DNA of 64,000 nt from IMG/VR virus record IMGVR_UViG_3300034782_000062, positions 118,771-182,770 of that record. One strand, given 5' to 3'. Both the position numbers and the translations under genes were made by a program. Numbering within the stretch: the stretch's first letter is position 1; every line of letters starts with the position of its first letter. Below the pieces are notes generated by a model that worked only from the letters and a program-made list of their open reading frames with translations, did not search any database and was not told the origin of the DNA. The DNA is from a virus. Of this stretch, positions 1 through 64,000 are shown in pieces.

Positions 1-744
1 GAAAGATATGCAGCGTACACGGTGCACCAGTTCATGCAAGACGGCACCGATGATAACGACGTTCGGATGGCCCTCGCTGGTCGTCAGCGTATGGACTACT
101 CTGACAGCTTCAGCGGCTACCTGGAGGGCTGTGACGAGGTTGCCCTTCAGGGTAAGACCGAGCAGTGGCTCGACGACAACAACGAGTTCGGAGAGTTTCT
201 CGACGAGACGTCGACAAATCATACAAAGATCGTCGTGTGCGCGCCTCATGGCGGCATCATTGAAAACTACACCGACGAAGAGGCCGAGCGCGTCTACTCG
301 GAGCTTGATGGTCAGGGTAAGGATGTTTCGTCCTGGCGATGCAAAGGATGGCAGGACGCCATTGGCGCCTACGATGCCTGGCACATCACCTCGACAGAAA
401 TCAGCCCTGAGAGCTTCCCGCTTCTTGGGTCGATCCAGAATCGCGGCTTCGATTACGCCGTGTCTTTTCATGGTTACGGCGAGGCGGACATTGCGGTCGG
501 AGGAGGCGCCCCTGTGGCGCTTAAGCAGGAAATCGCCGACGCCATCGCGGCAATTTCGGGGCTCCCCTACGACGTGTCGGTGCTCACCGGTGGCGAGTAT
601 AGCGGAACGAGTCCTGACAACTTCGTCAACTGGCTGACATCCGCTGGAAACGGAATTCAGATCGAGCAGCCCTATGGCGCCCGACGGGACTACTGGCAGC
701 AGATAGCTGACGCTGTCGCTAGCGTCTTCGCGTCGAAGATCTGA
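1..744 (+). CDS. Poly-gamma-glutamate hydrolase-like zinc enzyme (5' end outside window)
   Basis: The reading frame is open from base 1, so the gene probably begins upstream; an internal GTG at 22 is the first start inside the window. The protein has the APHGG-IE motif (near residue 77 counted from that GTG) and FHGYGE (near 155), which match the metal-binding histidines of the phage/Bacillus poly-gamma-glutamate hydrolase family (PF05908). Known members cut capsule polyglutamate with a zinc-carboxypeptidase-like fold. Lying just before the tail-fibre genes, it is likely a virion or lysis-related depolymerase acting on the host surface. The family call rests on motifs; the substrate is inference. 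Confidence 0.7.
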   Translation, partial: ERYAAYTVHQFMQDGTDDNDVRMALAGRQRMDYSDSFSGYLEGCDEVALQGKTEQWLDDNNEFGEFLDETSTNHTKIVVCAPHGGIIENYTDEEAERVYSELDGQGKDVSSWRCKGWQDAIGAYDAWHITSTEISPESFPLLGSIQNRGFDYAVSFHGYGEADIAVGGGAPVALKQEIADAIAAISGLPYDVSVLTGGEYSGTSPDNFVNWLTSAGNGIQIEQPYGARRDYWQQIADAVASVFASKI

Positions 745-756
745 TTCGGAGGGTCC

Positions 757-1041
757 ATGGCCGAGGAACGACATGCTCATCAGGAGAATTACCCCTACCA
801 CGAGGAGCATTACGACGGTGGGAAGCTGGCGCACGAGATTTTTGCCGCTGGCTATGAGTCAAGCGCTATCGTTCATCCGTCGTCGCGCGTGGACTACAAC
901 TACCAAGGGAATGTCCTGATCGGTGAGACTGTGACTACGAGGGATGAGGATGGAAACGTCGTTTCGACGGTCGAGTACGAGTGGTACACCGAAAAGGTCG
1001 GCAATAAAGAGACACGACGCAAAGTGAGGGTGCAGCCATGA
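757..1041 (+). CDS. Hypothetical virion-region protein, 94 aa
   Basis: The start ATG at 757 has a strong ribosome-binding site (GGAGGG) a few bases upstream. The product is hydrophilic, with a His/Glu/Tyr-rich N-terminus (residues 1-25) and a C-terminal half that looks like paired beta strands (VLIGETVTTRDEDGN, then VEYEWYTEK). The stop overlaps the next start (ATGA at 1038), so the two genes are probably translationally coupled. No family is recognised. The position between a depolymerase-like gene and the fibre genes suggests a small structural or assembly protein. Confidence 0.7.
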   Translation: MAEERHAHQENYPYHEEHYDGGKLAHEIFAAGYESSAIVHPSSRVDYNYQGNVLIGETVTTRDEDGNVVSTVEYEWYTEKVGNKETRRKVRVQP

Positions 1042-1805
1042 CGGCAGGAATACCAGGAACGAGAGGCATCGTCCTCCCGACGATGACTGATGACGGTCGT
1101 CTGACTGTCGCGGCTCGACCTCACTACAATAACATGGACTGGCCCGATTTCTGGGCAGACCGTGGAGACGATCTCGATGCTGTTGCTCCGGCTCGAAGTG
1201 TTTCGATGGGCCAGGATATGTTCGTCAGCGGGAGTTCCGAAGGTGATCACGATATTGCTTTCAGGTTCAACGAGGCGGTCCAGGTCCGTGGAGGAGAGGC
1301 TTGGCTATTAACTCCGTTTAACAGGCTCGACTTTGCAAGCGTTGAGCTTTTTGCATCGGCGACACCTGTGGTTGAAAACGCTGGATCAGGTAACTGCAAC
1401 CTAATTCCGACTGGAGCTGGGTTCAACGTTATCGTACCGGATGCTGAGGGCGATGGGTCGCACGACGTTGACTTGGAAGCCAAGATTGGGACCTCCGCGG
1501 TGCATCAAGCGTCTATCGTTCCAGCATCTGCTGGCAACGGATTTTTTGACTACGACCTGGACACGAACGTGATCACCCCGAATGAATCGCAGGAAGGTGG
1601 CTACAATCTCTACGATGCTGAGATCCGTCTCCAGCGTTTTTTGAACCACGTTCGGATTCGAGAGGAGCTTACGAGCTTTATGGGGCAAGAAGCGAAGTTG
1701 GTGCTGCCCCATTGGAGCTGGCGCGTCATTCTTCATCATGGTGCAGGAAGTCACAACGTTGAGCTGTGCTTCCGCCTCATGATGTACAGGCAGACTTCGT
1801 ACTAG
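1038..1805 (+). CDS. Hypothetical structural protein, 255 aa
   Basis: Starts inside the stop of the preceding gene. The protein is rich in Asp, Asn, Val and aromatic residues with predicted beta content throughout, as in baseplate or fibre-associated proteins, and it lacks a signal peptide or membrane segment. It precedes three tail-fibre genes in the same direction with a 13-nt gap. No domain is recognised; a role as tail or baseplate component is inferred only from position. Confidence 0.65.
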   Translation: MTAGIPGTRGIVLPTMTDDGRLTVAARPHYNNMDWPDFWADRGDDLDAVAPARSVSMGQDMFVSGSSEGDHDIAFRFNEAVQVRGGEAWLLTPFNRLDFASVELFASATPVVENAGSGNCNLIPTGAGFNVIVPDAEGDGSHDVDLEAKIGTSAVHQASIVPASAGNGFFDYDLDTNVITPNESQEGGYNLYDAEIRLQRFLNHVRIREELTSFMGQEAKLVLPHWSWRVILHHGAGSHNVELCFRLMMYRQTSY

Positions 1806-1818
1806 ACAGGTAATATCG

Positions 1819-3786
1819 ATGAGCAACATCTTCATAACAGGAATAAGTGGCAGTGGCATCTACGCGGTTCCGGAAGACGCTGCGGCGCTTCAGTCCGCTG
1901 AGGCCGGGCTCCAGACCCTTCTCTCGGGTGTAATGGGGCTCTCCTTCGATAAGGCGTATTCCTGGGTGAAGACGTCGGATGGGGCTGGTGCATCGAGGAC
2001 GCTCAACTGTCTCCTCGTCAACGCTCAATACATGGGCGTTATGTGCCCAAGCTCTGCTCAGATAGCGGCCATGACCGCAGCCATTCAGACGCAGCTCCTT
2101 GGTGACCCAAACATCGTTTCTGTATCCGTGCAGGACGTCAACCTTGTCATCGATTCAGGGGGCGCCGGTATCTGGCTTCGTAACTCGGCCACCGGCAGGG
2201 TCGAGCTGGTAGACCCTGGTGACTTTGTGTCGCTTGGCGGAATCGGTGATCCATCAAGTCTCTTTGTCGGAGAGGGTTCAAGTGAGGAGCCGTCCGCTCC
2301 GACGTCGTATCTGTACGAGTATGATAGCTCTGCTCCTTCTGGTTCGAGGTTTACACAGATCGATCCTTCAAGCGGATTCCCATGGACACAGCTCGGCGGA
2401 ATCAATGACGCTCTCTACATTGGCGTAGATAGCAAGCACTACGCGTGGATATTCGAGGTGGCGACGGCAAAGGATTCTACGCCTGTAGTAGTGGAGATTT
2501 GGAATGGGGCGAGCTGGGATCCGTTTGACAAAGCAACCTATCCCCAAGGCGTTGATACAAACAGGGGTCCAAATTTCTGGGAGAACATTGAGATCCAAGT
2601 CGTGCAGGTTGACAAATATGTCGAGCAGTCCACCTGGGCGCAGGCAGATAATGTTTTGGATGAGGTTCCCAATACGGGCACCTCACTGTATTGGGTGAGG
2701 TTCCGCAATACAGCAGTTGTCGGTACCTCGGCCGTAATCGCAAGCATCAATCTCCGGGGGAGCGGATTTGAGTACAACGGTGTCGCCGAGGCAATGAGGC
2801 TTTGGGGCACCGCCCGGAAGCGAGTCCGAGAAAGATTCTTTCTTGCAAACATGGTTCTCGGCGAGCCCCCATGGGTGAATTTTTCTGATATCACCGCGGT
2901 GACGTCGTCGATGCCAAACCCGGGAAGCACATCGCGACGAATCCATGTCTTCGGAACCTCGCAGCCGAGCAATCTCAACGCTCAGTGGAAGGGGTATGCG
3001 GTTCACCAATCAGGAAGCTGGACATGGATAGATGGAAATGCTGGACACCGTCGGTGGATGGTACTCTGTTTTATTGCGGGGTCGGGGCCTGGGGCGTGGC
3101 ATATCAATGCTGGTGACAACATAACACTCACGGTTGATGGTAATCCGTTTACCGTTTACCTGCCTGAGCTAGAGATCGTAGAGGGGCAAGAGGTATATCT
3201 CTATGTGGACCAGAACGGTAGCACATACAATGCCGCTGGAATCTACGCTCCCGACTTCTTCTCGCTCGCCTATCAGGCGCCGACTGGCTATTCGCCAGCA
3301 AGGAGGGGGCTCGGTCCAGCCGCTGGTGCCCCTGACGGAGAACTCCAGTCCGGAGGAATGAGCTACGAGAACGATCACAGGATGGGTGTTTCGTTCACCT
3401 ATGTGCTTCCACCGGCACTTGATAACGGCTCGAAGCTGAGAATCTTTCTTGGCCTGGCCCCGGGCGGAACGGGCAACTACGACTGGCACGTCGATGCCAA
3501 GGCACTGAGTTTGGGAGATCAGGTCGGGGCTATTTTTCCGCCTGATATATCGTTTGACACGATTATCACCTACACGCCTGCCGAGTCTGGACGAGTCCAA
3601 TCGACGCTTCTGTCGACCGACTACTCAAGAATGATTTCGGTTGAAGGAATCGATGATCGAGGCGGTGTAGTAATCAGGCTTGCCAGGGACGCAACGATTG
3701 CGAACCCCAATGATACTGGTGGAGATATCGTGATCGTCGAGTTTGGGGTCGAGTACGTTGTACAAGACCTTGGCCGTGCATCATAA
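1819..3786 (+). CDS. Tail-fibre/receptor-binding protein 1, shared anchor domain
   Basis: The 655-aa product opens with MSNIFITGISGSGIYAVP and a roughly 110-residue domain that recurs in the next two genes (pattern: YAVP, LQTLLSGV, RTLNCLL, MTAAI, NIVSVSVQDV). That domain is probably the virion attachment module. The rest is beta-rich and unlike the next two proteins, with an N-terminal linker (GEGSSEEPSAPTS) and aromatic-rich segments suggesting a carbohydrate-binding head. No catalytic motif was recognised. The fibre role follows from the shared anchor and gene order; the ligand is unknown. Confidence 0.75.
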   Translation: MSNIFITGISGSGIYAVPEDAAALQSAEAGLQTLLSGVMGLSFDKAYSWVKTSDGAGASRTLNCLLVNAQYMGVMCPSSAQIAAMTAAIQTQLLGDPNIVSVSVQDVNLVIDSGGAGIWLRNSATGRVELVDPGDFVSLGGIGDPSSLFVGEGSSEEPSAPTSYLYEYDSSAPSGSRFTQIDPSSGFPWTQLGGINDALYIGVDSKHYAWIFEVATAKDSTPVVVEIWNGASWDPFDKATYPQGVDTNRGPNFWENIEIQVVQVDKYVEQSTWAQADNVLDEVPNTGTSLYWVRFRNTAVVGTSAVIASINLRGSGFEYNGVAEAMRLWGTARKRVRERFFLANMVLGEPPWVNFSDITAVTSSMPNPGSTSRRIHVFGTSQPSNLNAQWKGYAVHQSGSWTWIDGNAGHRRWMVLCFIAGSGPGAWHINAGDNITLTVDGNPFTVYLPELEIVEGQEVYLYVDQNGSTYNAAGIYAPDFFSLAYQAPTGYSPARRGLGPAAGAPDGELQSGGMSYENDHRMGVSFTYVLPPALDNGSKLRIFLGLAPGGTGNYDWHVDAKALSLGDQVGAIFPPDISFDTIITYTPAESGRVQSTLLSTDYSRMISVEGIDDRGGVVIRLARDATIANPNDTGGDIVIVEFGVEYVVQDLGRAS

Positions 3787-3807
3787 CGAGGCGTTTGGAG
3801 AGATACG

Positions 3808-6800
3808 ATGAGTAACATTTTCGTCACAGACATCATCGGTACCGGAACCTATGCCGTTCCTACGGACGATACGGAGCTTGCCTCTGCGTCCTCAGGACTT
3901 AACACGTTGCTTGGTGGCGTCGCGAACTTGACCTACGATCGCGTTTTGGCGTGGGTCGAGGACTCCGGTGGTCCAGGTGGCGCTGAAGGCAATCGAACCC
4001 TGAACTGCCTCATCGAAAAATTCACCTATCTAACAGACGAATGTCCGTCTGAGGCCAACGTCGACACGATGATCGCCGCGATTGAGTCGACGCTTGAAGC
4101 CGATGCCAACATCACGTCCGTCGACAGGCAGGATGTACACATCTTCCAGGCGGGCGCCTACTTCTTGTGGAATCGAGACTCCGCCGGTGGGTTCCTCTAT
4201 CCGAACACGGCGACCGACGATGTCGCGGTTGGGCCGTTCGCAAGTCCAAACGGTAAGTGGTTCGACGATGGTGACCTCGTCCTGGGGACGGACGCCATGG
4301 TCGGCGCCGAGCAGCTCTATATCCTCGATGACGATGAGACGGCGAACAACGTTGGTGCGAGGGCTCGTACCGAGAAGGATTCGACCGGAACAAAAGCCGG
4401 ATGGACAGGCTTCGTTTCAGAGGTGCAGCACACAGGAGCAGGCCCCGGAACCCTCTATCTTGGCTTCGCTTCCTCGAACACCTACAACAACGCTGCTGCT
4501 GATATCGATGATGACATCGGATTTGTCTGTAACCCAACCGTCACGGCTGTCAATTCCTTCGATAGGCTGACTGGGTTCTTCTCACAGCCTACGATTGCGG
4601 CCGGGCAGACGGTCACTCGATATAAGGGTGTGTCGATCGATGGCATCAATGGCGCAGGCACGGTAACGACGTCGACAGGGATCGAGGTCAACGACGTCGG
4701 TCTCAACTCGACGACGACCTACGGAATCGAGATTGACGCTCAGACCGGAACGACAGCACGCGGCATCTACTGCGATGACTCCATCGAGCTGACGGGCACC
4801 ATCGTTATCGGAGAGAACGCCGACCATACGGTGGCTCCAGCGGCCGGAACAGGGCTGCTGTGGGTGCGGAGCGATACACCGAACCGGGTTATTTTCACAG
4901 ATGACGCCGGCACTGATCAGGTGCTCCAGTTTGGCTGGACCGAGTCCGAGGTCATCTACGTCGCAAAGTTCGGAAGTGACGCGAACGATGGCCAGTCGCT
5001 CACCGAGCCAAAGTTGACGGTTGGTGCGGCTATTACAGCCGCTGCGGCTCTGACTCCAAGCGCAACGAACCCGATCGTTATCTACGTATACCCAGGTGTC
5101 TACTCCGAGCAGATTGTTCTGTCGAGCGATTATGTATCGCTGTTCGGTGTTGGTGGTCCTGACAGCGTGATCATTGAAGACGATACGGATGCGAGCCAAG
5201 TCCTCAGGATGGGGGCTTGTGACAATATCGAGGTGCGAAACATTCACTTCCGTGGCATCACGAACAACGTTGACGCTATTACCTGTGCTCAATTCACACT
5301 GAACAACATTTTCAGGAATTGCAAGTTTACGTCAAAGGGGACCGGGCGATCGGAGCTTGATGGTGGGTTCGCAAGCAACCGCCTGGTCATGGATTTTTAT
5401 AACTGTGTATTCACACACGCGGACAATGATGGTGTGAACGATCCTGTCGCCATCTTTATGGATGACGCGACCCTCAACTTCAACGACTGCACCTTCGAGG
5501 GTCGAGGCACCGTGAATAACGGTGTCATCAGCGTTTACAAGAGCTGCAAGTTCAGAGCCGCGACAAGTGCAGCGGCGACGCCTATATGGACGTTTACTAG
5601 CGCGGTTACGATGCTGGGGTGTGACGCCGAAAACACCAACGTTGGTAACGTCTTCGAGCTTGATGTAGCTGGATGCCAATTCCTTGGTGGACGACTATGG
5701 GCGGGCAGTGATGCCTCGGCGCGCGAGCTTTCTTCGACATTCACAACAAAATGGAGGGTCGCCTGCTCCGGTGTCGTGATGAACAACGGCATGGCAGGCA
5801 CCATCTACCGGGACGAGCTGATTCACTACGTCGGTGACTCCGGGGACTGCGACTTCCACGTCTCGCTCGAAGCTGCTTGCGACGGCCTGCTCAACACAGG
5901 TGGGACCGTCTACCTCATGCGCGATGTGACGGTTGGCTCGAACATCGACAACCAGCATCAGTCTCTGACCATCGACGGGATGAACAACTACAGCATTGAC
6001 CGTGGAAGCGATGCGCTGTTGTTCGAGCAGAACGGCTTCGACCCCCAGGTCTTCACGCTGAAGAACGTCGAGATTATCCAGGGCCGGATCGAGTGGGACA
6101 GGGTACAGGCCGGAGTGCTTAACCTAGTACAGGTTACTGGTGGAACGCGCATCATTATCGACAACTACGTCGCCGGCAAAGAGGTCAATATCCAGAACTG
6201 CGATATCACCGTCGCGGCGACGGACCAGCCATTTATCGACTTCATCGGGGGCGCTGCCTGCCCGCTGATTATCCGGCAGTCGAGACTGGAGGGTAATGGT
6301 ACGCAGCCGGCGATCGATCTTGATGTCTCCGCGACAGCTCTGGATGTGTCCTACTCGGTGCTGACCGAGGGCTCAACGGCGGGGACACCGATCTCGAATC
6401 CTCCTGGCGCTGTATCGATGATCAGTCATCACAATCTTTACAGCACAAGCCCGTTCGGAGGTAACCTCTCAAACAGTGTTACGAACCCCTACGATTCTCC
6501 GATCGGATCGGCTGGAGCAAGCCCGTGGACGAGTGCCGCTGGCGTCATCTATCCGGCGACGGGTACCGATGATGTCGCAATTGGCTCGACGACGATGGCG
6601 GGAGCTGAGCGTCTCTACATCCTTGATGAGGATGAGACAGGGAATATCGTCGGGGCCAGGGCGCGAGTAGAGAAGGACTCGACGGGAACGAAGGCCCAGT
6701 GGACTGGGTATGTAGCCGAAGTGCAGCACACAGGCACAGGCGCTGGGACTCTGTACATTGGTTTCGCCTCGTCGAACACTTTCAATAATGCCTCGGCCGA

Positions 6801-8661
6801 CATCGACGACGACATCGGGTTCGTTTACAACCCGACGATTACGGCGGTCAACTCCTTCGACCGTGCGGCTGGTCTGCTTGTTCAGCCGACGGTCGCGGCT
6901 GGTCAGACCCTCACGACATACAAGGCTGTTTCTATTGACGGAGTCAATGGTACAGGAACGATCACGACATCGACGGGTGTCGATATCAACGACATCGGGC
7001 TCAATTCGACGACGACCTACGGGATTTATATTGCCGCTCAGACTGGAACGACGACTTGGGGCATTTACCAAGCCGGCACGGGAGAGCAAAACTACTTCGC
7101 GGGTCAGGCGACCTTTGGAACGACGTCTCCTCTGACTACCCGCAGGGTCTATGTCGAGGTGGATGACGGTGAGTCGTACACTCGGGGTGTCGAGGCGAGG
7201 TTTGTCAAGAATGGGGCCTCGGGCGCGCAATCCTTTACCGGCTTTGAAGCATCGGTAAGGCACACAGGTAATCAGGCTGGCTTGTCCTATTTCGGGTATT
7301 CGATGGACATCAACTTCTCGCCGAGCGCTACTCAGAACTTGACGAGGCTTGTTGGTTACGAGTCTGCTCCTGGCTCAGGAAGTAACGCGACGATCTCAGA
7401 AATCGTCGGATTCCGGGCCACCACTGACGAGCTTGATGGCGCCATTACCAACTGGTATGGGCTCGAAGTCGAGCAGCCGAATACCGTCGGAACTGGCATC
7501 ACGAACGCCTACGGTGTCTACATCGAGGATCAGAGTGGAAACACTCTTTCCTACGGGATCTATCAGGAGGCTGCGACGGACAGTAACTACTTTGCTGGAC
7601 ACATCGGCGTGGCGGTTACGCCGAGTGCCAGCTACTACGTCGCAGTTCAGGACAACGAGGACACCGCTATCAGAGCCGGTTTCCGTTCTGAGCTTGTCAA
7701 GGACGGAGCTGGTAACAACAAAGACTTCACCGGCTATCAGGCTTTTTTGACCCATAGCGGAACAGGGAGCATGTCGAATGCGAGAGGTTATGTGTTTAGC
7801 CTCTCGCAGTCGAACACCGGTGATATTTCAAGCTGCATCGCTTTTCAGGCTACGGCGACATCTTCTGCTTCTGGTGGAACCATTACGACCTATCAGGCAT
7901 TTCGGGCTGATGGCTCTGTTACGTCTGGACAGATCGCGACGGCTTATGGTTTTCGTGCCGCAAGCATGGAGGGGAATGCTGGTCAGTCTTGGGGCTTCTA
8001 TCAAGAAGGAGCGAGCGACAGAAACTACTTCGCTGGTGATACTGGACTCGGAGAGTCAAATCCGCAGTACATTCTGGACGTTGATGGAGACGTGAGATTC
8101 CAGGACCATATGAGCATTGGTCCTGTTGTCACGCCGGATAGCGAGAGAGGGATTGATCTTCGAATAGAGGCGGGCTCGGCTCCGGCTTCTACTTACGGCG
8201 TAGATGTTCTTTGCTATAAGAATACCACCGGCACCGCTACCTCGATGTACGGCTTCCGTGCAGATGGTCTTGTGAACGCTGGTACGGCTAATGACTTCCG
8301 TCATTTCGCTGCGGCGGGTGTGGGTGGTTCTGGAACGTACACGGCGGTATATGGCCTCTTCATAGATAGCCAATACTCGACATCGAACCCAACTGCGACA
8401 AACACTTACGGTATCTACCAGATCGGTTCGAATGATAAGAACTTCTTCCAGGGAAGTACTGGCTTCGGAGTTGGTGTGACTTCTCCAAGTTACACAATAG
8501 ACGTGAACGGAGACATCAACGTTCAGAGCGGAAATGTTTATCGTTTCAACGGTTCTGCCGGACTGACTGGAACCTATACGTTTGGCGGTGGGTCGTCAGG
8601 TGACATCGCCTCCATGACATTTGCTGGAGGTATTCTCATAGGTGTAACGACGGTTCCGTAG
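3808..8661 (+). CDS. Tail-fibre protein 2 with beta-helix domain, 1617 aa
   Basis: Residues 1-110 are the shared anchor domain. A repeated shaft module (LYILDDDETANNVGARARTE, then TGTKAGWTGF, then YNPTITAVNSFD) occurs near residues 165-300 and again near 930-1085. Residues about 385-650 look like a pectin-lyase beta-helix (YVAKFGSDANDGQSLTEP followed by YVYPGVYSEQI). Residues about 1103-1249 are identical to part of fibre protein 3, encoded by an exact 441-bp repeat. Recurrent GIYQ-x-G..NYFAG turns mark trimeric shaft segments. It is a long modular fibre, probably trimeric, possibly with polysaccharide-binding or lyase activity in the beta-helix (inference). Confidence 0.85.
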   Translation: MSNIFVTDIIGTGTYAVPTDDTELASASSGLNTLLGGVANLTYDRVLAWVEDSGGPGGAEGNRTLNCLIEKFTYLTDECPSEANVDTMIAAIESTLEADANITSVDRQDVHIFQAGAYFLWNRDSAGGFLYPNTATDDVAVGPFASPNGKWFDDGDLVLGTDAMVGAEQLYILDDDETANNVGARARTEKDSTGTKAGWTGFVSEVQHTGAGPGTLYLGFASSNTYNNAAADIDDDIGFVCNPTVTAVNSFDRLTGFFSQPTIAAGQTVTRYKGVSIDGINGAGTVTTSTGIEVNDVGLNSTTTYGIEIDAQTGTTARGIYCDDSIELTGTIVIGENADHTVAPAAGTGLLWVRSDTPNRVIFTDDAGTDQVLQFGWTESEVIYVAKFGSDANDGQSLTEPKLTVGAAITAAAALTPSATNPIVIYVYPGVYSEQIVLSSDYVSLFGVGGPDSVIIEDDTDASQVLRMGACDNIEVRNIHFRGITNNVDAITCAQFTLNNIFRNCKFTSKGTGRSELDGGFASNRLVMDFYNCVFTHADNDGVNDPVAIFMDDATLNFNDCTFEGRGTVNNGVISVYKSCKFRAATSAAATPIWTFTSAVTMLGCDAENTNVGNVFELDVAGCQFLGGRLWAGSDASARELSSTFTTKWRVACSGVVMNNGMAGTIYRDELIHYVGDSGDCDFHVSLEAACDGLLNTGGTVYLMRDVTVGSNIDNQHQSLTIDGMNNYSIDRGSDALLFEQNGFDPQVFTLKNVEIIQGRIEWDRVQAGVLNLVQVTGGTRIIIDNYVAGKEVNIQNCDITVAATDQPFIDFIGGAACPLIIRQSRLEGNGTQPAIDLDVSATALDVSYSVLTEGSTAGTPISNPPGAVSMISHHNLYSTSPFGGNLSNSVTNPYDSPIGSAGASPWTSAAGVIYPATGTDDVAIGSTTMAGAERLYILDEDETGNIVGARARVEKDSTGTKAQWTGYVAEVQHTGTGAGTLYIGFASSNTFNNASADIDDDIGFVYNPTITAVNSFDRAAGLLVQPTVAAGQTLTTYKAVSIDGVNGTGTITTSTGVDINDIGLNSTTTYGIYIAAQTGTTTWGIYQAGTGEQNYFAGQATFGTTSPLTTRRVYVEVDDGESYTRGVEARFVKNGASGAQSFTGFEASVRHTGNQAGLSYFGYSMDINFSPSATQNLTRLVGYESAPGSGSNATISEIVGFRATTDELDGAITNWYGLEVEQPNTVGTGITNAYGVYIEDQSGNTLSYGIYQEAATDSNYFAGHIGVAVTPSASYYVAVQDNEDTAIRAGFRSELVKDGAGNNKDFTGYQAFLTHSGTGSMSNARGYVFSLSQSNTGDISSCIAFQATATSSASGGTITTYQAFRADGSVTSGQIATAYGFRAASMEGNAGQSWGFYQEGASDRNYFAGDTGLGESNPQYILDVDGDVRFQDHMSIGPVVTPDSERGIDLRIEAGSAPASTYGVDVLCYKNTTGTATSMYGFRADGLVNAGTANDFRHFAAAGVGGSGTYTAVYGLFIDSQYSTSNPTATNTYGIYQIGSNDKNFFQGSTGFGVGVTSPSYTIDVNGDINVQSGNVYRFNGSAGLTGTYTFGGGSSGDIASMTFAGGILIGVTTVP

Positions 8662-8719
8662 AGAACAGCATAAACCAATCGTCTTTAGGACGGTATGTTA
8701 GGGCGCGAAGGGGAATAAA

Positions 8720-11700
8720 ATGAGCAACGACTATGTTACCGAAATCGTCGGCACCGGTACTTACGCCATTCCGTCGGATGACACGGAGCTGGCAGCCGCA
8801 ACCTCGGGGCTCGATACCCTGATCAGTGGCGTCGCGAACTTGACCTACGATCGCGTGCTCGCGTGGGTCGAGGACTCAGGTGGTCCTGGTGGCGCCGAAG
8901 GGGTCCGCACTCTCAACTGCGTCATAGAAAAGATTACCTACCTGGCGAACGAGTGCCCATCGGAGACCGAAATTGATACGATGACAGCGGCCATCGAGTC
9001 AGCACTTGAGGCTGACGCGAACATTACTTCGGTCGGCCGACAGAACTTCTCGTGCTTCGCTGCAACCGGTTCGAGCCAGCTCTGGCTCCAGGATCCTGGT
9101 GGGTTCCTCTATCCATCGACAACGACTGATGACGTAGCTGTAGGCGGCGCGATACCGAATGGCAAGTGGTTCGACGATGGCGACCTGGTCCTCGGCGGAA
9201 ACGTCATGTCCGGGACCGAGCGACTTAGGGTTTTTGGCGATGTGCTTGTAGATCAGGACGGCTCTGGCCGTGGAAATATTAATTTGCCAGCGACGGATAC
9301 AGCGCTTACGCGGGGAGTTTACGAGATCAACGGGTCACCCGCGCTAAGGGTTGAGAGTAATGCTCTTTACGTGGGCAATAGCGGGGCGTCGGGCGTATCC
9401 AAGGCAAGAAGTGTAGCTGTTGGCGAAGGCGCCCTGTCGTCAGTAGTTAACGGATCTGAGGAGAATGTTGCGGTTGGTTATCAGGCTCTGCAATCCCTGA
9501 CACTGAATAACGGCGAGTCTATCGCAGTTGGTTATCGGGCAGCACAGTCGGTTGTTCGTGCAGATCAGACTGTTGTCATTGGCTACGATGCCATGCAAAA
9601 CGCATCCATAACTGCAAATGAAAACGTTGTTGTTGGTGCGCGGGCATGTGAGAACAGTTCTCTAACATTCAACTCTAGCGTCATAATAGGCCACAGCGCA
9701 GCATTCACCGGCGGCGGTCCAACCCGTGGTGTATTTATTGGTCATCAGGCTGGTTACAGCATAACGAGTAACCCGACCGAAACCGTTGCTGTTGGATACC
9801 AGTCTCTCTACAACATTATCGGAACGGGCGGTCTTGGGGGCGACTATAATACGTGCGTCGGTTCCGAGTCAGGCCGTTCTCTTACAACTGGATCATATAA
9901 CACGTTTATTGGGTGGGAGTGCGGGCGAAATGCTGCGACGAACACTCAATCCAATGTAGCTGTTGGTTCGGGCGCCTTCCAGACCGTGGCGACGCCGAGT
10001 CGATGGAATATTGCAATCGGAAATAACTCTTTGGGTAATACCGGAGGTTCTGCTGTTGAGGGCAATGTTTCTATTGGGCACTCTGCTGGATCGACAGCAA
10101 CGGCTGGATACTGTGTTTACCTGGGATACAATGCAGGACAGGCAAACGCTACCAACAACCGGCTCTTCATCGAAAACTCAAGCGACCTAAATAACCCGCT
10201 AATCTATGGCGAGTTTGATGGCGGCGGTTATCTACGGGTTGGCGGCGGTATGACCATCGGAAACCCCAAGAGCGCTGCTCCGACCGGCGAGAGCGTGGAT
10301 GCCGTTTATCTCGACGATGGCACCAATACCACTTCGGGTAATCCAGGCTGGCGTTATCTTGTCAGCACTGGCCCCGACGTCTGGGCAGATGTCGGAGGAG
10401 GCGGCGGTGGGTCGAGCCCCTGGACGTCGGCCGCAGGTGTTATTTATCCGGCAACGATAACAGATGACGTAGCGATCGGAAGCAGCACCTTGAGTGGCGC
10501 TGCCAATGAGCACCTTTTTATAAAGGACACTGTAGAATCTGGTCTGTCGACAGGCGCATATATTCTGTTCGAAAAGAATGCAGCCGATGTCAAGGGGGCG
10601 TGGAACGGTGTCTACGTCCAGATCGATCATACTGGCAACTCAGGGCTTGCCACGGGTGGGTATACCAGTTTTTGGTCAGACGTTAACTGGAGCCCAGCCC
10701 AGACACTCAATAGTAATAAGGGATTTCTTAGTCAGCTCGATGTGGCGAACGCGAGCGGGGTGGTTAGTGATCATAAAGCTTTCCAGGCGGCGAGCCCGAC
10801 GGGTAGTGGAACGATCACGACCTCATATGGACTTTTCATCGACTCTATGAATGGGTCGACCAATAGTTATGGTGTCTACCAGAGCGGCACATCGGATCAG
10901 AACGTTTTTCGAGGCGACACCGTAGTTGGCGCTCTGACGATGTCGGGCACAGAACTGCTGAGAGTCGCAGGCAACTTGCGAGTCGATAACGACGCCGTAT
11001 TCGTAGAGCAATCTGACCATTCTACGACGCCCGCTGCGGGTATCGGCCTTCTTTGGGTGCGAAACGACTCGCCAAACGTGCTTGTCTTCACGGATGATGC
11101 TGGGACAGACACTGTTCTTGGTGCTGCAGGATCCTCTCCGTGGACATCTGCTGCAGGTGTGATCTATCCAAGTACTCTGACGGATACTGTTGCTGTCAAT
11201 TCAACCTCGATGTTGAGCAGTGAAAAGGTCTTTGTAAAAGACGATACAGAGGGCGGCTCCTCGGAGGGTCTCATTGTTCAGCTCGAAAAGGATGCAGCGA
11301 CGGCAAAAACGAACTGGACTGGTGTTGAGGTCGACACACTTCTAACGGGATCGTCGACGACCATTGTATCACCCACTTCGTTCCTGTCGGATATTAATCT
11401 CAACGTCGGAACTGCGTCGGTTACAGGTGTTGCGACAGGCTATCGTACTCAGTTGAACGTAGCCGGTTCTGCATCTGTTGCCTCATACATGGCCTTCCGA
11501 TCGGAGAGTCCTACTGTCTTCGGGACTTTGACCAACTCGTATGGGCTCTATATCGAGTCGATGAATGGAGGAACGAATAGTTACGGTGTTTTCCAGCAGG
11601 GATCCGGAGACATAAACTACTTTGCGGGTAATACTGCAATTGGTATTACAACACCAACGTCCTCCGATATTCTATTGGTGAATAATGGCGTTGCGTCAGG

Positions 11701-13102
11701 TATCGGAACGGACACGGCGATTCTTGCGGCCATCACCAAGACTGCTGCGGGTACTGTTGCAGACTGGAGGACTATAGAATCCCAAATCAACGTCACAACA
11801 GGGTCTATTACAAATGCAAGGCACCTGAGGGCATTCTCTCCCGCTGGAGCAGGTTCTATCGGAACGATTTATGGCATCTATGTCGATACCCAGAAGACGG
11901 GGCCTGCTGCGGCGGCAACGTCCTATGGCTTTTATCAGGAGGGAACCGACGACGATAACTACTTCGCTGGTCAGACAAGCTTTGGAACGACGTCTCCTCT
12001 GACTACCCGCAGGGTCTATGTCGAGGTGGATGACGGTGAGTCGTACACTCGGGGTGTCGAGGCGAGGTTTGTCAAGAATGGGGCCTCGGGCGCGCAATCC
12101 TTTACCGGCTTTGAAGCATCGGTAAGGCACACAGGTAATCAGGCTGGCTTGTCCTATTTCGGGTATTCGATGGACATCAACTTCTCGCCGAGCGCTACTC
12201 AGAACTTGACGAGGCTTGTTGGTTACGAGTCTGCTCCTGGCTCAGGAAGTAACGCGACGATCTCAGAAATCGTCGGATTCCGGGCCACCACTGACGAGCT
12301 TGATGGCGCCATTACCAACTGGTATGGGCTCGAAGTCGAGCAGCCGAATACCGTCGGAACTGGCATCACGAACGCCTACGGTGTCTACATCGAGGATCAG
12401 AGTGGAAACACTCTTTCCTATGGCATCTATCAGGCGTCGTCTAATGACGTCAATTATTTTGCCGGCAATGTGGGTATCAACCAAACAGCGCCCCCCACTG
12501 CGAATTATTTGGACATAACCGACACCGATGATTCGGCGCAGAAGCGTGGCGTCAACGTTTATCTTCCGAAGGATGGATCAAGCAATGGAAAGGTGTTCTT
12601 GGGATTCCGATCCAATATCGACCATACCGGAACGGGAAACGCGCTAGGATACTATGGCTTCCGATCGGATCTGCTTCTCAATAATGCGTCGGCGACTATT
12701 ACGTCGATGTATGGTCTCTATGCTCAGCATTTTACGACCGGCGGAACCATTACGAGTAACTACGGCCTCTGGACTGGAGCTACAGCGAGCGGTAGCGGAT
12801 CAATTACCAACTCTTACGGTGTTTATATCGACTCCATGGGGGGGGCGACTCTTAGCTTTGGTGTCTACCAGGCGAGCGCCGCGGACACCAACTACTTTGC
12901 TGGAGACATCGGAATCGGAACAACGTCTCCTGCAACGAGCGCAGGTCTTGAGATTTCATCGACAACGAGAGCGCTTCTTGTCTCCAGAATGAACACGACC
13001 CAGAGGAACGCGCTGACCGCAGCAGCCGGCATGATCATATTCAACACCACGACATCGAAGTTCCAGGGCTACGACGGGTCCGCGTGGCAGGACTTCCACT
13101 AG
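8720..13102 (+). CDS. Tail-fibre protein 3 with YadA-like head repeats, 1460 aa
   Basis: Preceded by AAGGGGAATAAA. Residues 1-110 are the shared anchor. Residues about 230-480 carry left-handed beta-roll repeats of the VAVGYQAL, VVIGYDAM, VFIGHQAG type, as in trimeric adhesin heads. The shaft repeats (SPWTSAAGVIYP, YGVYQ..DQNVF) follow, including the 147-residue block identical to fibre 2. The C-terminus (MNTTQRNALTAAAGMIIFN, then YDGSAWQDF) is a very common phage fibre tip motif. Expected to form a trimer at the virion surface. The three fibres with one anchor may be alternative or branched receptor-binding proteins. Confidence 0.9.
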   Translation: MSNDYVTEIVGTGTYAIPSDDTELAAATSGLDTLISGVANLTYDRVLAWVEDSGGPGGAEGVRTLNCVIEKITYLANECPSETEIDTMTAAIESALEADANITSVGRQNFSCFAATGSSQLWLQDPGGFLYPSTTTDDVAVGGAIPNGKWFDDGDLVLGGNVMSGTERLRVFGDVLVDQDGSGRGNINLPATDTALTRGVYEINGSPALRVESNALYVGNSGASGVSKARSVAVGEGALSSVVNGSEENVAVGYQALQSLTLNNGESIAVGYRAAQSVVRADQTVVIGYDAMQNASITANENVVVGARACENSSLTFNSSVIIGHSAAFTGGGPTRGVFIGHQAGYSITSNPTETVAVGYQSLYNIIGTGGLGGDYNTCVGSESGRSLTTGSYNTFIGWECGRNAATNTQSNVAVGSGAFQTVATPSRWNIAIGNNSLGNTGGSAVEGNVSIGHSAGSTATAGYCVYLGYNAGQANATNNRLFIENSSDLNNPLIYGEFDGGGYLRVGGGMTIGNPKSAAPTGESVDAVYLDDGTNTTSGNPGWRYLVSTGPDVWADVGGGGGGSSPWTSAAGVIYPATITDDVAIGSSTLSGAANEHLFIKDTVESGLSTGAYILFEKNAADVKGAWNGVYVQIDHTGNSGLATGGYTSFWSDVNWSPAQTLNSNKGFLSQLDVANASGVVSDHKAFQAASPTGSGTITTSYGLFIDSMNGSTNSYGVYQSGTSDQNVFRGDTVVGALTMSGTELLRVAGNLRVDNDAVFVEQSDHSTTPAAGIGLLWVRNDSPNVLVFTDDAGTDTVLGAAGSSPWTSAAGVIYPSTLTDTVAVNSTSMLSSEKVFVKDDTEGGSSEGLIVQLEKDAATAKTNWTGVEVDTLLTGSSTTIVSPTSFLSDINLNVGTASVTGVATGYRTQLNVAGSASVASYMAFRSESPTVFGTLTNSYGLYIESMNGGTNSYGVFQQGSGDINYFAGNTAIGITTPTSSDILLVNNGVASGIGTDTAILAAITKTAAGTVADWRTIESQINVTTGSITNARHLRAFSPAGAGSIGTIYGIYVDTQKTGPAAAATSYGFYQEGTDDDNYFAGQTSFGTTSPLTTRRVYVEVDDGESYTRGVEARFVKNGASGAQSFTGFEASVRHTGNQAGLSYFGYSMDINFSPSATQNLTRLVGYESAPGSGSNATISEIVGFRATTDELDGAITNWYGLEVEQPNTVGTGITNAYGVYIEDQSGNTLSYGIYQASSNDVNYFAGNVGINQTAPPTANYLDITDTDDSAQKRGVNVYLPKDGSSNGKVFLGFRSNIDHTGTGNALGYYGFRSDLLLNNASATITSMYGLYAQHFTTGGTITSNYGLWTGATASGSGSITNSYGVYIDSMGGATLSFGVYQASAADTNYFAGDIGIGTTSPATSAGLEISSTTRALLVSRMNTTQRNALTAAAGMIIFNTTTSKFQGYDGSAWQDFH

Positions 13103-13122
13103 AAACAGGACAGGGGATAAAA

Positions 13123-13347
13123 ATGGCAACGAACGTTTCGATTTGGAGATCGGAGTACTCTGGAAAACAGTTTTCCTCAGAGGAAGAGGCTAACGCCCAT
13201 GACGAACGAGTCCTCGATGTCATGGTCGCGTGGCTGAGAGAGAACATGGAAGCAGGCTGGCTGAACGAAGGTCAGCTCAGGGAAATCGCCGGCAGGTTCG
13301 CCGGCAAGATGACAGAGCTTCGAAAATTGATGTCCAAGGTCGATTAG
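13123..13347 (+). CDS. Small hypothetical protein after the fibres, 74 aa
   Basis: I place the start at the ATG at 13123, preceded by CAGGGGATAAA, rather than at the ATG at 13084, which lies inside the fibre gene. The product is hydrophilic with two likely helices (residues about 20-45 and 48-70: VLDVMVAWLRENMEAGW, REIAGRFAGKMTELRKLM). Its stop overlaps the convergent gene on the other strand by four bases. It may be a fibre chaperone or a regulatory protein; nothing in the sequence decides this. Confidence 0.6.
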   Translation: MATNVSIWRSEYSGKQFSSEEEANAHDERVLDVMVAWLRENMEAGWLNEGQLREIAGRFAGKMTELRKLMSKVD

Positions 13348-14666
13348 GGTCGCACATCGTAGTTGTGCCCGGCCGGGGCTTCGCCGAGATGCGCTCCTCG
13401 AATGAATGGCGCTATCCACTTCAGCTTTCGCAAAGAACGTTTCGGGCCGTAGGGCTGGTTTCTCCAGTGCCCGCGGGTGATCGAAGGCCTTGTTAGCTTT
13501 CGTCCTGAGGACGATGGCCTTTCTCCGCTGGGGGCCGCTGGCGCCTCAGGGTTGATGACAATGTTCGTCCCCAGAAGCCAGTGAGGCACATGTTTCAGAT
13601 CCCGTATCGTCTTGAGGATGCGGTTTCGTGCTATTGCTCCGCCCTTCTTCTTCTTACGAGCCCGCTTTTCGAGACCATCGATCTGGTCTTGGTGGATGTG
13701 ACGCTTGTGGGCACCCGATGAGTTGATGTAGAGGATGGTGTTTGTTGCAATCCTCAGGATAGCGCGCTTGAATTCTCGGCCATATATCGTATCGCCAAAG
13801 ATGGTGCCGTAGGCTGTGATTCTTGGATCGTCCTGTGGCGCCTTGCCATCTCGAACCCTTTTGGAACTTCGAGAAAATATTTCAGCGGCTTGATCTCGTG
13901 TCATGGGCATGTGGACGTTGAGTCTGCCGTCTTGGGCCATCTCCCGGCCGATGTCACTCGCGTGCTCGACAAAGTCAATGACCTCGTCGAGCGGCTGGTC
14001 AGGGTTGAACATTGGGAGCCAGACGTCCATGACATGGTCGTCGCCGAGGTTGATGCTCTTCTCATTGGGCTCACAGAAAACGCCGACGAGAAGAGCATCT
14101 TTCCACATGGGCTCGGTGCCTTCAGCGATCGCCATGTAGCGCGCCTCGTGCAAACCTGTGACCTCATCGTTGCAGTAAACGGCCCCCTGGGGAAGCTCGA
14201 TGAAGAACGCAGGAAAGGGCATTTTTATGTGCTCGACGAAGGTGTTCTTGAGGTCGGTGTTGTGGAGCCCCCAGAGCAGCCCCTCAGAAAGCGTGAACCA
14301 CGAAGGGGTTGCTGACTGTTCGATGGTTTTGAGGTGCGTGTAGGATGTCACGCAGGTTGCTCGTGTGGAGTCGTGTTCATTCGCGGCTGGGATCGGTCTG
14401 AAGGGAAGGATGCTGAAGCCGTCATTCTCGAATTCGTCGAAGATGGCTTTGAAGGGCTCAAGGTATTGAAATTCGCTCCACCATCTTAGCTCTTCGAGGG
14501 GCATCCCGACGGTCAGGGCTTGATGAAGAGCGAGCTGCGCATCACATTGTTGCCTGAAGCACTCTTTGCCTTCGATCCGTCGCTGGTCGCCCTCGTTGTA
14601 GCGCCGTTGATGCTCCTCGATGAGCTTCATCCGTAGCTTGTGCTGGTCTCCCGTGAGCCGTCGCAT
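13344..14666 (-). CDS. AcrVA2-like family protein, 440 aa
   Basis: The N-terminal half has a PFPAFFIELPQGAVYC segment and the C-terminus an RGHWRNQPYG..(13)..WIAPFIRG segment. Both resemble the two conserved blocks I know from AcrVA2 (the Cas12a inhibitor) and its many uncharacterised relatives on mobile elements (LNLPDWCVYV and RRGHWHGYW..RVRWQPAVF). The relation is by motif recall, so the family call is tentative, and homologues are not all anti-CRISPR. A consensus-like promoter (TTGACA, 17 bp, TATGCT) ends 6 nt before the ATG, so the mRNA is probably leaderless. The ORF is convergent with the fibre block. Confidence 0.5.
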   Translation of the reverse strand: MRRLTGDQHKLRMKLIEEHQRRYNEGDQRRIEGKECFRQQCDAQLALHQALTVGMPLEELRWWSEFQYLEPFKAIFDEFENDGFSILPFRPIPAANEHDSTRATCVTSYTHLKTIEQSATPSWFTLSEGLLWGLHNTDLKNTFVEHIKMPFPAFFIELPQGAVYCNDEVTGLHEARYMAIAEGTEPMWKDALLVGVFCEPNEKSINLGDDHVMDVWLPMFNPDQPLDEVIDFVEHASDIGREMAQDGRLNVHMPMTRDQAAEIFSRSSKRVRDGKAPQDDPRITAYGTIFGDTIYGREFKRAILRIATNTILYINSSGAHKRHIHQDQIDGLEKRARKKKKGGAIARNRILKTIRDLKHVPHWLLGTNIVINPEAPAAPSGERPSSSGRKLTRPSITRGHWRNQPYGPKRSLRKLKWIAPFIRGAHLGEAPAGHNYDVRP

Positions 14667-14670
14667 GTAG

Positions 14671-14701
14671 GTAGCATATGCAACGTGTGGATGGTTGTCA
14701 A
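14671..14701 (-). promoter_or_regulatory. Promoter with palindromic operator-like element
   Basis: On the minus strand TTGACA (14701-14696), 17 bp, TATGCT (14678-14673). The palindrome GTTGCATATGCTAC (plus-strand 14671-14684) overlaps the -10. The ATG of the AcrVA2-like gene follows after 6 nt. Confidence 0.75.
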
Positions 14702-14709
14702 CTGTTCAA

Positions 14710-15168
14710 TCAGGTAAGGCCGCGAGGTCGTGGACGACGACCTCGGGCGCCAGGCCCGGCGCGTTGTAGGCGCTCGCTGTCGTAATAGATTCGGATGCCA
14801 GTGACGGCTTCGACCTTGTGGTCGCAATCCTGCTCGTAGTCGCGTCCACCCTGGTCGACAACTCCAGTTATCGCCTTTTCGTAGTTCTGGAGCAGGTGAC
14901 CGAACTCGTGGTAAAGGATGCCGCGTATTCTGGTGATGGGCTCATCGGCGAGATCCGGGCATAGGTAGATAATCGCCGGCCGAAAACCCTCTTGAGCTGC
15001 GAAGTGACGAGGTTTTGTCGCGAAGAAGCAGGTCATCCTGATCGAGATCGGCGGAAGCGGCAACCCGAGCCCTTCTTGAACCTCCTCGGAGATGACTCGA
15101 AGCTCTCGGCCGAGGATCGGCGGAACCTTGTCTGGGTGAGGAGACTTGAGCCTGACGGGCGGCAACAT
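14710..15168 (-). CDS. Small zinc metalloprotease-like protein (HEFGH)
   Basis: The 152-aa protein contains YHEFGHLLQNYE near residue 90, an HExxH zincin motif, followed by DYEQDCDHKVEAV, whose Glu or Asp could be the third metal ligand. The spacing resembles ImmA/SprT-like small peptidases. The Arg/Gly/Pro-rich C-terminal tail is probably unstructured. It lies in a minus-strand block with the recombinase and an AT-hook protein. In phages such peptidases often cleave repressors or process proteins; which applies here cannot be told. The ribosome-binding site upstream is weak. Confidence 0.7.
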   Translation of the reverse strand: MLPPVRLKSPHPDKVPPILGRELRVISEEVQEGLGLPLPPISIRMTCFFATKPRHFAAQEGFRPAIIYLCPDLADEPITRIRGILYHEFGHLLQNYEKAITGVVDQGGRDYEQDCDHKVEAVTGIRIYYDSERLQRAGPGARGRRPRPRGLT

Positions 15169-15210
15169 GCGCCCATTTTACAACGTCTTGAGGATGGATG
15201 AAAGCTGGAG

Positions 15211-15582
15211 CTACTCGGTCGCGGGGTTTTCGGTCGTCGTAGTCTCGGTCGTCGTCTCGGTCTCGGTCTTGGTGTCCTTCGGCTTGTTCTTCGAGCCCTT
15301 GGGGCGACCGCGCCTCTTCGCGGGCTCCTGCGTCTTCGACTCGGCCTTGGACGCGGGGCGCCGCTTGCGCTTCTTGGACGCCGGGGGCGAGAGGAGGCTG
15401 CGGTTGTAGCGGACGAGTGCCTTGGCGATCTCCACCCCGTTGCCTTCCTTGGCGTCCTTGGTGATGAGGCCACCGGTCCTCTCTTTGAGCAGTGCGAAGT
15501 CGACATCGGGGTCTTCCGAGAGGAGTCGGACGAGCTGGTCGTTGACTTCGTTGATTCGCTCTTCGGCCGTTTGGGTTGTCAT
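15211..15582 (-). CDS. AT-hook DNA-binding protein
   Basis: I choose the ATG at 15582 because AAGGAG precedes it and because it overlaps the recombinase stop (ATGA), implying coupled translation. The 123-aa product has a helical N-terminal half (residues 1-65) and a basic, low-complexity tail with RRGRPKGSKNKP near residue 90, the canonical AT-hook core (RGRP flanked by basic residues), then a Thr/Glu-rich end. It probably binds the minor groove of AT-rich DNA. Being coupled to the integrase, it might act as an accessory architectural factor (inference). Confidence 0.75.
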   Translation of the reverse strand: MTTQTAEERINEVNDQLVRLLSEDPDVDFALLKERTGGLITKDAKEGNGVEIAKALVRYNRSLLSPPASKKRKRRPASKAESKTQEPAKRRGRPKGSKNKPKDTKTETETTTETTTTENPATE

Positions 15583-16634
15583 GGTGTGTTCTCCTTCTTT
15601 CGGCCTCCCGGCCAATTGAGTTTTATGGAGCGGCCCGGCGACCTGCCGACCTGCTCGATTGCGCGATAATATCTGTAGGTCGTGTCGGTGCTGGAATGTC
15701 CCATCGAGGTTTGCACCTCTTGAATTGGGACACCGGCGAGTAGTGAGAGCGTCGCATATGTATGTCTGAGACTATGGGGGTGGATGTTTTTGGTTATTCC
15801 AGCTTGCCCGATTCGAGCCTTGATAATGTCGTAGACCCCATCTGGTGTCAAACGGTTTTTGGTGACCTTTTCCCGCCCATTGCGGAATTTTCTGATTCTC
15901 CTGAAGACCGGCCCTTCGGTTATATTCGCATCGACAAGCCACCTGTCAATAACGGCCCAGACCTTGGGTATAAACTCGATGGTGAGGTCTTTTCCTCGCT
16001 TGATGGTCAGTTTTACTGTTGGGGTGCCTTGAACGAAGCGAATCTTGTCGACATCGACCTGGATGACCTCGCTGCGGCGAAGGCCGTTGAAAATCATGAC
16101 GGCGAACAGCGCGAGGTCTCGCTTGCCCATGAACGAGTCGTCCTCGTAGCAAAGGGTGAGCATCGCCTCCGCCTCTTTGTCTTCAAGGCCCTCGGTATCG
16201 CTTCGGCTCGAAGTTCGCATCCTGGCGACAAGGTCTGACGACGCAGGGTTATCGTCAATGAGACCGAGCCGCATCATGCGTTTGAAAAGAGCGTTTAGGG
16301 CGGCAAGGCGCACGTTGATGGTTCGAGGGGCGTATTTCCTCTCTCTCAGTTGCTCTCGATATTCAGAGATGAGTGTGAATTTTACCTGGGGGAGAAGCGG
16401 TGTGGCGATCTTGAGAGTCTCAATATCACCCTCTGGCACTGTGGTTTCGGCTCGTTCGAGGATGTAGCGAGCGAAGTCGACCATCGCGTTTTTATAGGCG
16501 CGCTTGCTGTTGTTGCTGATGACGCCGGTGAGCGCAACATCCCAGACATCTTCGATGCCAGGGGTCGGCACTGTAAGCTTGGTCGCAGGAGTGTTGACGA
16601 CCTCAATGCTCTCATTATCGTCACGCTGGGGCAT
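15579..16634 (-). CDS. Tyrosine recombinase (integrase family)
   Basis: The 351-aa protein has a SAM-like N-terminal core-binding domain (about 40-140) and a C-terminal catalytic domain. Visible active-site residues are Arg in FNGLRRSEV, Lys in KLTIKRGKD, HxxR in HPHSLRHT, His in MGHSSTDTT and the nucleophile Tyr in YRYYRAI. Length and motifs match phage integrases and XerC/D-like enzymes. It could integrate the genome, resolve dimers or drive site-specific inversion. No adjacent attachment site could be recognised. The upstream gene overlaps its start by 14 bases. Confidence 0.92.
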   Translation of the reverse strand: MPQRDDNESIEVVNTPATKLTVPTPGIEDVWDVALTGVISNNSKRAYKNAMVDFARYILERAETTVPEGDIETLKIATPLLPQVKFTLISEYREQLRERKYAPRTINVRLAALNALFKRMMRLGLIDDNPASSDLVARMRTSSRSDTEGLEDKEAEAMLTLCYEDDSFMGKRDLALFAVMIFNGLRRSEVIQVDVDKIRFVQGTPTVKLTIKRGKDLTIEFIPKVWAVIDRWLVDANITEGPVFRRIRKFRNGREKVTKNRLTPDGVYDIIKARIGQAGITKNIHPHSLRHTYATLSLLAGVPIQEVQTSMGHSSTDTTYRYYRAIEQVGRSPGRSIKLNWPGGRKKENTP

Positions 16635-17163
16635 CTGCGGTTACTTCAGCCGGCTCGTGGTCCTCTAGGGCTGGGGGTTCGTCCTCTTGCTCTTCCTCGG
16701 GATTATCCTGCGTCGTCTCATAGGGGGGGTCCTGGAGTAAGAATTGAAGGACAGACCCCTTATCCTTGAATGCGGCGTCGCGAATCTGTTCGAGGGTGCG
16801 AACCAGGGTGATTGACTGCTTTTTGGGGTCAGCCTGGTCGTGGGCAATCTTTCCAATTGAATCGAGCGTCTCCAGGATGAATTCACAGACCGAGCGCATG
16901 TGCCGGTTCTCGGTGATGAGCTTGTTGTTCTCGATTGATTTTTCCGTCGCCAGTTCGGCCCATTTCTCTCGCTCGGCCTCGACGGCTTGAAGCCACTCCC
17001 GCCACTGGTTAATAACGTCTGGGTCGACGCTGCTAGTGGTTGAGAGGTCAAATCGAAGTTGTGTGTTGTCTCTTTCGAGACTTTCCATGGCCTGGGCAGC
17101 GCTGATGGCGAACTTCTCCAGCTCGTCGCGCGTCATACCCTTAATGCCTACTTCATATTCCAT
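16621..17163 (-). CDS. Coiled-coil hypothetical protein, 180 aa
   Basis: The product is dominated by helices with heptad-like spacing (DELEKFAISAAQAMESLERD, then WLQAVEAEREKWAELATEK, then ENNKLITENRHM) and ends in an acidic tail rich in Glu and Pro. It overlaps both neighbours (the integrase start and the J-domain stop), so the three are likely one operon. No enzyme motif is present. A structural or partner role with the J-domain protein is possible but unsupported. Confidence 0.65.
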   Translation of the reverse strand: MEYEVGIKGMTRDELEKFAISAAQAMESLERDNTQLRFDLSTTSSVDPDVINQWREWLQAVEAEREKWAELATEKSIENNKLITENRHMRSVCEFILETLDSIGKIAHDQADPKKQSITLVRTLEQIRDAAFKDKGSVLQFLLQDPPYETTQDNPEEEQEDEPPALEDHEPAEVTADAPA

Positions 17164-17975
17164 CCGCGTAGCTCCTTGATCAGGTCGAAGGCTCCGTTGA
17201 TTTCTTTGGCCTTTTTTTCATCGCCTTCGGCTTGGTTGTCTGGGTGATATTTGCGGGCGAGAACCTTGTGAGCGGCCTTGACGACCTCATCTGGTGCGTC
17301 AGGGCTGATGCCGAGTATTTTGTAGGCTTCATGTCCAGGATGCTCCCGAGGTGGATCCGGCTCGTCCTCCTCCTCGTAGCGTTGTCGTTGTTTGGTGTCT
17401 CGCTTTTTTGCTCGTTGTTTGGTGCGTTGTCGAGCTTTTTTTCTTGCGGCGGCTTTTCGCTTCTTTTTCTTCCTTTCCTCTTCTTCAAAACGCTCTTCCT
17501 GCTCTTCATCGTTGGCGATCTGCTCGCACATGCGGATCGCGCGGTCGGTGTAGTGCCTGTCCAGGTGCGGGTAATGTTTAGAAAGAAGAGCTTGAGCATT
17601 CCCGAACCAATAACAGTCGACACGCCAGCAACGATCACTCGGGTCCCAGCGGCGAGCGCTGCGTGGAATCTGGCGTTTTAAATCTTCGATGTAGTCTTCG
17701 TTGAATGGGGACCAGATCTTGAAGTGTGTTCGGTCTGTGCTCAGCTCGATGGCAATCTTACTGATACTCATGTCATCGAGTCCTATGTCTGACAGCCCAG
17801 CCTCGCCTTCGTATCGTCCATAGTTTACGAACTCCTCATCGGGGTGATGCCGAGTGCGAAGCTGGGCCGCTTGCGGCGGCGCGACACCGGGGACGGGCTG
17901 AACAAACGCGTCGGAGAGTGATTCCATGAAACGCGCAATGTTAGCGGCATGCCTGAGGAATTGGAATTTATCCAC
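17148..17975 (-). CDS. J-domain protein (C-terminal DnaJ domain)
   Basis: Residues about 215-272 form a J domain: AYKILGISPDAPDEVVKAAH, then ARKYHPDN with the essential HPD, then AKEINGAFDLIKEL. Such domains stimulate Hsp70 ATPase. The N-terminal part (about 85-150: FKIWSPFNEDYIEDLKRQIP, RRWDPSDRCWRV) resembles HARP-like nucleic-acid-binding segments of helicase-associated proteins. The middle is strongly basic (KKKKRKAAARKKARQRTKQR). It may recruit the host DnaK to a nucleic-acid complex. It is divergent from the zinc-protein/SSB operon, sharing the 17976-18057 intergenic region. Confidence 0.85.
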   Translation of the reverse strand: MDKFQFLRHAANIARFMESLSDAFVQPVPGVAPPQAAQLRTRHHPDEEFVNYGRYEGEAGLSDIGLDDMSISKIAIELSTDRTHFKIWSPFNEDYIEDLKRQIPRSARRWDPSDRCWRVDCYWFGNAQALLSKHYPHLDRHYTDRAIRMCEQIANDEEQEERFEEEERKKKKRKAAARKKARQRTKQRAKKRDTKQRQRYEEEDEPDPPREHPGHEAYKILGISPDAPDEVVKAAHKVLARKYHPDNQAEGDEKKAKEINGAFDLIKELRGWNMK

Positions 17976-17998
17976 GGTGCACCCCCGAGATTTTTTTG

Positions 17999-18026
17999 TT
18001 GACCCTCAGAGGTAACATATGCTACC
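17999..18026 (+). promoter_or_regulatory. Palindromic operator-like element before the SSB operon
   Basis: GGTAACATATGCTACC (18011-18026) with TTGACC 6 nt upstream of it. TATGCT ends 4 nt before the ATG at 18028. The TTGACC-to-TATGCT distance (13 bp) is short for a normal promoter, so the real -35 may be another sequence. Confidence 0.55.
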
Positions 18027-18057
18027 CATGTTCACCTGGCCCCGGAGAACGAGCGAG

Positions 18058-18351
18058 ATGGGTAAGCGTCGAGGTGGTGGACGGTTGAAAGGTGCGAACG
18101 CAACGTGCTGTTCGTGCGGAAAATGGGCGGACAAAGTGTGCTCGCAGTGCGGGCGTTTGGTTTGTGAATCGTGCGCCAGGCAGTGGCCTGTGTCGCAGCG
18201 GAAAAAGGTCAAAGGTGAATTGAAGATCGTCGGCACGGCAACCATCATAACGTGCCCAGCAAACAAGTGCCAGTCAAGATTGCCGCTTCAGGTTAAGGCG
18301 GATGCCCTCGAACTGTTGAAGGTTCCAGGGGATTTCCAAGACGCCACATAA
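18058..18351 (+). CDS. Zinc-binding protein upstream of SSB
   Basis: The product has CCSCGKWADKVCSQCGRLVCESC (shown here as three CxxC-type pairs) in residues 18-40, a B-box/RING-like cysteine pattern, and a later ITCPANKCQ. Start choice is open: ATG at 18058 follows GGAGAACGAGCGAG, whereas in-frame ATG at 18028 lies 4 nt after the promoter -10 and would give a leaderless mRNA. The stop TAA overlaps the SSB start (TAATG). It probably binds DNA or protein in replication, by association with SSB. Confidence 0.7.
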   Translation: MGKRRGGGRLKGANATCCSCGKWADKVCSQCGRLVCESCARQWPVSQRKKVKGELKIVGTATIITCPANKCQSRLPLQVKADALELLKVPGDFQDAT

Positions 18352-18872
18352 TGGTTCCCGACGGCGTCAACCAGGTCCGCCTCATGGGTCGAATCTACGA
18401 TCGGCCTATCGCTCGCAAGGCGAAGGGGCAGCAGCTTATCAAGGCTGTCCTCGAAGTGGACGAGCCAAAATTCGAGGACGGCCAGTGGACCAAACGGACT
18501 TCCTATCACACGGTTTCGCTCTTCGGGACAATAGCCAGGGTTTTTGATAAAAAATTAGACCATGGCGTTTTTATTTACGTCGAGGGGCGCCTTCATAATT
18601 TCCCCTATAAGGATGGCGAGGGGAAACAACATCTTCGCACTGAGGTCATGGCCTCACGCATTATCATCACCCCTCATCAGGAGGAGGAGGAGCAGGCTGA
18701 GCCCGAAGAGAGGGTGGAGCCTGCAGCCGAGGCAGAGGCTCAGCCAGTTCAACAGTCTCCAGAGCCTCCAGAAGAGCTGTCTGATGAGGACTTTGAGCAC
18801 ATGAAAAAGGTTGTTCCGCTCTTTCCTGAAAAAGATGAAGAGGTCGAAGACGAAGACCTTTTGCCGTTCTGA
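18351..18872 (+). CDS. ssb: Single-stranded DNA-binding protein
   Basis: The 173-aa protein begins with an OB-fold domain (residues about 1-105: NQVRLMGRIYDRP, SYHTVSLFGTIARV, GVFIYVEGRLHNF, TEVMASRIII). A Gln/Glu/Pro-rich linker follows, then the acidic tip DEDLLPF, which matches the SSB C-terminal peptide (DDDIPF) that docks replication and repair proteins. It coats ssDNA during replication. Start overlaps the preceding stop. Confidence 0.93.
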   Translation: MVPDGVNQVRLMGRIYDRPIARKAKGQQLIKAVLEVDEPKFEDGQWTKRTSYHTVSLFGTIARVFDKKLDHGVFIYVEGRLHNFPYKDGEGKQHLRTEVMASRIIITPHQEEEEQAEPEERVEPAAEAEAQPVQQSPEPPEELSDEDFEHMKKVVPLFPEKDEEVEDEDLLPF

Positions 18873-18880
18873 GGAGAATC

Positions 18881-19354
18881 ATGTCCAAAAGAAAGAATTC
18901 AGTCGCGCTCCTTTCCGTTGGCACGACCATTTTTAATGGCGAAGGGAACAGGTGGCTGTGCTTCGCGATTGAGGTGAGACCCTCTGGAAAGGATCTTGAA
19001 AACGCGCCGCGGATGCTTCGCGACATGGGCCGCGCCATCAAGACCTTCGAGCTGATAGCGGATCTTGAAGACGAGCACGTATTCGTGCCTGGCTCGAACC
19101 ACTGCTTTGGGCCGTTCGTCTATCCGGATGGCAAGGACTTCTTCGGTTTCGTCGTCTTCCAGACGCAAGAAGAGCTGGGAGACAAGGTCCCGTCCAAGGT
19201 TCGGGCTGGACTCAACGGAGCAATTGGTGTCCTCAAGCAGAGTGAAGTCCGGTGCCGTCAGCGAATCAAGCCAATCGAGCAGCTCATGCTTCCAGGGATG
19301 GAGATGATCCCTACAATGAAGCCCGAATCGGAAGAATCGGAGAGCGAAGAATGA
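18881..19354 (+). CDS. Hypothetical protein downstream of SSB, 157 aa
   Basis: A GAGGAG ribosome-binding site precedes the start. The protein is a mixed alpha/beta single domain with a short acidic C-terminal tail (EESESEE). There is no recognised motif. It lies 8 nt after SSB and overlaps the next gene by ATGA, so a replication-associated role is possible. Confidence 0.65.
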   Translation: MSKRKNSVALLSVGTTIFNGEGNRWLCFAIEVRPSGKDLENAPRMLRDMGRAIKTFELIADLEDEHVFVPGSNHCFGPFVYPDGKDFFGFVVFQTQEELGDKVPSKVRAGLNGAIGVLKQSEVRCRQRIKPIEQLMLPGMEMIPTMKPESEESESEE

Positions 19355-19518
19355 TGTACGAATACGAGTGCACGGACCAGAAGTGCGGGCACAGGTTCGA
19401 TTGGATAGTGGATAGTGAAGACGAAAAGGTCTCCTGCGAGAAGTGTGGCGCAGAGGCCAAGCGCGTAAAGATCGCGCTGTCCAAGCACGCCAGGCGGCAA
19501 GACTGGCGTGTGACGTGA
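19351..19518 (+). CDS. FmdB-like zinc ribbon protein, 55 aa
   Basis: Two starts (ATG at 19351 and 19354) overlap the preceding stop; 19351 gives an ATGA coupling. The product is a single zinc ribbon: MYEYECTDQKCGHRF followed by VSCEKCGAEAKRV, the pattern of FmdB-type regulatory zinc ribbons. Too small to be an enzyme; likely a nucleic-acid or protein adaptor. Confidence 0.7.
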   Translation: MMYEYECTDQKCGHRFDWIVDSEDEKVSCEKCGAEAKRVKIALSKHARRQDWRVT

Positions 19519-19597
19519 CAACCAACGAGCTGCCAGGGCTCCGGGGGCCGAACCGAGCCCCGTGCTCGGGGTCTGATGAGCGGTTCGTTACAGCATA

Positions 19598-19616
19598 ATC
19601 CGTCCTGGGGACGGAT
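19598..19616 (+). promoter_or_regulatory. Leader hairpin before the Cas7-like gene pair
   Basis: ATCCGTC and GACGGAT form a perfect 7-bp hairpin with loop CTGGG, ending 5 nt before the ribosome-binding site CGGAGG of the gene at 19629. Just upstream (about 19545-19590) CGAGC/GCTCG and GAACCG/CGGTTC can also pair. This may be a translational regulator or processing site in the 110-nt leader. Confidence 0.4.
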
Positions 19617-19628
19617 ATCGGAGGCAAG

Positions 19629-20222
19629 ATGGCGAAGGCACGCGGATCACCATCCGCCATGCAGGTGGAGGAGTTCGAGGTGACCATCGAGGGGACGTCC
19701 CCTCTCGTGTTGTTACCTTTGGGCTTCTTCAAGGACTGTCCTGACGACGAAGACGGCCAGCTCGAACGCGCGCTCGACCTGTATCGTCGCGAGGATGGCA
19801 ATCCTGGGTTCCCGGCTGGCGGGCTCAAGGACGCGATTCTGGAGGGCTGCAAGAAGCTCGACGCGGACACTCGTTACCGAGTCGCATCCGGTTTTCACAT
19901 CGTCGGGGAGAACGCCACAAATCGAGTCCTCCTCAACGGGGACTCGGAAGGAGTCGACTTCGACTTCAACTTCAAGAGACCGAAACGCACCGTAACCAGG
20001 ACGCTCCCACAACTCGACAAGTGGACTTGTGTCTTTCCGGTGCAGCTCGTGACCGGGAGCCTGGACTCGAAAGAGTTCAATGAGTTCCTCGGGGTGGCCG
20101 GAGAGAAGATCGGCATCGGACATCGCCGACCTGAGATGGGCACCTTCAAGGTCACAAACATCGTTTCCAAGAATGGAATCAACAACCGCTCAAAGCGCAA
20201 AAGCAACAACAACAAGAGGTAA
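19629..20222 (+). CDS. RAMP/Cas7-like protein A (paralogue of next gene)
   Basis: The 197-aa protein and its neighbour share a backbone: E-x-TIEGTSPLVL at the N-terminus, FPAGGLKDAILEGCKK and FHIVG in the middle, LPQLDKW, then FLGVAGEKIGIGHRRPEMGTFKV near the end. The glycine-rich C-terminal segment and overall order recall RAMP-fold CRISPR backbone subunits (Cas7), but this is by eye and not proven. A basic tail (NNRSKRKSNNNKR) could bind RNA. With its paralogue and a third gene it directly precedes a 4-kb periodic noncoding array, so I infer it packages that RNA. Alternative: a phage recombination or replication accessory next to SSB. Confidence 0.55.
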   Translation: MAKARGSPSAMQVEEFEVTIEGTSPLVLLPLGFFKDCPDDEDGQLERALDLYRREDGNPGFPAGGLKDAILEGCKKLDADTRYRVASGFHIVGENATNRVLLNGDSEGVDFDFNFKRPKRTVTRTLPQLDKWTCVFPVQLVTGSLDSKEFNEFLGVAGEKIGIGHRRPEMGTFKVTNIVSKNGINNRSKRKSNNNKR

Positions 20223-20227
20223 TCGAG

Positions 20228-20968
20228 ATGCCCGCGAAGAAGAAGAAAGATGAAAAGATCAAGATTGAGCCGCTGGAGTTCGAGATCGCCGTCCTCCAGA
20301 TCATCGGTACCCGGCCACTGATCGTTCACGCCTGGGACCCCAAGACCCAGGCCGAGATGTTGGCGAAGCAGATGAAGCTGCCTGTCGCCGGGGCCAAGCA
20401 GAAGGTTCGCAACCCAGACGCCGAGTACGAGGCAGCACTCTACCGCATCCCCGAGGACATGGGAGGCGGATACGGGGTGCCCGCGGCGGCGTTCAAGCAG
20501 AGCTTCGTTGACGCCTGCCGTCATGTCGACATCGCAATGACGATGGCCACCGGAGCCTTCCACGTTCGAGGTGTCGAGGTGGACATGCCTCCTGTCATCC
20601 TCAACGACAAGGAGGGCAACCAGATCGAGACGGGCGACAAGTCGATGGAGATGATCCCCATCTACGGCTCGGAGCCTCGTCGCCGGATGGATATGGTTCG
20701 CCTCGAAGGTGGTAGTGCCGATATGCGGTTCAGGCCGCAGTTCGACAAGTGGTACTGCCTGGTGCCCGTCCAGATCGCCAAGGGTACGCTCACGGTTCAG
20801 CAGGTCACCGACCTGGCAAACCGCGCCGGCTTCCACTGCGGCATCTGCGAGTGGCGCCCATTCTCGAAGAAGTCGAAGAACGGCTCCTATGGGATGTTCA
20901 AGGTCGCGACGACCAAGGAGGAGCAGAAGCTCTTCAAGTCGCTGAAGCCACCAACGTTTATCCTCTGA
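20228..20968 (+). CDS. RAMP/Cas7-like protein B (paralogue of preceding gene)
   Basis: The 246-aa protein aligns by eye with protein A: FEIAVLQIIGTRPLIVHAW, GVPAAAFKQSFVDACR, FHVRG, RPQFDKWYCLVPVQI, GFHCGICEWRPFSKKSKNGSYGMFKV. Differences are a basic start (PAKKKKDEKIKI) and longer middle. Two non-identical backbone-like subunits in tandem, 5 nt apart, suggest a heteromeric filament. Function is inferred from similarity of layout to RNP complexes and from the adjoining array. Confidence 0.55.
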   Translation: MPAKKKKDEKIKIEPLEFEIAVLQIIGTRPLIVHAWDPKTQAEMLAKQMKLPVAGAKQKVRNPDAEYEAALYRIPEDMGGGYGVPAAAFKQSFVDACRHVDIAMTMATGAFHVRGVEVDMPPVILNDKEGNQIETGDKSMEMIPIYGSEPRRRMDMVRLEGGSADMRFRPQFDKWYCLVPVQIAKGTLTVQQVTDLANRAGFHCGICEWRPFSKKSKNGSYGMFKVATTKEEQKLFKSLKPPTFIL

Positions 20969-21000
20969 TCGAGGAAAACTGACGGGGAAGGGACGCTCTT

Positions 21001-21504
21001 ATGGCCAAAGGAAGAATCTTCAAGTGGAAAAAGGGCTCGACCTTCAAGGTTGATGCCCAGACGGCTGGGACGTTTCTCGAAAATCTGAAGGCGGAGAATG
21101 ACGGAATTCTTCAGCCTGACGACGTCGTCGAGGCAGCGAAGGACCCAGAATCTCCGATTCATGACGAGTTCGAGTGGGACCTTCAGAAGGCCGCAAATAA
21201 TCACTGGAAGGACCGGGCGCGCAATCTTATGAATCACCTCGCGGTGGTTCGTGTGTACGCCGAAGATGCCAGTGAGGGCGTCTCAGCCTTCGTCAATGTC
21301 GAGGTCGCTCAGTCGACACGTGGTTACGTGGCGATGTCTCAGGTCGTCGCAAACGATGACTGGCGTCAGCAGATGGTCGATGACGTGCTCAATCGTCTGA
21401 AAGCTCTTCAGAAGAAGTATGAGCAGCTCGACGAGCTGGATGGCGTTTGGGCCGCGATCAAAAAAGCTGAGACGCGTCGAGCGAAGGGCTCGGCAGCAGC
21501 CTGA
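21001..21504 (+). CDS. Hypothetical third gene of the array locus, 167 aa
   Basis: The gene starts at an ATG preceded by GGGGAAGGGACGCTCTT. It has a basic N-terminus (AKGRIFKWKKGSTFKV), a segment about 20-75 with alternating charged helices, a beta-type centre (VSAFVNVEVAQSTRGYVAM) and a long C-terminal helix (residues about 120-160). No family recognised. Its stop is 14 nt before the boxA that opens the noncoding array, so it is probably the last protein gene of that operon. Confidence 0.65.
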   Translation: MAKGRIFKWKKGSTFKVDAQTAGTFLENLKAENDGILQPDDVVEAAKDPESPIHDEFEWDLQKAANNHWKDRARNLMNHLAVVRVYAEDASEGVSAFVNVEVAQSTRGYVAMSQVVANDDWRQQMVDDVLNRLKALQKKYEQLDELDGVWAAIKKAETRRAKGSAAA

Positions 21505-21518
21505 CCAGGCTGAAACGA

Positions 21519-21532
21519 TGCTCTTTGACAAT
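21519..21532 (+). promoter_or_regulatory. boxA antitermination site at head of array
   Basis: TGCTCTTTGACAAT closely matches the rRNA-operon boxA (TGCTCTTTAACAA), the RNA site for NusB-NusE. It lies just after the last protein gene and before the array, in the sense needed for plus-strand transcription of the array. Two similar sites head the other noncoding RNA regions (47575 and 57607). Confidence 0.7.
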
Positions 21533-21718
21533 CTGGTTTTCTGAAGCAAAAGGCAGCAAGCTCCTGCTTAGGCGGCGAGTGTCTTCCTGTTCTTAGGTGG
21601 GTCGGGTTTTGTCCCGCCAGCCGAGTTGGGCCACGGTTAGCCATGGACCGACTAGCTGGGTCGGGTCGCGTCTCGGCCGGCGGGTCTGTTAAGGATTTGT
21701 CTTGAAAGAGATGGTCTC

Positions 21719-24700
21719 GGCAGTCACGGATAGGAATGGGACGGCCAGGGGGCGGAGCATTGGCAACGATGGCTCCGTCAAGCACCGAATAGGCAGTCAC
21801 GTCGAGGCGAAAGACGTGATACATTACATTTACTCTTGTAGGTGTCGGGTGCCAGTTTTTTTTTGGGCGGCATGGGGTCGTCCGATGTCATCAGTTGCTG
21901 ATGAGGTAGTGGGCACTGGCACCCGCCACCTACTTTTCATTCATCTTGAGGATGGCAGCCAAGCCATGTCGAGCACAGGCGGCGACGGCAACGTTCCGCA
22001 CTGCGAAGGCATGGAGAGCACAGCCCTGGCAGTCATGCTAGGGAGCGCTTTGCTCAGCGTTGGCTTGCTAAGCACCGCCGTTGATCGCAACGTCGCGGCA
22101 GCCGAGTTCTGAAGTGTTGAGTGGTGCCGGGGAGGGGCGGTGCGTGTCTGCGCGCACCTTGCCTTTGTAAGCGGTGACCTGGCAGTCGTGTCGAGGCGAG
22201 AAGCGGCACGTTGGGTCTATCACAGCGTAGGCGAAGCCGGGCAGCCGTGTCGCGGATGTGTAGCCTAGGGGCGGCACGTCAGTGAGGGGATATCCCGGTC
22301 CAGGCAGCTTTGCGTTGCTGTGCATCGTCAGTCGGCGGAAGCCAACGCGATCCCACGGAACGGCAGCGATGGAGAGCAGGAGAGGGTCCACGCGGCGCAA
22401 ACCGGGGTGGGCCAAGGTGCGATTGGAATGGCAGTCGAGGCGAATATCGACTACAGCCATCGCGGCTCGCCTCTACTGGTTGTGGCAAACAATGTTTTGC
22501 GACGGCCATGGTGGGGCAGCCTAGGTGAGCAGAGTGCTGGTGAGCATGGGCCAGTCGCGCTTGAGAACGTCTTGTCGCGGCAGCCGGTCAACGGTATGGG
22601 TAGGAGTGTCATTCACTGTCGCTCCCGTCAATGCCGAGTCGAGGCAGTCGGGTCATGTTGGAGTCGGGATAGCCGGTCATAGCGGGCGCCTGCCCCGTCA
22701 GAGCAGCCGCGGAAATCATAGGATCGCACGGGGTCGGAATTTAGTGGTTCGGCAGCCGTGTCAGGGTCCGCTCTGCTTGGGATCCGAGCGCCAAGCTCAG
22801 GCGCAGATGGCCGAGGCAGCCATGTCGAGTTGGTTATGGTTGTGCAGGTCACGCTGAGTCGTGCAGCACCGAGGCAGTCGGTCAGTGCCCCGTCGATGCC
22901 GGTTACGCGATGCGTAGGTGGTGATGGGACTGCCGAGGCAGCCGAGGACAGGACGGTCCCGCCCTGGACAGTCATAGCCAGGGGTGCTTTGTCAAGACGA
23001 GGCAGCCGAGGATGCATGGGTGCGCTGGGTCAGGTTTCGCCATTCAGGTGAGTGCGCTGTCGTGGCGTTATTACGGCAGCAGTGCCCTGTCGGGATCCGT
23101 CACACCGGGGAACTCAGGGGTAACCAGAGGTTTGCTCTGGCAGTCGGGCAATGTCAGCGTCTGCTCAGCAGCCGCTTGTCCTGCTGATGAGAGCCCAGCC
23201 CTGGCAGTCGGGCCTAGCACGGGACCGTTGAGCAATTCCATGGAGCGTCGTTGCAGGCGTTGCGGGGAGTGGTCGTCCGGTCACTCAACGCGATGGAACG
23301 CTAAGGTGTGCTGAGGCAGCGGTGCCTGGGAGCGTTGAGTCCAGCCATTATGGGCTTGGCCGAGGCAGCGGTGTTGAGGCGAGCTTGGCAGTGGCCCGTC
23401 CGGTCGAATAGATCCTTGTCGATCAGCGGCAGCCCTGCTGGGGAGTGGCCAGTCGCGTTCTGAACGCTATTGCTCGCAAAGCGTGGGTGAGGCAGCGGTG
23501 CCTCGTCGAGGTCAGCAACGCAATGGAAGGCAAAGGCCGAGAATGGACAGGATCGGCAGCGAGGTCGTGGCGATATACGGTCTGGCAGCAGTGTCTAGGT
23601 CGGTCGGGCTAGCTCAGTCATGGCCAACAAGGTCATGGTCGGGAGAGTCGAGGCCGGCATGTTTAGTCCGGCCCTTTGAGGCACAGGATTGGAAAGGTGA
23701 GGCAGTCGAGTCGAGTCGTTGTGGGGCCTTCAGGGGCAAACAACGGTGTGGCAGTCACGCGATGGTAGGTTCAGTCGCGTCCTGCTCAGCAATTCCTAGG
23801 AGAGCCTGGGGATGCAATGGCAGCTTTGCCAAGGGTGGGTGAGCACAGGCCTTCAGCGAAAAGTCGTTTCGCGTCGCGGCAGCCTGGTTGAGTTGAGGTC
23901 TCGCATGACGGTCCTTGGACCGCCGAGTCCCGACGCGGCAGCTATGCCCTGTCGTGTCATTCCCAGTCATTCAATGCAGAGGATTGGAAAGGGTGGCCGA
24001 GGCAGCAAAGCACCGGACGGGAGAGCCGTGTGACGTAAGGGGGAGCACCGCAGGTCAGAGCTAAGGTCCGGTTTGGCGAAATAAACCGACTAAGGCAGCT
24101 TTGCCGGTGTAGGCGATGGTTGTTTTTGGTGAGCTTGGTTGATCAGAGTAAGGGCAGCCGAGCAGAGGAACGTCATCGGATGCCTGGTCGTCCTAAGGAC
24201 GGACGAGTCTAGGCAGCACCGCAGAGCGGGGGACAGCGATGCGGCTCAGAGCATAGCAAGGGCTAGTCGCGGCAGCCTTGCTCTGTCCAGCTCGGGCGAG
24301 TCAACTCTGCGAGAGGACCGCTCGGGCCGGGATAGCGCCGGCAGCCGGGTCACGGCCTGGATCTCCAAGCAATGGATTCGCAGTGTGGGTCCGGTTATGG
24401 CAGCAACGCACAGCGAAGGCAGGCATTGGAATACCATGTCAGTCTTAGGTCCGCCACGATCAGGCAGTAAAGCTGGGGATTGAAGCGTCGCGGAGAATTG
24501 TGTTGCGCAATTGCGAGGCGAAAAAGCATTTGCGTTACGGCAGCGGTGCATAGGCTTGTTCAGCAAGCGCGTGCCAAGCCCGCGGGCGTCGTGGCAGCCG
24601 GGCACTGAAACGTCCAGGATCGGAGCAGCCTGCTTCCGCAGGTGGTGCCGAACCCGGTTGGGTCCTGGCAGCCGGGGATGGTTGTTCTGGGGCCAGGAGC

Positions 24701-25611
24701 CCCTGGTTATTCAGAACAGGGGTTTGGCAGCCGGCGTGAGCTGGGGCCAGGAGCCCCTGGTCGTCGCGAACGTTGGCCCGAAGAGGCAGCAGGGCTGAGG
24801 ATGGGGGAGCTGAGGCCAGACGCCGCATGTCTTGATCTGCATAGTCACGTCCTGGCGATATCAGATGTGACTTTGCTTTGCCGAATGGGGGAGCGTGTTG
24901 GTTTGGCAGCCCTGCGTTGGGTAGGACCGGTTAGTCCGGGACTTCCACGTCGGGCCGCTCATTGGACTGGCCGTCGAGTTGGGCCGGGGCACAATGGACC
25001 GCAGAGTTACGTCTCGTCCCGCCAAGGCAGCCGCGGTTCGTCACCGAACTCCATGCGACAGTTTGGGAGTCCGGGGACGGCAACGGATCGGCAGCCATGT
25101 CGCCGAGGGGCTTGCGATGCAGGGCACTGCAGGGGCATTCAGGTGCGCACCCTGGCAGCGATGCTGCGGAGGGGTGGGTCATTGAATGCTGGGCACTGCC
25201 GCCGCGCTGCGGGCCGTATCCTGGATAGGCAGGCGCCCCCCGGACTGGGGAGCCTTGACCTCCAATGGCGCTCTCAGGAGAGAAACGCCGTGGCAGCCGT
25301 GCTGATCCAAGGAGCGGAGCGCTTCGGAGAGGTGGGTCCGTCATGTCCATGGATTCGCTTAGGGAAGGACCGGCAGCAGCGTCTTGGTGACGAGTGGATT
25401 GTTCTGCTCGGCCCAAGCAAACATTGTCGCGGCAGCCATGTCCAGGTCCGTCACGTTTCGTCTTGCTTCTCAAAGCAATGGGGAGAGCGGGCGGGTCGGC
25501 GCCAGGCAGCAGCGGGTTGGGGTGCACAGCCGCGCCGCTGAGGGGAGTACCTCGGAGATCTACGGATAGGCAGTCACGACCTGGCGATATAGGAGTGGCT
25601 TGAAAACATCT
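21719..25611 (+). repeat. 5-nt-periodic noncoding array, about 55 units (GCAG + NNNNG pentads)
   Basis: GGCAG recurs about 55 times with spacings that cluster at 59, 64, 69 and 74 bp, that is 4+5n. Between them the sequence reads as pentads whose fifth base is G. In six units phased by hand (starts 21955, 22028, 22097, 22181, 22937, 23491) 68 of 78 pentads end in G; weaker units show 8 of 11 (24094, 24340). GCAG acts as a 4-nt phase break. The other four bases vary freely, so there are no classical repeats. No credible protein gene lies in it. It starts after a boxA and the Cas7-like genes. Units at 24667 and 24726 share a 19-nt stretch (TGGGGCCAGGAGCCCCTGG). Confidence 0.8.
21838..21933 (+). 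other. Long inverted repeat with T-run near array start
   Basis: GTAGGTG/CACCTAC (7 bp) and GGGTGCCAGT/ACTGGCACCC (10 bp), separated by a TC/GC internal loop, form one long stem around a T9 run and an inner CATCAG/CTGATG hairpin. TTTTC follows. It interrupts the second array unit and could be an intrinsic terminator, a processing stem or the leader end of the array. Confidence 0.6.
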
Positions 25612-25629
25612 TGAGGATGGAGGGTTTTT

Positions 25630-25851
25630 GTGGGTAGAGGAACAACGAAAAAGGCTCTCAAACAGATCGAGAGCTTCAACAAGAAAAATCCGGTCGGAAC
25701 GCCGGTGCGCTACTGGCCTGGTGTCAAGCAGGGCGCCGGTGTCGAGTCCAAGACGAGGTCCGAGGCATGGGACCTCTGCGGTAGCCCGTCGGTCATGGTC
25801 GAGGGCTACAGCGGTGGCATCGCTTTGACGCATGTCGAAGTTATGCAGTAA
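25630..25851 (+). CDS. Small basic hypothetical protein after the array, 73 aa
   Basis: GTG start with GGAGGG upstream. The product is basic at the N-terminus (GRGTTKKALKQIESFNKKN) with a short beta-type C-terminal half (PVRYWPGVKQG, then PSVMVEGYSGGIALTHVEVM), resembling small OB/SH3-like barrel proteins. It is the first protein gene after the array and 9 nt before the next gene. Confidence 0.6.
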   Translation: MGRGTTKKALKQIESFNKKNPVGTPVRYWPGVKQGAGVESKTRSEAWDLCGSPSVMVEGYSGGIALTHVEVMQ

Positions 25852-25860
25852 GACAACGAT

Positions 25861-26328
25861 ATGCCTCGAAAAAAGAAGCCAGCGATCTATCTCTCTAACT
25901 GGTCGAGCCACAGGACCAAGGGACACCACGGTCCCGGCCGAAAATTCAGCATCATGGTCCGGACATCGAGGTTTGCGAAGCCCGATGGAAAAGTTCCGGT
26001 TCTCGTCCCATTGTCGAAAGACCTGTGGGAGCTGAAAGGCGAAACCATTACGGTCGATGAGTATCGAGAGCGATACTTCAAGCACGTTCTTCAAAAAAAG
26101 GATGAGCTGGCGCCCGGAAAGCTGCTCTGGAATCCCTTTAACTTCTTTAAGGAGAAGGATCGCAAGCCTGTCGAGGACGGCGACACGCTCTGCTGCGTCT
26201 GCTCTCGCGAGCAGGCGGCAAGGGGAGAGTGTCACCGGGTCTGGGTGGCCGTAATGCTTCAGGAAGCCGGATGGAAAGTCATCCTGGACGGAAAAGAAAT
26301 TCCACCTCCAAGACCAGATTCTGGTTGA
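25861..26328 (+). CDS. Hypothetical cysteine-motif protein (possibly DUF488-like)
   Basis: The 155-aa protein starts basic (PRKKKPAIYLSNWSSH). Its C-terminal third contains DTLCCVCSREQAARGECHRVWVAVMLQEAGWKV (listed in pieces: LCCVCSRE, then GECHRVWVA), which recalls the C..CHR signature of DUF488-type proteins. The function of that family is not established. Identification is weak. The gene ends 20 nt before a palindromic promoter element. Confidence 0.55.
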   Translation: MPRKKKPAIYLSNWSSHRTKGHHGPGRKFSIMVRTSRFAKPDGKVPVLVPLSKDLWELKGETITVDEYRERYFKHVLQKKDELAPGKLLWNPFNFFKEKDRKPVEDGDTLCCVCSREQAARGECHRVWVAVMLQEAGWKVILDGKEIPPPRPDSG

Positions 26329-26360
26329 CCTGCCCCCTCCCAAAAAGTAACATATGCAAC
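26325..26360 (+). promoter_or_regulatory. Promoter with palindromic operator-like element
   Basis: TTGACC at 26325, 17 bp, TAACAT at 26348, overlapping GTAACATATGCAAC (26347-26360). The next ATG is at 26362, so the transcript would be leaderless. It is one of five copies of this element in the window. Confidence 0.65.
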
Positions 26361-26361
26361 C

Positions 26362-26640
26362 ATGCCGAAGAACCCGCACAACTCGTTGGTTGCTCTCGAT
26401 CCACCAAGAAAACATCCACCTCGCAGGTGGCGGTGTCGATATTGCGGCATCGAGGGAACCTATGACGAGGTCGAAGCCATCGAGTGCAGTTACGAATATC
26501 CACCCTGCGAATTCTGCGGACAGACGCCGACCTGCGCGCTTGACTGTCCAGGCATTGCTTTGGCGCTCTCGGGAGCGTTGACACCCGAGGTCGACCTTCA
26601 CGTCGTTGGCTCGGTCGATCCGGAGGGCGAGACAAACTGA
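26362..26640 (+). CDS. Zinc-binding hypothetical protein, 92 aa
   Basis: The cysteine pattern RCRYCG...CSYEYPPCEFCG...C (residues 24-60) indicates one or two zinc sites. The gene begins immediately after a promoter -10 region, without room for a ribosome-binding site, consistent with leaderless translation. It is followed 7 nt later by a long gene with its own GAGGGGGAG site. Confidence 0.65.
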   Translation: MPKNPHNSLVALDPPRKHPPRRWRCRYCGIEGTYDEVEAIECSYEYPPCEFCGQTPTCALDCPGIALALSGALTPEVDLHVVGSVDPEGETN

Positions 26641-26647
26641 GGGGGAG

Positions 26648-28069
26648 ATGTCCAGGAAGAAAAAAAAGAAGAAGCGCGTGACGGGAGTGCCCAAGCGCAC
26701 CAAGAAGCCCGACCACGTCTTCCCGATGAAGCTGGATATTCCCGACGACATTATCGAGGAGCTGGGTCCAGATCGGGAGCTTGGTGTTCACCTGGTTCGT
26801 GAAAAGGGCGAGCTACGAATGAAGCCAAATCCTGAGGATGAAGACATCTGGGAGAAGCTTCTTCGGCACAAAGATTTCGACGTCAGCAGCCTCGTCGTCG
26901 ATGAGAGCCAAATTACCCTTGTTGACAAGGTCACGGGCGAGCCCATCAAGGCTTCTCCCGGCCGAGCGGCTGTCGACTCGTGCATGTTCCTGATGAGCTG
27001 GCTGCGCAAGAATTCGCAGACAGAGATGAGGCACGTCAATCACGACAAGGAGTGGTTCGATCTGCTTGCTCACTGGCGGGCGCTGTGGGCTACCATGCAG
27101 CTCGCTCGTGTCATAGAATTCCCGCTCTCGTCATGGTGGCGTCTTGAGGAGCAGCTCGAAGCCACGCTCTGGACGCCCTTCGTCAAACAGGAAGGTGAAG
27201 ACGCTTTCCATTCCTATCTCCAAACGTTCTATCGGCGCCCAGAGTGCGTGCCACCGGAAAAGGTGCCGTTCAATGTTATGTGGATCGGTATTGAGCGTGG
27301 CGTCGACATGAAACGACACGACTCGACGTGGCTCAAGCGCATCTATCAAGAAAAGGTCTTCCACGACGTCGAAGACGATATCATTCTGCTGGGCTACCAC
27401 GTTCAGTACAACAGCCCCGATAAATATGACGAGAGATCAGCGTCGTTCATTATCCAGGAGCTGTACTACATCGAGAAGAACGGCAAGGTCGCGATCATCC
27501 CGAAGGTATTCATCTACAACTTTGCCGAGAAGCGATGGAACATCACGGAGGACGGTCCAGGGATGCTCATCGTCCAGATGATCATCGACATCATCAATGA
27601 TCACAAGCGCTTTATCGTCGAGAAGGGGAAGGGTAAGAAGTCCCAGAAGGCTCTTCGCAAGGCGAGCAAGAAGGCAGGGAGCATTGGCTACGTGCCGGCA
27701 CCCTACTACGTCGTTCGTCTGAAGGATGAATTGGTCGAGGACATAGCTCGCGACGAGCATGGCTCCCGGCCTCGGTTCCTGAGCCACCGCTACGACCGTC
27801 GTGGTCACGAACGTTGTTACGTTCGTCGCGGGCCACTTCCGCTCGACCCGGAGCTGTACGCGAAGCTTCAGAAGGCCGGATACAAGATCTTCACGACGGC
27901 TGACCCGGACGCCGAGACCTATCGTCGGCTGATGCGCCGGCAGATGAAGCCCAAGTCTCACGATGAATGGCTGGCGATCCTGACGAAGTGGATCGAGGCG
28001 ACGGTCTGCGGCGATGAGTCACTGCCCTACGTGCCAGCGGTGCGAGTACCGACCAAGCTGGCCGGATAG
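26648..28069 (+). CDS. Large hypothetical protein with AcrVA2-like C-terminal motif, 473 aa
   Basis: I start at the ATG at 26648, which has GAGGGGGAG directly upstream. The N-terminus is very basic (SRKKKKKKRVTGVPKRTKK). A VPFNVMWIGIERGVDM segment (about 215) and a C-terminal HRYDRRGHERCYVRRG (about 385) parallel the two blocks of the minus-strand protein at 13344. The two may be divergent members of the same AcrVA2-like superfamily. A role in translation-coupled or nucleic-acid binding is possible; no enzyme motif is seen. Confidence 0.5.
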   Translation: MSRKKKKKKRVTGVPKRTKKPDHVFPMKLDIPDDIIEELGPDRELGVHLVREKGELRMKPNPEDEDIWEKLLRHKDFDVSSLVVDESQITLVDKVTGEPIKASPGRAAVDSCMFLMSWLRKNSQTEMRHVNHDKEWFDLLAHWRALWATMQLARVIEFPLSSWWRLEEQLEATLWTPFVKQEGEDAFHSYLQTFYRRPECVPPEKVPFNVMWIGIERGVDMKRHDSTWLKRIYQEKVFHDVEDDIILLGYHVQYNSPDKYDERSASFIIQELYYIEKNGKVAIIPKVFIYNFAEKRWNITEDGPGMLIVQMIIDIINDHKRFIVEKGKGKKSQKALRKASKKAGSIGYVPAPYYVVRLKDELVEDIARDEHGSRPRFLSHRYDRRGHERCYVRRGPLPLDPELYAKLQKAGYKIFTTADPDAETYRRLMRRQMKPKSHDEWLAILTKWIEATVCGDESLPYVPAVRVPTKLAG

Positions 28070-28078
28070 AGAGGTTCG

Positions 28079-28612
28079 ATGCCCGCGTTGTGCTACGGAG
28101 CACCTCCGTTCAATTGTCCCGGCACCAGCGATGACGACCACTGCCCGAAGTGCGGCCAGTGTCGTCATCATGTTCTTGTCGGAGGCGGAGACTCGCTCGT
28201 CAAGGCGTTCATCGACGGGCTGTACATGCGCGATCCCAGCTCGATGGACCCGGAGAACTTCGGGAACCGCGAGTACAAGGGTGCCTGCGAGGAGTGCGGC
28301 CGACCGATCTACTCTGGGTGGATGAAGGTCTACCTCGATGATGAACGCGAGGCACCAGAGGGCTGGTTCAGGGTGCACTGGCCCGAGGAGGCGATTGTTC
28401 TGCTTGAGCGGGGGCTCGTTGCGCACATCAGCCTCGATCATGACTTGGGAGACGACGAACACGGTACCGGGTATGACGTGATCCTCTGGTTGGAGGAGGC
28501 TGTCGCGACCCGCGGTTTCGAGCCTCCAGAGATATCGATTCACACGGCGAATCCGTCGGCTCGAAAGCGTATGGAGGCTGGAGCTGAGAGGATTCGGAGG
28601 TTGGCAGAATGA
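28079..28612 (+). CDS. Zinc ribbon plus cyclic-phosphate receiver-like (cREC) protein
   Basis: The N-terminal 80 residues carry CPKCGQCRHH and CEECGR zinc motifs. Residues about 82-177 match the cyclic-phosphate processing receiver-like domain: MKVYLDDEREAPEGW, EEAIVLLERG, ISLDHDLGDDEHGTGYDV, then ISIHTANPSARKRM. The family is predicted from comparative genomics to act on cyclic phosphate ends in RNA repair or nucleotide signalling. It overlaps the RNA ligase gene by ATGA, which supports RNA end-healing followed by sealing. Confidence 0.75.
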   Translation: MPALCYGAPPFNCPGTSDDDHCPKCGQCRHHVLVGGGDSLVKAFIDGLYMRDPSSMDPENFGNREYKGACEECGRPIYSGWMKVYLDDEREAPEGWFRVHWPEEAIVLLERGLVAHISLDHDLGDDEHGTGYDVILWLEEAVATRGFEPPEISIHTANPSARKRMEAGAERIRRLAE

Positions 28613-29259
28613 AGGACTACCCTTCGATTCCATACATAGCCGACGGCCTCCCTTCTGGCGAGTTTTGGTACGTCTTCGATAAGCTCGACGGCTCGAATAT
28701 CCGGGCCGAGTGGAGCCGTAAGAAAAAAGGTGGCAAGGCGACATGGCGCTTCGGTCGTCGCCACGGACTGCTCGACGACACCAACGAGTTTTTACCCGAG
28801 GCTCAGGATCTGATCCGTAAACAGTGCTGCGGCATCCTGGAGAAGCTGTTCTGGGACCGCATGTGGGAGCGCGCCACGGCATTTTTCGAGTTCCGAGGCG
28901 AAAACTCCTTCGCCGGTCATCATCAGAACGAGGAGCATACGGTCACGCTGATCGACGTAGCCGTCTACAAGAAGGGGTTGCTGGAACCCGGCAAGCTCAT
29001 CAAGATGTTCGGTGACCTGCCATTGCCCGGAATACTGTTTCGTGGCCAGCTCGACGAGGACGATGAGCGAGAGCTTATCGAACGCATTCACGCGGACGAA
29101 CTCGAAGGGGTCACCTCCGAGGGCGTCGTCTTCAAGTCGGCCCGCTTCGAGCGCAAGCTGGGCCACCCGCTGATGTTCAAGGTCAAGACTGAGGCGTGGA
29201 AGCAGCGACTCAAAGAGTTCGTCGGTGGCGATGAGTATAAGTTCAAGAAGCTGCTCTGA
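28609..29259 (+). CDS. RNA ligase (Rnl2-like nucleotidyltransferase)
   Basis: The 216-aa protein shows the ligase motifs in order: FDKLDGSNIR with the adenylated Lys (motif I, residue about 25), RFGRR, TAFFEFRGENSF (motif III), EGVTSEGVVFKS (motif IV) and FKVKTEAWKQR (motif V, two Lys). It joins RNA ends using ATP. Coupled to the cREC gene, it likely repairs nicked tRNA or other RNAs during infection, fitting the RNA-rich right half of the window. Confidence 0.88.
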   Translation: MKDYPSIPYIADGLPSGEFWYVFDKLDGSNIRAEWSRKKKGGKATWRFGRRHGLLDDTNEFLPEAQDLIRKQCCGILEKLFWDRMWERATAFFEFRGENSFAGHHQNEEHTVTLIDVAVYKKGLLEPGKLIKMFGDLPLPGILFRGQLDEDDERELIERIHADELEGVTSEGVVFKSARFERKLGHPLMFKVKTEAWKQRLKEFVGGDEYKFKKLL

Positions 29260-29266
29260 GGGCGTG

Positions 29267-29665
29267 ATGGAAGAGGAATCCAAAGCAATTGTCGCTGAAT
29301 GTGAAGAGTGTGACATCCTCGGAAGCGAGGTCGAACGACTGACGGCTGAGCTGGAGAGAGTACCCGAGAAACCGAAGTCGAACGGCAGGCCCCGGCCCAT
29401 CAAAAAGCTGTTCGAGTGGTTTTTTGGCCCGCTGGTTTACGACGGTCCTCGGGACTGTGGTCACTGCAAGTTCTGGAAGCCTCCTCGGAAGCTGAGGGAC
29501 TGGTACTGGGATAATGATAATCACAAGAAGGTCTGGTACGACTGCAAAGGCGACTGCAAGCTCATCTTCGGAGAAAAAGACACCACCAAGAGTGACGACT
29601 GTCACCGATTCACACCGAGGCGAAGGTACATGCGCCGCATCATGCCCTGGAAGTCGGAGGCTTAG
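29267..29665 (+). CDS. Hypothetical cysteine-rich protein, 132 aa
   Basis: Start chosen at ATG 29267 after the ligase stop. An N-terminal short coiled coil (EVERLTAELERVPEKP) is followed by a CGHCKFWKPPRKL..C.G.C cluster (residues about 65-115) that probably binds zinc, and a basic end (RRRYMRRIMPW). The function is unknown. Confidence 0.6.
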   Translation: MEEESKAIVAECEECDILGSEVERLTAELERVPEKPKSNGRPRPIKKLFEWFFGPLVYDGPRDCGHCKFWKPPRKLRDWYWDNDNHKKVWYDCKGDCKLIFGEKDTTKSDDCHRFTPRRRYMRRIMPWKSEA

Positions 29666-29667
29666 TA

Positions 29668-30060
29668 ATGAGACACGCAGACCCACAACACTACCCCGAG
29701 GAAATTCGTGAGTGCTGGGCCGTTCATCAGGCGCTCAGGTCACTTGGTTTTTCTCCAGACGATATATACGTTGCTCTCGGCGCTGATGCTCGTAATCCTG
29801 AATTCGCGGCGGCGCTGTTTGTCGTTCTGAAGGCCCAGGGCAAGGAATTCATCGTTACCCTCGCTGGATATGAGAGCGAGGAGCGGGCAGAGGCAATGCT
29901 AGGTAAGTGGACAGAGTTCGTTACGCTATGGAAAGACGAAGTATTCGACGATGATGTGATGGGTAGAATCTACGAGAAGTCGAACGTCATTCAGAACAAG
30001 GTCGAGTTCGTCATCGCCTTGCACAACAAGGGTATCCGACCCACCGAAGAGTGGTCGTGA
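29668..30060 (+). CDS. Hypothetical protein, 130 aa
   Basis: A compact alpha/beta protein (ALRSLGFSPDDIYVALGAD, FIVTLAGYESEERAEAMLGK) of unknown family. TAATG separates it from the previous gene and TGATG from the next, so it belongs to the operon 28079-31071. Confidence 0.6.
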   Translation: MRHADPQHYPEEIRECWAVHQALRSLGFSPDDIYVALGADARNPEFAAALFVVLKAQGKEFIVTLAGYESEERAEAMLGKWTEFVTLWKDEVFDDDVMGRIYEKSNVIQNKVEFVIALHNKGIRPTEEWS

Positions 30061-30323
30061 TGACCAAGAACATCCACGTCGACACCGACGAGAAAGCGCC
30101 AGAGGGTTGGTCAGAGGCGAAGAAGGCCCTCGCCGTCGTCAAATACTGGTTTAGCTGGTCCGAGGCGACGAGAGGGGAGCTGATCCGCACACTGGAGTGC
30201 CAACCGAACTACTGGTGCGATCCTGTTCTCGGCATCAACGTAGCGGTTCTGAAGAGTCTTCAGGATGTCGACTTGGAGAAGCTTGCCGTGGAGCTGGAAC
30301 CGATACTGGAGGAGTCTCCATGA
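30060..30323 (+). CDS. Hypothetical protein, 87 aa
   Basis: Starts in the preceding TGA (TGATG). Helical, with tryptophan-rich KYWFSWSEATRGELIRTLE and a C-terminal helix LQDVDLEKLAVELEPILEE. Overlaps the next gene by ATGA. No family recognised. Confidence 0.6.
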   Translation: MTKNIHVDTDEKAPEGWSEAKKALAVVKYWFSWSEATRGELIRTLECQPNYWCDPVLGINVAVLKSLQDVDLEKLAVELEPILEESP

Positions 30324-30862
30324 CGGTCTATCATCGCGTCTTCGGCGGGGGCTACCTTTTCTACAAGGATGAGGACCAGCGGTCGGTTCCGCGCCCGGTG
30401 CAACCCGAGATGGATTTTTTCGAGCCTGTCGAAGGCGTTGACGATCCGCGCGTCTGCATGACATCTGCGATCCCAGGAATTCTTGCCGAGGAGAAGCTGC
30501 TCGTTGCCCGTGTTGTTAGGGTCGAAATTCAAGATACGTACAACGTTCTCGGCCCTGATGCCATCAGGCACTTCGACTTCGCTCTGATGCTCGGGAATGA
30601 TGAGCTGTGGCGAGCTGGCACGTACATACTTCACGCGGTGCGTGACGGTAGAACGCTCTGGACGAGAGAAGTCTTCTTTGATGGCTACGAAGCTATCAAC
30701 ATAGGCCCGATAAAGGGAGAGGGGCCACTCAGGATGATCGTTCGTCCTGACGACTTTATGCTCGAAAAGCTACGTAGCCTGGAAACTGAAGCAGATGGGT
30801 CCGGTACAAGGCTCTTTCTGGTCAGTGTTCTGCTGGACTGCGCGACAGATGTGAGGGATTGA
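30320..30862 (+). CDS. Hypothetical beta-rich protein, 180 aa
   Basis: Coupled at both ends (ATGA upstream, TGATG downstream). The middle (residues 60-135) alternates hydrophobic strands (LLVARVVRVEIQD, FDFALMLGNDELWRAGTYIL, TLWTREVFFDGYEAINIG) like a beta sandwich. No motif or signal sequence. Confidence 0.6.
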   Translation: MTVYHRVFGGGYLFYKDEDQRSVPRPVQPEMDFFEPVEGVDDPRVCMTSAIPGILAEEKLLVARVVRVEIQDTYNVLGPDAIRHFDFALMLGNDELWRAGTYILHAVRDGRTLWTREVFFDGYEAINIGPIKGEGPLRMIVRPDDFMLEKLRSLETEADGSGTRLFLVSVLLDCATDVRD

Positions 30863-31071
30863 TGACGAGATTTACAAAAAGAAAGCGTCTCGTCGAGGTC
30901 AAGGTCTTTGCCGTGGATGAAACTCTGCTGGCGCTCCGCGTCTCTAACGGTACAGTGACGAGATGGGTGCCGAAGTCGCTGATCGGCGATACCAGCGAGG
31001 TTAAGCACGTAGGCGACGAGGGGATGCTCCTCATTCCCGAGTTCAAGGCGAAAGACAAGGGCCTCATTTGA
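30862..31071 (+). CDS. Hypothetical small basic protein, 69 aa
   Basis: ATG at 30862 overlaps the preceding stop. The N-terminus is basic (TRFTKRKRLVEVKV) and the rest looks like a small beta barrel. Unknown function; probably nucleic-acid binding by composition only. Confidence 0.55.
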   Translation: MTRFTKRKRLVEVKVFAVDETLLALRVSNGTVTRWVPKSLIGDTSEVKHVGDEGMLLIPEFKAKDKGLI

Positions 31072-31097
31072 AACAGGGCAGCGGTGGGGTGGCGGCG

Positions 31098-31919
31098 ATG
31101 ATGTTGGAGCCTGTCTTTGAGACGCAGCTCGGAAAGCTGTTTCGAGCGGACTGCGTTAAGCTGATGCCCTTTTGGGTTGAGGATGGGGAGGAGTTCGACC
31201 TCATCTTCGTCGATCCTCCATTTAACCTGGAGAAGCAGTACGGCAGGCACGTCAACGATGGCGTTCCCGAGCGCGACTATGTGAAGTGGATGCACCTATG
31301 GTTGATGCAGTGTAGCTCGCTGCTCACACCTGGTGGCTCGCTCATGATCTACAATCTTCCTAAGTGGAACATCATGGCCGCGTCGTTCCTAATGGGCAGC
31401 AACGCCGAACTCGATTTCATCGACTGGATCTCGGTGCGAGTCACCCAGGGCTTTCCCCGCGCTAAGGGTCTCTATCGCGCGCACTACGGCATCATCCACT
31501 TCTCGAAGGGCAAGCCGCGCGTGCTCAACAAGGTGCGGATGCCTATCGAGGTGTGCCGCCACTGCAAGAAGGATCTTCGAGACTACGGCGGTCACCGAGG
31601 TAAGATGAAGGAGGGCGTCACGGTCTCCGATATCTGGACCGATGTCCCAACGGTGCGGCATCCCAAGTACAAGGCCGAGGGCTGGAGCGGACCCCAGCTC
31701 AGTACAAAGCTCATTCGCCGGTGTCTTCTTCTGGCGACGAATCCTGGTGACAGGGTCCTCGATCCCATGGCTGGTAGCGGAACGATGCCTGCTGTCTGTG
31801 AATCCGAGGAGCGCCAGTGGTTCGCCATCGAGAAAGGTGACACCGACCTCATAAAGAAACGGCTCGAAAAGCCAATAGCTTTTCATGACAGCAAGGATTG
31901 GGTCGATGAAAAGGGGTAA
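31098..31919 (+). CDS. DNA methyltransferase (N4-cytosine/N6-adenine type)
   Basis: IFVDPPFNLEKQYG holds the catalytic DPPF (motif IV), and VLDPMAGSGTMPAV holds the SAM-binding motif I, in the order of beta-class amino methyltransferases. RHCKKD may be part of a zinc site in the recognition region. Start is uncertain: ATG 31098 follows a GGTGGGG tract, while a TTG at 31068 overlaps the upstream stop. The enzyme probably modifies phage DNA to evade restriction; no partner nuclease is adjacent. Confidence 0.85.
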   Translation: MMLEPVFETQLGKLFRADCVKLMPFWVEDGEEFDLIFVDPPFNLEKQYGRHVNDGVPERDYVKWMHLWLMQCSSLLTPGGSLMIYNLPKWNIMAASFLMGSNAELDFIDWISVRVTQGFPRAKGLYRAHYGIIHFSKGKPRVLNKVRMPIEVCRHCKKDLRDYGGHRGKMKEGVTVSDIWTDVPTVRHPKYKAEGWSGPQLSTKLIRRCLLLATNPGDRVLDPMAGSGTMPAVCESEERQWFAIEKGDTDLIKKRLEKPIAFHDSKDWVDEKG

Positions 31920-32592
31920 GTTCATAGTCCTCGAAGGGATTGACGGATCCGGAACCACAACAGTCGCTCAACGGTTATACGGCTACATGCAGGTATCTGT
32001 CGAAAGTGGAAAATATCCGGGAGTTGCTTCAGAACATCAGCCGACGGAGCGACCATGCGGAAAGCTTATTCGTAAGATTCTGAGAGGGATCATTCCTTGT
32101 GATGGTCAGGGTGGCTGGAAGCCACCGGCTGAGACGATGGCCCTTTTGTTTGTGGCCGATCGAATGGACCATATCGCTCACGTCATCGAGCCTGCTCTGG
32201 CCAAAGGGAAGTGGGTGTTGTGCGATCGCTACATGTATTCGACATTGGCCTACCAGTCGTTGACCTCTGACCACGTCGATAAGGAGTCATTTCTCAAGTG
32301 GCTGATGAAGCTCCACAGTTATGCCATCGAACCCGACCTGGTCCTGGTTCTCAACGTTGATTGTGACGAGGCAGCGAATCGGCGCGAGTGCCGTCATAAG
32401 ATGAAAGAAATCTACGAGCTGGACGAGCTTCAAGTACGGCTCGCCGAGTTCTATCGCCGGCTTCCGAAGATGGGCGGCTCGTCCTATGTCGCGCCTGGCA
32501 AGCACTTTGTTCACATAGATGCAAACCATCCTGAGGATGAGGTGTTTGAGGCGTGCGTCGCCGCCATCGAAGACAACCTTAGATCCTTCTGA
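31906..32592 (+). CDS. tmk: Thymidylate kinase
   Basis: FIVLEGIDGSGTTTVAQRL is the P-loop, EHQPTERPCGKLIRKIL the dTMP-binding loop and VLCDRYMYSTLAYQ the DR[YH] motif of dTMP kinases. It makes dTDP for DNA synthesis. The gene overlaps the methyltransferase end by 14 bases. A thymidylate synthase-like gene occurs at 44945, so the phage manages its own thymidylate supply. Confidence 0.9.
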   Translation: MKRGKFIVLEGIDGSGTTTVAQRLYGYMQVSVESGKYPGVASEHQPTERPCGKLIRKILRGIIPCDGQGGWKPPAETMALLFVADRMDHIAHVIEPALAKGKWVLCDRYMYSTLAYQSLTSDHVDKESFLKWLMKLHSYAIEPDLVLVLNVDCDEAANRRECRHKMKEIYELDELQVRLAEFYRRLPKMGGSSYVAPGKHFVHIDANHPEDEVFEACVAAIEDNLRSF

Positions 32593-33209
32593 TGGGCAAT
32601 AAAAAGCGCAAGCGCAAGCCGCTTACCCCCGCGGCTCTCAAGGACAAGCTGAAGCGGATGCTGGACAGCTACGGTTTTACCCGTGAGGGGCTTTCGGGCT
32701 GCGACGAGCGGCAATTCTCTTGGGTGTTCGCCAGTCTGGAGGAAGCCTTCAATCTCGCGCTCATGGATAAGTGGGACGAGGTCCGCAAGAAGCTGGAATT
32801 CATTGCGAAGTTCTCGAAGGGCGAGGTCGAGTTGGTACTTGATGCCGAGGTCGCAGACTGGGTCAGCGAATACCTACCCAAGATCCTTCCTCCCCACTGG
32901 CAGGTGCTCGATACGAACCTCAACGGCGCCCGGTATCAGTCCGTCAGGGGGCAGCGAGTCATCCTCTCCGGCGATCGCGAGGAGGACGGCCGGCGCTGGA
33001 TGCACCTGTCGACGTCGTTCCAGGATCGTCTTCCCACCTGGGAAGAGCTTCGGGACGTCAAAGAGCTTTTCCTGGGCGATAGAACCGCCCTCCAAGTGCT
33101 TCCAAAGAAAGAAAATTACGTAAACGTTCATCCCTACGTGCTGCATCTTTGGGTCTGCCTCGACGAGGAGGTTATCCCCGACTTTACCCGCGGCGCCGGA
33201 ACAATCTGA
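32592..33209 (+). CDS. Hypothetical protein with conserved phage C-terminal domain (DUF7694-like)
   Basis: The N-terminal half is basic and helical (GNKKRKRKPLTPAALKDKLK). The C-terminal 90 residues (WMHLSTSFQDRLPTWEEL, VKELFLGDRTALQVLP, YVNVHPYVLHLWVCLD) match a small phage domain that I recall as DUF7694, of unknown function. Start overlaps the tmk stop (TGATG). Confidence 0.6.
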   Translation: MGNKKRKRKPLTPAALKDKLKRMLDSYGFTREGLSGCDERQFSWVFASLEEAFNLALMDKWDEVRKKLEFIAKFSKGEVELVLDAEVADWVSEYLPKILPPHWQVLDTNLNGARYQSVRGQRVILSGDREEDGRRWMHLSTSFQDRLPTWEELRDVKELFLGDRTALQVLPKKENYVNVHPYVLHLWVCLDEEVIPDFTRGAGTI

Positions 33210-33271
33210 AGAATATATTCTCTGTTCATCCTCGGTGTTAAGAGGTTATTATCGTCCGTTGGGGCGAATTT

Positions 33272-33763
33272 TTGAGCTGGATTGAAAACGACGAGCTGTT
33301 CAAAAAAGAGCTGCTCGAAGGATACCGCTGGCAGCAATATGTCGCTGATTATTTTGGAGCGAATGGTTTTGAGGCGGTGCTTCCTGAGTTGGCGTTTCGA
33401 AATAATATCAGCGAGATAAAGACCTTTGCCAATAGACCGGATCTTCTCTTGTCCGGAAGGTATTTCGAGGTAAAAAGCCGCAGACTTCCATTTACATGTC
33501 CTCAGGATTTTCCTTATAGAAATATTTTGGTGGACACTGTGTCGAGCTGGGAAGTTAAAGATCCAAAGCCTCGCGGCTATATCTGCGTGAGTACCATCAC
33601 CGGTAAAATAATATGCCTGAGCGACAAGACTTATTCGAAGTGGACGACGCGAGAGCAGTACGATCGCGTGAGGTGTATCACTGACACATTCTACCTTGCC
33701 GACCGGGCGCTGTGGGTGCCCGTCACGAGGATGGTGGATTCGATCCGGAAACACGGCATCTGA
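33272..33763 (+). CDS. PD-(D/E)xK nuclease-like protein
   Basis: RPDLLLSGRYFEVKSR gives the Asp..Glu-x-Lys arrangement of PD-(D/E)xK nucleases, with a conserved Gln-Tyr helix (GYRWQQYVADYFGANGFEAV) upstream typical of the fold. The start TTG at 33272 follows GGGGCG. The AT content is higher than in neighbouring genes, suggesting recent acquisition. It could be a recombination nuclease or a restriction-type defence protein. Confidence 0.65.
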   Translation: MSWIENDELFKKELLEGYRWQQYVADYFGANGFEAVLPELAFRNNISEIKTFANRPDLLLSGRYFEVKSRRLPFTCPQDFPYRNILVDTVSSWEVKDPKPRGYICVSTITGKIICLSDKTYSKWTTREQYDRVRCITDTFYLADRALWVPVTRMVDSIRKHGI

Positions 33764-33792
33764 CCATCCTTTGGGGCCATCAAACTTTTAAG

Positions 33793-33820
33793 TTGACCAA
33801 GGTAGCATATGCTATATTAT
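33793..33820 (+). promoter_or_regulatory. Promoter with palindromic operator-like element
   Basis: TTGACC at 33793, 16 bp, TATTAT at 33815. GTAGCATATGCTAT (33802-33815) lies between the two boxes, one base away from a perfect 14-bp palindrome. The ATG at 33828 would be close to the transcript start. Confidence 0.6.
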
Positions 33821-33827
33821 GACTACC

Positions 33828-34055
33828 ATGACACCTGCACAATTGCGCCTACTATTGGCGGTCGCACAAGGCAAGATCAGTGAGCTTCAGATGGGCATCC
33901 AGTCTATCGATCAAGCGCTCGGCACGAATCTGAGCGAGGAGGAAAAGGCGTTTCTGTCGATGCAACGGGGGCAGCTCGCACACGCTATGAACGATTTGCT
34001 TGAGGCCTACAAGGCAGTGGAGGCGGAATCGCCACAGGTGGTTTCGGGTGGGTAA
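33828..34055 (+). CDS. Small helical hypothetical protein, 75 aa
   Basis: The ATG at 33828 is preferred because the in-frame ATG at 33819 lies within the -10 region of the promoter. No ribosome-binding site is present, consistent with leaderless translation. The product is two helices (LLAVAQGKISELQMGIQSID, then EEEKAFLSMQRGQLAHAMND). The stop overlaps the next small gene (TAATG). Confidence 0.6.
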   Translation: MTPAQLRLLLAVAQGKISELQMGIQSIDQALGTNLSEEEKAFLSMQRGQLAHAMNDLLEAYKAVEAESPQVVSGG

Positions 34056-34183
34056 TGTGGGGCAATGGGTTCGCAAAGCGAGTCGTCTTATACGTCTTTC
34101 TCTGGGTGCTCATCGTGTCGCTTGTTACTTGGGTTCTCTACAGTTGCTTGCCTGAGCCACCGTCTCACGCGTTATGGAGATGA
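34055..34183 (+). CDS. Small membrane protein, 42 aa
   Basis: A short ORF starting in the preceding TAA (TAATG). The peptide has a basic start (WGNGFAKR) and one strong transmembrane segment (VVLYVFLWVLIVSLVTWVLY), then CLPEPP. It may be a spanin-, holin- or inhibitor-type peptide; too short to assign. Confidence 0.55.
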   Translation: MWGNGFAKRVVLYVFLWVLIVSLVTWVLYSCLPEPPSHALWR

Positions 34184-34186
34184 GCG

Positions 34187-34726
34187 ATGGTCACCATTGA
34201 CGACGGAAGGCACCCTCTGCCTGAGATGAGGGTCAGTGTTGCTGATATGGTCTCAGTGTTTAGGGCGTTTGATCGCTATCGTTCAGTCGTGTGCTTCGCC
34301 GACGACGTCTTTGAGGCTCTCTATCTGGCCAAACGCATCGACTATAGCGGCGACCACGTGAAGCTGCCCAAGGTACGTCCGGGTCAGTATGAGTTTGTTC
34401 TCGAAGATGGATTTGAGGGCACCGCCTACATCCGCAAGCCTGGCATCGTCGAGGTATTCCCTGGCGTTGGCCGGGAACGCCTTTTCGACCAGTGCCCCCT
34501 TCCAATCCTTTCTGTCCAGAGGGCGGAGGTAGTGAAGGAGGGACTCGTCCACGAGACATTCCTTCTCCTAAAGGGTAATGCCATCGGAAAAAGCGGGTCG
34601 AACTGGTGCTTTCTGATGCATAAGAACCGTCTTTCTGGGGAAATGGAAGCCTACGCCCCGGAGCATGGCGGTTTGGTGCGGTGGGCAAAGGACAAGCTCT
34701 GGCCCAGGAAGAAGAACGCAGCCTGA
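34187..34726 (+). CDS. Hypothetical protein, 179 aa
   Basis: A GGAGATGAG site precedes the ATG. Mixed alpha/beta protein (VCFADDVFEALYLAKRIDY, YEFVLEDGFEGTAYIRKPGI) with a basic C-terminus (WAKDKLWPRKKNAA). Coupled to the next gene by TGATG. No family recognised. Confidence 0.6.
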   Translation: MVTIDDGRHPLPEMRVSVADMVSVFRAFDRYRSVVCFADDVFEALYLAKRIDYSGDHVKLPKVRPGQYEFVLEDGFEGTAYIRKPGIVEVFPGVGRERLFDQCPLPILSVQRAEVVKEGLVHETFLLLKGNAIGKSGSNWCFLMHKNRLSGEMEAYAPEHGGLVRWAKDKLWPRKKNAA

Positions 34727-35829
34727 TGGGCGATCGGACAAAAATAGAATACGTCGACGCGACGCTCAACCCTGTGAAGGGCTGTTCACACGAAGACGAG
34801 GAGGAATTCTACAACAACCTCGGCGGTTGTGATAACTGCTGGGCCGAACGTCAGGCAGCGCGTTTTTCGAAGCCTGGAGAGCACTTTCACGGGCTGACTA
34901 AAGACGGCAATTGGACCGGTCAGGCCAAGCTCTTCGAGAAGGAGCTGGAGAAGCCGAATCGGTGGACCCGCTCTCGCCGCATCGCTATCTGCCTGATGGG
35001 CGACCTGTTCCATCAATCGGTGCCAGACGAGTGGATCGACAAGGTCTTCGAAATGATGTTCGAGGCCGACCATCACGTCTATCTCATCCTGACCAAGCGC
35101 CCCGAGCGCATGGCGAAGTACGTTCAGAAATGGGTCACGCCCTACGAGCCCAAGGGTCCTGTCGAGATCTGTGTTGGGCTCGACGAGATCGAAGAGCGCG
35201 ATGCTCGTGTCAGAAAGGCGTGGCTCCCTCCTCACATCTGGTGCGGCGTCTCCGTCGAAAATCAGGAAGCAGCCGACCTGCGCATCCCCCACCTGCTCAG
35301 GGTGCCGGCTCGAATTCGATTCCTCTCCCTCGAACCGCTGCTCGGGCCGGTCAAGCTACGGATGCCAGGGATCGGCGAGGTAGAAGAGGACGCTACATAC
35401 CCAATCGCCAATCCGGGAGAGTGGGACGACTTCAAGTATTGGGCAGCTCGTGACCGCGGCATCCAGTGGGTGATCGTGGGCGGAGAGAGTGGCCCTGGTG
35501 CTCGTCCCATGCACCCCCGGTGGGTCCACGACATCAAAGAGCAGTGCGAGAAGTCGCACGTCAGTTTTTTCTTCAAACAGTGGGGTGCCTGGATCGCCGG
35601 CTCCGAGTACGGCCACATTGTCAAGTCTCGTGGTTTTTATGGGCCGGACATCGTCACGTCTCGGTTCGGTTCATTGACATCAGATGGCCAGTGGGAACCT
35701 GATGTTTATCCTGGGCGCAAGAACGGAAAGGGTCCCCATCTCGAAGAGATGTATCTTCTTGGTAAGAAAAAAACCGGGAAGATGCTGGGAGGGGAGTTTT
35801 ATAATGCCATCCCAGAAGTCCCTAGCTAG
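34726..35829 (+). CDS. DUF5131 family protein (phage Gp37/Gp68-like)
   Basis: The 367-aa sequence follows the family pattern closely: TKIEYVDATLNPVKGC, GGCDNCWAERQAARF, RRIAICLMGDLFHQSVPDEW, YLILTKRPERM, IWCGVSVENQEAADLRI, RFLSLEPLLGPV, IQWVIVGGESGPGARPM and FFFKQWG. DUF5131 proteins are common in phages and related to radical SAM-type TIM barrels, with cysteine clusters as seen here; their reaction is not established. Start at ATG 34726 overlaps the preceding stop. Confidence 0.88.
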   Translation: MGDRTKIEYVDATLNPVKGCSHEDEEEFYNNLGGCDNCWAERQAARFSKPGEHFHGLTKDGNWTGQAKLFEKELEKPNRWTRSRRIAICLMGDLFHQSVPDEWIDKVFEMMFEADHHVYLILTKRPERMAKYVQKWVTPYEPKGPVEICVGLDEIEERDARVRKAWLPPHIWCGVSVENQEAADLRIPHLLRVPARIRFLSLEPLLGPVKLRMPGIGEVEEDATYPIANPGEWDDFKYWAARDRGIQWVIVGGESGPGARPMHPRWVHDIKEQCEKSHVSFFFKQWGAWIAGSEYGHIVKSRGFYGPDIVTSRFGSLTSDGQWEPDVYPGRKNGKGPHLEEMYLLGKKKTGKMLGGEFYNAIPEVPS

Positions 35830-36232
35830 TAAGCCACTCAATAAAAAAATTGTCTCCAAGACGACCAAGGCGGCAGCAAGAATGCTGAACCCACGGATCG
35901 GGACCTCGATCCGTCTCATCCCCGGCCTGCGCCTTTACGTCTCATGGGGTGCGAGTGGGTTTCATTTCAACATGGGCGGCAACCCGGCGACGATTGCCAG
36001 GGGGATCAGGAAGAAGCTCGCGGACAGCAGCTCTCGCAAGGCGGTGGACGCCGAGGCCGAGATGCTCGACGCGATGCTAGACGAGGAGAGATATGAGCAC
36101 GATGGAGACCCCGGAGTCGATGCGCGAAGAGATCATGAAGATCCGTGTTTGGAGGCGTCTGAAGGACGCGATGCTGAACAACGCGGTCTCGACGGAGAGG
36201 GAGCTGACGCTCGCCTCGGGGCGAAAAAGTAA
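35804..36232 (+). CDS. Hypothetical protein, DUF4236-like segment, 142 aa
   Basis: GGGAGGGGAG precedes the ATG at 35804. The segment TSIRLIPGLRLYVSWGASGFHFNMGG resembles the short N-terminal motif of DUF4236 proteins (quoted in parts: RLIPGLRLYVSW, GFHFNMGG). The last 47 codons overlap the next gene in another frame by 140 bp; the acidic C-terminal part may therefore be real dual coding or the true product may end differently. Confidence 0.5.
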   Translation: MPSQKSLASKPLNKKIVSKTTKAAARMLNPRIGTSIRLIPGLRLYVSWGASGFHFNMGGNPATIARGIRKKLADSSSRKAVDAEAEMLDAMLDEERYEHDGDPGVDARRDHEDPCLEASEGRDAEQRGLDGEGADARLGAKK

Positions 36233-36728
36233 GTTCTACGTCGACTGCCGTCTGGCTGCCTGCCACCCCTCGGTGGGTGAGCACCTCGGGGGCGCTCTCC
36301 ACTTCGGCCTGGACTGCGTCACACCGTCGGGGGTGAACTGGGCGCTCGCTCCTGTGCCGCTGGGAGGTCTCCTGCTCGTTGCGCGACTGATGGGCGTCGG
36401 CGGACCCTTCGCGAAGAAGATCCCATGGCTCATACCTCGTCTGGACAAGAAGGGCCACGGGCGCAAGCAGTCTGTCGAGGGTCTCTACGATCTCGACGGA
36501 GAGCGGATGGTCTCGAACGATTGCCGCGTCCTTGCCATCGAGGACGTCGTCACGTCCGGTGGCTCGTCGCTCAAGGCGGTCGAGACGCTTCGCGAGGAGA
36601 ATCTCAACGTCGTGGGCGTCCTCGCCGTCGTCGACCGTCAGGAAGGCGGAGAGGAGCTGCTCCGTGAGAACGGGCTGCAGCTCTGGTCCATCTTCAGAAA
36701 AGAGGATTTTTTACCCGGAGAAGAATGA
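36093..36728 (+). CDS. pyrE: Orotate phosphoribosyltransferase
   Basis: LASGRKSKFYVDCRL matches the N-terminal substrate loop, VNWALAPVPLGGLLL the conserved beta strand region, and RVLAIEDVVTSGGSSLKAVE the PRPP-binding motif (DDVxTxGxS-type). VVDRQEGGEELL follows as in OPRTases. It converts orotate and PRPP to OMP in pyrimidine synthesis. GACGAGGAGAGAT precedes the ATG. With tmk and the thymidylate synthase-like gene it points to phage control of pyrimidine pools. Confidence 0.88.
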   Translation: MSTMETPESMREEIMKIRVWRRLKDAMLNNAVSTERELTLASGRKSKFYVDCRLAACHPSVGEHLGGALHFGLDCVTPSGVNWALAPVPLGGLLLVARLMGVGGPFAKKIPWLIPRLDKKGHGRKQSVEGLYDLDGERMVSNDCRVLAIEDVVTSGGSSLKAVETLREENLNVVGVLAVVDRQEGGEELLRENGLQLWSIFRKEDFLPGEE

Positions 36729-37768
36729 TGTCCGAAGAAGAACTACCGGAGGGCTGGGGGGTCCACATTACACACTGCTGCCCCGTCCACGGCTGCAAAT
36801 ATGAATCGATAGAAGTGACCAAGGAAACGTCTGAATGCCCTGTTTTTAAGGGGCTAGTCGAGCGAGAAAAGAATTCCGGTTGGTGTCAAGAGCCGCATCT
36901 TGTCGATGACCCAGAGGCTTGTCGAAAGCCTGGCGAGCACATGCCTGCCACGAAAGAGCAACTGGCCCAGTGGGACCGCGACTACGAGGCCGAGAAGCAG
37001 CGACAGAAGGAAGAGATCGACGCTCTCTTGAAGCATGAAGAAGAAGGTGATGACGCCCCGCTGGATGTAGGCTTCATGGAGCGGCTCGGCGGTGACTATC
37101 CTGCGTCGCCTCCGTTTAGCGATCCAGTGCCCGACTCAATCTCCGTCGAGGAGACGGTGGAGCTGATGGGCGCGGATCCAGAACGTGTCTATCCAGTGGG
37201 CGATCGAAATGTTTTAGTAGGTGCTCCTGACAAGACGCTGGAGATGTTCAGGCGCCGACATGAAAAGCGTGAGCCCGTCGAGCACGAGTTGAAGACGTGG
37301 CCAGCCGAATTCCGCGCAATGAAGTCGGGTGAGAAGACCTTCGACGTTCGCAAGAACGATCGTGACTTCGAGAAGGGCGACATTCTCGTTCTGAAGGAGT
37401 GGAACCCAGGGACGACAGGTGCCGGTGTAACGGCTGACGAGACCTACTTTGGTCCTCCTGACCAGGGATACACTGGGAACGTCCTGAGGATGAAGGTTGC
37501 CTACATCCTTCGTGGCCCGATCTACAGCATTCCCAAAGATGTGGTCGTCATGTCCGTCGTGCCCGAGAAGAAAAAAATGTTCGATGTGTTTGATGCCGTC
37601 CAAGCCGTTGACGAGCTGGAATTTGAGGCCAATAAAGTGCTCGGCAGTATCGATGACAAGGACAACTGGCCAAAGACGACAAGGGATCGCGTTAGGAAAA
37701 TATTCCAGGGCGTTGATGGGCTGCTCCAAAAGATCCGTTCGCTCCAGTTCGAGATGAGGCGTCTATAG
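36725..37768 (+). CDS. ASCH/DUF3850 domain protein, 347 aa
   Basis: Starts with two adjacent ATGs overlapping the pyrE stop. The N-terminus has a CCPVHGC cysteine cluster. Residues about 190-270 (HELKTWPAEFRAMKSGEKTF, then DVRKNDRDFEKGDILVLKEW, then YTGNVLRMKVAYILRG) are a DUF3850 domain of the ASCH (PUA-like) fold, thought to bind RNA. A helical C-terminus follows. Probably an RNA-binding regulator; the exact target is unknown. Confidence 0.8.
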   Translation: MMSEEELPEGWGVHITHCCPVHGCKYESIEVTKETSECPVFKGLVEREKNSGWCQEPHLVDDPEACRKPGEHMPATKEQLAQWDRDYEAEKQRQKEEIDALLKHEEEGDDAPLDVGFMERLGGDYPASPPFSDPVPDSISVEETVELMGADPERVYPVGDRNVLVGAPDKTLEMFRRRHEKREPVEHELKTWPAEFRAMKSGEKTFDVRKNDRDFEKGDILVLKEWNPGTTGAGVTADETYFGPPDQGYTGNVLRMKVAYILRGPIYSIPKDVVVMSVVPEKKKMFDVFDAVQAVDELEFEANKVLGSIDDKDNWPKTTRDRVRKIFQGVDGLLQKIRSLQFEMRRL

Positions 37769-38167
37769 ATGCCGAAGTGTAGAGCATGTGGCGCTGAGAA
37801 CGTCGAGGTCGGGGGTTGCTTCGAGTGCATGGTCGAGGGCTGCGAGAAGTGCATTCACGAGAAGAAGTGGGTCAACCCCAGACTCATGACCTGTAGGGGC
37901 TGTGGCGACGTCAGAAAGCTACATGGCCTGAAGGGTATGGTCGGTATGCAGTGCGCCCTCTGTCGCGCGACGGCCGCAGAGCGCTCGTGGGTGCTGTGGC
38001 ATGGTTACATCGACTGGGCTGACGACGGGGACATGCTCTACAAGTACGAGCCCATCTGCGACGAGTGCCTCATGCGGCGTCACGAAATCTCGAAAGAGCG
38101 TTTTAAGGAGGTTCATGGTCACCCCATGGGTTACTACCTGGACCGGGAGAAGAGAAATGGGTGTTGA
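37769..38167 (+). CDS. Cysteine-rich zinc protein, 132 aa
   Basis: Repeated CxxC pairs (CRACG, CFECMVEGCEKC, CRGCG, CALC, CDEC) occur across the whole protein, indicating several zinc ribbons. It follows directly on the ASCH gene. Likely a nucleic-acid-binding or adaptor protein; no family assigned. Confidence 0.65.
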   Translation: MPKCRACGAENVEVGGCFECMVEGCEKCIHEKKWVNPRLMTCRGCGDVRKLHGLKGMVGMQCALCRATAAERSWVLWHGYIDWADDGDMLYKYEPICDECLMRRHEISKERFKEVHGHPMGYYLDREKRNGC

Positions 38168-38576
38168 TAAAAACGGACAGCCGCACATCTACTGGCGAGT
38201 GTGGAAGAAGGGGATGTCCAATCTATTTTTCCCAGCCGGACGTTACGAGAAAGCTGAGGCGCGCAAGCAGTATCGCGATCGTCACAAGCTCAAGAACATG
38301 CGCGGCGTAGAGGCAATCCCGTGTACCTGCGATGTCGACGGCTGCTGGAACTTCGCGACGTCTGTGTTCAATCAGGAAGTCGAGGGGGTGCAGCCAGGAT
38401 TCGTCGATGAGAACAGCATAATCGTTGACGGCGGGAAGTTTACCGCTCTCTGCGTGAAGCACACCGAGCGCTTCGCCAAAAGCTTGGCGGCGAGGGTGAC
38501 GGAGCTGGAGGATCGCGTCGATGACATGCAGAAGCAGCTCGACGAGCTGTCGTGTCAGGTGGCAGGGTTGGATTGA
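38157..38576 (+). CDS. Hypothetical protein with C-terminal coiled coil, 139 aa
   Basis: Start chosen at ATG 38157, overlapping the previous gene. An N-terminal beta-rich part (YWRVWKKGMSNLFFPAGRY), a cysteine segment (CTCDVDGCWNF) and a C-terminal heptad helix (ARVTELEDRVDDMQKQLDEL) are visible. Coupled to the next gene by TGATG. Confidence 0.6.
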   Translation: MGVDKNGQPHIYWRVWKKGMSNLFFPAGRYEKAEARKQYRDRHKLKNMRGVEAIPCTCDVDGCWNFATSVFNQEVEGVQPGFVDENSIIVDGGKFTALCVKHTERFAKSLAARVTELEDRVDDMQKQLDELSCQVAGLD

Positions 38577-38989
38577 TGAAACAGGAAGACGTCGATTTCT
38601 GGGCAGAGCTGGAGAAGGTGAAGGCGTCGCTACGACAGGGGGCTGTCGGGCGCGCTTTGGAAATAATCGAGCAGATGGAAGAGATCCAGAAGCACATGCC
38701 GCAAGCGATTGACCCCTTGGTGGTCAACGCAAACGGGACCGGTCCCGACAGCGGCCTTGAACTTCAATTTGACCACACTGCCGATGACATCCCGGAGTTC
38801 TACTTCGAGGGGGACGAGCTGTGCGTCAACGATGAGGGCTGGGACATCGACCCTGAATTCATCGATGAGATAACCACCGCGGCCATGACAAACACTGTGC
38901 TGGGGGTGAGCCAGATCGATCTGGGAAAGCATGTAGAAGGGCTTTTTCGGTCAGCGATCAAGCAAGGAAGGGTTCGGAGGGAAAAGTAA
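38576..38989 (+). CDS. Hypothetical acidic protein, 137 aa
   Basis: ATG in the preceding TGA. Helical start (VDFWAELEKVKASLRQGAVG) and an acidic, Asp-rich centre. Overlaps the next start (TAATG). Unknown function. Confidence 0.6.
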   Translation: MKQEDVDFWAELEKVKASLRQGAVGRALEIIEQMEEIQKHMPQAIDPLVVNANGTGPDSGLELQFDHTADDIPEFYFEGDELCVNDEGWDIDPEFIDEITTAAMTNTVLGVSQIDLGKHVEGLFRSAIKQGRVRREK

Positions 38990-39321
38990 TGCCGAAGAGG
39001 TTCAGTGGGGAGGTTCGTCTGACGGTGACGGGGGGGCACGCGGGATTGGTCGACGAGTACGATGTCCGGATTAAAGCACCGGGGTGCTCGCCGCATGAAG
39101 GGGTGGCCGCATTACAGAATGGCTACACGGGATTGAATGGCGCTGACGCGGCTATTGATGAAGCGGCGCGTCAGTACATGAGGTTACTCGAAAAAGACCC
39201 AGAACTCGCTCAGTTTGTGAAGCACGCCGCGAAGGATGGCGAGAGCTTTCACGTCGGACGAGGGAAGGCCGACCGATGGCCTGGTGGCAAGTCGAATACA
39301 AAGACTAAGAAGGGTCGTTGA
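38989..39321 (+). CDS. Hypothetical protein, 110 aa
   Basis: Begins in the preceding stop. Basic at both ends, with GKSNTKTKKGR at the C-terminus. No recognised domain. Confidence 0.55.
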   Translation: MPKRFSGEVRLTVTGGHAGLVDEYDVRIKAPGCSPHEGVAALQNGYTGLNGADAAIDEAARQYMRLLEKDPELAQFVKHAAKDGESFHVGRGKADRWPGGKSNTKTKKGR

Positions 39322-39327
39322 TGGCTT

Positions 39328-40146
39328 ATGGTCATCATGCTCACATATCGGTGCTCCCTCGATTGTGATCACTGCCTGGTGTCGAAGACCGGTCCCGGTG
39401 CCGAGCACATGAGCAAGGAGACGCTCGAAGAAACGCTTCGCGTCTTCAAAAAGATCGGCTCGAACGACCTGGGCATAGCTGGTGGCGAGCCGCTCGAACA
39501 TCCGCTTTTTTGGGAAGTCGTGAAGACCCTTCGTGACGCTGCGCTGGAGCATGGTTTTATCGTGAGGGTCGGGACGAGTGGCGCCCTGCTCAGAGGGCGC
39601 CTCGCAGAGATCAAGTCCTTGGCGCCTGTCGCATTCCAGGTGACCGCTGACTTTCGGTTCTATCCGCAGCTCGACTTCGTTGATGAGCTGCGAGCGTTGA
39701 AGAACGTGAAGGTTATCAGCTATCTAAGTTCAATATACGTCGGAGAGAAGGCGAAAAGGCGCGGCTGGAAACCTCCTCCTGGAACGAAAATCAGAGAAAA
39801 GAATCGCTACTGCGTGCACGCGAACAGACTATTGAAGCGCGGAGCAGGCGATGCAAACTTCCGGTCGTTCGTTCGCATGTGGGAAGCGTTGGACGGAACG
39901 TGCAGCATTCACGTGCATCCCGGGGGAGAGGTCCGAATGGGGCCGCTTGATTGCTGCATGAAGGTGACGACGATCGATGAGCTGCGCGCCGACTGGAAAT
40001 CGGCGTCAAGGGCGGCGATGGAGAGAATACGAACAATACTCCCCTGCGGAAAGTGCGGGTTGAAGGATGTTGAAAAAAGTCATATCAGGCGGTCAGACAG
40101 GGGTCGATCGAGGTGGTCTCGATGCGGCGCTGAAGCTGGGCATTGA
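39328..40146 (+). CDS. Radical SAM protein A
   Basis: MLTYRCSLDCDHCLVS contains the CxxxCxxC iron-sulfur motif and GIAGGEPLEHPLFWEV the GGE strand that binds SAM. A C-terminal CGKCGLKD cluster resembles an auxiliary cluster site. AGAAGGG precedes the ATG at 39328. A paralogue lies at 42837. The substrate is unknown; candidates are peptide, tRNA or nucleotide modification. The 3' end overlaps the next gene by 80 bp in another frame. Confidence 0.85.
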   Translation: MVIMLTYRCSLDCDHCLVSKTGPGAEHMSKETLEETLRVFKKIGSNDLGIAGGEPLEHPLFWEVVKTLRDAALEHGFIVRVGTSGALLRGRLAEIKSLAPVAFQVTADFRFYPQLDFVDELRALKNVKVISYLSSIYVGEKAKRRGWKPPPGTKIREKNRYCVHANRLLKRGAGDANFRSFVRMWEALDGTCSIHVHPGGEVRMGPLDCCMKVTTIDELRADWKSASRAAMERIRTILPCGKCGLKDVEKSHIRRSDRGRSRWSRCGAEAGH

Positions 40147-40543
40147 GATAGGGGGCTGGTGTCCCCTGGGACGTCGAGCTGAGGACGGCAAGATCCCCCA
40201 GAAATACCGCAGGCTCCAGGAGGCGCCGACGTCGAACTATCCTCAGCGCACGGAGTGGAACGTCCGGGACTCGGACGCGACTCTCATCCTCTGTCCCAGC
40301 ATCCCTGATTCGACGGGAACAGCTCTCACGGTGCGCTTGTGCCGCAAACTGGAAAAGCCCTGGTTCGACATCATCAACGAGCTGCACATGTTTCCCAACG
40401 AGAGCGATGGCTACGACCACCTTGCCTCGCTGCTAACCAACTTTGAGGTCATCAACGTCGCCGGCCCCCGTGAGAGTGGATTTCCAGGTGCTCAGGAGAC
40501 AGCAAAGTTCCGGTGCATGGAAATCTTCAAGAGGCTGAGATGA
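40067..40543 (+). CDS. SLOG-family putative nucleotide/molybdenum-carrier-like protein
   Basis: VISGGQTGVDRGGLDAALKL, GGWCPLGRRAEDGKIPQKY and RTEWNVRDSDATLIL reproduce the sequence signature of the SLOG-type putative molybdenum carrier/YpsA-like family. These Rossmann-like proteins are thought to bind or process nucleotides. In phages the role is unknown and could involve sensing or degrading signalling nucleotides. Confidence 0.8.
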   Translation: MLKKVISGGQTGVDRGGLDAALKLGIEIGGWCPLGRRAEDGKIPQKYRRLQEAPTSNYPQRTEWNVRDSDATLILCPSIPDSTGTALTVRLCRKLEKPWFDIINELHMFPNESDGYDHLASLLTNFEVINVAGPRESGFPGAQETAKFRCMEIFKRLR

Positions 40544-41085
40544 TTGTCGTTGGATTCAGCAGGTCGAACAACTTTCTCGGTTGGCTCATTCGCAAGGCGA
40601 CGGGAGGTAACTGGAACCACGCCTGGGTGGGTTACACGGATCCGGTGTGGGGAGGCCAGTGGGTCACCCATGCTATTTCCGACGGCGTCATTCCCCAGCG
40701 AGTCGAGCTTCTCAAAAAAAACTACGACGACTGGATGTGCTTCGAGGTCGTCGGACTGGATATCGAGGAGGGGATGCGAAAGGCGCGTAACTACGTTAAC
40801 AAGAAATACGATTTCAAGGCCGTCATCCTGAACGGCATCCTCCTTGCGCTCTACAAGGTGACGGGAGTCGAGTGGTTCAACCCCATCATCAATCACAACA
40901 AGGTCTCCTGTTCTGAGTTTGTGGCCCTGATCCTTCAGGGCTGCAACTTCGAGCCCGTCATGGGCAAGGACGCCGAGATGTTTCCGCCCGATGGACCCAT
41001 GGGTCTTTTTCCCATCTTTAAGAAGAGCGGTCACATGCGAGAGGTCGACTTCGAACGGTGGGCACAGGGAGGCGCAAGTGGGTGA
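40540..41085 (+). CDS. Permuted papain-fold (YiiX/NlpC-like) protein
   Basis: The start overlaps the preceding stop. NWNHAWVGY and NKVSCSEFVALILQG place His before Cys, as in the circularly permuted NlpC/P60 (YiiX/YebB-like) fold; the catalytic Cys would be in SCSEF. Such proteins hydrolyse amide or ester bonds in lipids, peptides or cell wall. The substrate here is unknown. Confidence 0.75.
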   Translation: MIVVGFSRSNNFLGWLIRKATGGNWNHAWVGYTDPVWGGQWVTHAISDGVIPQRVELLKKNYDDWMCFEVVGLDIEEGMRKARNYVNKKYDFKAVILNGILLALYKVTGVEWFNPIINHNKVSCSEFVALILQGCNFEPVMGKDAEMFPPDGPMGLFPIFKKSGHMREVDFERWAQGGASG

Positions 41086-41545
41086 CGCTCTCGTCGTTGC
41101 TGTGATTCCCGAGGAATACATGATGCCAGGCTTTTTGCGTATTCGGCGAGGCGGAAAGATTCGTCCTCTTCTTGAGGTCTACAAAGAAGAACATCCTGAG
41201 GACGACAAAGAGTGGGGACCTCCAACGCACAAGCTGTTGGAAATGTACCCCGACGCTTTCTTCAGTCTGGCCTTCCGTCCAGACGAGAACGTTTGGCAGC
41301 TCCCTGGCCACGAGCCTGACCCCGGCTGGTGGCAAGATAAAGAAGAGGTGGCTCGCTACTCCCAGGAGGATGTCGGCGGATCACTGAAGGAATTTCTCAA
41401 CAAGAAGCTGGACGCGCTGAGGCACATGATTCGGATGCCAGGACGATGGCTGCTCGGCTCGATCCAGGTCACAGAGGTCACCTGTGAGGCCGCTGGCGAT
41501 GACGTGGGTGTCCTGAAAGGTTTTTCTCTCAAGCGGGGTGAATGA
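41078..41545 (+). CDS. Hypothetical protein, 155 aa
   Basis: I start at the GTG at 41078, which has CAGGGAGG upstream and overlaps the previous gene. Mixed alpha/beta, tryptophan-rich centre (VWQLPGHEPDPGWWQDKEE). No family. Coupled to the next gene (ATGATG). Confidence 0.6.
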   Translation: MGDALVVAVIPEEYMMPGFLRIRRGGKIRPLLEVYKEEHPEDDKEWGPPTHKLLEMYPDAFFSLAFRPDENVWQLPGHEPDPGWWQDKEEVARYSQEDVGGSLKEFLNKKLDALRHMIRMPGRWLLGSIQVTEVTCEAAGDDVGVLKGFSLKRGE

Positions 41546-42843
41546 TGTCCGACGAACCCAAAATCAGAAACTTGATCGCAGAGATGAAGGAGGCCGCTGA
41601 GGAGCTTGGAAGGGTGCGAAAGAAGTATCTTCGTTCTACCGAGGGCAGTGTCTCGGACATCGTCAACGCTGCGAAAGAGGTGGCTCGCGTCGAAGAGAAT
41701 TCTCGCATCCTCATGATGGTCGCCAAGCTCATCTCGGGCTGGTCGCTGAACGTCCAGATGACAAAGAACGAAGAAATGGGGGAGGAGGCGACATGGGTCG
41801 CTGAAGAAGCATTTCGCCTGACCTGCGATCTTCGCGACGCAATCGTTAACGAAGACAAGAAGTTCGAGCAGCCCGACATGCACATGCGGCCGTTCCAGAA
41901 ACCTGAACAGAAGCCCGAGCCGGATAATGATGTGGCCGCGATCGGTGAGGATGAGAATTGCTGCCACTCGTCTAATGACGGCGAAAACGAGCCAGAGCTG
42001 TCCGTCAATATTCCGGAGGCTACGTGGCCTCCGATTGCCGTCAACATCGTCAAGCTCATGGTCAAGGCAGGGACCAAGAAGGACGGCATGAGCGCGGTTT
42101 GGTCCGCGGAGGAGATCGAGCACGGGCTCAAAGAGGTACACCCAGAGATCGATATCGAACTCGTCGAGCAGCAGCTTGAGGCTCTTATGTCTGTTGAAGT
42201 AGTCGTCAAGAGCCGTCTCGGAAACACCTCTGACCACGTCTACTGCGTGGCAGACAACGGATTGGAAGAAATGGACATCGAGGTGGGGGGTCCCGAGGAG
42301 AAGGAGCCAGGCAAAAAGGAGGCTCTCGCCAAGACGATCGGCGAGCTGCTCCTCACGAACAAAGACGAAGAAGGAAAGCTCCTTCCCTGGACGCTCAACC
42401 AGCTCCTGTTCGCGGCACGTGACAGTCACAGGATGATATCGATGACGGATGAGGATATCCGGGAGGCAGCAGACGAGTGCCCGGTCTGCGTCGAAATCAA
42501 CAACTGTCAGTACCCAACCTTTATTCACAGGGACGCCACCTTCGAACAGCAGCCGCTTACCCCCCTCATGAAAGAGTTGCACGGCCTCATGCTCAGGGAT
42601 TTGGGCGGAAAGCGCATGTGGCGCGACTACGACATCTACTCGATCCTCAACCGGATAGGCTCACTGCCCGACGATCACAACGAGGCCGTAAAGTACATGA
42701 ACGGCATTCTTCAAAGGCTTATCGATGCAGGCCTGGTGCGTTACATCCCTTACGCCACCGATCATCGATTCAAGGAAGACCGCTGGAAAGCGCTACTACC
42801 TCCTGAAGAAGAGGAGCCTACTGAGGGGGTCGAGCAATGCTGA
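41542..42843 (+). CDS. Hypothetical multi-domain protein, 433 aa
   Basis: N-terminal helical coiled region (residues 5-60), an acidic linker, then two segments that look like winged-helix modules (PIAVNIVKLMVKAGTKK..VWSAEEIEHGL around 175-240, and ALAKTIGELLLTNKDEEG and MRDYDIYSILNRIGSL-like later). It could be a DNA-binding regulator or primase-associated factor. No catalytic motif is seen. Its end overlaps radical SAM protein B. Confidence 0.55.
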   Translation: MMSDEPKIRNLIAEMKEAAEELGRVRKKYLRSTEGSVSDIVNAAKEVARVEENSRILMMVAKLISGWSLNVQMTKNEEMGEEATWVAEEAFRLTCDLRDAIVNEDKKFEQPDMHMRPFQKPEQKPEPDNDVAAIGEDENCCHSSNDGENEPELSVNIPEATWPPIAVNIVKLMVKAGTKKDGMSAVWSAEEIEHGLKEVHPEIDIELVEQQLEALMSVEVVVKSRLGNTSDHVYCVADNGLEEMDIEVGGPEEKEPGKKEALAKTIGELLLTNKDEEGKLLPWTLNQLLFAARDSHRMISMTDEDIREAADECPVCVEINNCQYPTFIHRDATFEQQPLTPLMKELHGLMLRDLGGKRMWRDYDIYSILNRIGSLPDDHNEAVKYMNGILQRLIDAGLVRYIPYATDHRFKEDRWKALLPPEEEEPTEGVEQC

Positions 42844-43625
42844 TCCGTGTCACGAATTGCTGCACCATGGGGTGCAAGCACTGCATGGTCGATTCCTCAG
42901 GTCCAGATGGCGAGCACATGACTATGGAGACGTTTAAGGCCGCTGTCGATTTTGCTCAGAGTGTCGCCGCCAAGGTCATTCTACTCACCGGAGGAGAGCC
43001 CTTCGAGCATCCGAAGCTCGAAGAGATGGCAGGCCATTTGAGGCGACTCGACAAGTTTCACGTCTATCACCAGGCCACGCTCATCACAACGAACGGCTCA
43101 TGGATCGATGATCCGGAGAAAGTGAAGCTCGCTCGCGAGTTGGAGCTGCCCATCCAGGTGACGAACGATCCGCGCTACTATCCGAAGATCCTCGCCAGGG
43201 AAAAGTTTCGACGTATCCCTGGAGTCAGCTTCGAGTCGAACCTCCGCGTTATTTTTCCCTGTCGCAGGACGAAAGAGAATCGTATCAAGCCCACCCGTAT
43301 CAGTCCTACGTGCTTCAATCTGAGAAGCGCGACGAGGAGCACTGGTGGCCTTGCTGGTGGCATCAGGGCGATCGAGCAGATGGGGAAACATTGCAGCCCG
43401 GCTGTCAACGTCGACGGCACCATCGTTACTGGCGAGGCCGACACCTGCCACTCAATCGGGACTGTCCACGATGACGTCCTGACCATTGAGCGCAATCTCA
43501 AAACCATGAAGTGCAACCGTTGTGGGCTCAACTCGAACCTGAGCCCCCTTCATCTCAAAGCAATCGGAGAGAAAGATGCCCAAGAAGAGGAAGTATGCCG
43601 AGAACACGGTAGTCCCGCCAGGTGA
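42837..43625 (+). CDS. Radical SAM protein B
   Basis: MLIRVTNCCTMGCKHCMVDS has the CxxxCxxC motif and ILLTGGEPFEHPKLEEM the GGE motif. A CNRCGL motif lies near the C-terminus. It resembles radical SAM protein A in size and ends, so the two are probably paralogues with related substrates. Start ATG 42837 overlaps the preceding stop. Confidence 0.85.
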   Translation: MLIRVTNCCTMGCKHCMVDSSGPDGEHMTMETFKAAVDFAQSVAAKVILLTGGEPFEHPKLEEMAGHLRRLDKFHVYHQATLITTNGSWIDDPEKVKLARELELPIQVTNDPRYYPKILAREKFRRIPGVSFESNLRVIFPCRRTKENRIKPTRISPTCFNLRSATRSTGGLAGGIRAIEQMGKHCSPAVNVDGTIVTGEADTCHSIGTVHDDVLTIERNLKTMKCNRCGLNSNLSPLHLKAIGEKDAQEEEVCREHGSPAR

Positions 43626-44085
43626 GTCCAGGGAGGAAATCACCGACCTGCTCCGTTTGTGGGGCGTAACCGGGATTCGGTGGTCGGAAAATTTCGAGAA
43701 CTACAGGGTTATGCTGGAGTTCGTCTGGCAGCATGAAGGTGTCAGCTACCACGCGCGCATGAACGTCGCCCTACCTGATGACGAAAAGCTCAAGGAGGAG
43801 GCCAAGCACAAGCGGCACGGGACCTTGCTCCCGGACAAGTTCAAGCGTCTCAAGGCGTCCCGAGGATGGCGAGAGCACCGCGTGCTGAGCATTTTTCTCA
43901 AGGGCGCCTTCGAGGCCATCGAGAACGGCATCATCACGCCCGAGCAGCTCTTCCTGCCATGGCTCGTCGGTAGCGATGGACGTACCGTCGCCGAGGCCAT
44001 CGGTCCTCGACTCCCGGAGATCCTGAACAACAGCGCGACGGCTCTTCTTCCTCCTGCTCCTCAGGTGATCGAGCAGGAGGATTAG
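43576..44085 (+). CDS. Hypothetical protein, 169 aa
   Basis: Overlaps the radical SAM gene by 50 bp. Basic start (PKKRKYAENTVV) and a central domain with tryptophans (LRLWGVTGIRWSENFENYRV) and basic helices. No assignment. Confidence 0.6.
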   Translation: MPKKRKYAENTVVPPGESREEITDLLRLWGVTGIRWSENFENYRVMLEFVWQHEGVSYHARMNVALPDDEKLKEEAKHKRHGTLLPDKFKRLKASRGWREHRVLSIFLKGAFEAIENGIITPEQLFLPWLVGSDGRTVAEAIGPRLPEILNNSATALLPPAPQVIEQED

Positions 44086-44727
44086 ATGCCGAAAGTTGTC
44101 CGAATATTGGAGCGTTGCCTTGGGTGTGGTTTGCAGCGAGATTGCGAAAAAGAGCCTCCTTGGGAGAGAGTCACTGTCGTCTATGCGGATCATGAGAGGC
44201 CTATCGGTTTCTGCGCTGATTGTTTTCAAAAGCTCAGTGAAAGAAGCATGTCCTATCGCTTGGTTGGTGAGTTGGACCTTGCGCTGGGGCAGCATTGTTG
44301 GTTGCATAAACAGCTCGCAAAGCTTGCCCCGCTCTCCACAGATGTAATGACCATCGAGGAGGCTCACAGGCTCCACTCTCACACACTCTTCGCGACAAAC
44401 CTAGTCGTGGATCGTCGGGCCTGGGAGATGATCGCGGACCTCATTAAAAACGGCATTCTCGACAGCCCATGTCCTGTCTGTGGCGACGCAATGGGTGGAA
44501 ACGACGACAACCCGAGATTCTCTGGAAACATTACGTTCGCCCGTCTAAAGGACGACAACTTCGAGGGTGACGACCGTGACCAGCTCCGGATCGTCTGTGG
44601 TTGCTGTGCTTCGTGGATACCGATCGTCCGAGTTGGCGATGGAGTGGCGATTGCGTCTCCTGACGACCTGTCGGAGTACGATCTGGTGATGAAGCTCAGC
44701 GAAGGAAACATTGTTTCTGAAGCATGA
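44086..44727 (+). CDS. Zinc-finger hypothetical protein, 213 aa
   Basis: Cysteine pairs occur at the N-terminus (CLGCGLQRDC, CADC) and in the C-terminal half (CPVCGDAMGG, CGCC), giving at least two zinc sites. Coupled downstream to a small gene by ATGA. Function unknown. Confidence 0.6.
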   Translation: MPKVVRILERCLGCGLQRDCEKEPPWERVTVVYADHERPIGFCADCFQKLSERSMSYRLVGELDLALGQHCWLHKQLAKLAPLSTDVMTIEEAHRLHSHTLFATNLVVDRRAWEMIADLIKNGILDSPCPVCGDAMGGNDDNPRFSGNITFARLKDDNFEGDDRDQLRIVCGCCASWIPIVRVGDGVAIASPDDLSEYDLVMKLSEGNIVSEA

Positions 44728-44945
44728 GGCGCTTCGACGGGATCGTTGAAGCTGTGTATGGGCACCTCACCAAGGTGCATGGGATAAAGGACGTCCGAGT
44801 GGCTTACGGCGGCAAGAAGGTTTTTGTATGGATAGGTAATCCTCAGGACGTTTATTTTGTTCGACAAATGCTTGAAGGTGGCTGGCGTGGGTTGTACATC
44901 GACGTGATGCCACTCGCTGGGGTAGGACCCCAGGAGAAAAGTTGA
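44724..44945 (+). CDS. Small hypothetical protein, 73 aa
   Basis: A ferredoxin-like pattern of short strands and helices (FDGIVEAVYGHLTKVHG, DVRVAYGGKKVFVWIG, YFVRQMLEGGW). Overlaps both neighbours. Could be an accessory to the thymidylate synthase-like gene; unsupported. Confidence 0.55.
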   Translation: MRRFDGIVEAVYGHLTKVHGIKDVRVAYGGKKVFVWIGNPQDVYFVRQMLEGGWRGLYIDVMPLAGVGPQEKS

Positions 44946-45646
44946 TGTCCTTGAAGCCAATTCACATCAAAGCCAGGGACCTGCCCGATGCCTGGTTTCA
45001 AACCGTCGATGCAGTTCTTACCCATGGGCGACAGTGGGTCGTTGATCATGGTTCCTATGAGGGCCAGAAGCGCTGGGAGCTTGACTGGGTGGAGATACGG
45101 GTCACCCACCCAGGCGTGCGCCCCCTCGTTCCTGAGATGCCTCAGCACCTCTCACACGTGCCTCCTCCAACGACCATGGAATATATAGAGGAGTACCTTC
45201 CCTATTTAATGACAGACCAGCCTCTCAAGGAAAATGAGCTGTACACCTATGGCGAGCGAGTGGCTCCCCAGATGGAGGCCATCATCAACCGCTACCGCAG
45301 AAACGGTTTCGGCTCCAACCAGGAGTGCATTGCTGTCGCCCGTCCTGAAGACATAACGCTGGATGACCCGCCCTGTCTGCGACAAATTGACACCAGAATT
45401 TTCTCCCCATCAGGGCTCCGAGAGGGAGAAGAGCCCGAGTTGCACTTCTTCGTCTACATCAGGTCGAATGACCTCTGGAACGGCTTCCCGGCGAATATCG
45501 CCGCTGTGAGGCTCATGCAGGAGTATATGGCCGAGTGCATCAGTACTGATGACGTTACCGTCACGGCCGGTGAAATCATCTGGAGTTGCAAGGGGATGCA
45601 CATTTACGACCACGCTTGGGGTGTGGCAAAGCTGAGAGTTGGCTAA
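44945..45646 (+). CDS. Thymidylate synthase-like protein (archaeal-type)
   Basis: DPPCLRQIDTRI contains the PPC catalytic cysteine context, and YIRSNDLWNGFPANIAAVRL and GEIIWSCKGMHIYDHAW match the nucleotide-binding and C-terminal motifs of short, archaeal-type thymidylate synthases. It may make dTMP or act as a dUMP/dCMP hydroxymethylase for DNA hypermodification. ATG 44945 overlaps the preceding stop. Confidence 0.75.
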   Translation: MSLKPIHIKARDLPDAWFQTVDAVLTHGRQWVVDHGSYEGQKRWELDWVEIRVTHPGVRPLVPEMPQHLSHVPPPTTMEYIEEYLPYLMTDQPLKENELYTYGERVAPQMEAIINRYRRNGFGSNQECIAVARPEDITLDDPPCLRQIDTRIFSPSGLREGEEPELHFFVYIRSNDLWNGFPANIAAVRLMQEYMAECISTDDVTVTAGEIIWSCKGMHIYDHAWGVAKLRVG

Positions 45647-45875
45647 ACGCAGCGAACATGACTTCTGCAGGATGAACGTGCTAAACACGAGCATCATGCA
45701 ACAGAGAAAGAAGGAGGGTGCTTTGGAGTTGGTCCGGAGCGCTACTCTGGGATTTTTACTGTGGCTAGCAGTGATCATTTTTACCTGGATGGTGATGGTC
45801 TTTGTGGCGAGGGTGGTATGTACCGGGGCAGAGGTGGAGGGGGTGAGGGACGATTGGGGTCTATCCTCGCGGTGA
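45639..45875 (+). CDS. Small single-pass membrane protein, 78 aa
   Basis: TTG start overlapping the previous gene. A basic N-terminal 35 residues precede one transmembrane segment (LGFLLWLAVIIFTWMVMVFV). Could be a spanin, holin partner or superinfection factor. Start codon is uncertain. Confidence 0.5.
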   Translation: MAKRSEHDFCRMNVLNTSIMQQRKKEGALELVRSATLGFLLWLAVIIFTWMVMVFVARVVCTGAEVEGVRDDWGLSSR

Positions 45876-45934
45876 TTATTGGGATTTTGGTAAGTCTTGT
45901 CATTTGGCAGGCACTAACCGCGTTGGGTTGCTGA
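45818..45934 (+). CDS. Tiny membrane peptide, 38 aa
   Basis: ATG 45818 follows GCGAGGGTGG. The peptide has a Gly/Arg-rich start (YRGRGGGGEGR) and a transmembrane stretch (SILAVIIGILVSLVIWQAL). It overlaps the end of the preceding small membrane gene in another frame, an arrangement seen in i-/o-spanin or holin pairs. Confidence 0.45.
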   Translation: MYRGRGGGGEGRLGSILAVIIGILVSLVIWQALTALGC

Positions 45935-45947
45935 GGGGTTTGAGTTA

Positions 45948-46640
45948 ATGACTAAGCCGACGAGCGATAAGTGGTGGCGTACAAAAGAAATCCACGGCTG
46001 TGAAACCTGGGAGGATGGAGAGCTTCTATTTGAATTTGCCAAAGCTCATGGTCTTGTTCCTTCCCACTACATGCTTGAGGTGGGCTGTGGGGCACTGCGG
46101 GCTGGACGTTTTTTCATCGACTACTTGGAGCCTGGACACTATTTTGGCCTTGATCACAACGAACACGTCCTGTCTGCAGCTCGCGAAGAGATCGTCCTTC
46201 AGGGCCTGGTTGATAAGAAAGCTACTCTTTTTCAGTCGACGGATTTTGATCTTTCTTTGTTGCCCGAGGGGATTCGGTTTGACTTCGCCTGGTCTCACTC
46301 GGTCATGACGCATATGACGCCCTCTCAGGTTGAAGCATGCCTGGGCGCTGTGTTTGGTCGTATGGCTGAAAATGGAGTTTACTTCTCTACTTACAACGAG
46401 TCGTTGAACGGTGAGCACACAACCAGTGGAATGCATCCCTGGAGAGACGGGGAACTCAACGGGGCAAGGTTCCCCGCGGGGTTTTTCGTGTCGCTGGCAA
46501 GGAAGCTTGGCTTGGCAGTTGAATTTGTATGCTCGACATACCTGAAAGCGTACACCAGGCAGCCAATCGATAAAGCCGGATTGCAGTTTGTTGTGAGATT
46601 TAGGAAGCAGAGTCGAGAGGCAATGGAAACGGGGTTCTGA
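45948..46640 (+). CDS. Class I SAM-dependent methyltransferase
   Basis: YMLEVGCGALRAGRFFIDYL is motif I (GxGxxR variant), GLDHN the acidic SAM contact, and FDFAWSHSVMTHMTP the motif IV region. GAGGGG precedes the start. AT content is higher than in its neighbours. Small-molecule or protein methylation is likely; the substrate is unknown. Confidence 0.8.
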   Translation: MTKPTSDKWWRTKEIHGCETWEDGELLFEFAKAHGLVPSHYMLEVGCGALRAGRFFIDYLEPGHYFGLDHNEHVLSAAREEIVLQGLVDKKATLFQSTDFDLSLLPEGIRFDFAWSHSVMTHMTPSQVEACLGAVFGRMAENGVYFSTYNESLNGEHTTSGMHPWRDGELNGARFPAGFFVSLARKLGLAVEFVCSTYLKAYTRQPIDKAGLQFVVRFRKQSREAMETGF

Positions 46641-46641
46641 T

Positions 46642-47031
46642 ATGTACGAGCTTGGAATGTCATTCAGAAGGCTCTTCGGCTTGACTGTCTACGACGGGCG
46701 TCGAGAGTACACGGAGCCTGAGTCGGTTCCGCTGGAAAATCGCAACTATCGGCAGGAGCCGATGGTTTTTGAAGAGCTGCCCTGGTCCTGGTACGTCTCC
46801 AGGAAAACGGGAGAGTCGGTGCGCGCCTTTAAGATGGATATCCCTTTAAGACTCCTGGGTGTCCCAGAGGGTGACGGCTGCGCTGCTCATGATGTCCCCG
46901 AGGGGGGGTATCTCTTGCATGATATGGAGATCGCTTGGGTTCTTAGTCCTGAGGACTTCGAGAGAGAGTACGTTGCGACTGTTGAGCTGCTGAACAGTCA
47001 GAAAAAACCCTCAAAGAAAACGGCCGCATAG
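46642..47031 (+). CDS. Hypothetical protein, 129 aa
   Basis: Last protein gene before the RNA region. Mixed sequence with ELPWSWYVSRKTGESVRAFK in the middle and a basic tail (SQKKPSKKTAA). No family recognised. Confidence 0.55.
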   Translation: MYELGMSFRRLFGLTVYDGRREYTEPESVPLENRNYRQEPMVFEELPWSWYVSRKTGESVRAFKMDIPLRLLGVPEGDGCAAHDVPEGGYLLHDMEIAWVLSPEDFEREYVATVELLNSQKKPSKKTAA

Positions 47032-47062
47032 GAAAAAGTTTGGGCTGTCAAGCATTTTCTTG

Positions 47063-47092
47063 TTGACACGCTCTGTGGATAGCATATGCTAC
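47063..47092 (+). promoter_or_regulatory. Promoter with palindromic element at head of RNA region
   Basis: TTGACA (47063), 16 bp, TATGCT (47085-47090); the palindrome ATAGCATATGCTAC covers 47079-47092. It drives rightward transcription into the 47.1-47.35 kb leader and possibly the tRNA cluster. Confidence 0.7.
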
Positions 47093-47097
47093 TTTAC

Positions 47098-47319
47098 ATG
47101 GGCTAGAGAAAGGCCCGGAGAGTATCGAAACAGAAACCAGGATCATGGAAAAAGGCGGCAAAAGCTATCTGACAACAAGGGAGCTGCTCAAGCGTAGCGG
47201 GTGGTCGTTGAATCACCCGTCATGCTTGGAACGGCCCTCCTGTACGCCATTTGCCATTGATACCAACGTCGCGCTTCAGGAGGGTCCCCCGGGGTAGGCT
47301 GAAGCGCATATGACGCGAA
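47098..47319 (+). ncRNA. Structured leader or small RNA between promoter and terminator
   Basis: From the predicted transcript start to the terminator the segment contains a perfect 9-bp stem (GCGCTTCAG/CTGAAGCGC, about 47270-47306). It also contains a possible 50-codon ORF. It could be a small RNA or an attenuator controlling read-through into the tRNA genes. Confidence 0.4.
47145..47297 (+). CDS. Possible 50-aa leader peptide
   Basis: ATG at 47145 after a weak AGGA; the peptide begins MEKGGKSYLTTRELLKRSGW. The stop lies inside the loop of the hairpin at 47270-47306. Coding status is doubtful; it might be a leader peptide. Confidence 0.3.
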   Translation: MEKGGKSYLTTRELLKRSGWSLNHPSCLERPSCTPFAIDTNVALQEGPPG

Positions 47320-47352
47320 AAAAGCCGCCCCGGGTCAACCGAGGCGGCTTTT
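47320..47352 (+). terminator. Intrinsic terminator
   Basis: AAAAGCCGCC and GGCGGCTTTT form a 10-bp stem ending in a T-run, with CGG/CCG pairing inside the loop. It would stop transcripts from the 47063 promoter unless antiterminated. Confidence 0.75.
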
Positions 47353-47374
47353 GACGTTTTTGGAGGAGAAAGCA

Positions 47375-47446
47375 GGGTCCATGAGCGTAAGGGTAGCGCT
47401 CCTGACTTTTAATCAGGCGGTCTGAGTTCGAATCTCAGTGGACCCA
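47375..47446 (+). tRNA. tRNA-Lys(TTT)
   Basis: Acceptor GGGTCCA/TGGACCC, anticodon loop CTTTTAA on a CCTGA/TCAGG stem, T arm CTGAG TTCGAAT CTCAG, discriminator A. All arms pair. First gene of the cluster, 22 nt after the terminator. Confidence 0.95.
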
Positions 47447-47460
47447 CAAAATAACGTTTT

Positions 47461-47535
47461 CGGGGCGTAACTCAGTCTGGCTAGAGTGGGTGACTCTTAA
47501 TCACTTGGTCGGAGGTTCGAATCCTCTCGCCCCGG
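47461..47535 (+). tRNA. tRNA-Lys(CTT)
   Basis: Acceptor CGGGGCG/CGCCCCG, anticodon loop CTCTTAA, T loop TTCGAAT. Discriminator G. With the TTT gene it covers both Lys codons. Confidence 0.95.
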
Positions 47536-47574
47536 CTAAATTGGACAACGTCGGTCCAGTGGTGACGGCCACGT

Positions 47575-47588
47575 TGATCTTTGACAAT
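47575..47588 (+). promoter_or_regulatory. boxA-like antitermination site in tRNA cluster
   Basis: TGATCTTTGACAAT, like the boxA at 21519, lies between the second and third tRNA genes and before a strong hairpin, where antitermination would be needed. Confidence 0.55.
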
Positions 47589-47601
47589 CAGGCATCAATT
47601 A

Positions 47602-47627
47602 CCGGCGCCCCCTTGCTGGGGCGCCGG
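47602..47627 (+). other. Strong 10-bp hairpin
   Basis: CCGGCGCCCC/GGGGCGCCGG with loop CTTGCT, between boxA and tRNA-Asn. No T-run follows, so it is more likely a processing or structural element than a terminator. Confidence 0.6.
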
Positions 47628-47632
47628 ATCGT

Positions 47633-47706
47633 GGGTCAGTAGCTGATACTGGTTTTAGCGCCAGGCTGTTAACCTGGAGATGGGGGTTCAATTCCCTCCT
47701 GGCCCG
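47633..47706 (+). tRNA. tRNA-Asn(GTT)
   Basis: Acceptor GGGTCAG/CTGGCCC (one G-U), anticodon loop CTGTTAA on CCAGG/CCTGG, T loop TTCAATT, discriminator G. Confidence 0.93.
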
Positions 47707-47713
47707 CTACCCT

Positions 47714-47786
47714 TGGGGTGTAGCTCAGTTGGAAGAGCACCTGGTTCTGGCCCAGGTTGTCGGGAGTTCGAGCCTCTCCACCCCAG
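47714..47786 (+). tRNA. tRNA-Gln(CTG)
   Basis: Acceptor TGGGGTG/CACCCCA, anticodon loop TTCTGGC, T loop TTCGAGC, discriminator G with encoded CCA (47787-47789). Confidence 0.92.
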
Positions 47787-48043
47787 CCACCTCAGCTCCG
47801 TTTCGGCAACCTGGAGTAGGTCGATTGAGATCAACGACTGCAGTCGTCTCTGGGAAACGCCCGATCGGCTCACCGAGGATACGGAGCAGTTGCCGCTCGA
47901 CACAAGACGCACACCAGTCGTGTGAGATTCGGGGAAGGTACCGCCCCGACCTGCGTTGAATTCAGGCGCTTGGTGGCCATCTTGCGTCTGGAGGAGCAGG
48001 TGGTCCAAACGGCGTCGATCGGGAGAGTGAGCTGGGGTGGAAT

Positions 48044-48115
48044 ACCGGTATCGTCCAATCGGTAGGACAACGGCCTTTGAAGCCGTGAATACAGGTTCAA
48101 GTCCTGTTGCCGGTG
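48044..48115 (+). tRNA. tRNA-Gln(TTG)
   Basis: Acceptor ACCGGTA/TGCCGGT, D stem GTCC/GGAC, anticodon loop CTTTGAA on ACGGC/GCCGT, T loop TTCAAGT, discriminator G with encoded CCA. Confidence 0.92.
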
Positions 48116-48130
48116 CCAGTATGGTCGCCA

Positions 48131-48207
48131 GCCATGCTGACCCCCTTTTTGTGGGGTGGTGAGTTGCCCCAGGTCCGGAAGGAAGCAAGGTGATTCACCA
48201 CTCTTTT
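48131..48207 (+). ncRNA. ffs: SRP RNA (4.5S-like)
   Basis: The 18-base core CAGGTCCGGAAGGAAGCA with its GGAA tetraloop is identical to the M-domain-binding tip of bacterial 4.5S RNA. It is closed by GTGGTGA/TCACCAC (48156-48201) and probably CCCC/GGGG below. Bacterial SRP RNA binds Ffh for membrane targeting of nascent proteins. The outer ends are uncertain because the next gene, tRNA-Phe, begins at 48208 and could share pairing. A phage-borne SRP RNA may redirect host secretion or replace a degraded host copy. Confidence 0.8.
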
Positions 48208-48279
48208 GGGTCAGTACTCAATTGGTAAGAGCCCGCACTGAAAATGCGGCAGATATCGGTTCGATTCCGATCTGGCCCA
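48208..48279 (+). tRNA. tRNA-Phe(GAA)
   Basis: Acceptor GGGTCAG/CTGGCCC, anticodon loop CTGAAAA on CCGCA/TGCGG, T arm ATCGG TTCGATT CCGAT, encoded CCA. Confidence 0.95.
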
Positions 48280-48293
48280 CCAGGGGGAATGAC

Positions 48294-48719
48294 ATGGCTT
48301 TGGAAGACCTGGACTTCGGCTACGTCATCATTCGTCAGATGTACAGGCCGGAGCACAACGCGGCGGCACCCGTCGGTGTCGTCATCTTTGACCGTGACGA
48401 AGAGCGCTGGGCGATTCGCGTCCTCAGGACGGAAGAGTCGATTCCGTTCGGAGTGGTTCCAAACCACGCCTTCATCAGCATCGTCTCGGGTCAGATTCGG
48501 ACCTACGCAGCGGGGCATCGTGTCCCCTATCTGGACGAGGATGTTCCTCCATGGGAGGCAGTCTTCTGGATGCAGCTCGCGAAGCTCTACACCTGTGCGA
48601 TCCGAATCGACTCACCCAAGGCGATGGCTCGTCCCAAAGACGGCGTCAACCTCGACGTCGCGATCGAAAAGCTTTTTCAGTCGGTGGTCGAGCCGGTTGG
48701 AAAAGGCTATGTTCACTAG
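48294..48719 (+). CDS. Hypothetical protein between tRNAs, 141 aa
   Basis: AGGGGGAATGAC precedes the ATG. The protein is alpha/beta (FGYVIIRQMYRPEHNAAAPV, VGVVIFDRDEERWAIRVLR) and resembles small DUF3037-like proteins in pattern, but I am not sure. Its TAG stop overlaps the first base of tRNA-Asp. Confidence 0.6.
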   Translation: MALEDLDFGYVIIRQMYRPEHNAAAPVGVVIFDRDEERWAIRVLRTEESIPFGVVPNHAFISIVSGQIRTYAAGHRVPYLDEDVPPWEAVFWMQLAKLYTCAIRIDSPKAMARPKDGVNLDVAIEKLFQSVVEPVGKGYVH

Positions 48720-48790
48720 GTACCGAGGTCCAACGGTAGGACACCTGGCTGTCGACCAGGAGAAAGCGGGTTCGACTCCCGTCGGTACCG
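48719..48790 (+). tRNA. tRNA-Asp(GTC)
   Basis: Acceptor GGTACCG/CGGTACC, anticodon loop CTGTCGA on CCTGG/CCAGG, T loop TTCGACT. Overlaps the stop codon of the preceding gene. Confidence 0.94.
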
Positions 48791-48793
48791 CAT

Positions 48794-48875
48794 GGAGGGT
48801 GAGCGGCAGTGGTGCCGGCGCGGTTTTGAACACCGATGACCCTTGACGGGGCGCGTTCGACTCGTACACCCTCCG
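48794..48875 (+). tRNA. tRNA-Ser(TGA)
   Basis: Acceptor GGAGGGT/ACCCTCC, anticodon loop TTTGAAC, long variable arm (CCC TTGA CGGG), T loop TTCGACT with one T-stem mismatch. Class II size (82 nt) fits serine. Confidence 0.85.
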
Positions 48876-49039
48876 CCCTATCCCCCCGGAAGCTTCGGCA
48901 ACCGGGTGCAGGGGACCGAATTTCGGCCCCTAGCTTCATCCCCCACGGCAAGCCGTGGGCCTTGGGCAGCATGTTCCTGTCCTGTCGCTGGTAACGGTGG
49001 CGAAAGTCCCTCCTCTGAGCGCTCATTGGAGGGGCGCCT
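48876..49039 (+). other. Gene-free structured stretch (unassigned RNA?)
   Basis: 164 nt with several strong hairpins: GGGGACCGAA/TTTCGGCCCC, CCCACGG/CCGTGGG with loop CAAG, and CCCTCC/GGAGGG around GAGCGCTC. GGCGAAAGTCC resembles one RNase P core segment but the rest does not. Possibly an unrecognised structured RNA. Confidence 0.4.
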
Positions 49040-49124
49040 GGAAGCTGAAATGGCCAGGGTGCCATGCCCGCTTGGAAAGCGGTGCGCTCTCAAAAGGGGT
49101 GGGGTTCAAGTCCCTCGGCTTCCG
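49040..49124 (+). tRNA. tRNA-Ser(GGA)
   Basis: Acceptor GGAAGCT/GGCTTCC, anticodon loop TTGGAAA on CCGC/GCGG, long variable arm, T loop TTCAAGT. 85 nt. Confidence 0.88.
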
Positions 49125-49129
49125 CTGTT

Positions 49130-49219
49130 GGAAGGGGAATCGTCCAGGGTTGACGAGCCTGTTTCGAAAACAGTGCGCTCGCTGAAGAGGCGGGTGGGGT
49201 TCAAGTCCTCCTCCTTCCG
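49130..49219 (+). tRNA. tRNA-Ser(CGA)
   Basis: Acceptor GGAAGGG/TCCTTCC, anticodon loop TTCGAAA on CTGT/ACAG, long variable arm, T loop TTCAAGT. Confidence 0.88.
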
Positions 49220-49220
49220 T

Positions 49221-49307
49221 GGCAGAGAGAAGCGGGTATGGACCCGTCGCCGACTGCTAATCGGATGGTCCTGTAAAAGGGATGGAGTTCGATTCTCCCC
49301 TCTGCCG
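49221..49307 (+). tRNA. tRNA-Ser(GCT)
   Basis: Acceptor GGCAGAG/CTCTGCC, anticodon loop CTGCTAA on CCGA/TCGG, long variable arm, T loop TTCGATT. Confidence 0.9.
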
Positions 49308-49356
49308 TAGGGCTCCCAGCTATCCTTCGCAAGGAGGACGCAGGGGTGGCCCGCAT

Positions 49357-49718
49357 GGGCCTGATTTGGTTTCGACAGGTACATGAAGTACGTAGGAGCG
49401 TGCCGGAGATGTCTCCTTGCCCGTCAAAACGGGAGGCAAAAAATCAGTTGTCAACACCGATAACTACCATGAAGCACCGCTCGCGAGGGCGGCGTAAGCT
49501 TCCGTTCCACCTGAGGTGCCGCGACTCGGGATGGGACGTCATTTAGTGGCTGGTCAGCTTTCAAGTCTCCGCTCGCTCGGGGCTGACGAGATAGAGAGTG
49601 GACATCTTCCGGGTACGACCTGCCTTGCTGGTCTACCGGTCGTATTGAAGCAGGGCTACGCACGTAGAGCCTACGAATGGACTGTGCGTGGACGCGGGTT
49701 CGATTCCCGCCAGGTCCA
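49357..49718 (+). ncRNA. ssrA: tmRNA (transfer-messenger RNA)
   Basis: The 5' end GGGCCTGATTTGGTTTCGACAGG (first 7 bases pair with CAGGTCC at 49711) and the 3' T arm GCGGG TTCGATT CCCGC have the standard tmRNA form, with a D-loop-like segment. The tag frame at 49450-49497 encodes (V)NTDNYHEAPLARAA and stop TAA; the AA end is a typical protease degron. tmRNA rescues stalled ribosomes and tags their products. Encoding one alongside 35 tRNAs and SRP RNA gives the phage its own ribosome-support set. The 3' sequence reads ACCCA, so CCA is not exactly encoded. Confidence 0.92.
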
Positions 49719-49782
49719 CCCATGGGTTGGCAGCTTGTGGAAAAAGTGTTCGGGGACGGCACTCAATAATCATCCCCAAACA

Positions 49783-49856
49783 CGGGCTGAGGGCTTGATG
49801 GTAAGCCGCCGCGTTCGGGACGCGGAGTAGTGTGGGTTCGACTCCCACCAGCCCGA
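49783..49856 (+). tRNA. tRNA-Pro(CGG)
   Basis: Acceptor CGGGCTG/CAGCCCG, anticodon loop TTCGGGA on CCGCG/CGCGG, T loop TTCGACT, encoded CCA. A GTGTT..GGGGA/TCCCC..AACAC stem lies just upstream (49746-49783). Confidence 0.94.
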
Positions 49857-49860
49857 CCAT

Positions 49861-49933
49861 CGGGGTGTTGCGCAAGTGGTAGCGCGCCAGCTTTGGGAGC
49901 TGGAGGTTGCTGGTTCAAGTCCAGTCACTCCGA
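49861..49933 (+). tRNA. tRNA-Pro(TGG)
   Basis: Acceptor CGGGGTG/CACTCCG, anticodon loop TTTGGGA on CCAGC/GCTGG, T arm GCTGG TTCAAGT CCAGT. Confidence 0.94.
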
Positions 49934-49935
49934 CC

Positions 49936-50151
49936 GATTCGATCCGAATGCCAGAGGGATTACATCAACTAACGGTCCTAAGGTAGCGATGTTGCTTGCT
50001 GTAAAAAGACGCTGGCAGGCACTCAGCGACAGCGGTCACAACGAAAGCGGTGGCTGCGTTCCCAGTGCCGTAACCCTCTTCGGAGGAGCGGTGTACGGAG
50101 GCCGAAACGGGGCGCCGTGTGCTATCTCTTGCCCATTTGTCGGATGGAATC
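49936..50151 (+). ncRNA. Predicted Y RNA 1, payload resembling 23S rRNA domain IV
   Basis: Ends pair as GATTC-G-ATCCGA / TCGGAT-G-GAATC and are followed by a T-run. The Ro-type left motif (CCGAATGC, AGGGATTACAT) and right motif (TCTCTTG..TTTGTCGG) are present. The payload begins with TAACGGTCCTAAGGTAGCGA (49970-49989), an exact 20-nt match to the conserved 23S rRNA helix 69-71 segment. Later pieces (CGAAAGCGGTGG, CCCAGTGCCG, GAAACGGGGCGCCG) resemble sequences that precede helix 69 in 23S rRNA, in permuted order. It ends just before an HNH nuclease gene. Confidence 0.7.
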
Positions 50152-50174
50152 ATTTTTTCAAAAGGGGTGTAACT

Positions 50175-50729
50175 GTGTCTTCAGGTTATCGTTCAAAAAG
50201 AGCCCGTGCAGTATGTGCTGCGTTTGCTCGTGGTTATCGGGTTAGCGAGGATGGCGCACTGATTTCTCCTTCTGGGTTTGAGCTGTCGGATTCTTATAAA
50301 AACCAGAAGGGGTACAGGATGTTCAATATGCGCCTCCCGGGGGAGGCTGGAAATACAAGCGTTCCTGTTCATCAGCTCGCCGCCTTCCAAAAGTACGGCG
50401 ACAAAGCCATAGAAGAGGGGGTCGAGGTAAGGCATCTTGACGATAATAAAGAGAATAACTCTCCGAAAAATTTACTCATAGGAACGCGCTCCCAGAATAT
50501 GATGGATCGCTCTGAGGAGGTTCGGAGGCGATGCGCAAGAAAAGCCGCAAGGGCGAGAAGGAGACTAACGAATAAACAAGCTCAGCAGCTCATCGAAGAT
50601 AGAGCCGCCGGGAGCACATATCTGGGATTGGTTGAAAAATATGGCATAGCGAAAAGCACTATATCTTACATAGTTAATGGTCACATGTATCCAGAGTTGG
50701 ATAGGTCGTGTTTAGATATCCCGAAGTAG
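50175..50729 (+). CDS. HNH endonuclease (homing-type)
   Basis: GTG start at 50175 after AAAAGGGGTG. The 184-aa protein has an N-terminal NUMOD-like part, the HNH_3 core (VPVHQLAAFQKYG, EVRHLDDNKENNSPKNLLIG, TRSQNMMDR) and a C-terminal helix-turn-helix (KYGIAKSTISYIVNGHMY), the usual layout of phage homing nucleases. It follows Y RNA 1, which contains a sequence best known as a 23S rRNA intron-homing target. The stop overlaps tRNA-Tyr. Confidence 0.85.
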   Translation: MSSGYRSKRARAVCAAFARGYRVSEDGALISPSGFELSDSYKNQKGYRMFNMRLPGEAGNTSVPVHQLAAFQKYGDKAIEEGVEVRHLDDNKENNSPKNLLIGTRSQNMMDRSEEVRRRCARKAARARRRLTNKQAQQLIEDRAAGSTYLGLVEKYGIAKSTISYIVNGHMYPELDRSCLDIPK

Positions 50730-50807
50730 ACCACTATGGATGTGGGGTAGGCTGTAAACCTATCGTCGCCGCAAGGGGCCGTGAAAGTTCGATTCTTTCC
50801 TTCGGGA
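50720..50807 (+). tRNA. tRNA-Tyr(GTA)
   Basis: Acceptor CCCGAAG/CTTCGGG, anticodon loop CTGTAAA on GTAGG/CCTAT, long variable arm, T arm GAAAG TTCGATT CTTTC. Its first 10 bases overlap the last codons and TAG of the HNH gene. Confidence 0.88.
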
Positions 50808-50954
50808 CCGGGAGAGTCTTTGTGGAGCCCTTCCACCGGGCCTGGTCGTAAGCCAGGTCGTTATAGGGGCGCCATAGTGCGCCTGGCGTGGAGCCATGGG
50901 AACCCACGAAACGGTGGTGGTAGACAAGGAGGTTCAAATCCTCCGGGCTCCCCC
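50808..50954 (+). other. Unassigned tRNA-like segment
   Basis: A clear T arm (GGAGG TTCAAAT CCTCC) and acceptor half GGGCTCC end at 50950, but the matching 5' half is either GGAGCCC at 50822 (making a 129-nt RNA) or GGAGCCA near 50893 (making a 62-nt tRNA lacking a D arm). Hairpins CCTGG/CCAGG and GGCGC/GCGCC occur between. A degenerate or interrupted tRNA, or another mimic RNA. Confidence 0.35.
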
Positions 50955-50955
50955 G

Positions 50956-51056
50956 TGCCCAAATGCTTGTGGGATTACATTGCGGCGATTGCAGCTAACG
51001 GGTTCGACTCCCGTTTGATAGCCCCGGTGGGCTTTTCTCGCACCTTTTGTTGGGCA
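50956..51056 (+). ncRNA. Predicted Y RNA 2 (T-arm/D-arm payload)
   Basis: P1 TGCCCAA/TTGGGCA; P2 TGTGGGA/TCTCGCA; ATGC and TTACATT on the left and CTTTTG on the right. The payload has a T arm (ACGGG TTCGACT CCCGT), then GCCC-CGGT-GGGC whose GG loop could act as a D loop. It ends 3 nt before tRNA-His, so tRNA 5' processing would trim it. Confidence 0.7.
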
Positions 51057-51059
51057 TTT

Positions 51060-51133
51060 GCCACCGATGCCAAAGTGGTCGCGGCGCCAGGTTGTGGACC
51101 TGGTTTTAGGAGGTTCGAGTCCTCCCGGTGGTA
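51060..51133 (+). tRNA. tRNA-His(GTG)
   Basis: Acceptor GCCACCG/CGGTGGT, anticodon loop TTGTGGA on CCAGG/CCTGG, T arm GGAGG TTCGAGT CCTCC, encoded CCA. Confidence 0.92.
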
Positions 51134-51169
51134 CCAATGTGGTAGTATTCCCCCGTTCGGAGGGAAACC

Positions 51170-51751
51170 TTGGCCATCATTGACAAAAGAACGCCGAAGA
51201 CGGCGAACTCAGGAAATGCTCTTGCACGGTTTTTGTTCAACAAAGGGCTGATAAAGCCTGGTGAGAAGGTTCTCGACTTCGGCTCGGGATCGGGTCGCGT
51301 CGCGGTGCCGCTCTCGAAGCAGTGCACGGTGAAGGTGATCGAGGGCAACGAGGGGTGCCTGGCGAACCTGCTCGACTGTGGCTTCGAGAGGCCAGAGCCT
51401 GGCGAGAAGTTCGACGTCGCCATGGCCTTCTTCGTCTTTCAGCACAACACGCTGGAGAAGGTCAGGGCGATCACCCACTCCTTGTCGTACATGGCCAGGC
51501 GGCTAGTCTTCACCTACCCGACTCATGAGCTGCTCGCGCTTCGGCCGGGCAACAAGCTCAAGTGGGTGCCCGCGGCCGAGCTGAAGGAGCAGCCGATTCC
51601 GGACTGCAATCATCTCAGCGGCGTGCTTCACGAGGCTGAGCTTCCCACCCTGTTCGAGACCTCCGAGTTCGACGTCAGCACCCTTCGCTTTGTCGTGGCG
51701 CAGGCCATGGGCAAAGAACGCGTTCGCGAAATCAAGAGCAAGGTCCCGTAG
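51170..51751 (+). CDS. Class I SAM-dependent methyltransferase
   Basis: TTG start after GGAGGGAAACC. KVLDFGSGSGRVAVPL is motif I, VIEGNE the acidic SAM contact, and FDVAMAFFVFQHNTLEKV motif IV. The stop falls inside tRNA-Arg. Given its place among RNA genes, an RNA substrate is plausible but not shown. Confidence 0.8.
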   Translation: MAIIDKRTPKTANSGNALARFLFNKGLIKPGEKVLDFGSGSGRVAVPLSKQCTVKVIEGNEGCLANLLDCGFERPEPGEKFDVAMAFFVFQHNTLEKVRAITHSLSYMARRLVFTYPTHELLALRPGNKLKWVPAAELKEQPIPDCNHLSGVLHEAELPTLFETSEFDVSTLRFVVAQAMGKERVREIKSKVP

Positions 51752-51814
51752 CTCAGGTGGAAGAGCGTTGGATTCCTAATCCAAAGGCCGTGAGTTCGAG
51801 CCTCACCGGGATCG
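51742..51814 (+). tRNA. tRNA-Arg(CCT)
   Basis: Acceptor GGTCCCG/CGGGATC, anticodon loop TTCCTAA on TTGGA/TCCAA, T arm GTGAG TTCGAGC CTCAC. Overlaps the last ten bases of the methyltransferase gene, including its TAG. Confidence 0.94.
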
Positions 51815-51882
51815 CCTCACCAGGGGAAAACCGCGAGCTGGCAGATAAGCGTGTACACCGCTTTCGGTCACTTCCCCGCCAT

Positions 51883-51955
51883 AGGGCAGTAGCTTTAATG
51901 GGAAAGCACCGGATTCCAAATCCGGCGATTGGGGGTTCGAGTCCCTCCTGCCCTG
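51883..51955 (+). tRNA. tRNA-Trp(CCA)
   Basis: Acceptor AGGGCAG/CTGCCCT, anticodon loop TTCCAAA on CCGGA/TCCGG, T loop TTCGAGT, encoded CCA. Confidence 0.94.
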
Positions 51956-51959
51956 CCAT

Positions 51960-52032
51960 CCCTCGTGGGTCCGCTGGGTGGACTCCTGACTGTCTATCAG
52001 GGTAGAGGCGAGTTCGATTCTCGCACGGGGGG
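51960..52032 (+). tRNA. tRNA-Asp-like (GTC)
   Basis: Acceptor CCCTCGT/ACGGGGG, D stem GTCC/GGAC, anticodon stem CCTGA/TCAGG with loop CTGTCTA, T arm GCGAG TTCGATT CTCGC, encoded CCA. A second GTC anticodon, with an unusual U37, so decoding specificity is less sure. Confidence 0.75.
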
Positions 52033-52041
52033 CCAACGTTC

Positions 52042-52113
52042 GCTCGGTTCGTCTATCGGTTAGGACACTGGCCTTTCACGCCAGTAAGAGGAGTTCGATT
52101 CTCCTACCGAGCA
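52042..52113 (+). tRNA. tRNA-Glu(TTC)
   Basis: Acceptor GCTCGGT/ACCGAGC, anticodon loop CTTTCAC on CTGGC/GCCAG, T loop TTCGATT, encoded CCA. Confidence 0.95.
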
Positions 52114-52117
52114 CCAT

Positions 52118-52192
52118 GCCCCGGTGGTCTAGTTGGTTTAGGACACTCGCCTGATAAGCGAGAGGTGGTCGGTTCAAGTCCGACCCGGGGTA
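52118..52192 (+). tRNA. tRNA-Ile(GAT)
   Basis: Acceptor GCCCCGG/CCGGGGT, anticodon loop CTGATAA on CTCGC/GCGAG, T arm GTCGG TTCAAGT CCGAC. Confidence 0.94.
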
Positions 52193-52204
52193 CCGGAGGT
52201 TGTC

Positions 52205-52576
52205 ATGAGACGGTACAAACAGATTGGCACCCTGACGTCGTTTACGACTGAGGTCGTGCTGAAAGAGCCCGTCCTGGTGACGGATCTCAAAAAGGCTTTT
52301 CAGGATGCCCAGTGGCTTCAGACCTGGGAGGAAGTCTTCTCCAACGGCGTCATCCGATGCGACTACACCAGCCTGAAATCTGGAAATGTTATTGACGTGG
52401 ACATGGTTCCGTTGGCCGATTCCGAGCTGATCGGGGGCCTGCGGATGCTCGCCCGAGAAGAAGGCGTCCTGGAGACGGTCGATGAAGTCATCGGAGAGAC
52501 GAAGGAGCCGATGAAAGTGCACAAGGCAGAGATTGGCGTGATTCAGCGAAACGATCGCGCTGCCCCGCTAGCATAA
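52205..52576 (+). CDS. Hypothetical protein, 123 aa
   Basis: GGAGGTTGTC precedes the ATG. Alpha/beta protein (SFTTEVVLKEPVLVTDLKKAF, EEVFSNGVIRCDYTSL). The stop codon lies inside tRNA-Ile(TAT), an overlap of 15 bases. Unknown function. Confidence 0.6.
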   Translation: MRRYKQIGTLTSFTTEVVLKEPVLVTDLKKAFQDAQWLQTWEEVFSNGVIRCDYTSLKSGNVIDVDMVPLADSELIGGLRMLAREEGVLETVDEVIGETKEPMKVHKAEIGVIQRNDRAAPLA

Positions 52577-52634
52577 CGGTGAATGCACCGGTCTTATAAA
52601 CCGGCGATTCCGGGTTCAAATCCCGGGTGGGGCA
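52562..52634 (+). tRNA. tRNA-Ile(TAT)
   Basis: Acceptor GCCCCGC/GTGGGGC, anticodon loop CTTATAA on CCGGT/ACCGG, T arm CCGGG TTCAAAT CCCGG. A TAT anticodon reads AUA directly, without the lysidine route. Confidence 0.9.
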
Positions 52635-52894
52635 CTGAGAGGGAGGAAGTCGTCGCGCGAAGGAGCAGCACCTGGCATTCCTGTAGTGTCAGGCGCCCTC
52701 GCATAGGCCTAGCGAGGAAAAGTCGTTCCATGCATATCGCGTAAAGTGCGGCTCAAACGAAGGAACTTGCTGAACTGATAACTAGGCGTTTGAGACAGGG
52801 ATTCGAGACGCTCCGTGCATGAGTGTCTTGCAGGCGGTTTGCGCAAATCGGCTGCCCTGGGGTACAGGCAGCTCGTCCTCACGACCCTCTCTTT
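52635..52894 (+). other. Gene-free structured stretch (unassigned RNA?)
   Basis: 260 nt without a credible gene. Hairpins: CCTCGC/GCGAGG (around ATAGGCCTA), CCTG..TGTCAGG, GGTTTGCGCAAATC, GCTGCC/GGCAGC. GAGGAAAAGTCGTTCC slightly resembles the RNase P GAGGAAAGUCC element but other conserved parts are missing. Confidence 0.4.
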
Positions 52895-52967
52895 GCTCGG
52901 TTAGTTCAGTCGGAAGAACGCCTGCTCGACGCGCAGGAGGCCGTTGGTTCAAATCCAACACCGAGCA
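52895..52967 (+). tRNA. tRNA-Val(GAC)
   Basis: Acceptor GCTCGGT/ACCGAGC, anticodon stem CCTGC/GCAGG with loop TCGACGC, T arm GTTGG TTCAAAT CCAAC. C33 instead of U33 is unusual. Confidence 0.82.
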
Positions 52968-53113
52968 CCGACGAAGCTCCAGAAGCATTTCTGGGTCCCA
53001 CCGCCCAAGACTTGCGCGGTTAGAGGAGGCAACAGGTGGAGTTGTCAGTTAGAGTGGCGCCACTTATTTTCTGGCAGCAGCTATCCCTCACGCGCTCTGG
53101 AACTTCGTCGTTT

Positions 53114-53186
53114 GGTCCCGTAGCTCAACTGGAAGAGCGTTGGTATCACACGCCAGAGGCCCCCGGTTCAACTCCGGGCGGGACCA
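53114..53186 (+). tRNA. tRNA-Val(CAC)
   Basis: Acceptor GGTCCCG/CGGGACC, anticodon loop ATCACAC on TTGGT/GCCAG, T arm CCCGG TTCAACT CCGGG. Confidence 0.93.
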
Positions 53187-53195
53187 CCCTTTTTT

Positions 53196-53268
53196 GGGTC
53201 CATAGCTCAGTTGGGAGAGCGCCGCGTTCGCAATGCGGAGGCCGAGGGTTCAAGTCCCTCTGGATCCA
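53196..53268 (+). tRNA. tRNA-Ala(CGC)
   Basis: Acceptor GGGTCCA/TGGATCC, anticodon loop TTCGCAA on CCGCG/TGCGG, T arm GAGGG TTCAAGT CCCTC. Confidence 0.93.
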
Positions 53269-53345
53269 CCTGGAAAAGTCGGGAGGCACCACCCTCAAAG
53301 GGAGCCAGTGCCAGGTGAACGGAGAGGGTGCCCGACCCAGAGTTT

Positions 53346-53420
53346 GGGGCCATAGCTCAGTCATGGGAGAGCGCTACACTGGCAGTGTAGAGGTCGAGGG
53401 TTCGATCCCCTCTGGTTCCA
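53346..53420 (+). tRNA. tRNA-Ala(GGC)
   Basis: Acceptor GGGGCCA/TGGTTCC (two G-U), anticodon loop CTGGCAG on CTACA/TGTAG, T arm GAGGG TTCGATC CCCTC. Confidence 0.92.
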
Positions 53421-53642
53421 CCCAAGCCTTGCAACGTCATGATGCGCGCTGTGGGCGTATGGTAAGAGGTCTCGTCACATGCTGACGGGGCGTGGGGCCG
53501 CGACCAGGGCTAGGTCTGGGGAGAGAGAGGGCTCCAATCATCGGGTTAGCCGAGCGCAGGGTTCCCACCACAGGGGCCTGCGTGTGGGAGCTGGGTGGGG
53601 AATCCAGCCATGGCGTCGTTGGGGCTTGGAACCAAGAAGACA
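53421..53642 (+). other. Gene-free stretch before small gene
   Basis: About 220 nt, G-rich, with possible pairings (GGTCTGGGGAGAG.., GGGTTAGCCG, GCTGG..CCAGC at 53591-53608). I see no tRNA, Y RNA or convincing ORF in it. Confidence 0.35.
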
Positions 53643-53921
53643 ATGCATATTTCAGATAGGACAAAAGAGGCACCAGAGATCGACGCGAAGATGCTCTGGT
53701 ATGAGAACTGGTACGACGGTCCAACGGACGGCGTCTGCGAGTTCGAGGGAGAGAAATTCTGGTTTGTGTGGACCGATGGTGATGATGATCACACTCGTAT
53801 CTACGCCGTCACCAGGATTGATCCGGAGGTGTTGGCCGAGATGGTTCGGCGGCACGAGATCTACCGCGACATCTGCGGCCCGCACACTGATTACGGAATC
53901 AAGTGCGAAGGCGGCGGATGA
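53643..53921 (+). CDS. Hypothetical acidic protein with in-frame extension after TGA, 92 aa
   Basis: ATG 53643 follows AAGAAGACA; ATG 53610 is an alternative. The protein is acidic with tryptophans (LWYENWYDGPTDGVCEF, FWFVWTDGDDDHTRIYAV). The stop is TGA at 53919. The same frame continues for 39 codons (AFPTDEQLARFEEVSKDWPE and on to VIGKIKW) to TAA at 54039. Either a recent nonsense change, read-through, or a second cistron with a non-ATG start. Confidence 0.5.
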   Translation: MHISDRTKEAPEIDAKMLWYENWYDGPTDGVCEFEGEKFWFVWTDGDDDHTRIYAVTRIDPEVLAEMVRRHEIYRDICGPHTDYGIKCEGGG

Positions 53922-54045
53922 GCCTTCCCGACCGACGAGCAGTTGGCTCGTTTTGAAGAGGTCTCGAAGGATTGGCCGGAACTTGAGCCTCTCCCTGACC
54001 CTGAGAAAGACGGAGAAGTGATCGGAAAAATCAAGTGGTAAAATC

Positions 54046-54118
54046 AGCCCTGTAGCTCAACTGGAGGAGCGCCAGTCTTACAAACTGGAGGTCGTCGGTT
54101 CGACTCCGACCGGGGCTA
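54046..54118 (+). tRNA. tRNA-Val(TAC)
   Basis: Acceptor AGCCCTG/CGGGGCT, anticodon loop CTTACAA on CCAGT/ACTGG, T arm GTCGG TTCGACT CCGAC. Confidence 0.94.
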
Positions 54119-54128
54119 CTGAGCACAT

Positions 54129-54201
54129 GGGCTCATAGCTCAACTGGGAGAGCACCTGCCTTGCACGCAGGAGGCTGCCGGTTCGATCCCGGCTGGGTCC
54201 A
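54129..54201 (+). tRNA. tRNA-Ala(TGC)
   Basis: Acceptor GGGCTCA/TGGGTCC, anticodon loop CTTGCAC on CCTGC/GCAGG, T arm GCCGG TTCGATC CCGGC. Confidence 0.94.
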
Positions 54202-54293
54202 CAGAAACCGATAGAAGACAGAAGCGCTGTGACGGGGGGAGCACCGGCTCTTCGATGATGGTCGTGCTCGCCACGCGAGGAGCCGCCCCCCGA

Positions 54294-54575
54294 TCAGCCA
54301 AGCTTCTCTTGGAGCTGACTCCTGATCGCAGACTCTACCGCCTGCGAAAAATTGGCGAGAAATCCGCCAAGCGTGAGAGCAACTTCGACGCTGCCGCTGA
54401 GGATTTGGATGTGCCCTTCCACGCCTGGTCCTGAAAGACTAAAAAGCGTTTCGGAGTTCCATTCGCCTACGAGGTTGTAACGCGGACCTAGCTCCTCGTA
54501 GACCTTATTTATGGCGTCGATGGCTTCTGCTCTACCGATACTCATCGGTTGCGAGATTGAAAGAGTCTTTGACAT
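54294..54575 (-). CDS. Polyhydroxyalkanoate granule-region (PHA_gran_rgn-like) protein
   Basis: The 93-aa product, from ATG 54575, reads IGRAEAIDAINKVYEELGPR, NLVGEWNSETLFSLSGPGVE, GHIQILSGSVEVALTLGGFL, ANFSQAVESAIRSQLQEKL. Length and pattern match the PF09650 family found beside PHA synthase genes in bacteria, of unclear biochemical role. It is the only minus-strand gene in the RNA region. The longer upstream ORF runs through tRNA-Thr and is rejected. Confidence 0.65.
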   Translation of the reverse strand: MSKTLSISQPMSIGRAEAIDAINKVYEELGPRYNLVGEWNSETLFSLSGPGVEGHIQILSGSVEVALTLGGFLANFSQAVESAIRSQLQEKLG

Positions 54576-54620
54576 ACCGGAATCATAGCACAATGTGCAA
54601 ATGCGTCCCCAGGACGAAAT

Positions 54621-54693
54621 GCTACCGTGGCACAGTTGGAAGCGCACCTCCTTGGTAAGGAGGAGGTCCCCGGTTCGATCCCGGGCGGTAGCT
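54621..54693 (+). tRNA. tRNA-Thr(GGT)
   Basis: Acceptor GCTACCG/CGGTAGC, anticodon loop TTGGTAA on CCTCC/GGAGG, T arm CCCGG TTCGATC CCGGG, discriminator T. Confidence 0.94.
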
Positions 54694-54717
54694 CCGCAAA
54701 ACAAAAAGGGGTTTTCA

Positions 54718-55821
54718 ATGGGTAGCACAGACGCAACCTGCGCCTTGTCCAACTTGCCGATCGGCTACAAGGATGAGGTAATGTGGTTGATGCTCGTCAG
54801 GGGAGTCAACGTCACGGAGACGAACTTGGCGGGTCTTCACCATCAACCGTGGGACCTATGGTTCGTGCGGAACCTTCCTGTTCGAGCCACTTACGACACC
54901 TACACGAGGATCGAGGATTGGGAGGAGGGGTTGATCCTCGACACGACGCTTCAGATGCTTCGCGAGGATCTACTCCCCTTCGAGTTCAAGAAGAGTGAAA
55001 GGTTTTCCTACGAGGATTTGCATGGATGTCCAGCCCCATGCGTGGAGAACCTAAAGATGGAGAACCTGGTCCGCTGGCTCCCGGCTGGTGACGTCAGGGT
55101 CGATCGTCGCCATGACGAGCGACAGAGTGCGGCTCGAATGATCGAGTTGGGTCACCTTTCAGACAAAGAGCGCGACGCGTATCGCAAGCGCATGGACCTT
55201 CCTCCCGAGCCGCACTACGTGACCCAGGCCCTTGTTAGACGAGACGTCTGGGAAGCTCTGTGCGAGATGAAGTGGGATAACCAGGTCGGTCGCATGATCG
55301 GACTCGAAGACATGATGAAAGGGGTCGACGAGCTGATCGCCGTGGCCAAACGGATTCGCAGCGTGCCGAAGAGATACCAAGACCTGGAAGTGCACCTGAT
55401 GTACAGCGGCCAGTGTGAGTACGCGAGCTACATCGCGTCGACGGGAGGCTGCTCTCCCTACGGCGTCGCGGTGGCTCACACCATGCGTTGGCTGGTCAGG
55501 CGGTGTGCTGAAGGAAAAATCGAAGCCCTCGAAGACCTCCGTCCCGCCTTAGGGAGAGGTGCTCAGGTCGCGCACATCGAAAGAATGATGCGGTCGCTCA
55601 GGCTCATGTGGCATCCGCAGCTCTACCAGCAGCGTGCCGACTTCGACACCTGTATGGAGTTTCACCTTCGCTGCGCTCGCATCGCGTTCGACGTCGAGTC
55701 TGACAACATCGAGAAGGCGCAGGAAGAGTTCGACCCGGCCGACGAGGACGACCGCGAAGAGATCGAACACCAGCAGAAACGCTATTCCGATCTTCAACGA
55801 TTGCGGCAGTTTGGGCCGTAG
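54718..55821 (+). CDS. Hypothetical protein upstream of Ro60, 367 aa
   Basis: AAAAAGGGGTTTTCA precedes ATG 54718. The protein is mostly helical with many Arg, Glu and Trp residues (WLMLVRGVNVTETNLAGLHH, VRRDVWEALCEMKWDNQVGR, LRPALGRGAQVAHIERMMRS) and an acidic C-terminal end. No family is recognised. It lies 125 nt before the Ro60 gene in the same direction and may be a partner, but evidence is positional only. Confidence 0.65.
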   Translation: MGSTDATCALSNLPIGYKDEVMWLMLVRGVNVTETNLAGLHHQPWDLWFVRNLPVRATYDTYTRIEDWEEGLILDTTLQMLREDLLPFEFKKSERFSYEDLHGCPAPCVENLKMENLVRWLPAGDVRVDRRHDERQSAARMIELGHLSDKERDAYRKRMDLPPEPHYVTQALVRRDVWEALCEMKWDNQVGRMIGLEDMMKGVDELIAVAKRIRSVPKRYQDLEVHLMYSGQCEYASYIASTGGCSPYGVAVAHTMRWLVRRCAEGKIEALEDLRPALGRGAQVAHIERMMRSLRLMWHPQLYQQRADFDTCMEFHLRCARIAFDVESDNIEKAQEEFDPADEDDREEIEHQQKRYSDLQRLRQFGP

Positions 55822-55946
55822 TCGAAAAAAATCCGAAAAAATCGCAGAACAACTGTCAGAAAGGGCGCCCTTGGTGCGTCCTGGTAGACAGGTAGGCACA
55901 AACGACCTTCACTTTTTGGCCCGAGAGGGCATGCAAGGAGGCTCCG

Positions 55947-57533
55947 ATGGCAAACCGAGCACTGTTCAAGAACAAGACTCCGGGACGCATGGTCCCGGAA
56001 ACCACCACCAAGAACGAGGCAGGCGGAAAGGCCTACGCGTTCAGCGACGAGCACGCGCTCGCGCAGTACGCGGCCACCGGTTGCATCAACGGCACCTACT
56101 ACGCGTCGGCGCAGGACCAGCTCGATACGGTCCTTGGCATGGCGAAGAAGTGCTCTTCGGAGTTCATCGCCAAGACGGCGCTGTGGGTCAGGACCCAGGG
56201 GTTCATGAAGGACATGCCGGCGCTCCTGTGCTGCGTTCTCGCAGCACGGAAGGACGAAGAGTCCAGGGCGCTCCTGACCGCCGTCTTTCCCAGGGTCATC
56301 GACAACGGAAAGATGCTCATGAACTTCGTTCAGATCATGCGCTCTGGCGCGGTCGGACGAAAGAGCATGGGATCTCTCCCGAGGCGCCTGGTCCGTAACT
56401 GGCTCAACGAGCACGACGGCAACTGGCTGTTCCGCAACTCGGTCGGTCAGAAGCCCTCGATGGGTGACATCGTGAAGATGGTCCACCCGAAGGCGAAGGA
56501 CGCGGAGCACGATGCACTCTTCGGCTATTTCATCAAGAAGGATCTCGACGGGAAGGCCGAGGCTCTCCCGCCGCTGGTCAAGGAGTTCGAGGCGTGGAAG
56601 CTCGACCGCGATCTCCCGCTGCCGAAGGTGCCCTTCCAGCTCCTGACCAACGAGCAGCTTTCTGACGAGCAGTGGGCGACCATCATCGAGAACGGCAACT
56701 GGCACTTCACCAGGATGAACCTGAACACGGCCGCGAGGCACAACGTGTTCACGATTCGTCCGGAGCTGGTAGAGGTCGTGGCCAAGAGGCTCGCTGACCC
56801 AGCGATAATCCAGAAGGTGAAGGTCTTCCCGTACCAGATCCTGATGACCTACAAGGCGGCGAGCGAGAGCGCTCCTCGCCCGGTCATCAACGCGCTGCAC
56901 GACGCACTCGAAGAGTCGGTGAAGAACATCCCGGCCATCGAGGGTGACGTTGTGGTCTTTCCCGACGTGTCGGCGTCGATGAGCAGCCCGGTAACGGGTG
57001 GCGGCGGGTGGAGCACCCCTTCGACGAAGGTGAGCTGCATCGACGTCGCGGCGCTCTTCTCGGCAGCCATCCTCCGGATGAACCCGAACGCGACGATCGT
57101 CCCGATCGACACGAAAGTTCATCCGACCTTCAAGATGGAGCCGAGAGACTCCGTCATGACCAACGCCAAGAACCTCGGCGCGTTCCGCGGCGGCGGAACC
57201 TCTCTCGGAAGCGCAATCCAGTGGATGAACGGCAAGAAGATGGACGCGGACGTGATCATCTTCGTCAGCGACAACCAGAGCTGGGCGGATCCGTGGGGGG
57301 ACGGACGTGGAACCCTCATGCTGAGCGAGTTCCGCAAGGTCCAGAAGCGCAGGCCGAACGCGAAGCTCATCTGCATCGACGTCCAGCCTTACGGGAACAC
57401 CCAGGCTGGCGACGAGAAGCACGCTGTGCTCAACGTCGGTGGGTGGAGCGACCGGGTCTTCACGGTGATCGACTCCTTCCTGAAGGGCGACCCGAAGGGG
57501 TGGGTTGACACCATCAAGGCCGTCGAGGTATAA
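55947..57533 (+). CDS. rsr: Ro60 orthologue (TROVE domain plus vWA)
   Basis: The 528-aa protein has the HEAT-like TROVE ring (residues about 25-340: QYAATGCINGTYYASAQDQL, KTALWVRTQGFMKDMPALL, RSGAVGRKSMGSLPRRLVRN) and a C-terminal von Willebrand A domain with the MIDAS motif FPDVSASMS, then GGGTSLGSA and IIFVSDNQS. Ro60 rings bind Y RNA outside and misfolded RNA 3' ends inside; in Deinococcus Rsr works with exonucleases in rRNA processing and RNA decay. A minimal Y RNA starts 8 nt after its stop, and 13 more lie in the region. AAGGAGG precedes the start. Confidence 0.92.
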   Translation: MANRALFKNKTPGRMVPETTTKNEAGGKAYAFSDEHALAQYAATGCINGTYYASAQDQLDTVLGMAKKCSSEFIAKTALWVRTQGFMKDMPALLCCVLAARKDEESRALLTAVFPRVIDNGKMLMNFVQIMRSGAVGRKSMGSLPRRLVRNWLNEHDGNWLFRNSVGQKPSMGDIVKMVHPKAKDAEHDALFGYFIKKDLDGKAEALPPLVKEFEAWKLDRDLPLPKVPFQLLTNEQLSDEQWATIIENGNWHFTRMNLNTAARHNVFTIRPELVEVVAKRLADPAIIQKVKVFPYQILMTYKAASESAPRPVINALHDALEESVKNIPAIEGDVVVFPDVSASMSSPVTGGGGWSTPSTKVSCIDVAALFSAAILRMNPNATIVPIDTKVHPTFKMEPRDSVMTNAKNLGAFRGGGTSLGSAIQWMNGKKMDADVIIFVSDNQSWADPWGDGRGTLMLSEFRKVQKRRPNAKLICIDVQPYGNTQAGDEKHAVLNVGGWSDRVFTVIDSFLKGDPKGWVDTIKAVEV

Positions 57534-57540
57534 CAGATGC

Positions 57541-57610
57541 AACATCGCCCAAATGCCTCCGTGACTACATCTCGTACATGACGTCACGGGAAAACTTGTT
57601 GGGTGTTGTT
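57541..57610 (+). ncRNA. Predicted Y RNA 3 (minimal, next to Ro60)
   Basis: P1 AACATCGCCCAA/TTGGGTGTTGTT (one mismatch), left ATGC, P2 CCGTGA/TCACGG, CTACATC, right AAACTTG. Only a short loop lies above P2, so there is no payload. Its position 8 nt downstream of the Ro60 stop codon supports the family call for all similar elements here. Confidence 0.8.
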
Positions 57611-57619
57611 CTTTGAGAA
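57607..57619 (+). promoter_or_regulatory. boxA-like site after Y RNA 3
   Basis: TGTTCTTTGAGAA resembles boxA and precedes about 270 nt of structured noncoding sequence. Weaker than the sites at 21519 and 47575. Confidence 0.4.
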
Positions 57620-57888
57620 CATTATGCCAACGGAAGGCTACAATGATAGGCTGGGGGCGTTGAAAGGCGCCCCCAGCCGAATGTGGGGCCGAACAGCAGG
57701 CAACAACGGGTAAGGAAGAGAGCTGTCTAGTACTGCCCGTGGCCCAACCATTTCGTAGTAGCAAAGCCGGTTAGCTGTGCTGGCAAAAGCAGCCTGCGGA
57801 GGCGCTGAGAGCGTCCGATGATGCAGGAAGCAGGATTTCGTAAGTGCCTGCGCCACAGCGCCCAGTACTGTGCGTCAGACGCGGACCC
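57611..57888 (+). other. Gene-free structured stretch (unassigned RNA?)
   Basis: 278 nt. An 11-bp hairpin GGCTGGGGGCG/CGCCCCCAGCC (57649-57678) is followed by further possible stems (CCTGC/GCAGG enclosing GGCGCT/AGCGTC near 57793-57825). No T loop, Y-RNA ends or ORF seen. Confidence 0.45.
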
Positions 57889-57975
57889 GTGGTCCGAATG
57901 CCCGTGGGACTACATTACAATCAAAGCGTAAAAACACATGCTACTGCATGCCGTCTCGCACCCCTTGTCGCCCAC
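57889..57975 (+). ncRNA. Predicted Y RNA 4
   Basis: P1 GTGG-TC-CGA/TCG-C-CCAC, left AATGC, P2 GUGGGA-type with CTACATT, right TCTCGCA and CCCCTTG. Payload about 35 nt with a CATGC/GCATG stem. P1 is less regular than in the others. Confidence 0.6.
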
Positions 57976-58094
57976 ACTGTCTGTTGTCTGACATGGCTGT
58001 TGGTTCCCTTTCGGGGCCTTCAGCCACCACGCCTCCGAGAGACGCGAGAGAGTGCCTCGTGCCATGGATACGCCCTGGCCGGAGACGTTCCCTT

Positions 58095-58182
58095 TGAGTG
58101 CCAAATGCCGTGGTGACTACATCGACTGGTACTCGATTGGGCCTGGATAGGCCTAATGTCACTGCACTCTTGTTGGTGCTCA
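58095..58182 (+). ncRNA. Predicted Y RNA 5
   Basis: P1 TGAGTGCCAA/TTGGTGCTCA (10 bp), left ATGC, P2 GUG-GUGA/UCAC-UG-CAC, CTACATC, right CTCTTG. Payload is a single hairpin with GGGCC/GGCCT. TTTTT follows downstream. Confidence 0.72.
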
Positions 58183-58211
58183 CACTTAGCTTTTTCCTCA
58201 CGAGGCCCCCA

Positions 58212-58658
58212 ATGACATATGAGATGCAGAATGAGCCAGGGAAGGGCCGCTGCGAACGCTGCGGACTTTTTCTGGATACGGTGGAGAGCGCCTTCGATTC
58301 GAGGCAGACGGGCGAACGCATTTGCGAGCGCTGCGCCTGGATGGAGCACGTCAAGACAGGTCAGGCTCCGATTGGAAAGAAGGTTGCGAGTGCTTGCGCG
58401 GACCCAACACATCTGTGTTATGGGTTTGTTTTTGAGGACGAGCACCCGCCGCTCACGGACTGCGTCAAACGTGGTGACGAGGCTGAGCTGCTCGAAGTCT
58501 TCAGGGCTCAGGTTCATCAGGATTGGGACGTCCGGGCGCTCATCGAGATGAAGCGAGCGATCCGTGACAAGGCCGAGGAAGGAAACGACCCCCTGTGGCA
58601 GCAGAAGCTGGAGGTCATCGATCAAGAGCTGGCTGGCCGCGGAGTTTTTGTGGGATAG
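58212..58658 (+). CDS. Zinc-ribbon hypothetical protein, 148 aa
   Basis: ATG 58212 chosen because the longer frame runs through Y RNA 5. CERCGLFLD (residues 15-23) and CERCAWMEH (about 37-45) give a four-cysteine zinc site. The C-terminal half is helical (VRALIEMKRAIRDKAEEGN). Unknown role; lies between two Y RNAs. Confidence 0.65.
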   Translation: MTYEMQNEPGKGRCERCGLFLDTVESAFDSRQTGERICERCAWMEHVKTGQAPIGKKVASACADPTHLCYGFVFEDEHPPLTDCVKRGDEAELLEVFRAQVHQDWDVRALIEMKRAIRDKAEEGNDPLWQQKLEVIDQELAGRGVFVG

Positions 58659-58673
58659 AAAACAAGCCGAATG

Positions 58674-58770
58674 CTTTGCGGGATTACATTTTGGTTCGAC
58701 TCCAAGTGGCGGCTTTTTATGCCGCCAGGCGCGTTGGGCGCTTCAAGATCTCGCGCCCACTTGTCGGCTT
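58674..58770 (+). ncRNA. Predicted Y RNA 6 with permuted tRNA-like payload
   Basis: P1 AAGCCGA/TCGGCTT, P2 GCGGGA/TCTCGC, TTACATT and CACTTG. The payload runs T arm (TTTGG TTCGACT CCAAG), acceptor half TGGCGGC, loop TTTTTAT, acceptor half GCCGCCA, then a D-arm-like GCGC-GTTGG-GCGC. This is a circularly permuted tRNA core whose acceptor stem is closed by a loop and whose anticodon arm is replaced by the Ro-binding stem. A T-run follows. Confidence 0.78.
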
Positions 58771-59179
58771 AAATTTTTCCTCAGCCCTTTGCGAGGTGAG
58801 GGTTGAATCACCGAGGCCCCGCTGGTGGCGATCCAGACCTTTTGCGAGGTGTAGGCAACACCAAGTCCGTGCCGGTGGATTAAAGGCTTTGGCCGTCATG
58901 CCGAGAAATCTGTCTGCCTTCGGCCTCGGTGGCATCGAATACGAGGTGGCGGAGCCTGGTCGTGCTCATGTCGTCCTAGGGACACGCATGAGAGAGGAAG
59001 GGCAGCGAGGCCCCCCAGGTATCGTATGGGTGTGACGGATGAAACACTCTTTCGCATCCGCCAGGGGATCAACCCAGTACCGCCTTATTTTTTAGGAGGT
59101 TCCTGGAAACGGGACGAGGCGACTGAGCGATGCGTAGTGTCGCTACGGCCGAGGAGAAAGGTTCGATTCCCTCTCATTT
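58771..59179 (+). other. Gene-free structured stretch (unassigned RNAs?)
   Basis: 409 nt. Small hairpins GGTGA/TCACC (58795-58812) and GGTGT/ACACC (58848-58862) are followed by longer pairings around GCCTTCGGC. The part at 59090-59178 ends in GAGAAAGGTTCGATTCC, T-loop-like but without a proper T stem. I find no Y-RNA ends or credible ORF. Confidence 0.4.
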
Positions 59180-59287
59180 ATGCCGAATGCAGGCGGGACT
59201 ACATTGACTCCAACATTGTCAAGCCAGGGTTCGACTCCCTGTCGTATAGGGGCACGGCTGCCCATTTCTCGTCAAACTTGTCGGCAT
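59180..59287 (+). ncRNA. Predicted Y RNA 7 (T-arm/D-arm payload)
   Basis: P1 ATGCCGA/TCGGCAT, P2 GGCGGGA/TCTCGTC, CTACATT and AACTTG. Payload: GACTCCAACATTGTC stem-loop, T arm CAGGG TTCGACT CCCTG, then GGGCA-CGGC-TGCCC with a GG loop. tRNA-Gly(TCC) begins 4 nt later. Confidence 0.76.
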
Positions 59288-59290
59288 TTT

Positions 59291-59364
59291 GCCTGTGAGA
59301 CCGAAGTGGCCGAGGTGCCAGCCTTCCAAGCTGGTTGAAGTGGGTTCGAGTCCCATCGCAGGCT
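59291..59364 (+). tRNA. tRNA-Gly(TCC)
   Basis: Acceptor GCCTGTG/CGCAGGC, anticodon loop CTTCCAA on CCAGC/GCTGG, T arm GTGGG TTCGAGT CCCAT, discriminator T. Y RNA 8 starts 2 nt later. Confidence 0.94.
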
Positions 59365-59365
59365 C

Positions 59366-64000: not shown

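What the first reader, a model, noticed from the sequence alone, without database searches (positions are those of the whole stretch)
21719..25611. 4-kb noncoding array with a strict 5-nt rhythm and GCAG phase breaks
Seen directly: about 55 GGCAG marks whose spacing is mostly 59, 64, 69 or 74 bp (4+5n). Between marks the sequence reads as NNNNG pentads: 68 of 78 pentads end in G in six hand-phased units, with weaker units at about 8 of 11. The four other positions vary freely. No CRISPR-type identical repeats and no gene are present. Inference: each unit is a guide-like or protein-wrapped RNA in which every fifth base is a fixed protein contact and four of five are free to pair with a target, so recognition would be discontinuous. 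This is unlike standard CRISPR (contiguous guides).
Basis: partly seen in the sequence, partly recalled or inferred. Interest (0 to 1): 0.97.

Follow-up and report, generated by a model that had tools for sequence, protein, structure and literature searches.

The report
Giant phage array of gapped guides

Summary
The 3.9 kb has 57 GGCAG (shuffles 18±4), spacings of 4 mod 5 in 38/56 (p~1e-14), and G autocorrelation at lag 5 of 0.153 (1000 dinucleotide shuffles: max 0.071). It is a VIPR locus (preprint PMC13142463, 2026). The upstream genes are two tandem Vipr (RAMP/Cas7-like) paralogs and an associated gene. A clade profile finds solved SUSP1 Vipr (36pp) at E=7.7e-10, and Foldseek gives Csm3/Cas7 folds. 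Nearly all of 91 fetched relatives carry a same-strand GGYNN pentad array, mostly with the same GGCA phase breaks. The window's pentad is G-B-H-N-N (A 4% at position 2, G 10% at position 3): two bases are fully free, not four. Its NN pairs follow codon positions 1-2 in sense, as the published 1-nt-skip (wobble-skipping) code predicts. Relatives' guides show excess targets in other phages only under that code (57 vs 32 shuffled). No target was found for the window's own guides. New here: the longest array seen (~57 units), a loosened scaffold (GGY 13% vs median 77%), and a second, shortened Vipr absent from all 91 relatives. Verdict: new variant of a very recently described kind.

The parts
19629..20222 (+). 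vipr197: second, diverged Vipr paralog (197 aa) without the basic segment HAW..K..EMLAKQMK that follows the first strand
   Evidence: phrog_4652 E 1.9e-11; BLASTP to vipr246 26%, E 2e-14; segment missing in alignment A2; no relative in viral contigs
20228..20968 (+). vipr246: main Vipr protein, RAMP/Cas7-like, with G-loop GICEWRP...YGMFKV
   Evidence: phrog_4652 E 3.3e-17; profile A3 finds PDB 36pp 'SUSP1 Vipr protein' E 7.7e-10; hhalign 97.4%; AF2 pLDDT 75.9, pTM 0.73; Foldseek top hits Csm3/Cas7-type RAMPs
21001..21504 (+). vap: vipr-associated protein (167 aa, phrog_15946), conserved beside vipr and the array; molecular function unknown
   Evidence: phrog_15946 E 1.5e-18; matched in 79 of 91 relatives; in Mycobacterium, Gordonia and cyanobacterial phages; not detectably homologous to SUSP1 vap1
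21719..21809 (+). first two array units (GGCA + pentads), the second running into unphased sequence
   Evidence: Viterbi phasing
21838..21933 (.). insert in the array, bounded by a 19-nt, 95% inverted repeat, with a T9 run; role unknown
   Evidence: I1; sequence
21954..25582 (+). main vrRNA-type array: successive GGCA + (GBHNN) units, mostly 11-14 pentads, 627 pentads in all
25569..25620 (+). last unit and array end; motif AGTCACGACCTGGCGATAT recurs at 21795 and 24843; CATCTTGAGGATGG also occurs before the main array
   Evidence: D8; sequence

Best explanation
This is a VIPR (Viral Interference Programmable Repeat) locus of a large phage. The array would be transcribed with the upstream genes and yield vrRNA-type guides of about 59-74 nt, each opened by GGCA and followed by about 11-14 pentads G-B-H-N-N. 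Vipr subunits would line up on the RNA, one per pentad, holding the G-B-H part; the two free bases of each pentad pair with target DNA while one target base per step is skipped. A 12-pentad guide thus reads 24 bases of a 36-base target, laid so that codon positions 1-2 are read and the wobble base ignored. The likely effect is silencing of genes of competing phages, prophages or satellites. SHOWN here: gene family, array geometry, conserved association, codon-1-2 signature, and excess 1-nt-skip targets for relatives' guides. INFERRED from the preprint: transcription, RNP assembly, DNA binding and repression. UNKNOWN: this phage's own targets and the role of the second, shortened Vipr.
For: Vipr homology: profile vs PDB 36pp E 7.7e-10, hhalign to SUSP1 Vipr E 1e-11, RAMP fold. 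A SUSP1 Vipr fragment also matches Gordonia and Mycobacterium phages, two of the genera hit by the window protein. Conserved association: pentad arrays beside vipr on the same strand in nearly all relatives, GGCA spacing 4 mod 5 in 95% of 397 gaps. Code: window NN vs sense codon positions 1-2 KL 0.041, others 0.099-0.398; dinucleotide dependence r=0.635, p=0.008 for that frame only; 3176 relatives' pentads 0.046 vs 0.166-0.537. Targets: 10-pentad windows with at most 3 mismatches, 57 observed vs 32.3 order-shuffled for 1-nt skip; 29/24.8, 22/22.8, 30/30.0 for 0, 2, 3 skips. Best cases lie in codon register in other phages: a vap gene (L067->L054, 19/20) and a long ORF that looks like a tape-measure gene, hit twice (L083->L088).
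Against: No target found for the window's own units: one viral-collection scan gave no hit; the hits of the other three and of one genome-collection scan do not extend beyond the pattern; none among 1.25 Mb of related loci or in the phage itself. The scaffold is looser than in any relative (GGY 13%; the only similarly low value, 11%, appears to be L004, whose constant triplet is GGA), so guide function is not proven for this array. No expression data. Some codon likeness could come from general composition: the product of the marginals alone already gives KL 0.05 to codon 1-2.
Confidence: 0.88

Rival explanations
1. Contiguous 4-of-5 guide: every fifth base is a fixed contact and B, H, N, N all pair with the target.
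For: In this array B and H do vary (GTC 91, GGA 70, GCC 68, GCA 55 of 627).
Against: B excludes A and H disfavours G; B and H are linked to each other (z 18) but not to the neighbouring NN as codon bases would be; B-H dinucleotides fit no codon frame (KL 0.46-0.60); relatives fix these positions.
Confidence: 0.04
2. A decaying, non-functional VIPR array: the relaxed GGY is loss of constraint by drift.
For: Scaffold conservation is the lowest of 75 loci with at least 20 pentads at position 2, and no targets were found for its guides.
Against: Drift would not spare A at position 2 (4%) while allowing C (about 40%), nor keep G rare at position 3. Unit length mod 5 and the leading G (79-83%) are kept over about 57 units. 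Both vipr genes and vap are intact ORFs.
Confidence: 0.12
3. A structural or packaging DNA element or protein-binding phase array, unrelated to guides.
For: A strict 5-nt period can arise from DNA-binding arrays; no transcript is known.
Against: Strand-specific codon-like NN content, association with Vipr genes, and target matches in relatives.
Confidence: 0.02

Closest known systems
VIPR of phage SUSP1 (PMC13142463; PDB 36pp)
   Same: Vipr homolog, a second small gene next to it, same-strand intergenic arrays of 5-nt repeats with two variable bases; 1-nt-skip decoding consistent with the data here
   Different: SUSP1 has four separate vrRNAs of YNNGG, each with a structured tail; the window has ~57 units head to tail with only GGCA between them, a GBH rather than GGY scaffold, two Vipr genes, and a vap not detectably related to SUSP1 vap1
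Vipr/vap loci of Mycobacterium (Saal, Brocalys), Gordonia (Ecliptus, UmaThurman), Cyanophage Cy-LDV1 and ~80 IMG/VR contigs (L003-L013, L036-L114)
   Same: same vipr+vap pair, mostly GGCA-delimited continuous arrays next to it
   Different: 10-210 pentads (window ~630), strict scaffold (GGY median 77% vs 13%), one Vipr only in all 91 relatives
Class 1 CRISPR RAMPs (Csm3/Cas7)
   Same: predicted fold; RNA-guided oligomer by analogy, with the Cas7 thumb flipping every sixth base (preprint)
   Different: no identical repeats, no adaptation genes next to the array, pentad code with only 2 of 5 bases read

Membership tests
VIPR | Vipr protein: small RAMP homolog with RRM core and G-loop | tested here: met
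   (36pp E 7.7e-10); G-loop GxxxWRP aligned with SUSP1
VIPR | intergenic array of tandem pentanucleotides with conserved GGY or related consensus and hypervariable NN | tested here: met
   GBHNN pentads, NN unconstrained; relaxed relative to GGY
VIPR | 1-nt-skip, wobble-skipping target code | tested here: inconclusive
   for the window: compositional support only, no target found; for relatives of the same clade: excess targets under this code only
VIPR | associated vap gene | tested here: met
   phrog_15946 gene conserved next to vipr; not alignable with SUSP1 vap1, so which of vap1-6 it is remains open
VIPR | array expressed as small RNAs that bind Vipr | not testable with these tools
   needs small-RNA sequencing and pull-down
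VIPR | assignment to one of types I-VII | not testable with these tools
   type definitions are in the preprint's supplement, which could not be read
CRISPR-Cas | identical direct repeats separating spacers | tested here: not met
   no identical repeats at 21719-25611
tRNA or known RNA array | covariance-model match | tested here: not met

The most novel reading that the evidence does not exclude
A two-subunit VIPR: duplication produced a shortened Vipr (vipr197, without the basic segment after strand 1) that works with the full Vipr as a specialised, for example capping, subunit. This would have loosened the RNA scaffold from GGY to G-B-H and allowed a very large guide library. It would be a living example of the RAMP duplication step proposed between VIPR and multi-subunit Class 1 CRISPR.
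Probability: 0.3. Interest if true: 0.82.

Novelty: new variant of a known kind. Interest (0 to 1): 0.66.

Why it matters
VIPR was described only in April 2026 and is proposed as an ancestor of CRISPR. This locus extends it to a large tRNA-rich phage with roughly 57 guides, a scaffold that tolerates non-GGY triplets, and a duplicated RAMP. It also gives an independent statistical route to the code: guide dinucleotides copy codon positions 1-2. It lets one test directly how much of the RNA scaffold Vipr really needs, and whether RAMP duplication began inside viruses. The same phage carries a Cas12-type CRISPR array.

Tried and rejected
Coding: the unit lengths break frame and no single long frame covers the array. 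tRNA/Rfam: no hit in the array. Shared hairpin per unit: mean z -0.65 against column-preserving shuffles, 7 of 45 below -2, no common fold. Self-targets in the 182,770-bp phage under seven decodings: none above order-shuffled controls. Shared targets between units: no pair above shuffled controls. Strand- or frame-coherent units: mixture test p 0.07, sense/antisense variance p 0.24. Alternating subunit preference along the guide: no lag effect. Target scans for five units: no extension beyond the pattern. AF2 on a single sequence: useless, pLDDT 35.6, replaced by the alignment model. hhalign of vap vs SUSP1 vap1 was invalid because SUSP1 was in the alignment; without it there is no match. The NNxxx perfect hits were unmasked duplicate arrays (L007/L008) and were removed. 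The 20/20 window->L131 row comes from a contig fetched with that very pattern and is not counted as evidence.

Full report
OBSERVATION. The window is bases 118771-182770 of a 182,770-bp virus record with about 30 tRNA genes and a tmRNA. In 21719-25611 GGCAG occurs 57 times on the + strand, while CTGCC occurs 3 times; 1000 dinucleotide-preserving shuffles give 18.3±3.9, maximum 34. 38 of 56 spacings are 4 mod 5 (p 1.2e-14). G autocorrelation at lags 5, 10, 15 is 0.153, 0.135, 0.153; the shuffle maximum is 0.071 and the rest of the window is near zero.

ANATOMY. Phasing by a small HMM resolves the region into units GGCA + (pentad)n, mostly 11-14 pentads, with a few slips and one insert (about 21810-21953, with a 19-nt 95% inverted repeat). 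The pentad logo from 430 pentads of clean units is: position 1 G 78%; position 2 C 43, G 32, T 21, A 4%; position 3 C 42, A 29, T 19, G 10%; positions 4-5 nearly uniform. So the consensus is G-B-H-N-N: two bases are free, two are restricted, one is fixed.

NEIGHBOURS. Directly upstream on the same strand are three genes: vipr197 (19629-20222), vipr246 (20228-20968) and vap (21001-21504). The first two are paralogs (BLASTP E 2e-14) of phrog_4652. One sequence alone gave only a weak hit to PDB 36pp, 'SUSP1 Vipr protein' (E 0.039). A profile of seven clade members gives E 7.7e-10 and hhalign 97.4% probability. The AF2 model from the alignment (pLDDT 75.9, pTM 0.73) matches Csm3/Cas7-type RAMPs of type III and VII CRISPR complexes in Foldseek (TM-scores are modest, about 0.3-0.5).

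WHAT IT IS. The name led to PMC13142463: VIPR systems, with a RAMP-like Vipr, vrRNAs of GGY/NN tandem pentads, DNA targets read with one skipped base per pentad, usually the wobble base, and use between competing phages.

RELATIVES. I fetched 91 loci with Vipr relatives: IMG/VR contigs and phages Saal, Brocalys, Ecliptus, UmaThurman, Cy-LDV1, LESphi2 and SUSP1. Nearly all whose contig reaches far enough have a pentad array on the vipr strand. In the close clade it is GGYNN (GGANN in L004) broken every 9-13 pentads by GGCA: 95% of 397 delimiter gaps are 4 mod 5. 79 of 91 also carry the vap homolog. That vap shows no detectable homology to SUSP1 vap1.

HOW IT WORKS: THE CODE. Three independent computations support the 1-nt-skip code in this clade. 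(a) NN dinucleotides of the window (627) match codon positions 1-2 of the phage's own genes in sense, KL 0.041 (sampling noise ~0.017), against 0.099-0.398 for the other frames and strands; the dependence between the two bases also correlates only there (r 0.635, p 0.008). Relatives (3176 pentads): 0.046 vs 0.166-0.537. (b) B and H do not behave as the wobble base (z 0.7 and 2.4 where real codons give at least 5.45). (c) 10-pentad windows of all guides searched against 1.4 Mb of loci: with at most 3 mismatches 57 hits vs 32.3 for order-shuffled guides under 1-nt skip, and no excess under 0, 2 or 3 skips. The best hits lie in codon register in genes of other phages: a vap gene of another VIPR locus (L067->L054, 19/20) and a long ORF that looks like a tape-measure gene, hit twice (L083->L088).

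LIMITS. For the window's own guides no target was found: four exact scans of the viral collection and one of the genome collection covered five units only, and the hits did not extend. There is no self-target. Transcription, RNP formation and repression are inferred from the preprint, not shown here.

WHAT IS NEW. (1) Size: about 630 pentads and ~57 units, against at most 210 pentads in relatives and four vrRNAs in SUSP1 (preprint). (2) Scaffold: GGY in 13% of pentads vs a median of 77%; position-2 G 35% vs a relatives' minimum of 50%. Position 2 avoids A and position 3 avoids G, and T at 2 almost always goes with a pyrimidine at 3, so this looks like altered constraint and not plain decay. 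(3) Two Viprs: none of the 91 relatives shows a second vipr-like region within the fetched flanks. vipr197 lacks the segment after strand 1. Whether it caps, alternates or regulates is open; no alternation is visible in the RNA. (4) The same phage also carries a Cas12-type gene and a CRISPR array.

VERDICT. A VIPR-type locus, new variant. The general mechanism is already published; the type assignment within VIPR could not be tested because the supplement was not readable.

Noticed in passing
L020:2383-4143 and L020:4210-4959 (record G000:C1 about 82,383-84,959; outside the window): The same phage carries a 586-aa Cas12u1/Cas12f-like effector (PADLOC E 6e-84 and 1e-84) with a CRISPR array of ten 37-nt repeats and ~36-39-nt spacers just downstream; repeat not found elsewhere in viral contigs, array without match in the phage collection.
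   Followed up: partly
21838-21933: Insert between the first two units and the main array, bounded by a 19-nt 95% inverted repeat with a T9 run and an inner CATCAGTTGCTGATG palindrome.
   Followed up: no
21795, 24843, 25572: Motif AGTCACG(T/A)C(C)TGGCGATAT repeated near array start, a phase slip and array end (D8): possible boundary or tail element.
   Followed up: no
47375-63995: About 30 tRNA genes and a tmRNA (tag VNTDNYHEAPLARAA) in the phage.
   Followed up: no
28079-28612 and 28609-29259: Cyclic-phosphate-processing receiver domain protein (Pfam cREC_REC, E 2.6e-27) next to an RNA ligase: a possible RNA repair pair 2.5 kb downstream of the array.
   Followed up: no
L067->L054 6487; L082->L042 7116; L083->L088 8536 and 8662: Guides of relatives match genes of other phages in codon register (one a vap gene of another VIPR locus, one at the vap position, two in a probable tape-measure gene), consistent with VIPR-on-VIPR conflict.
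   Followed up: partly
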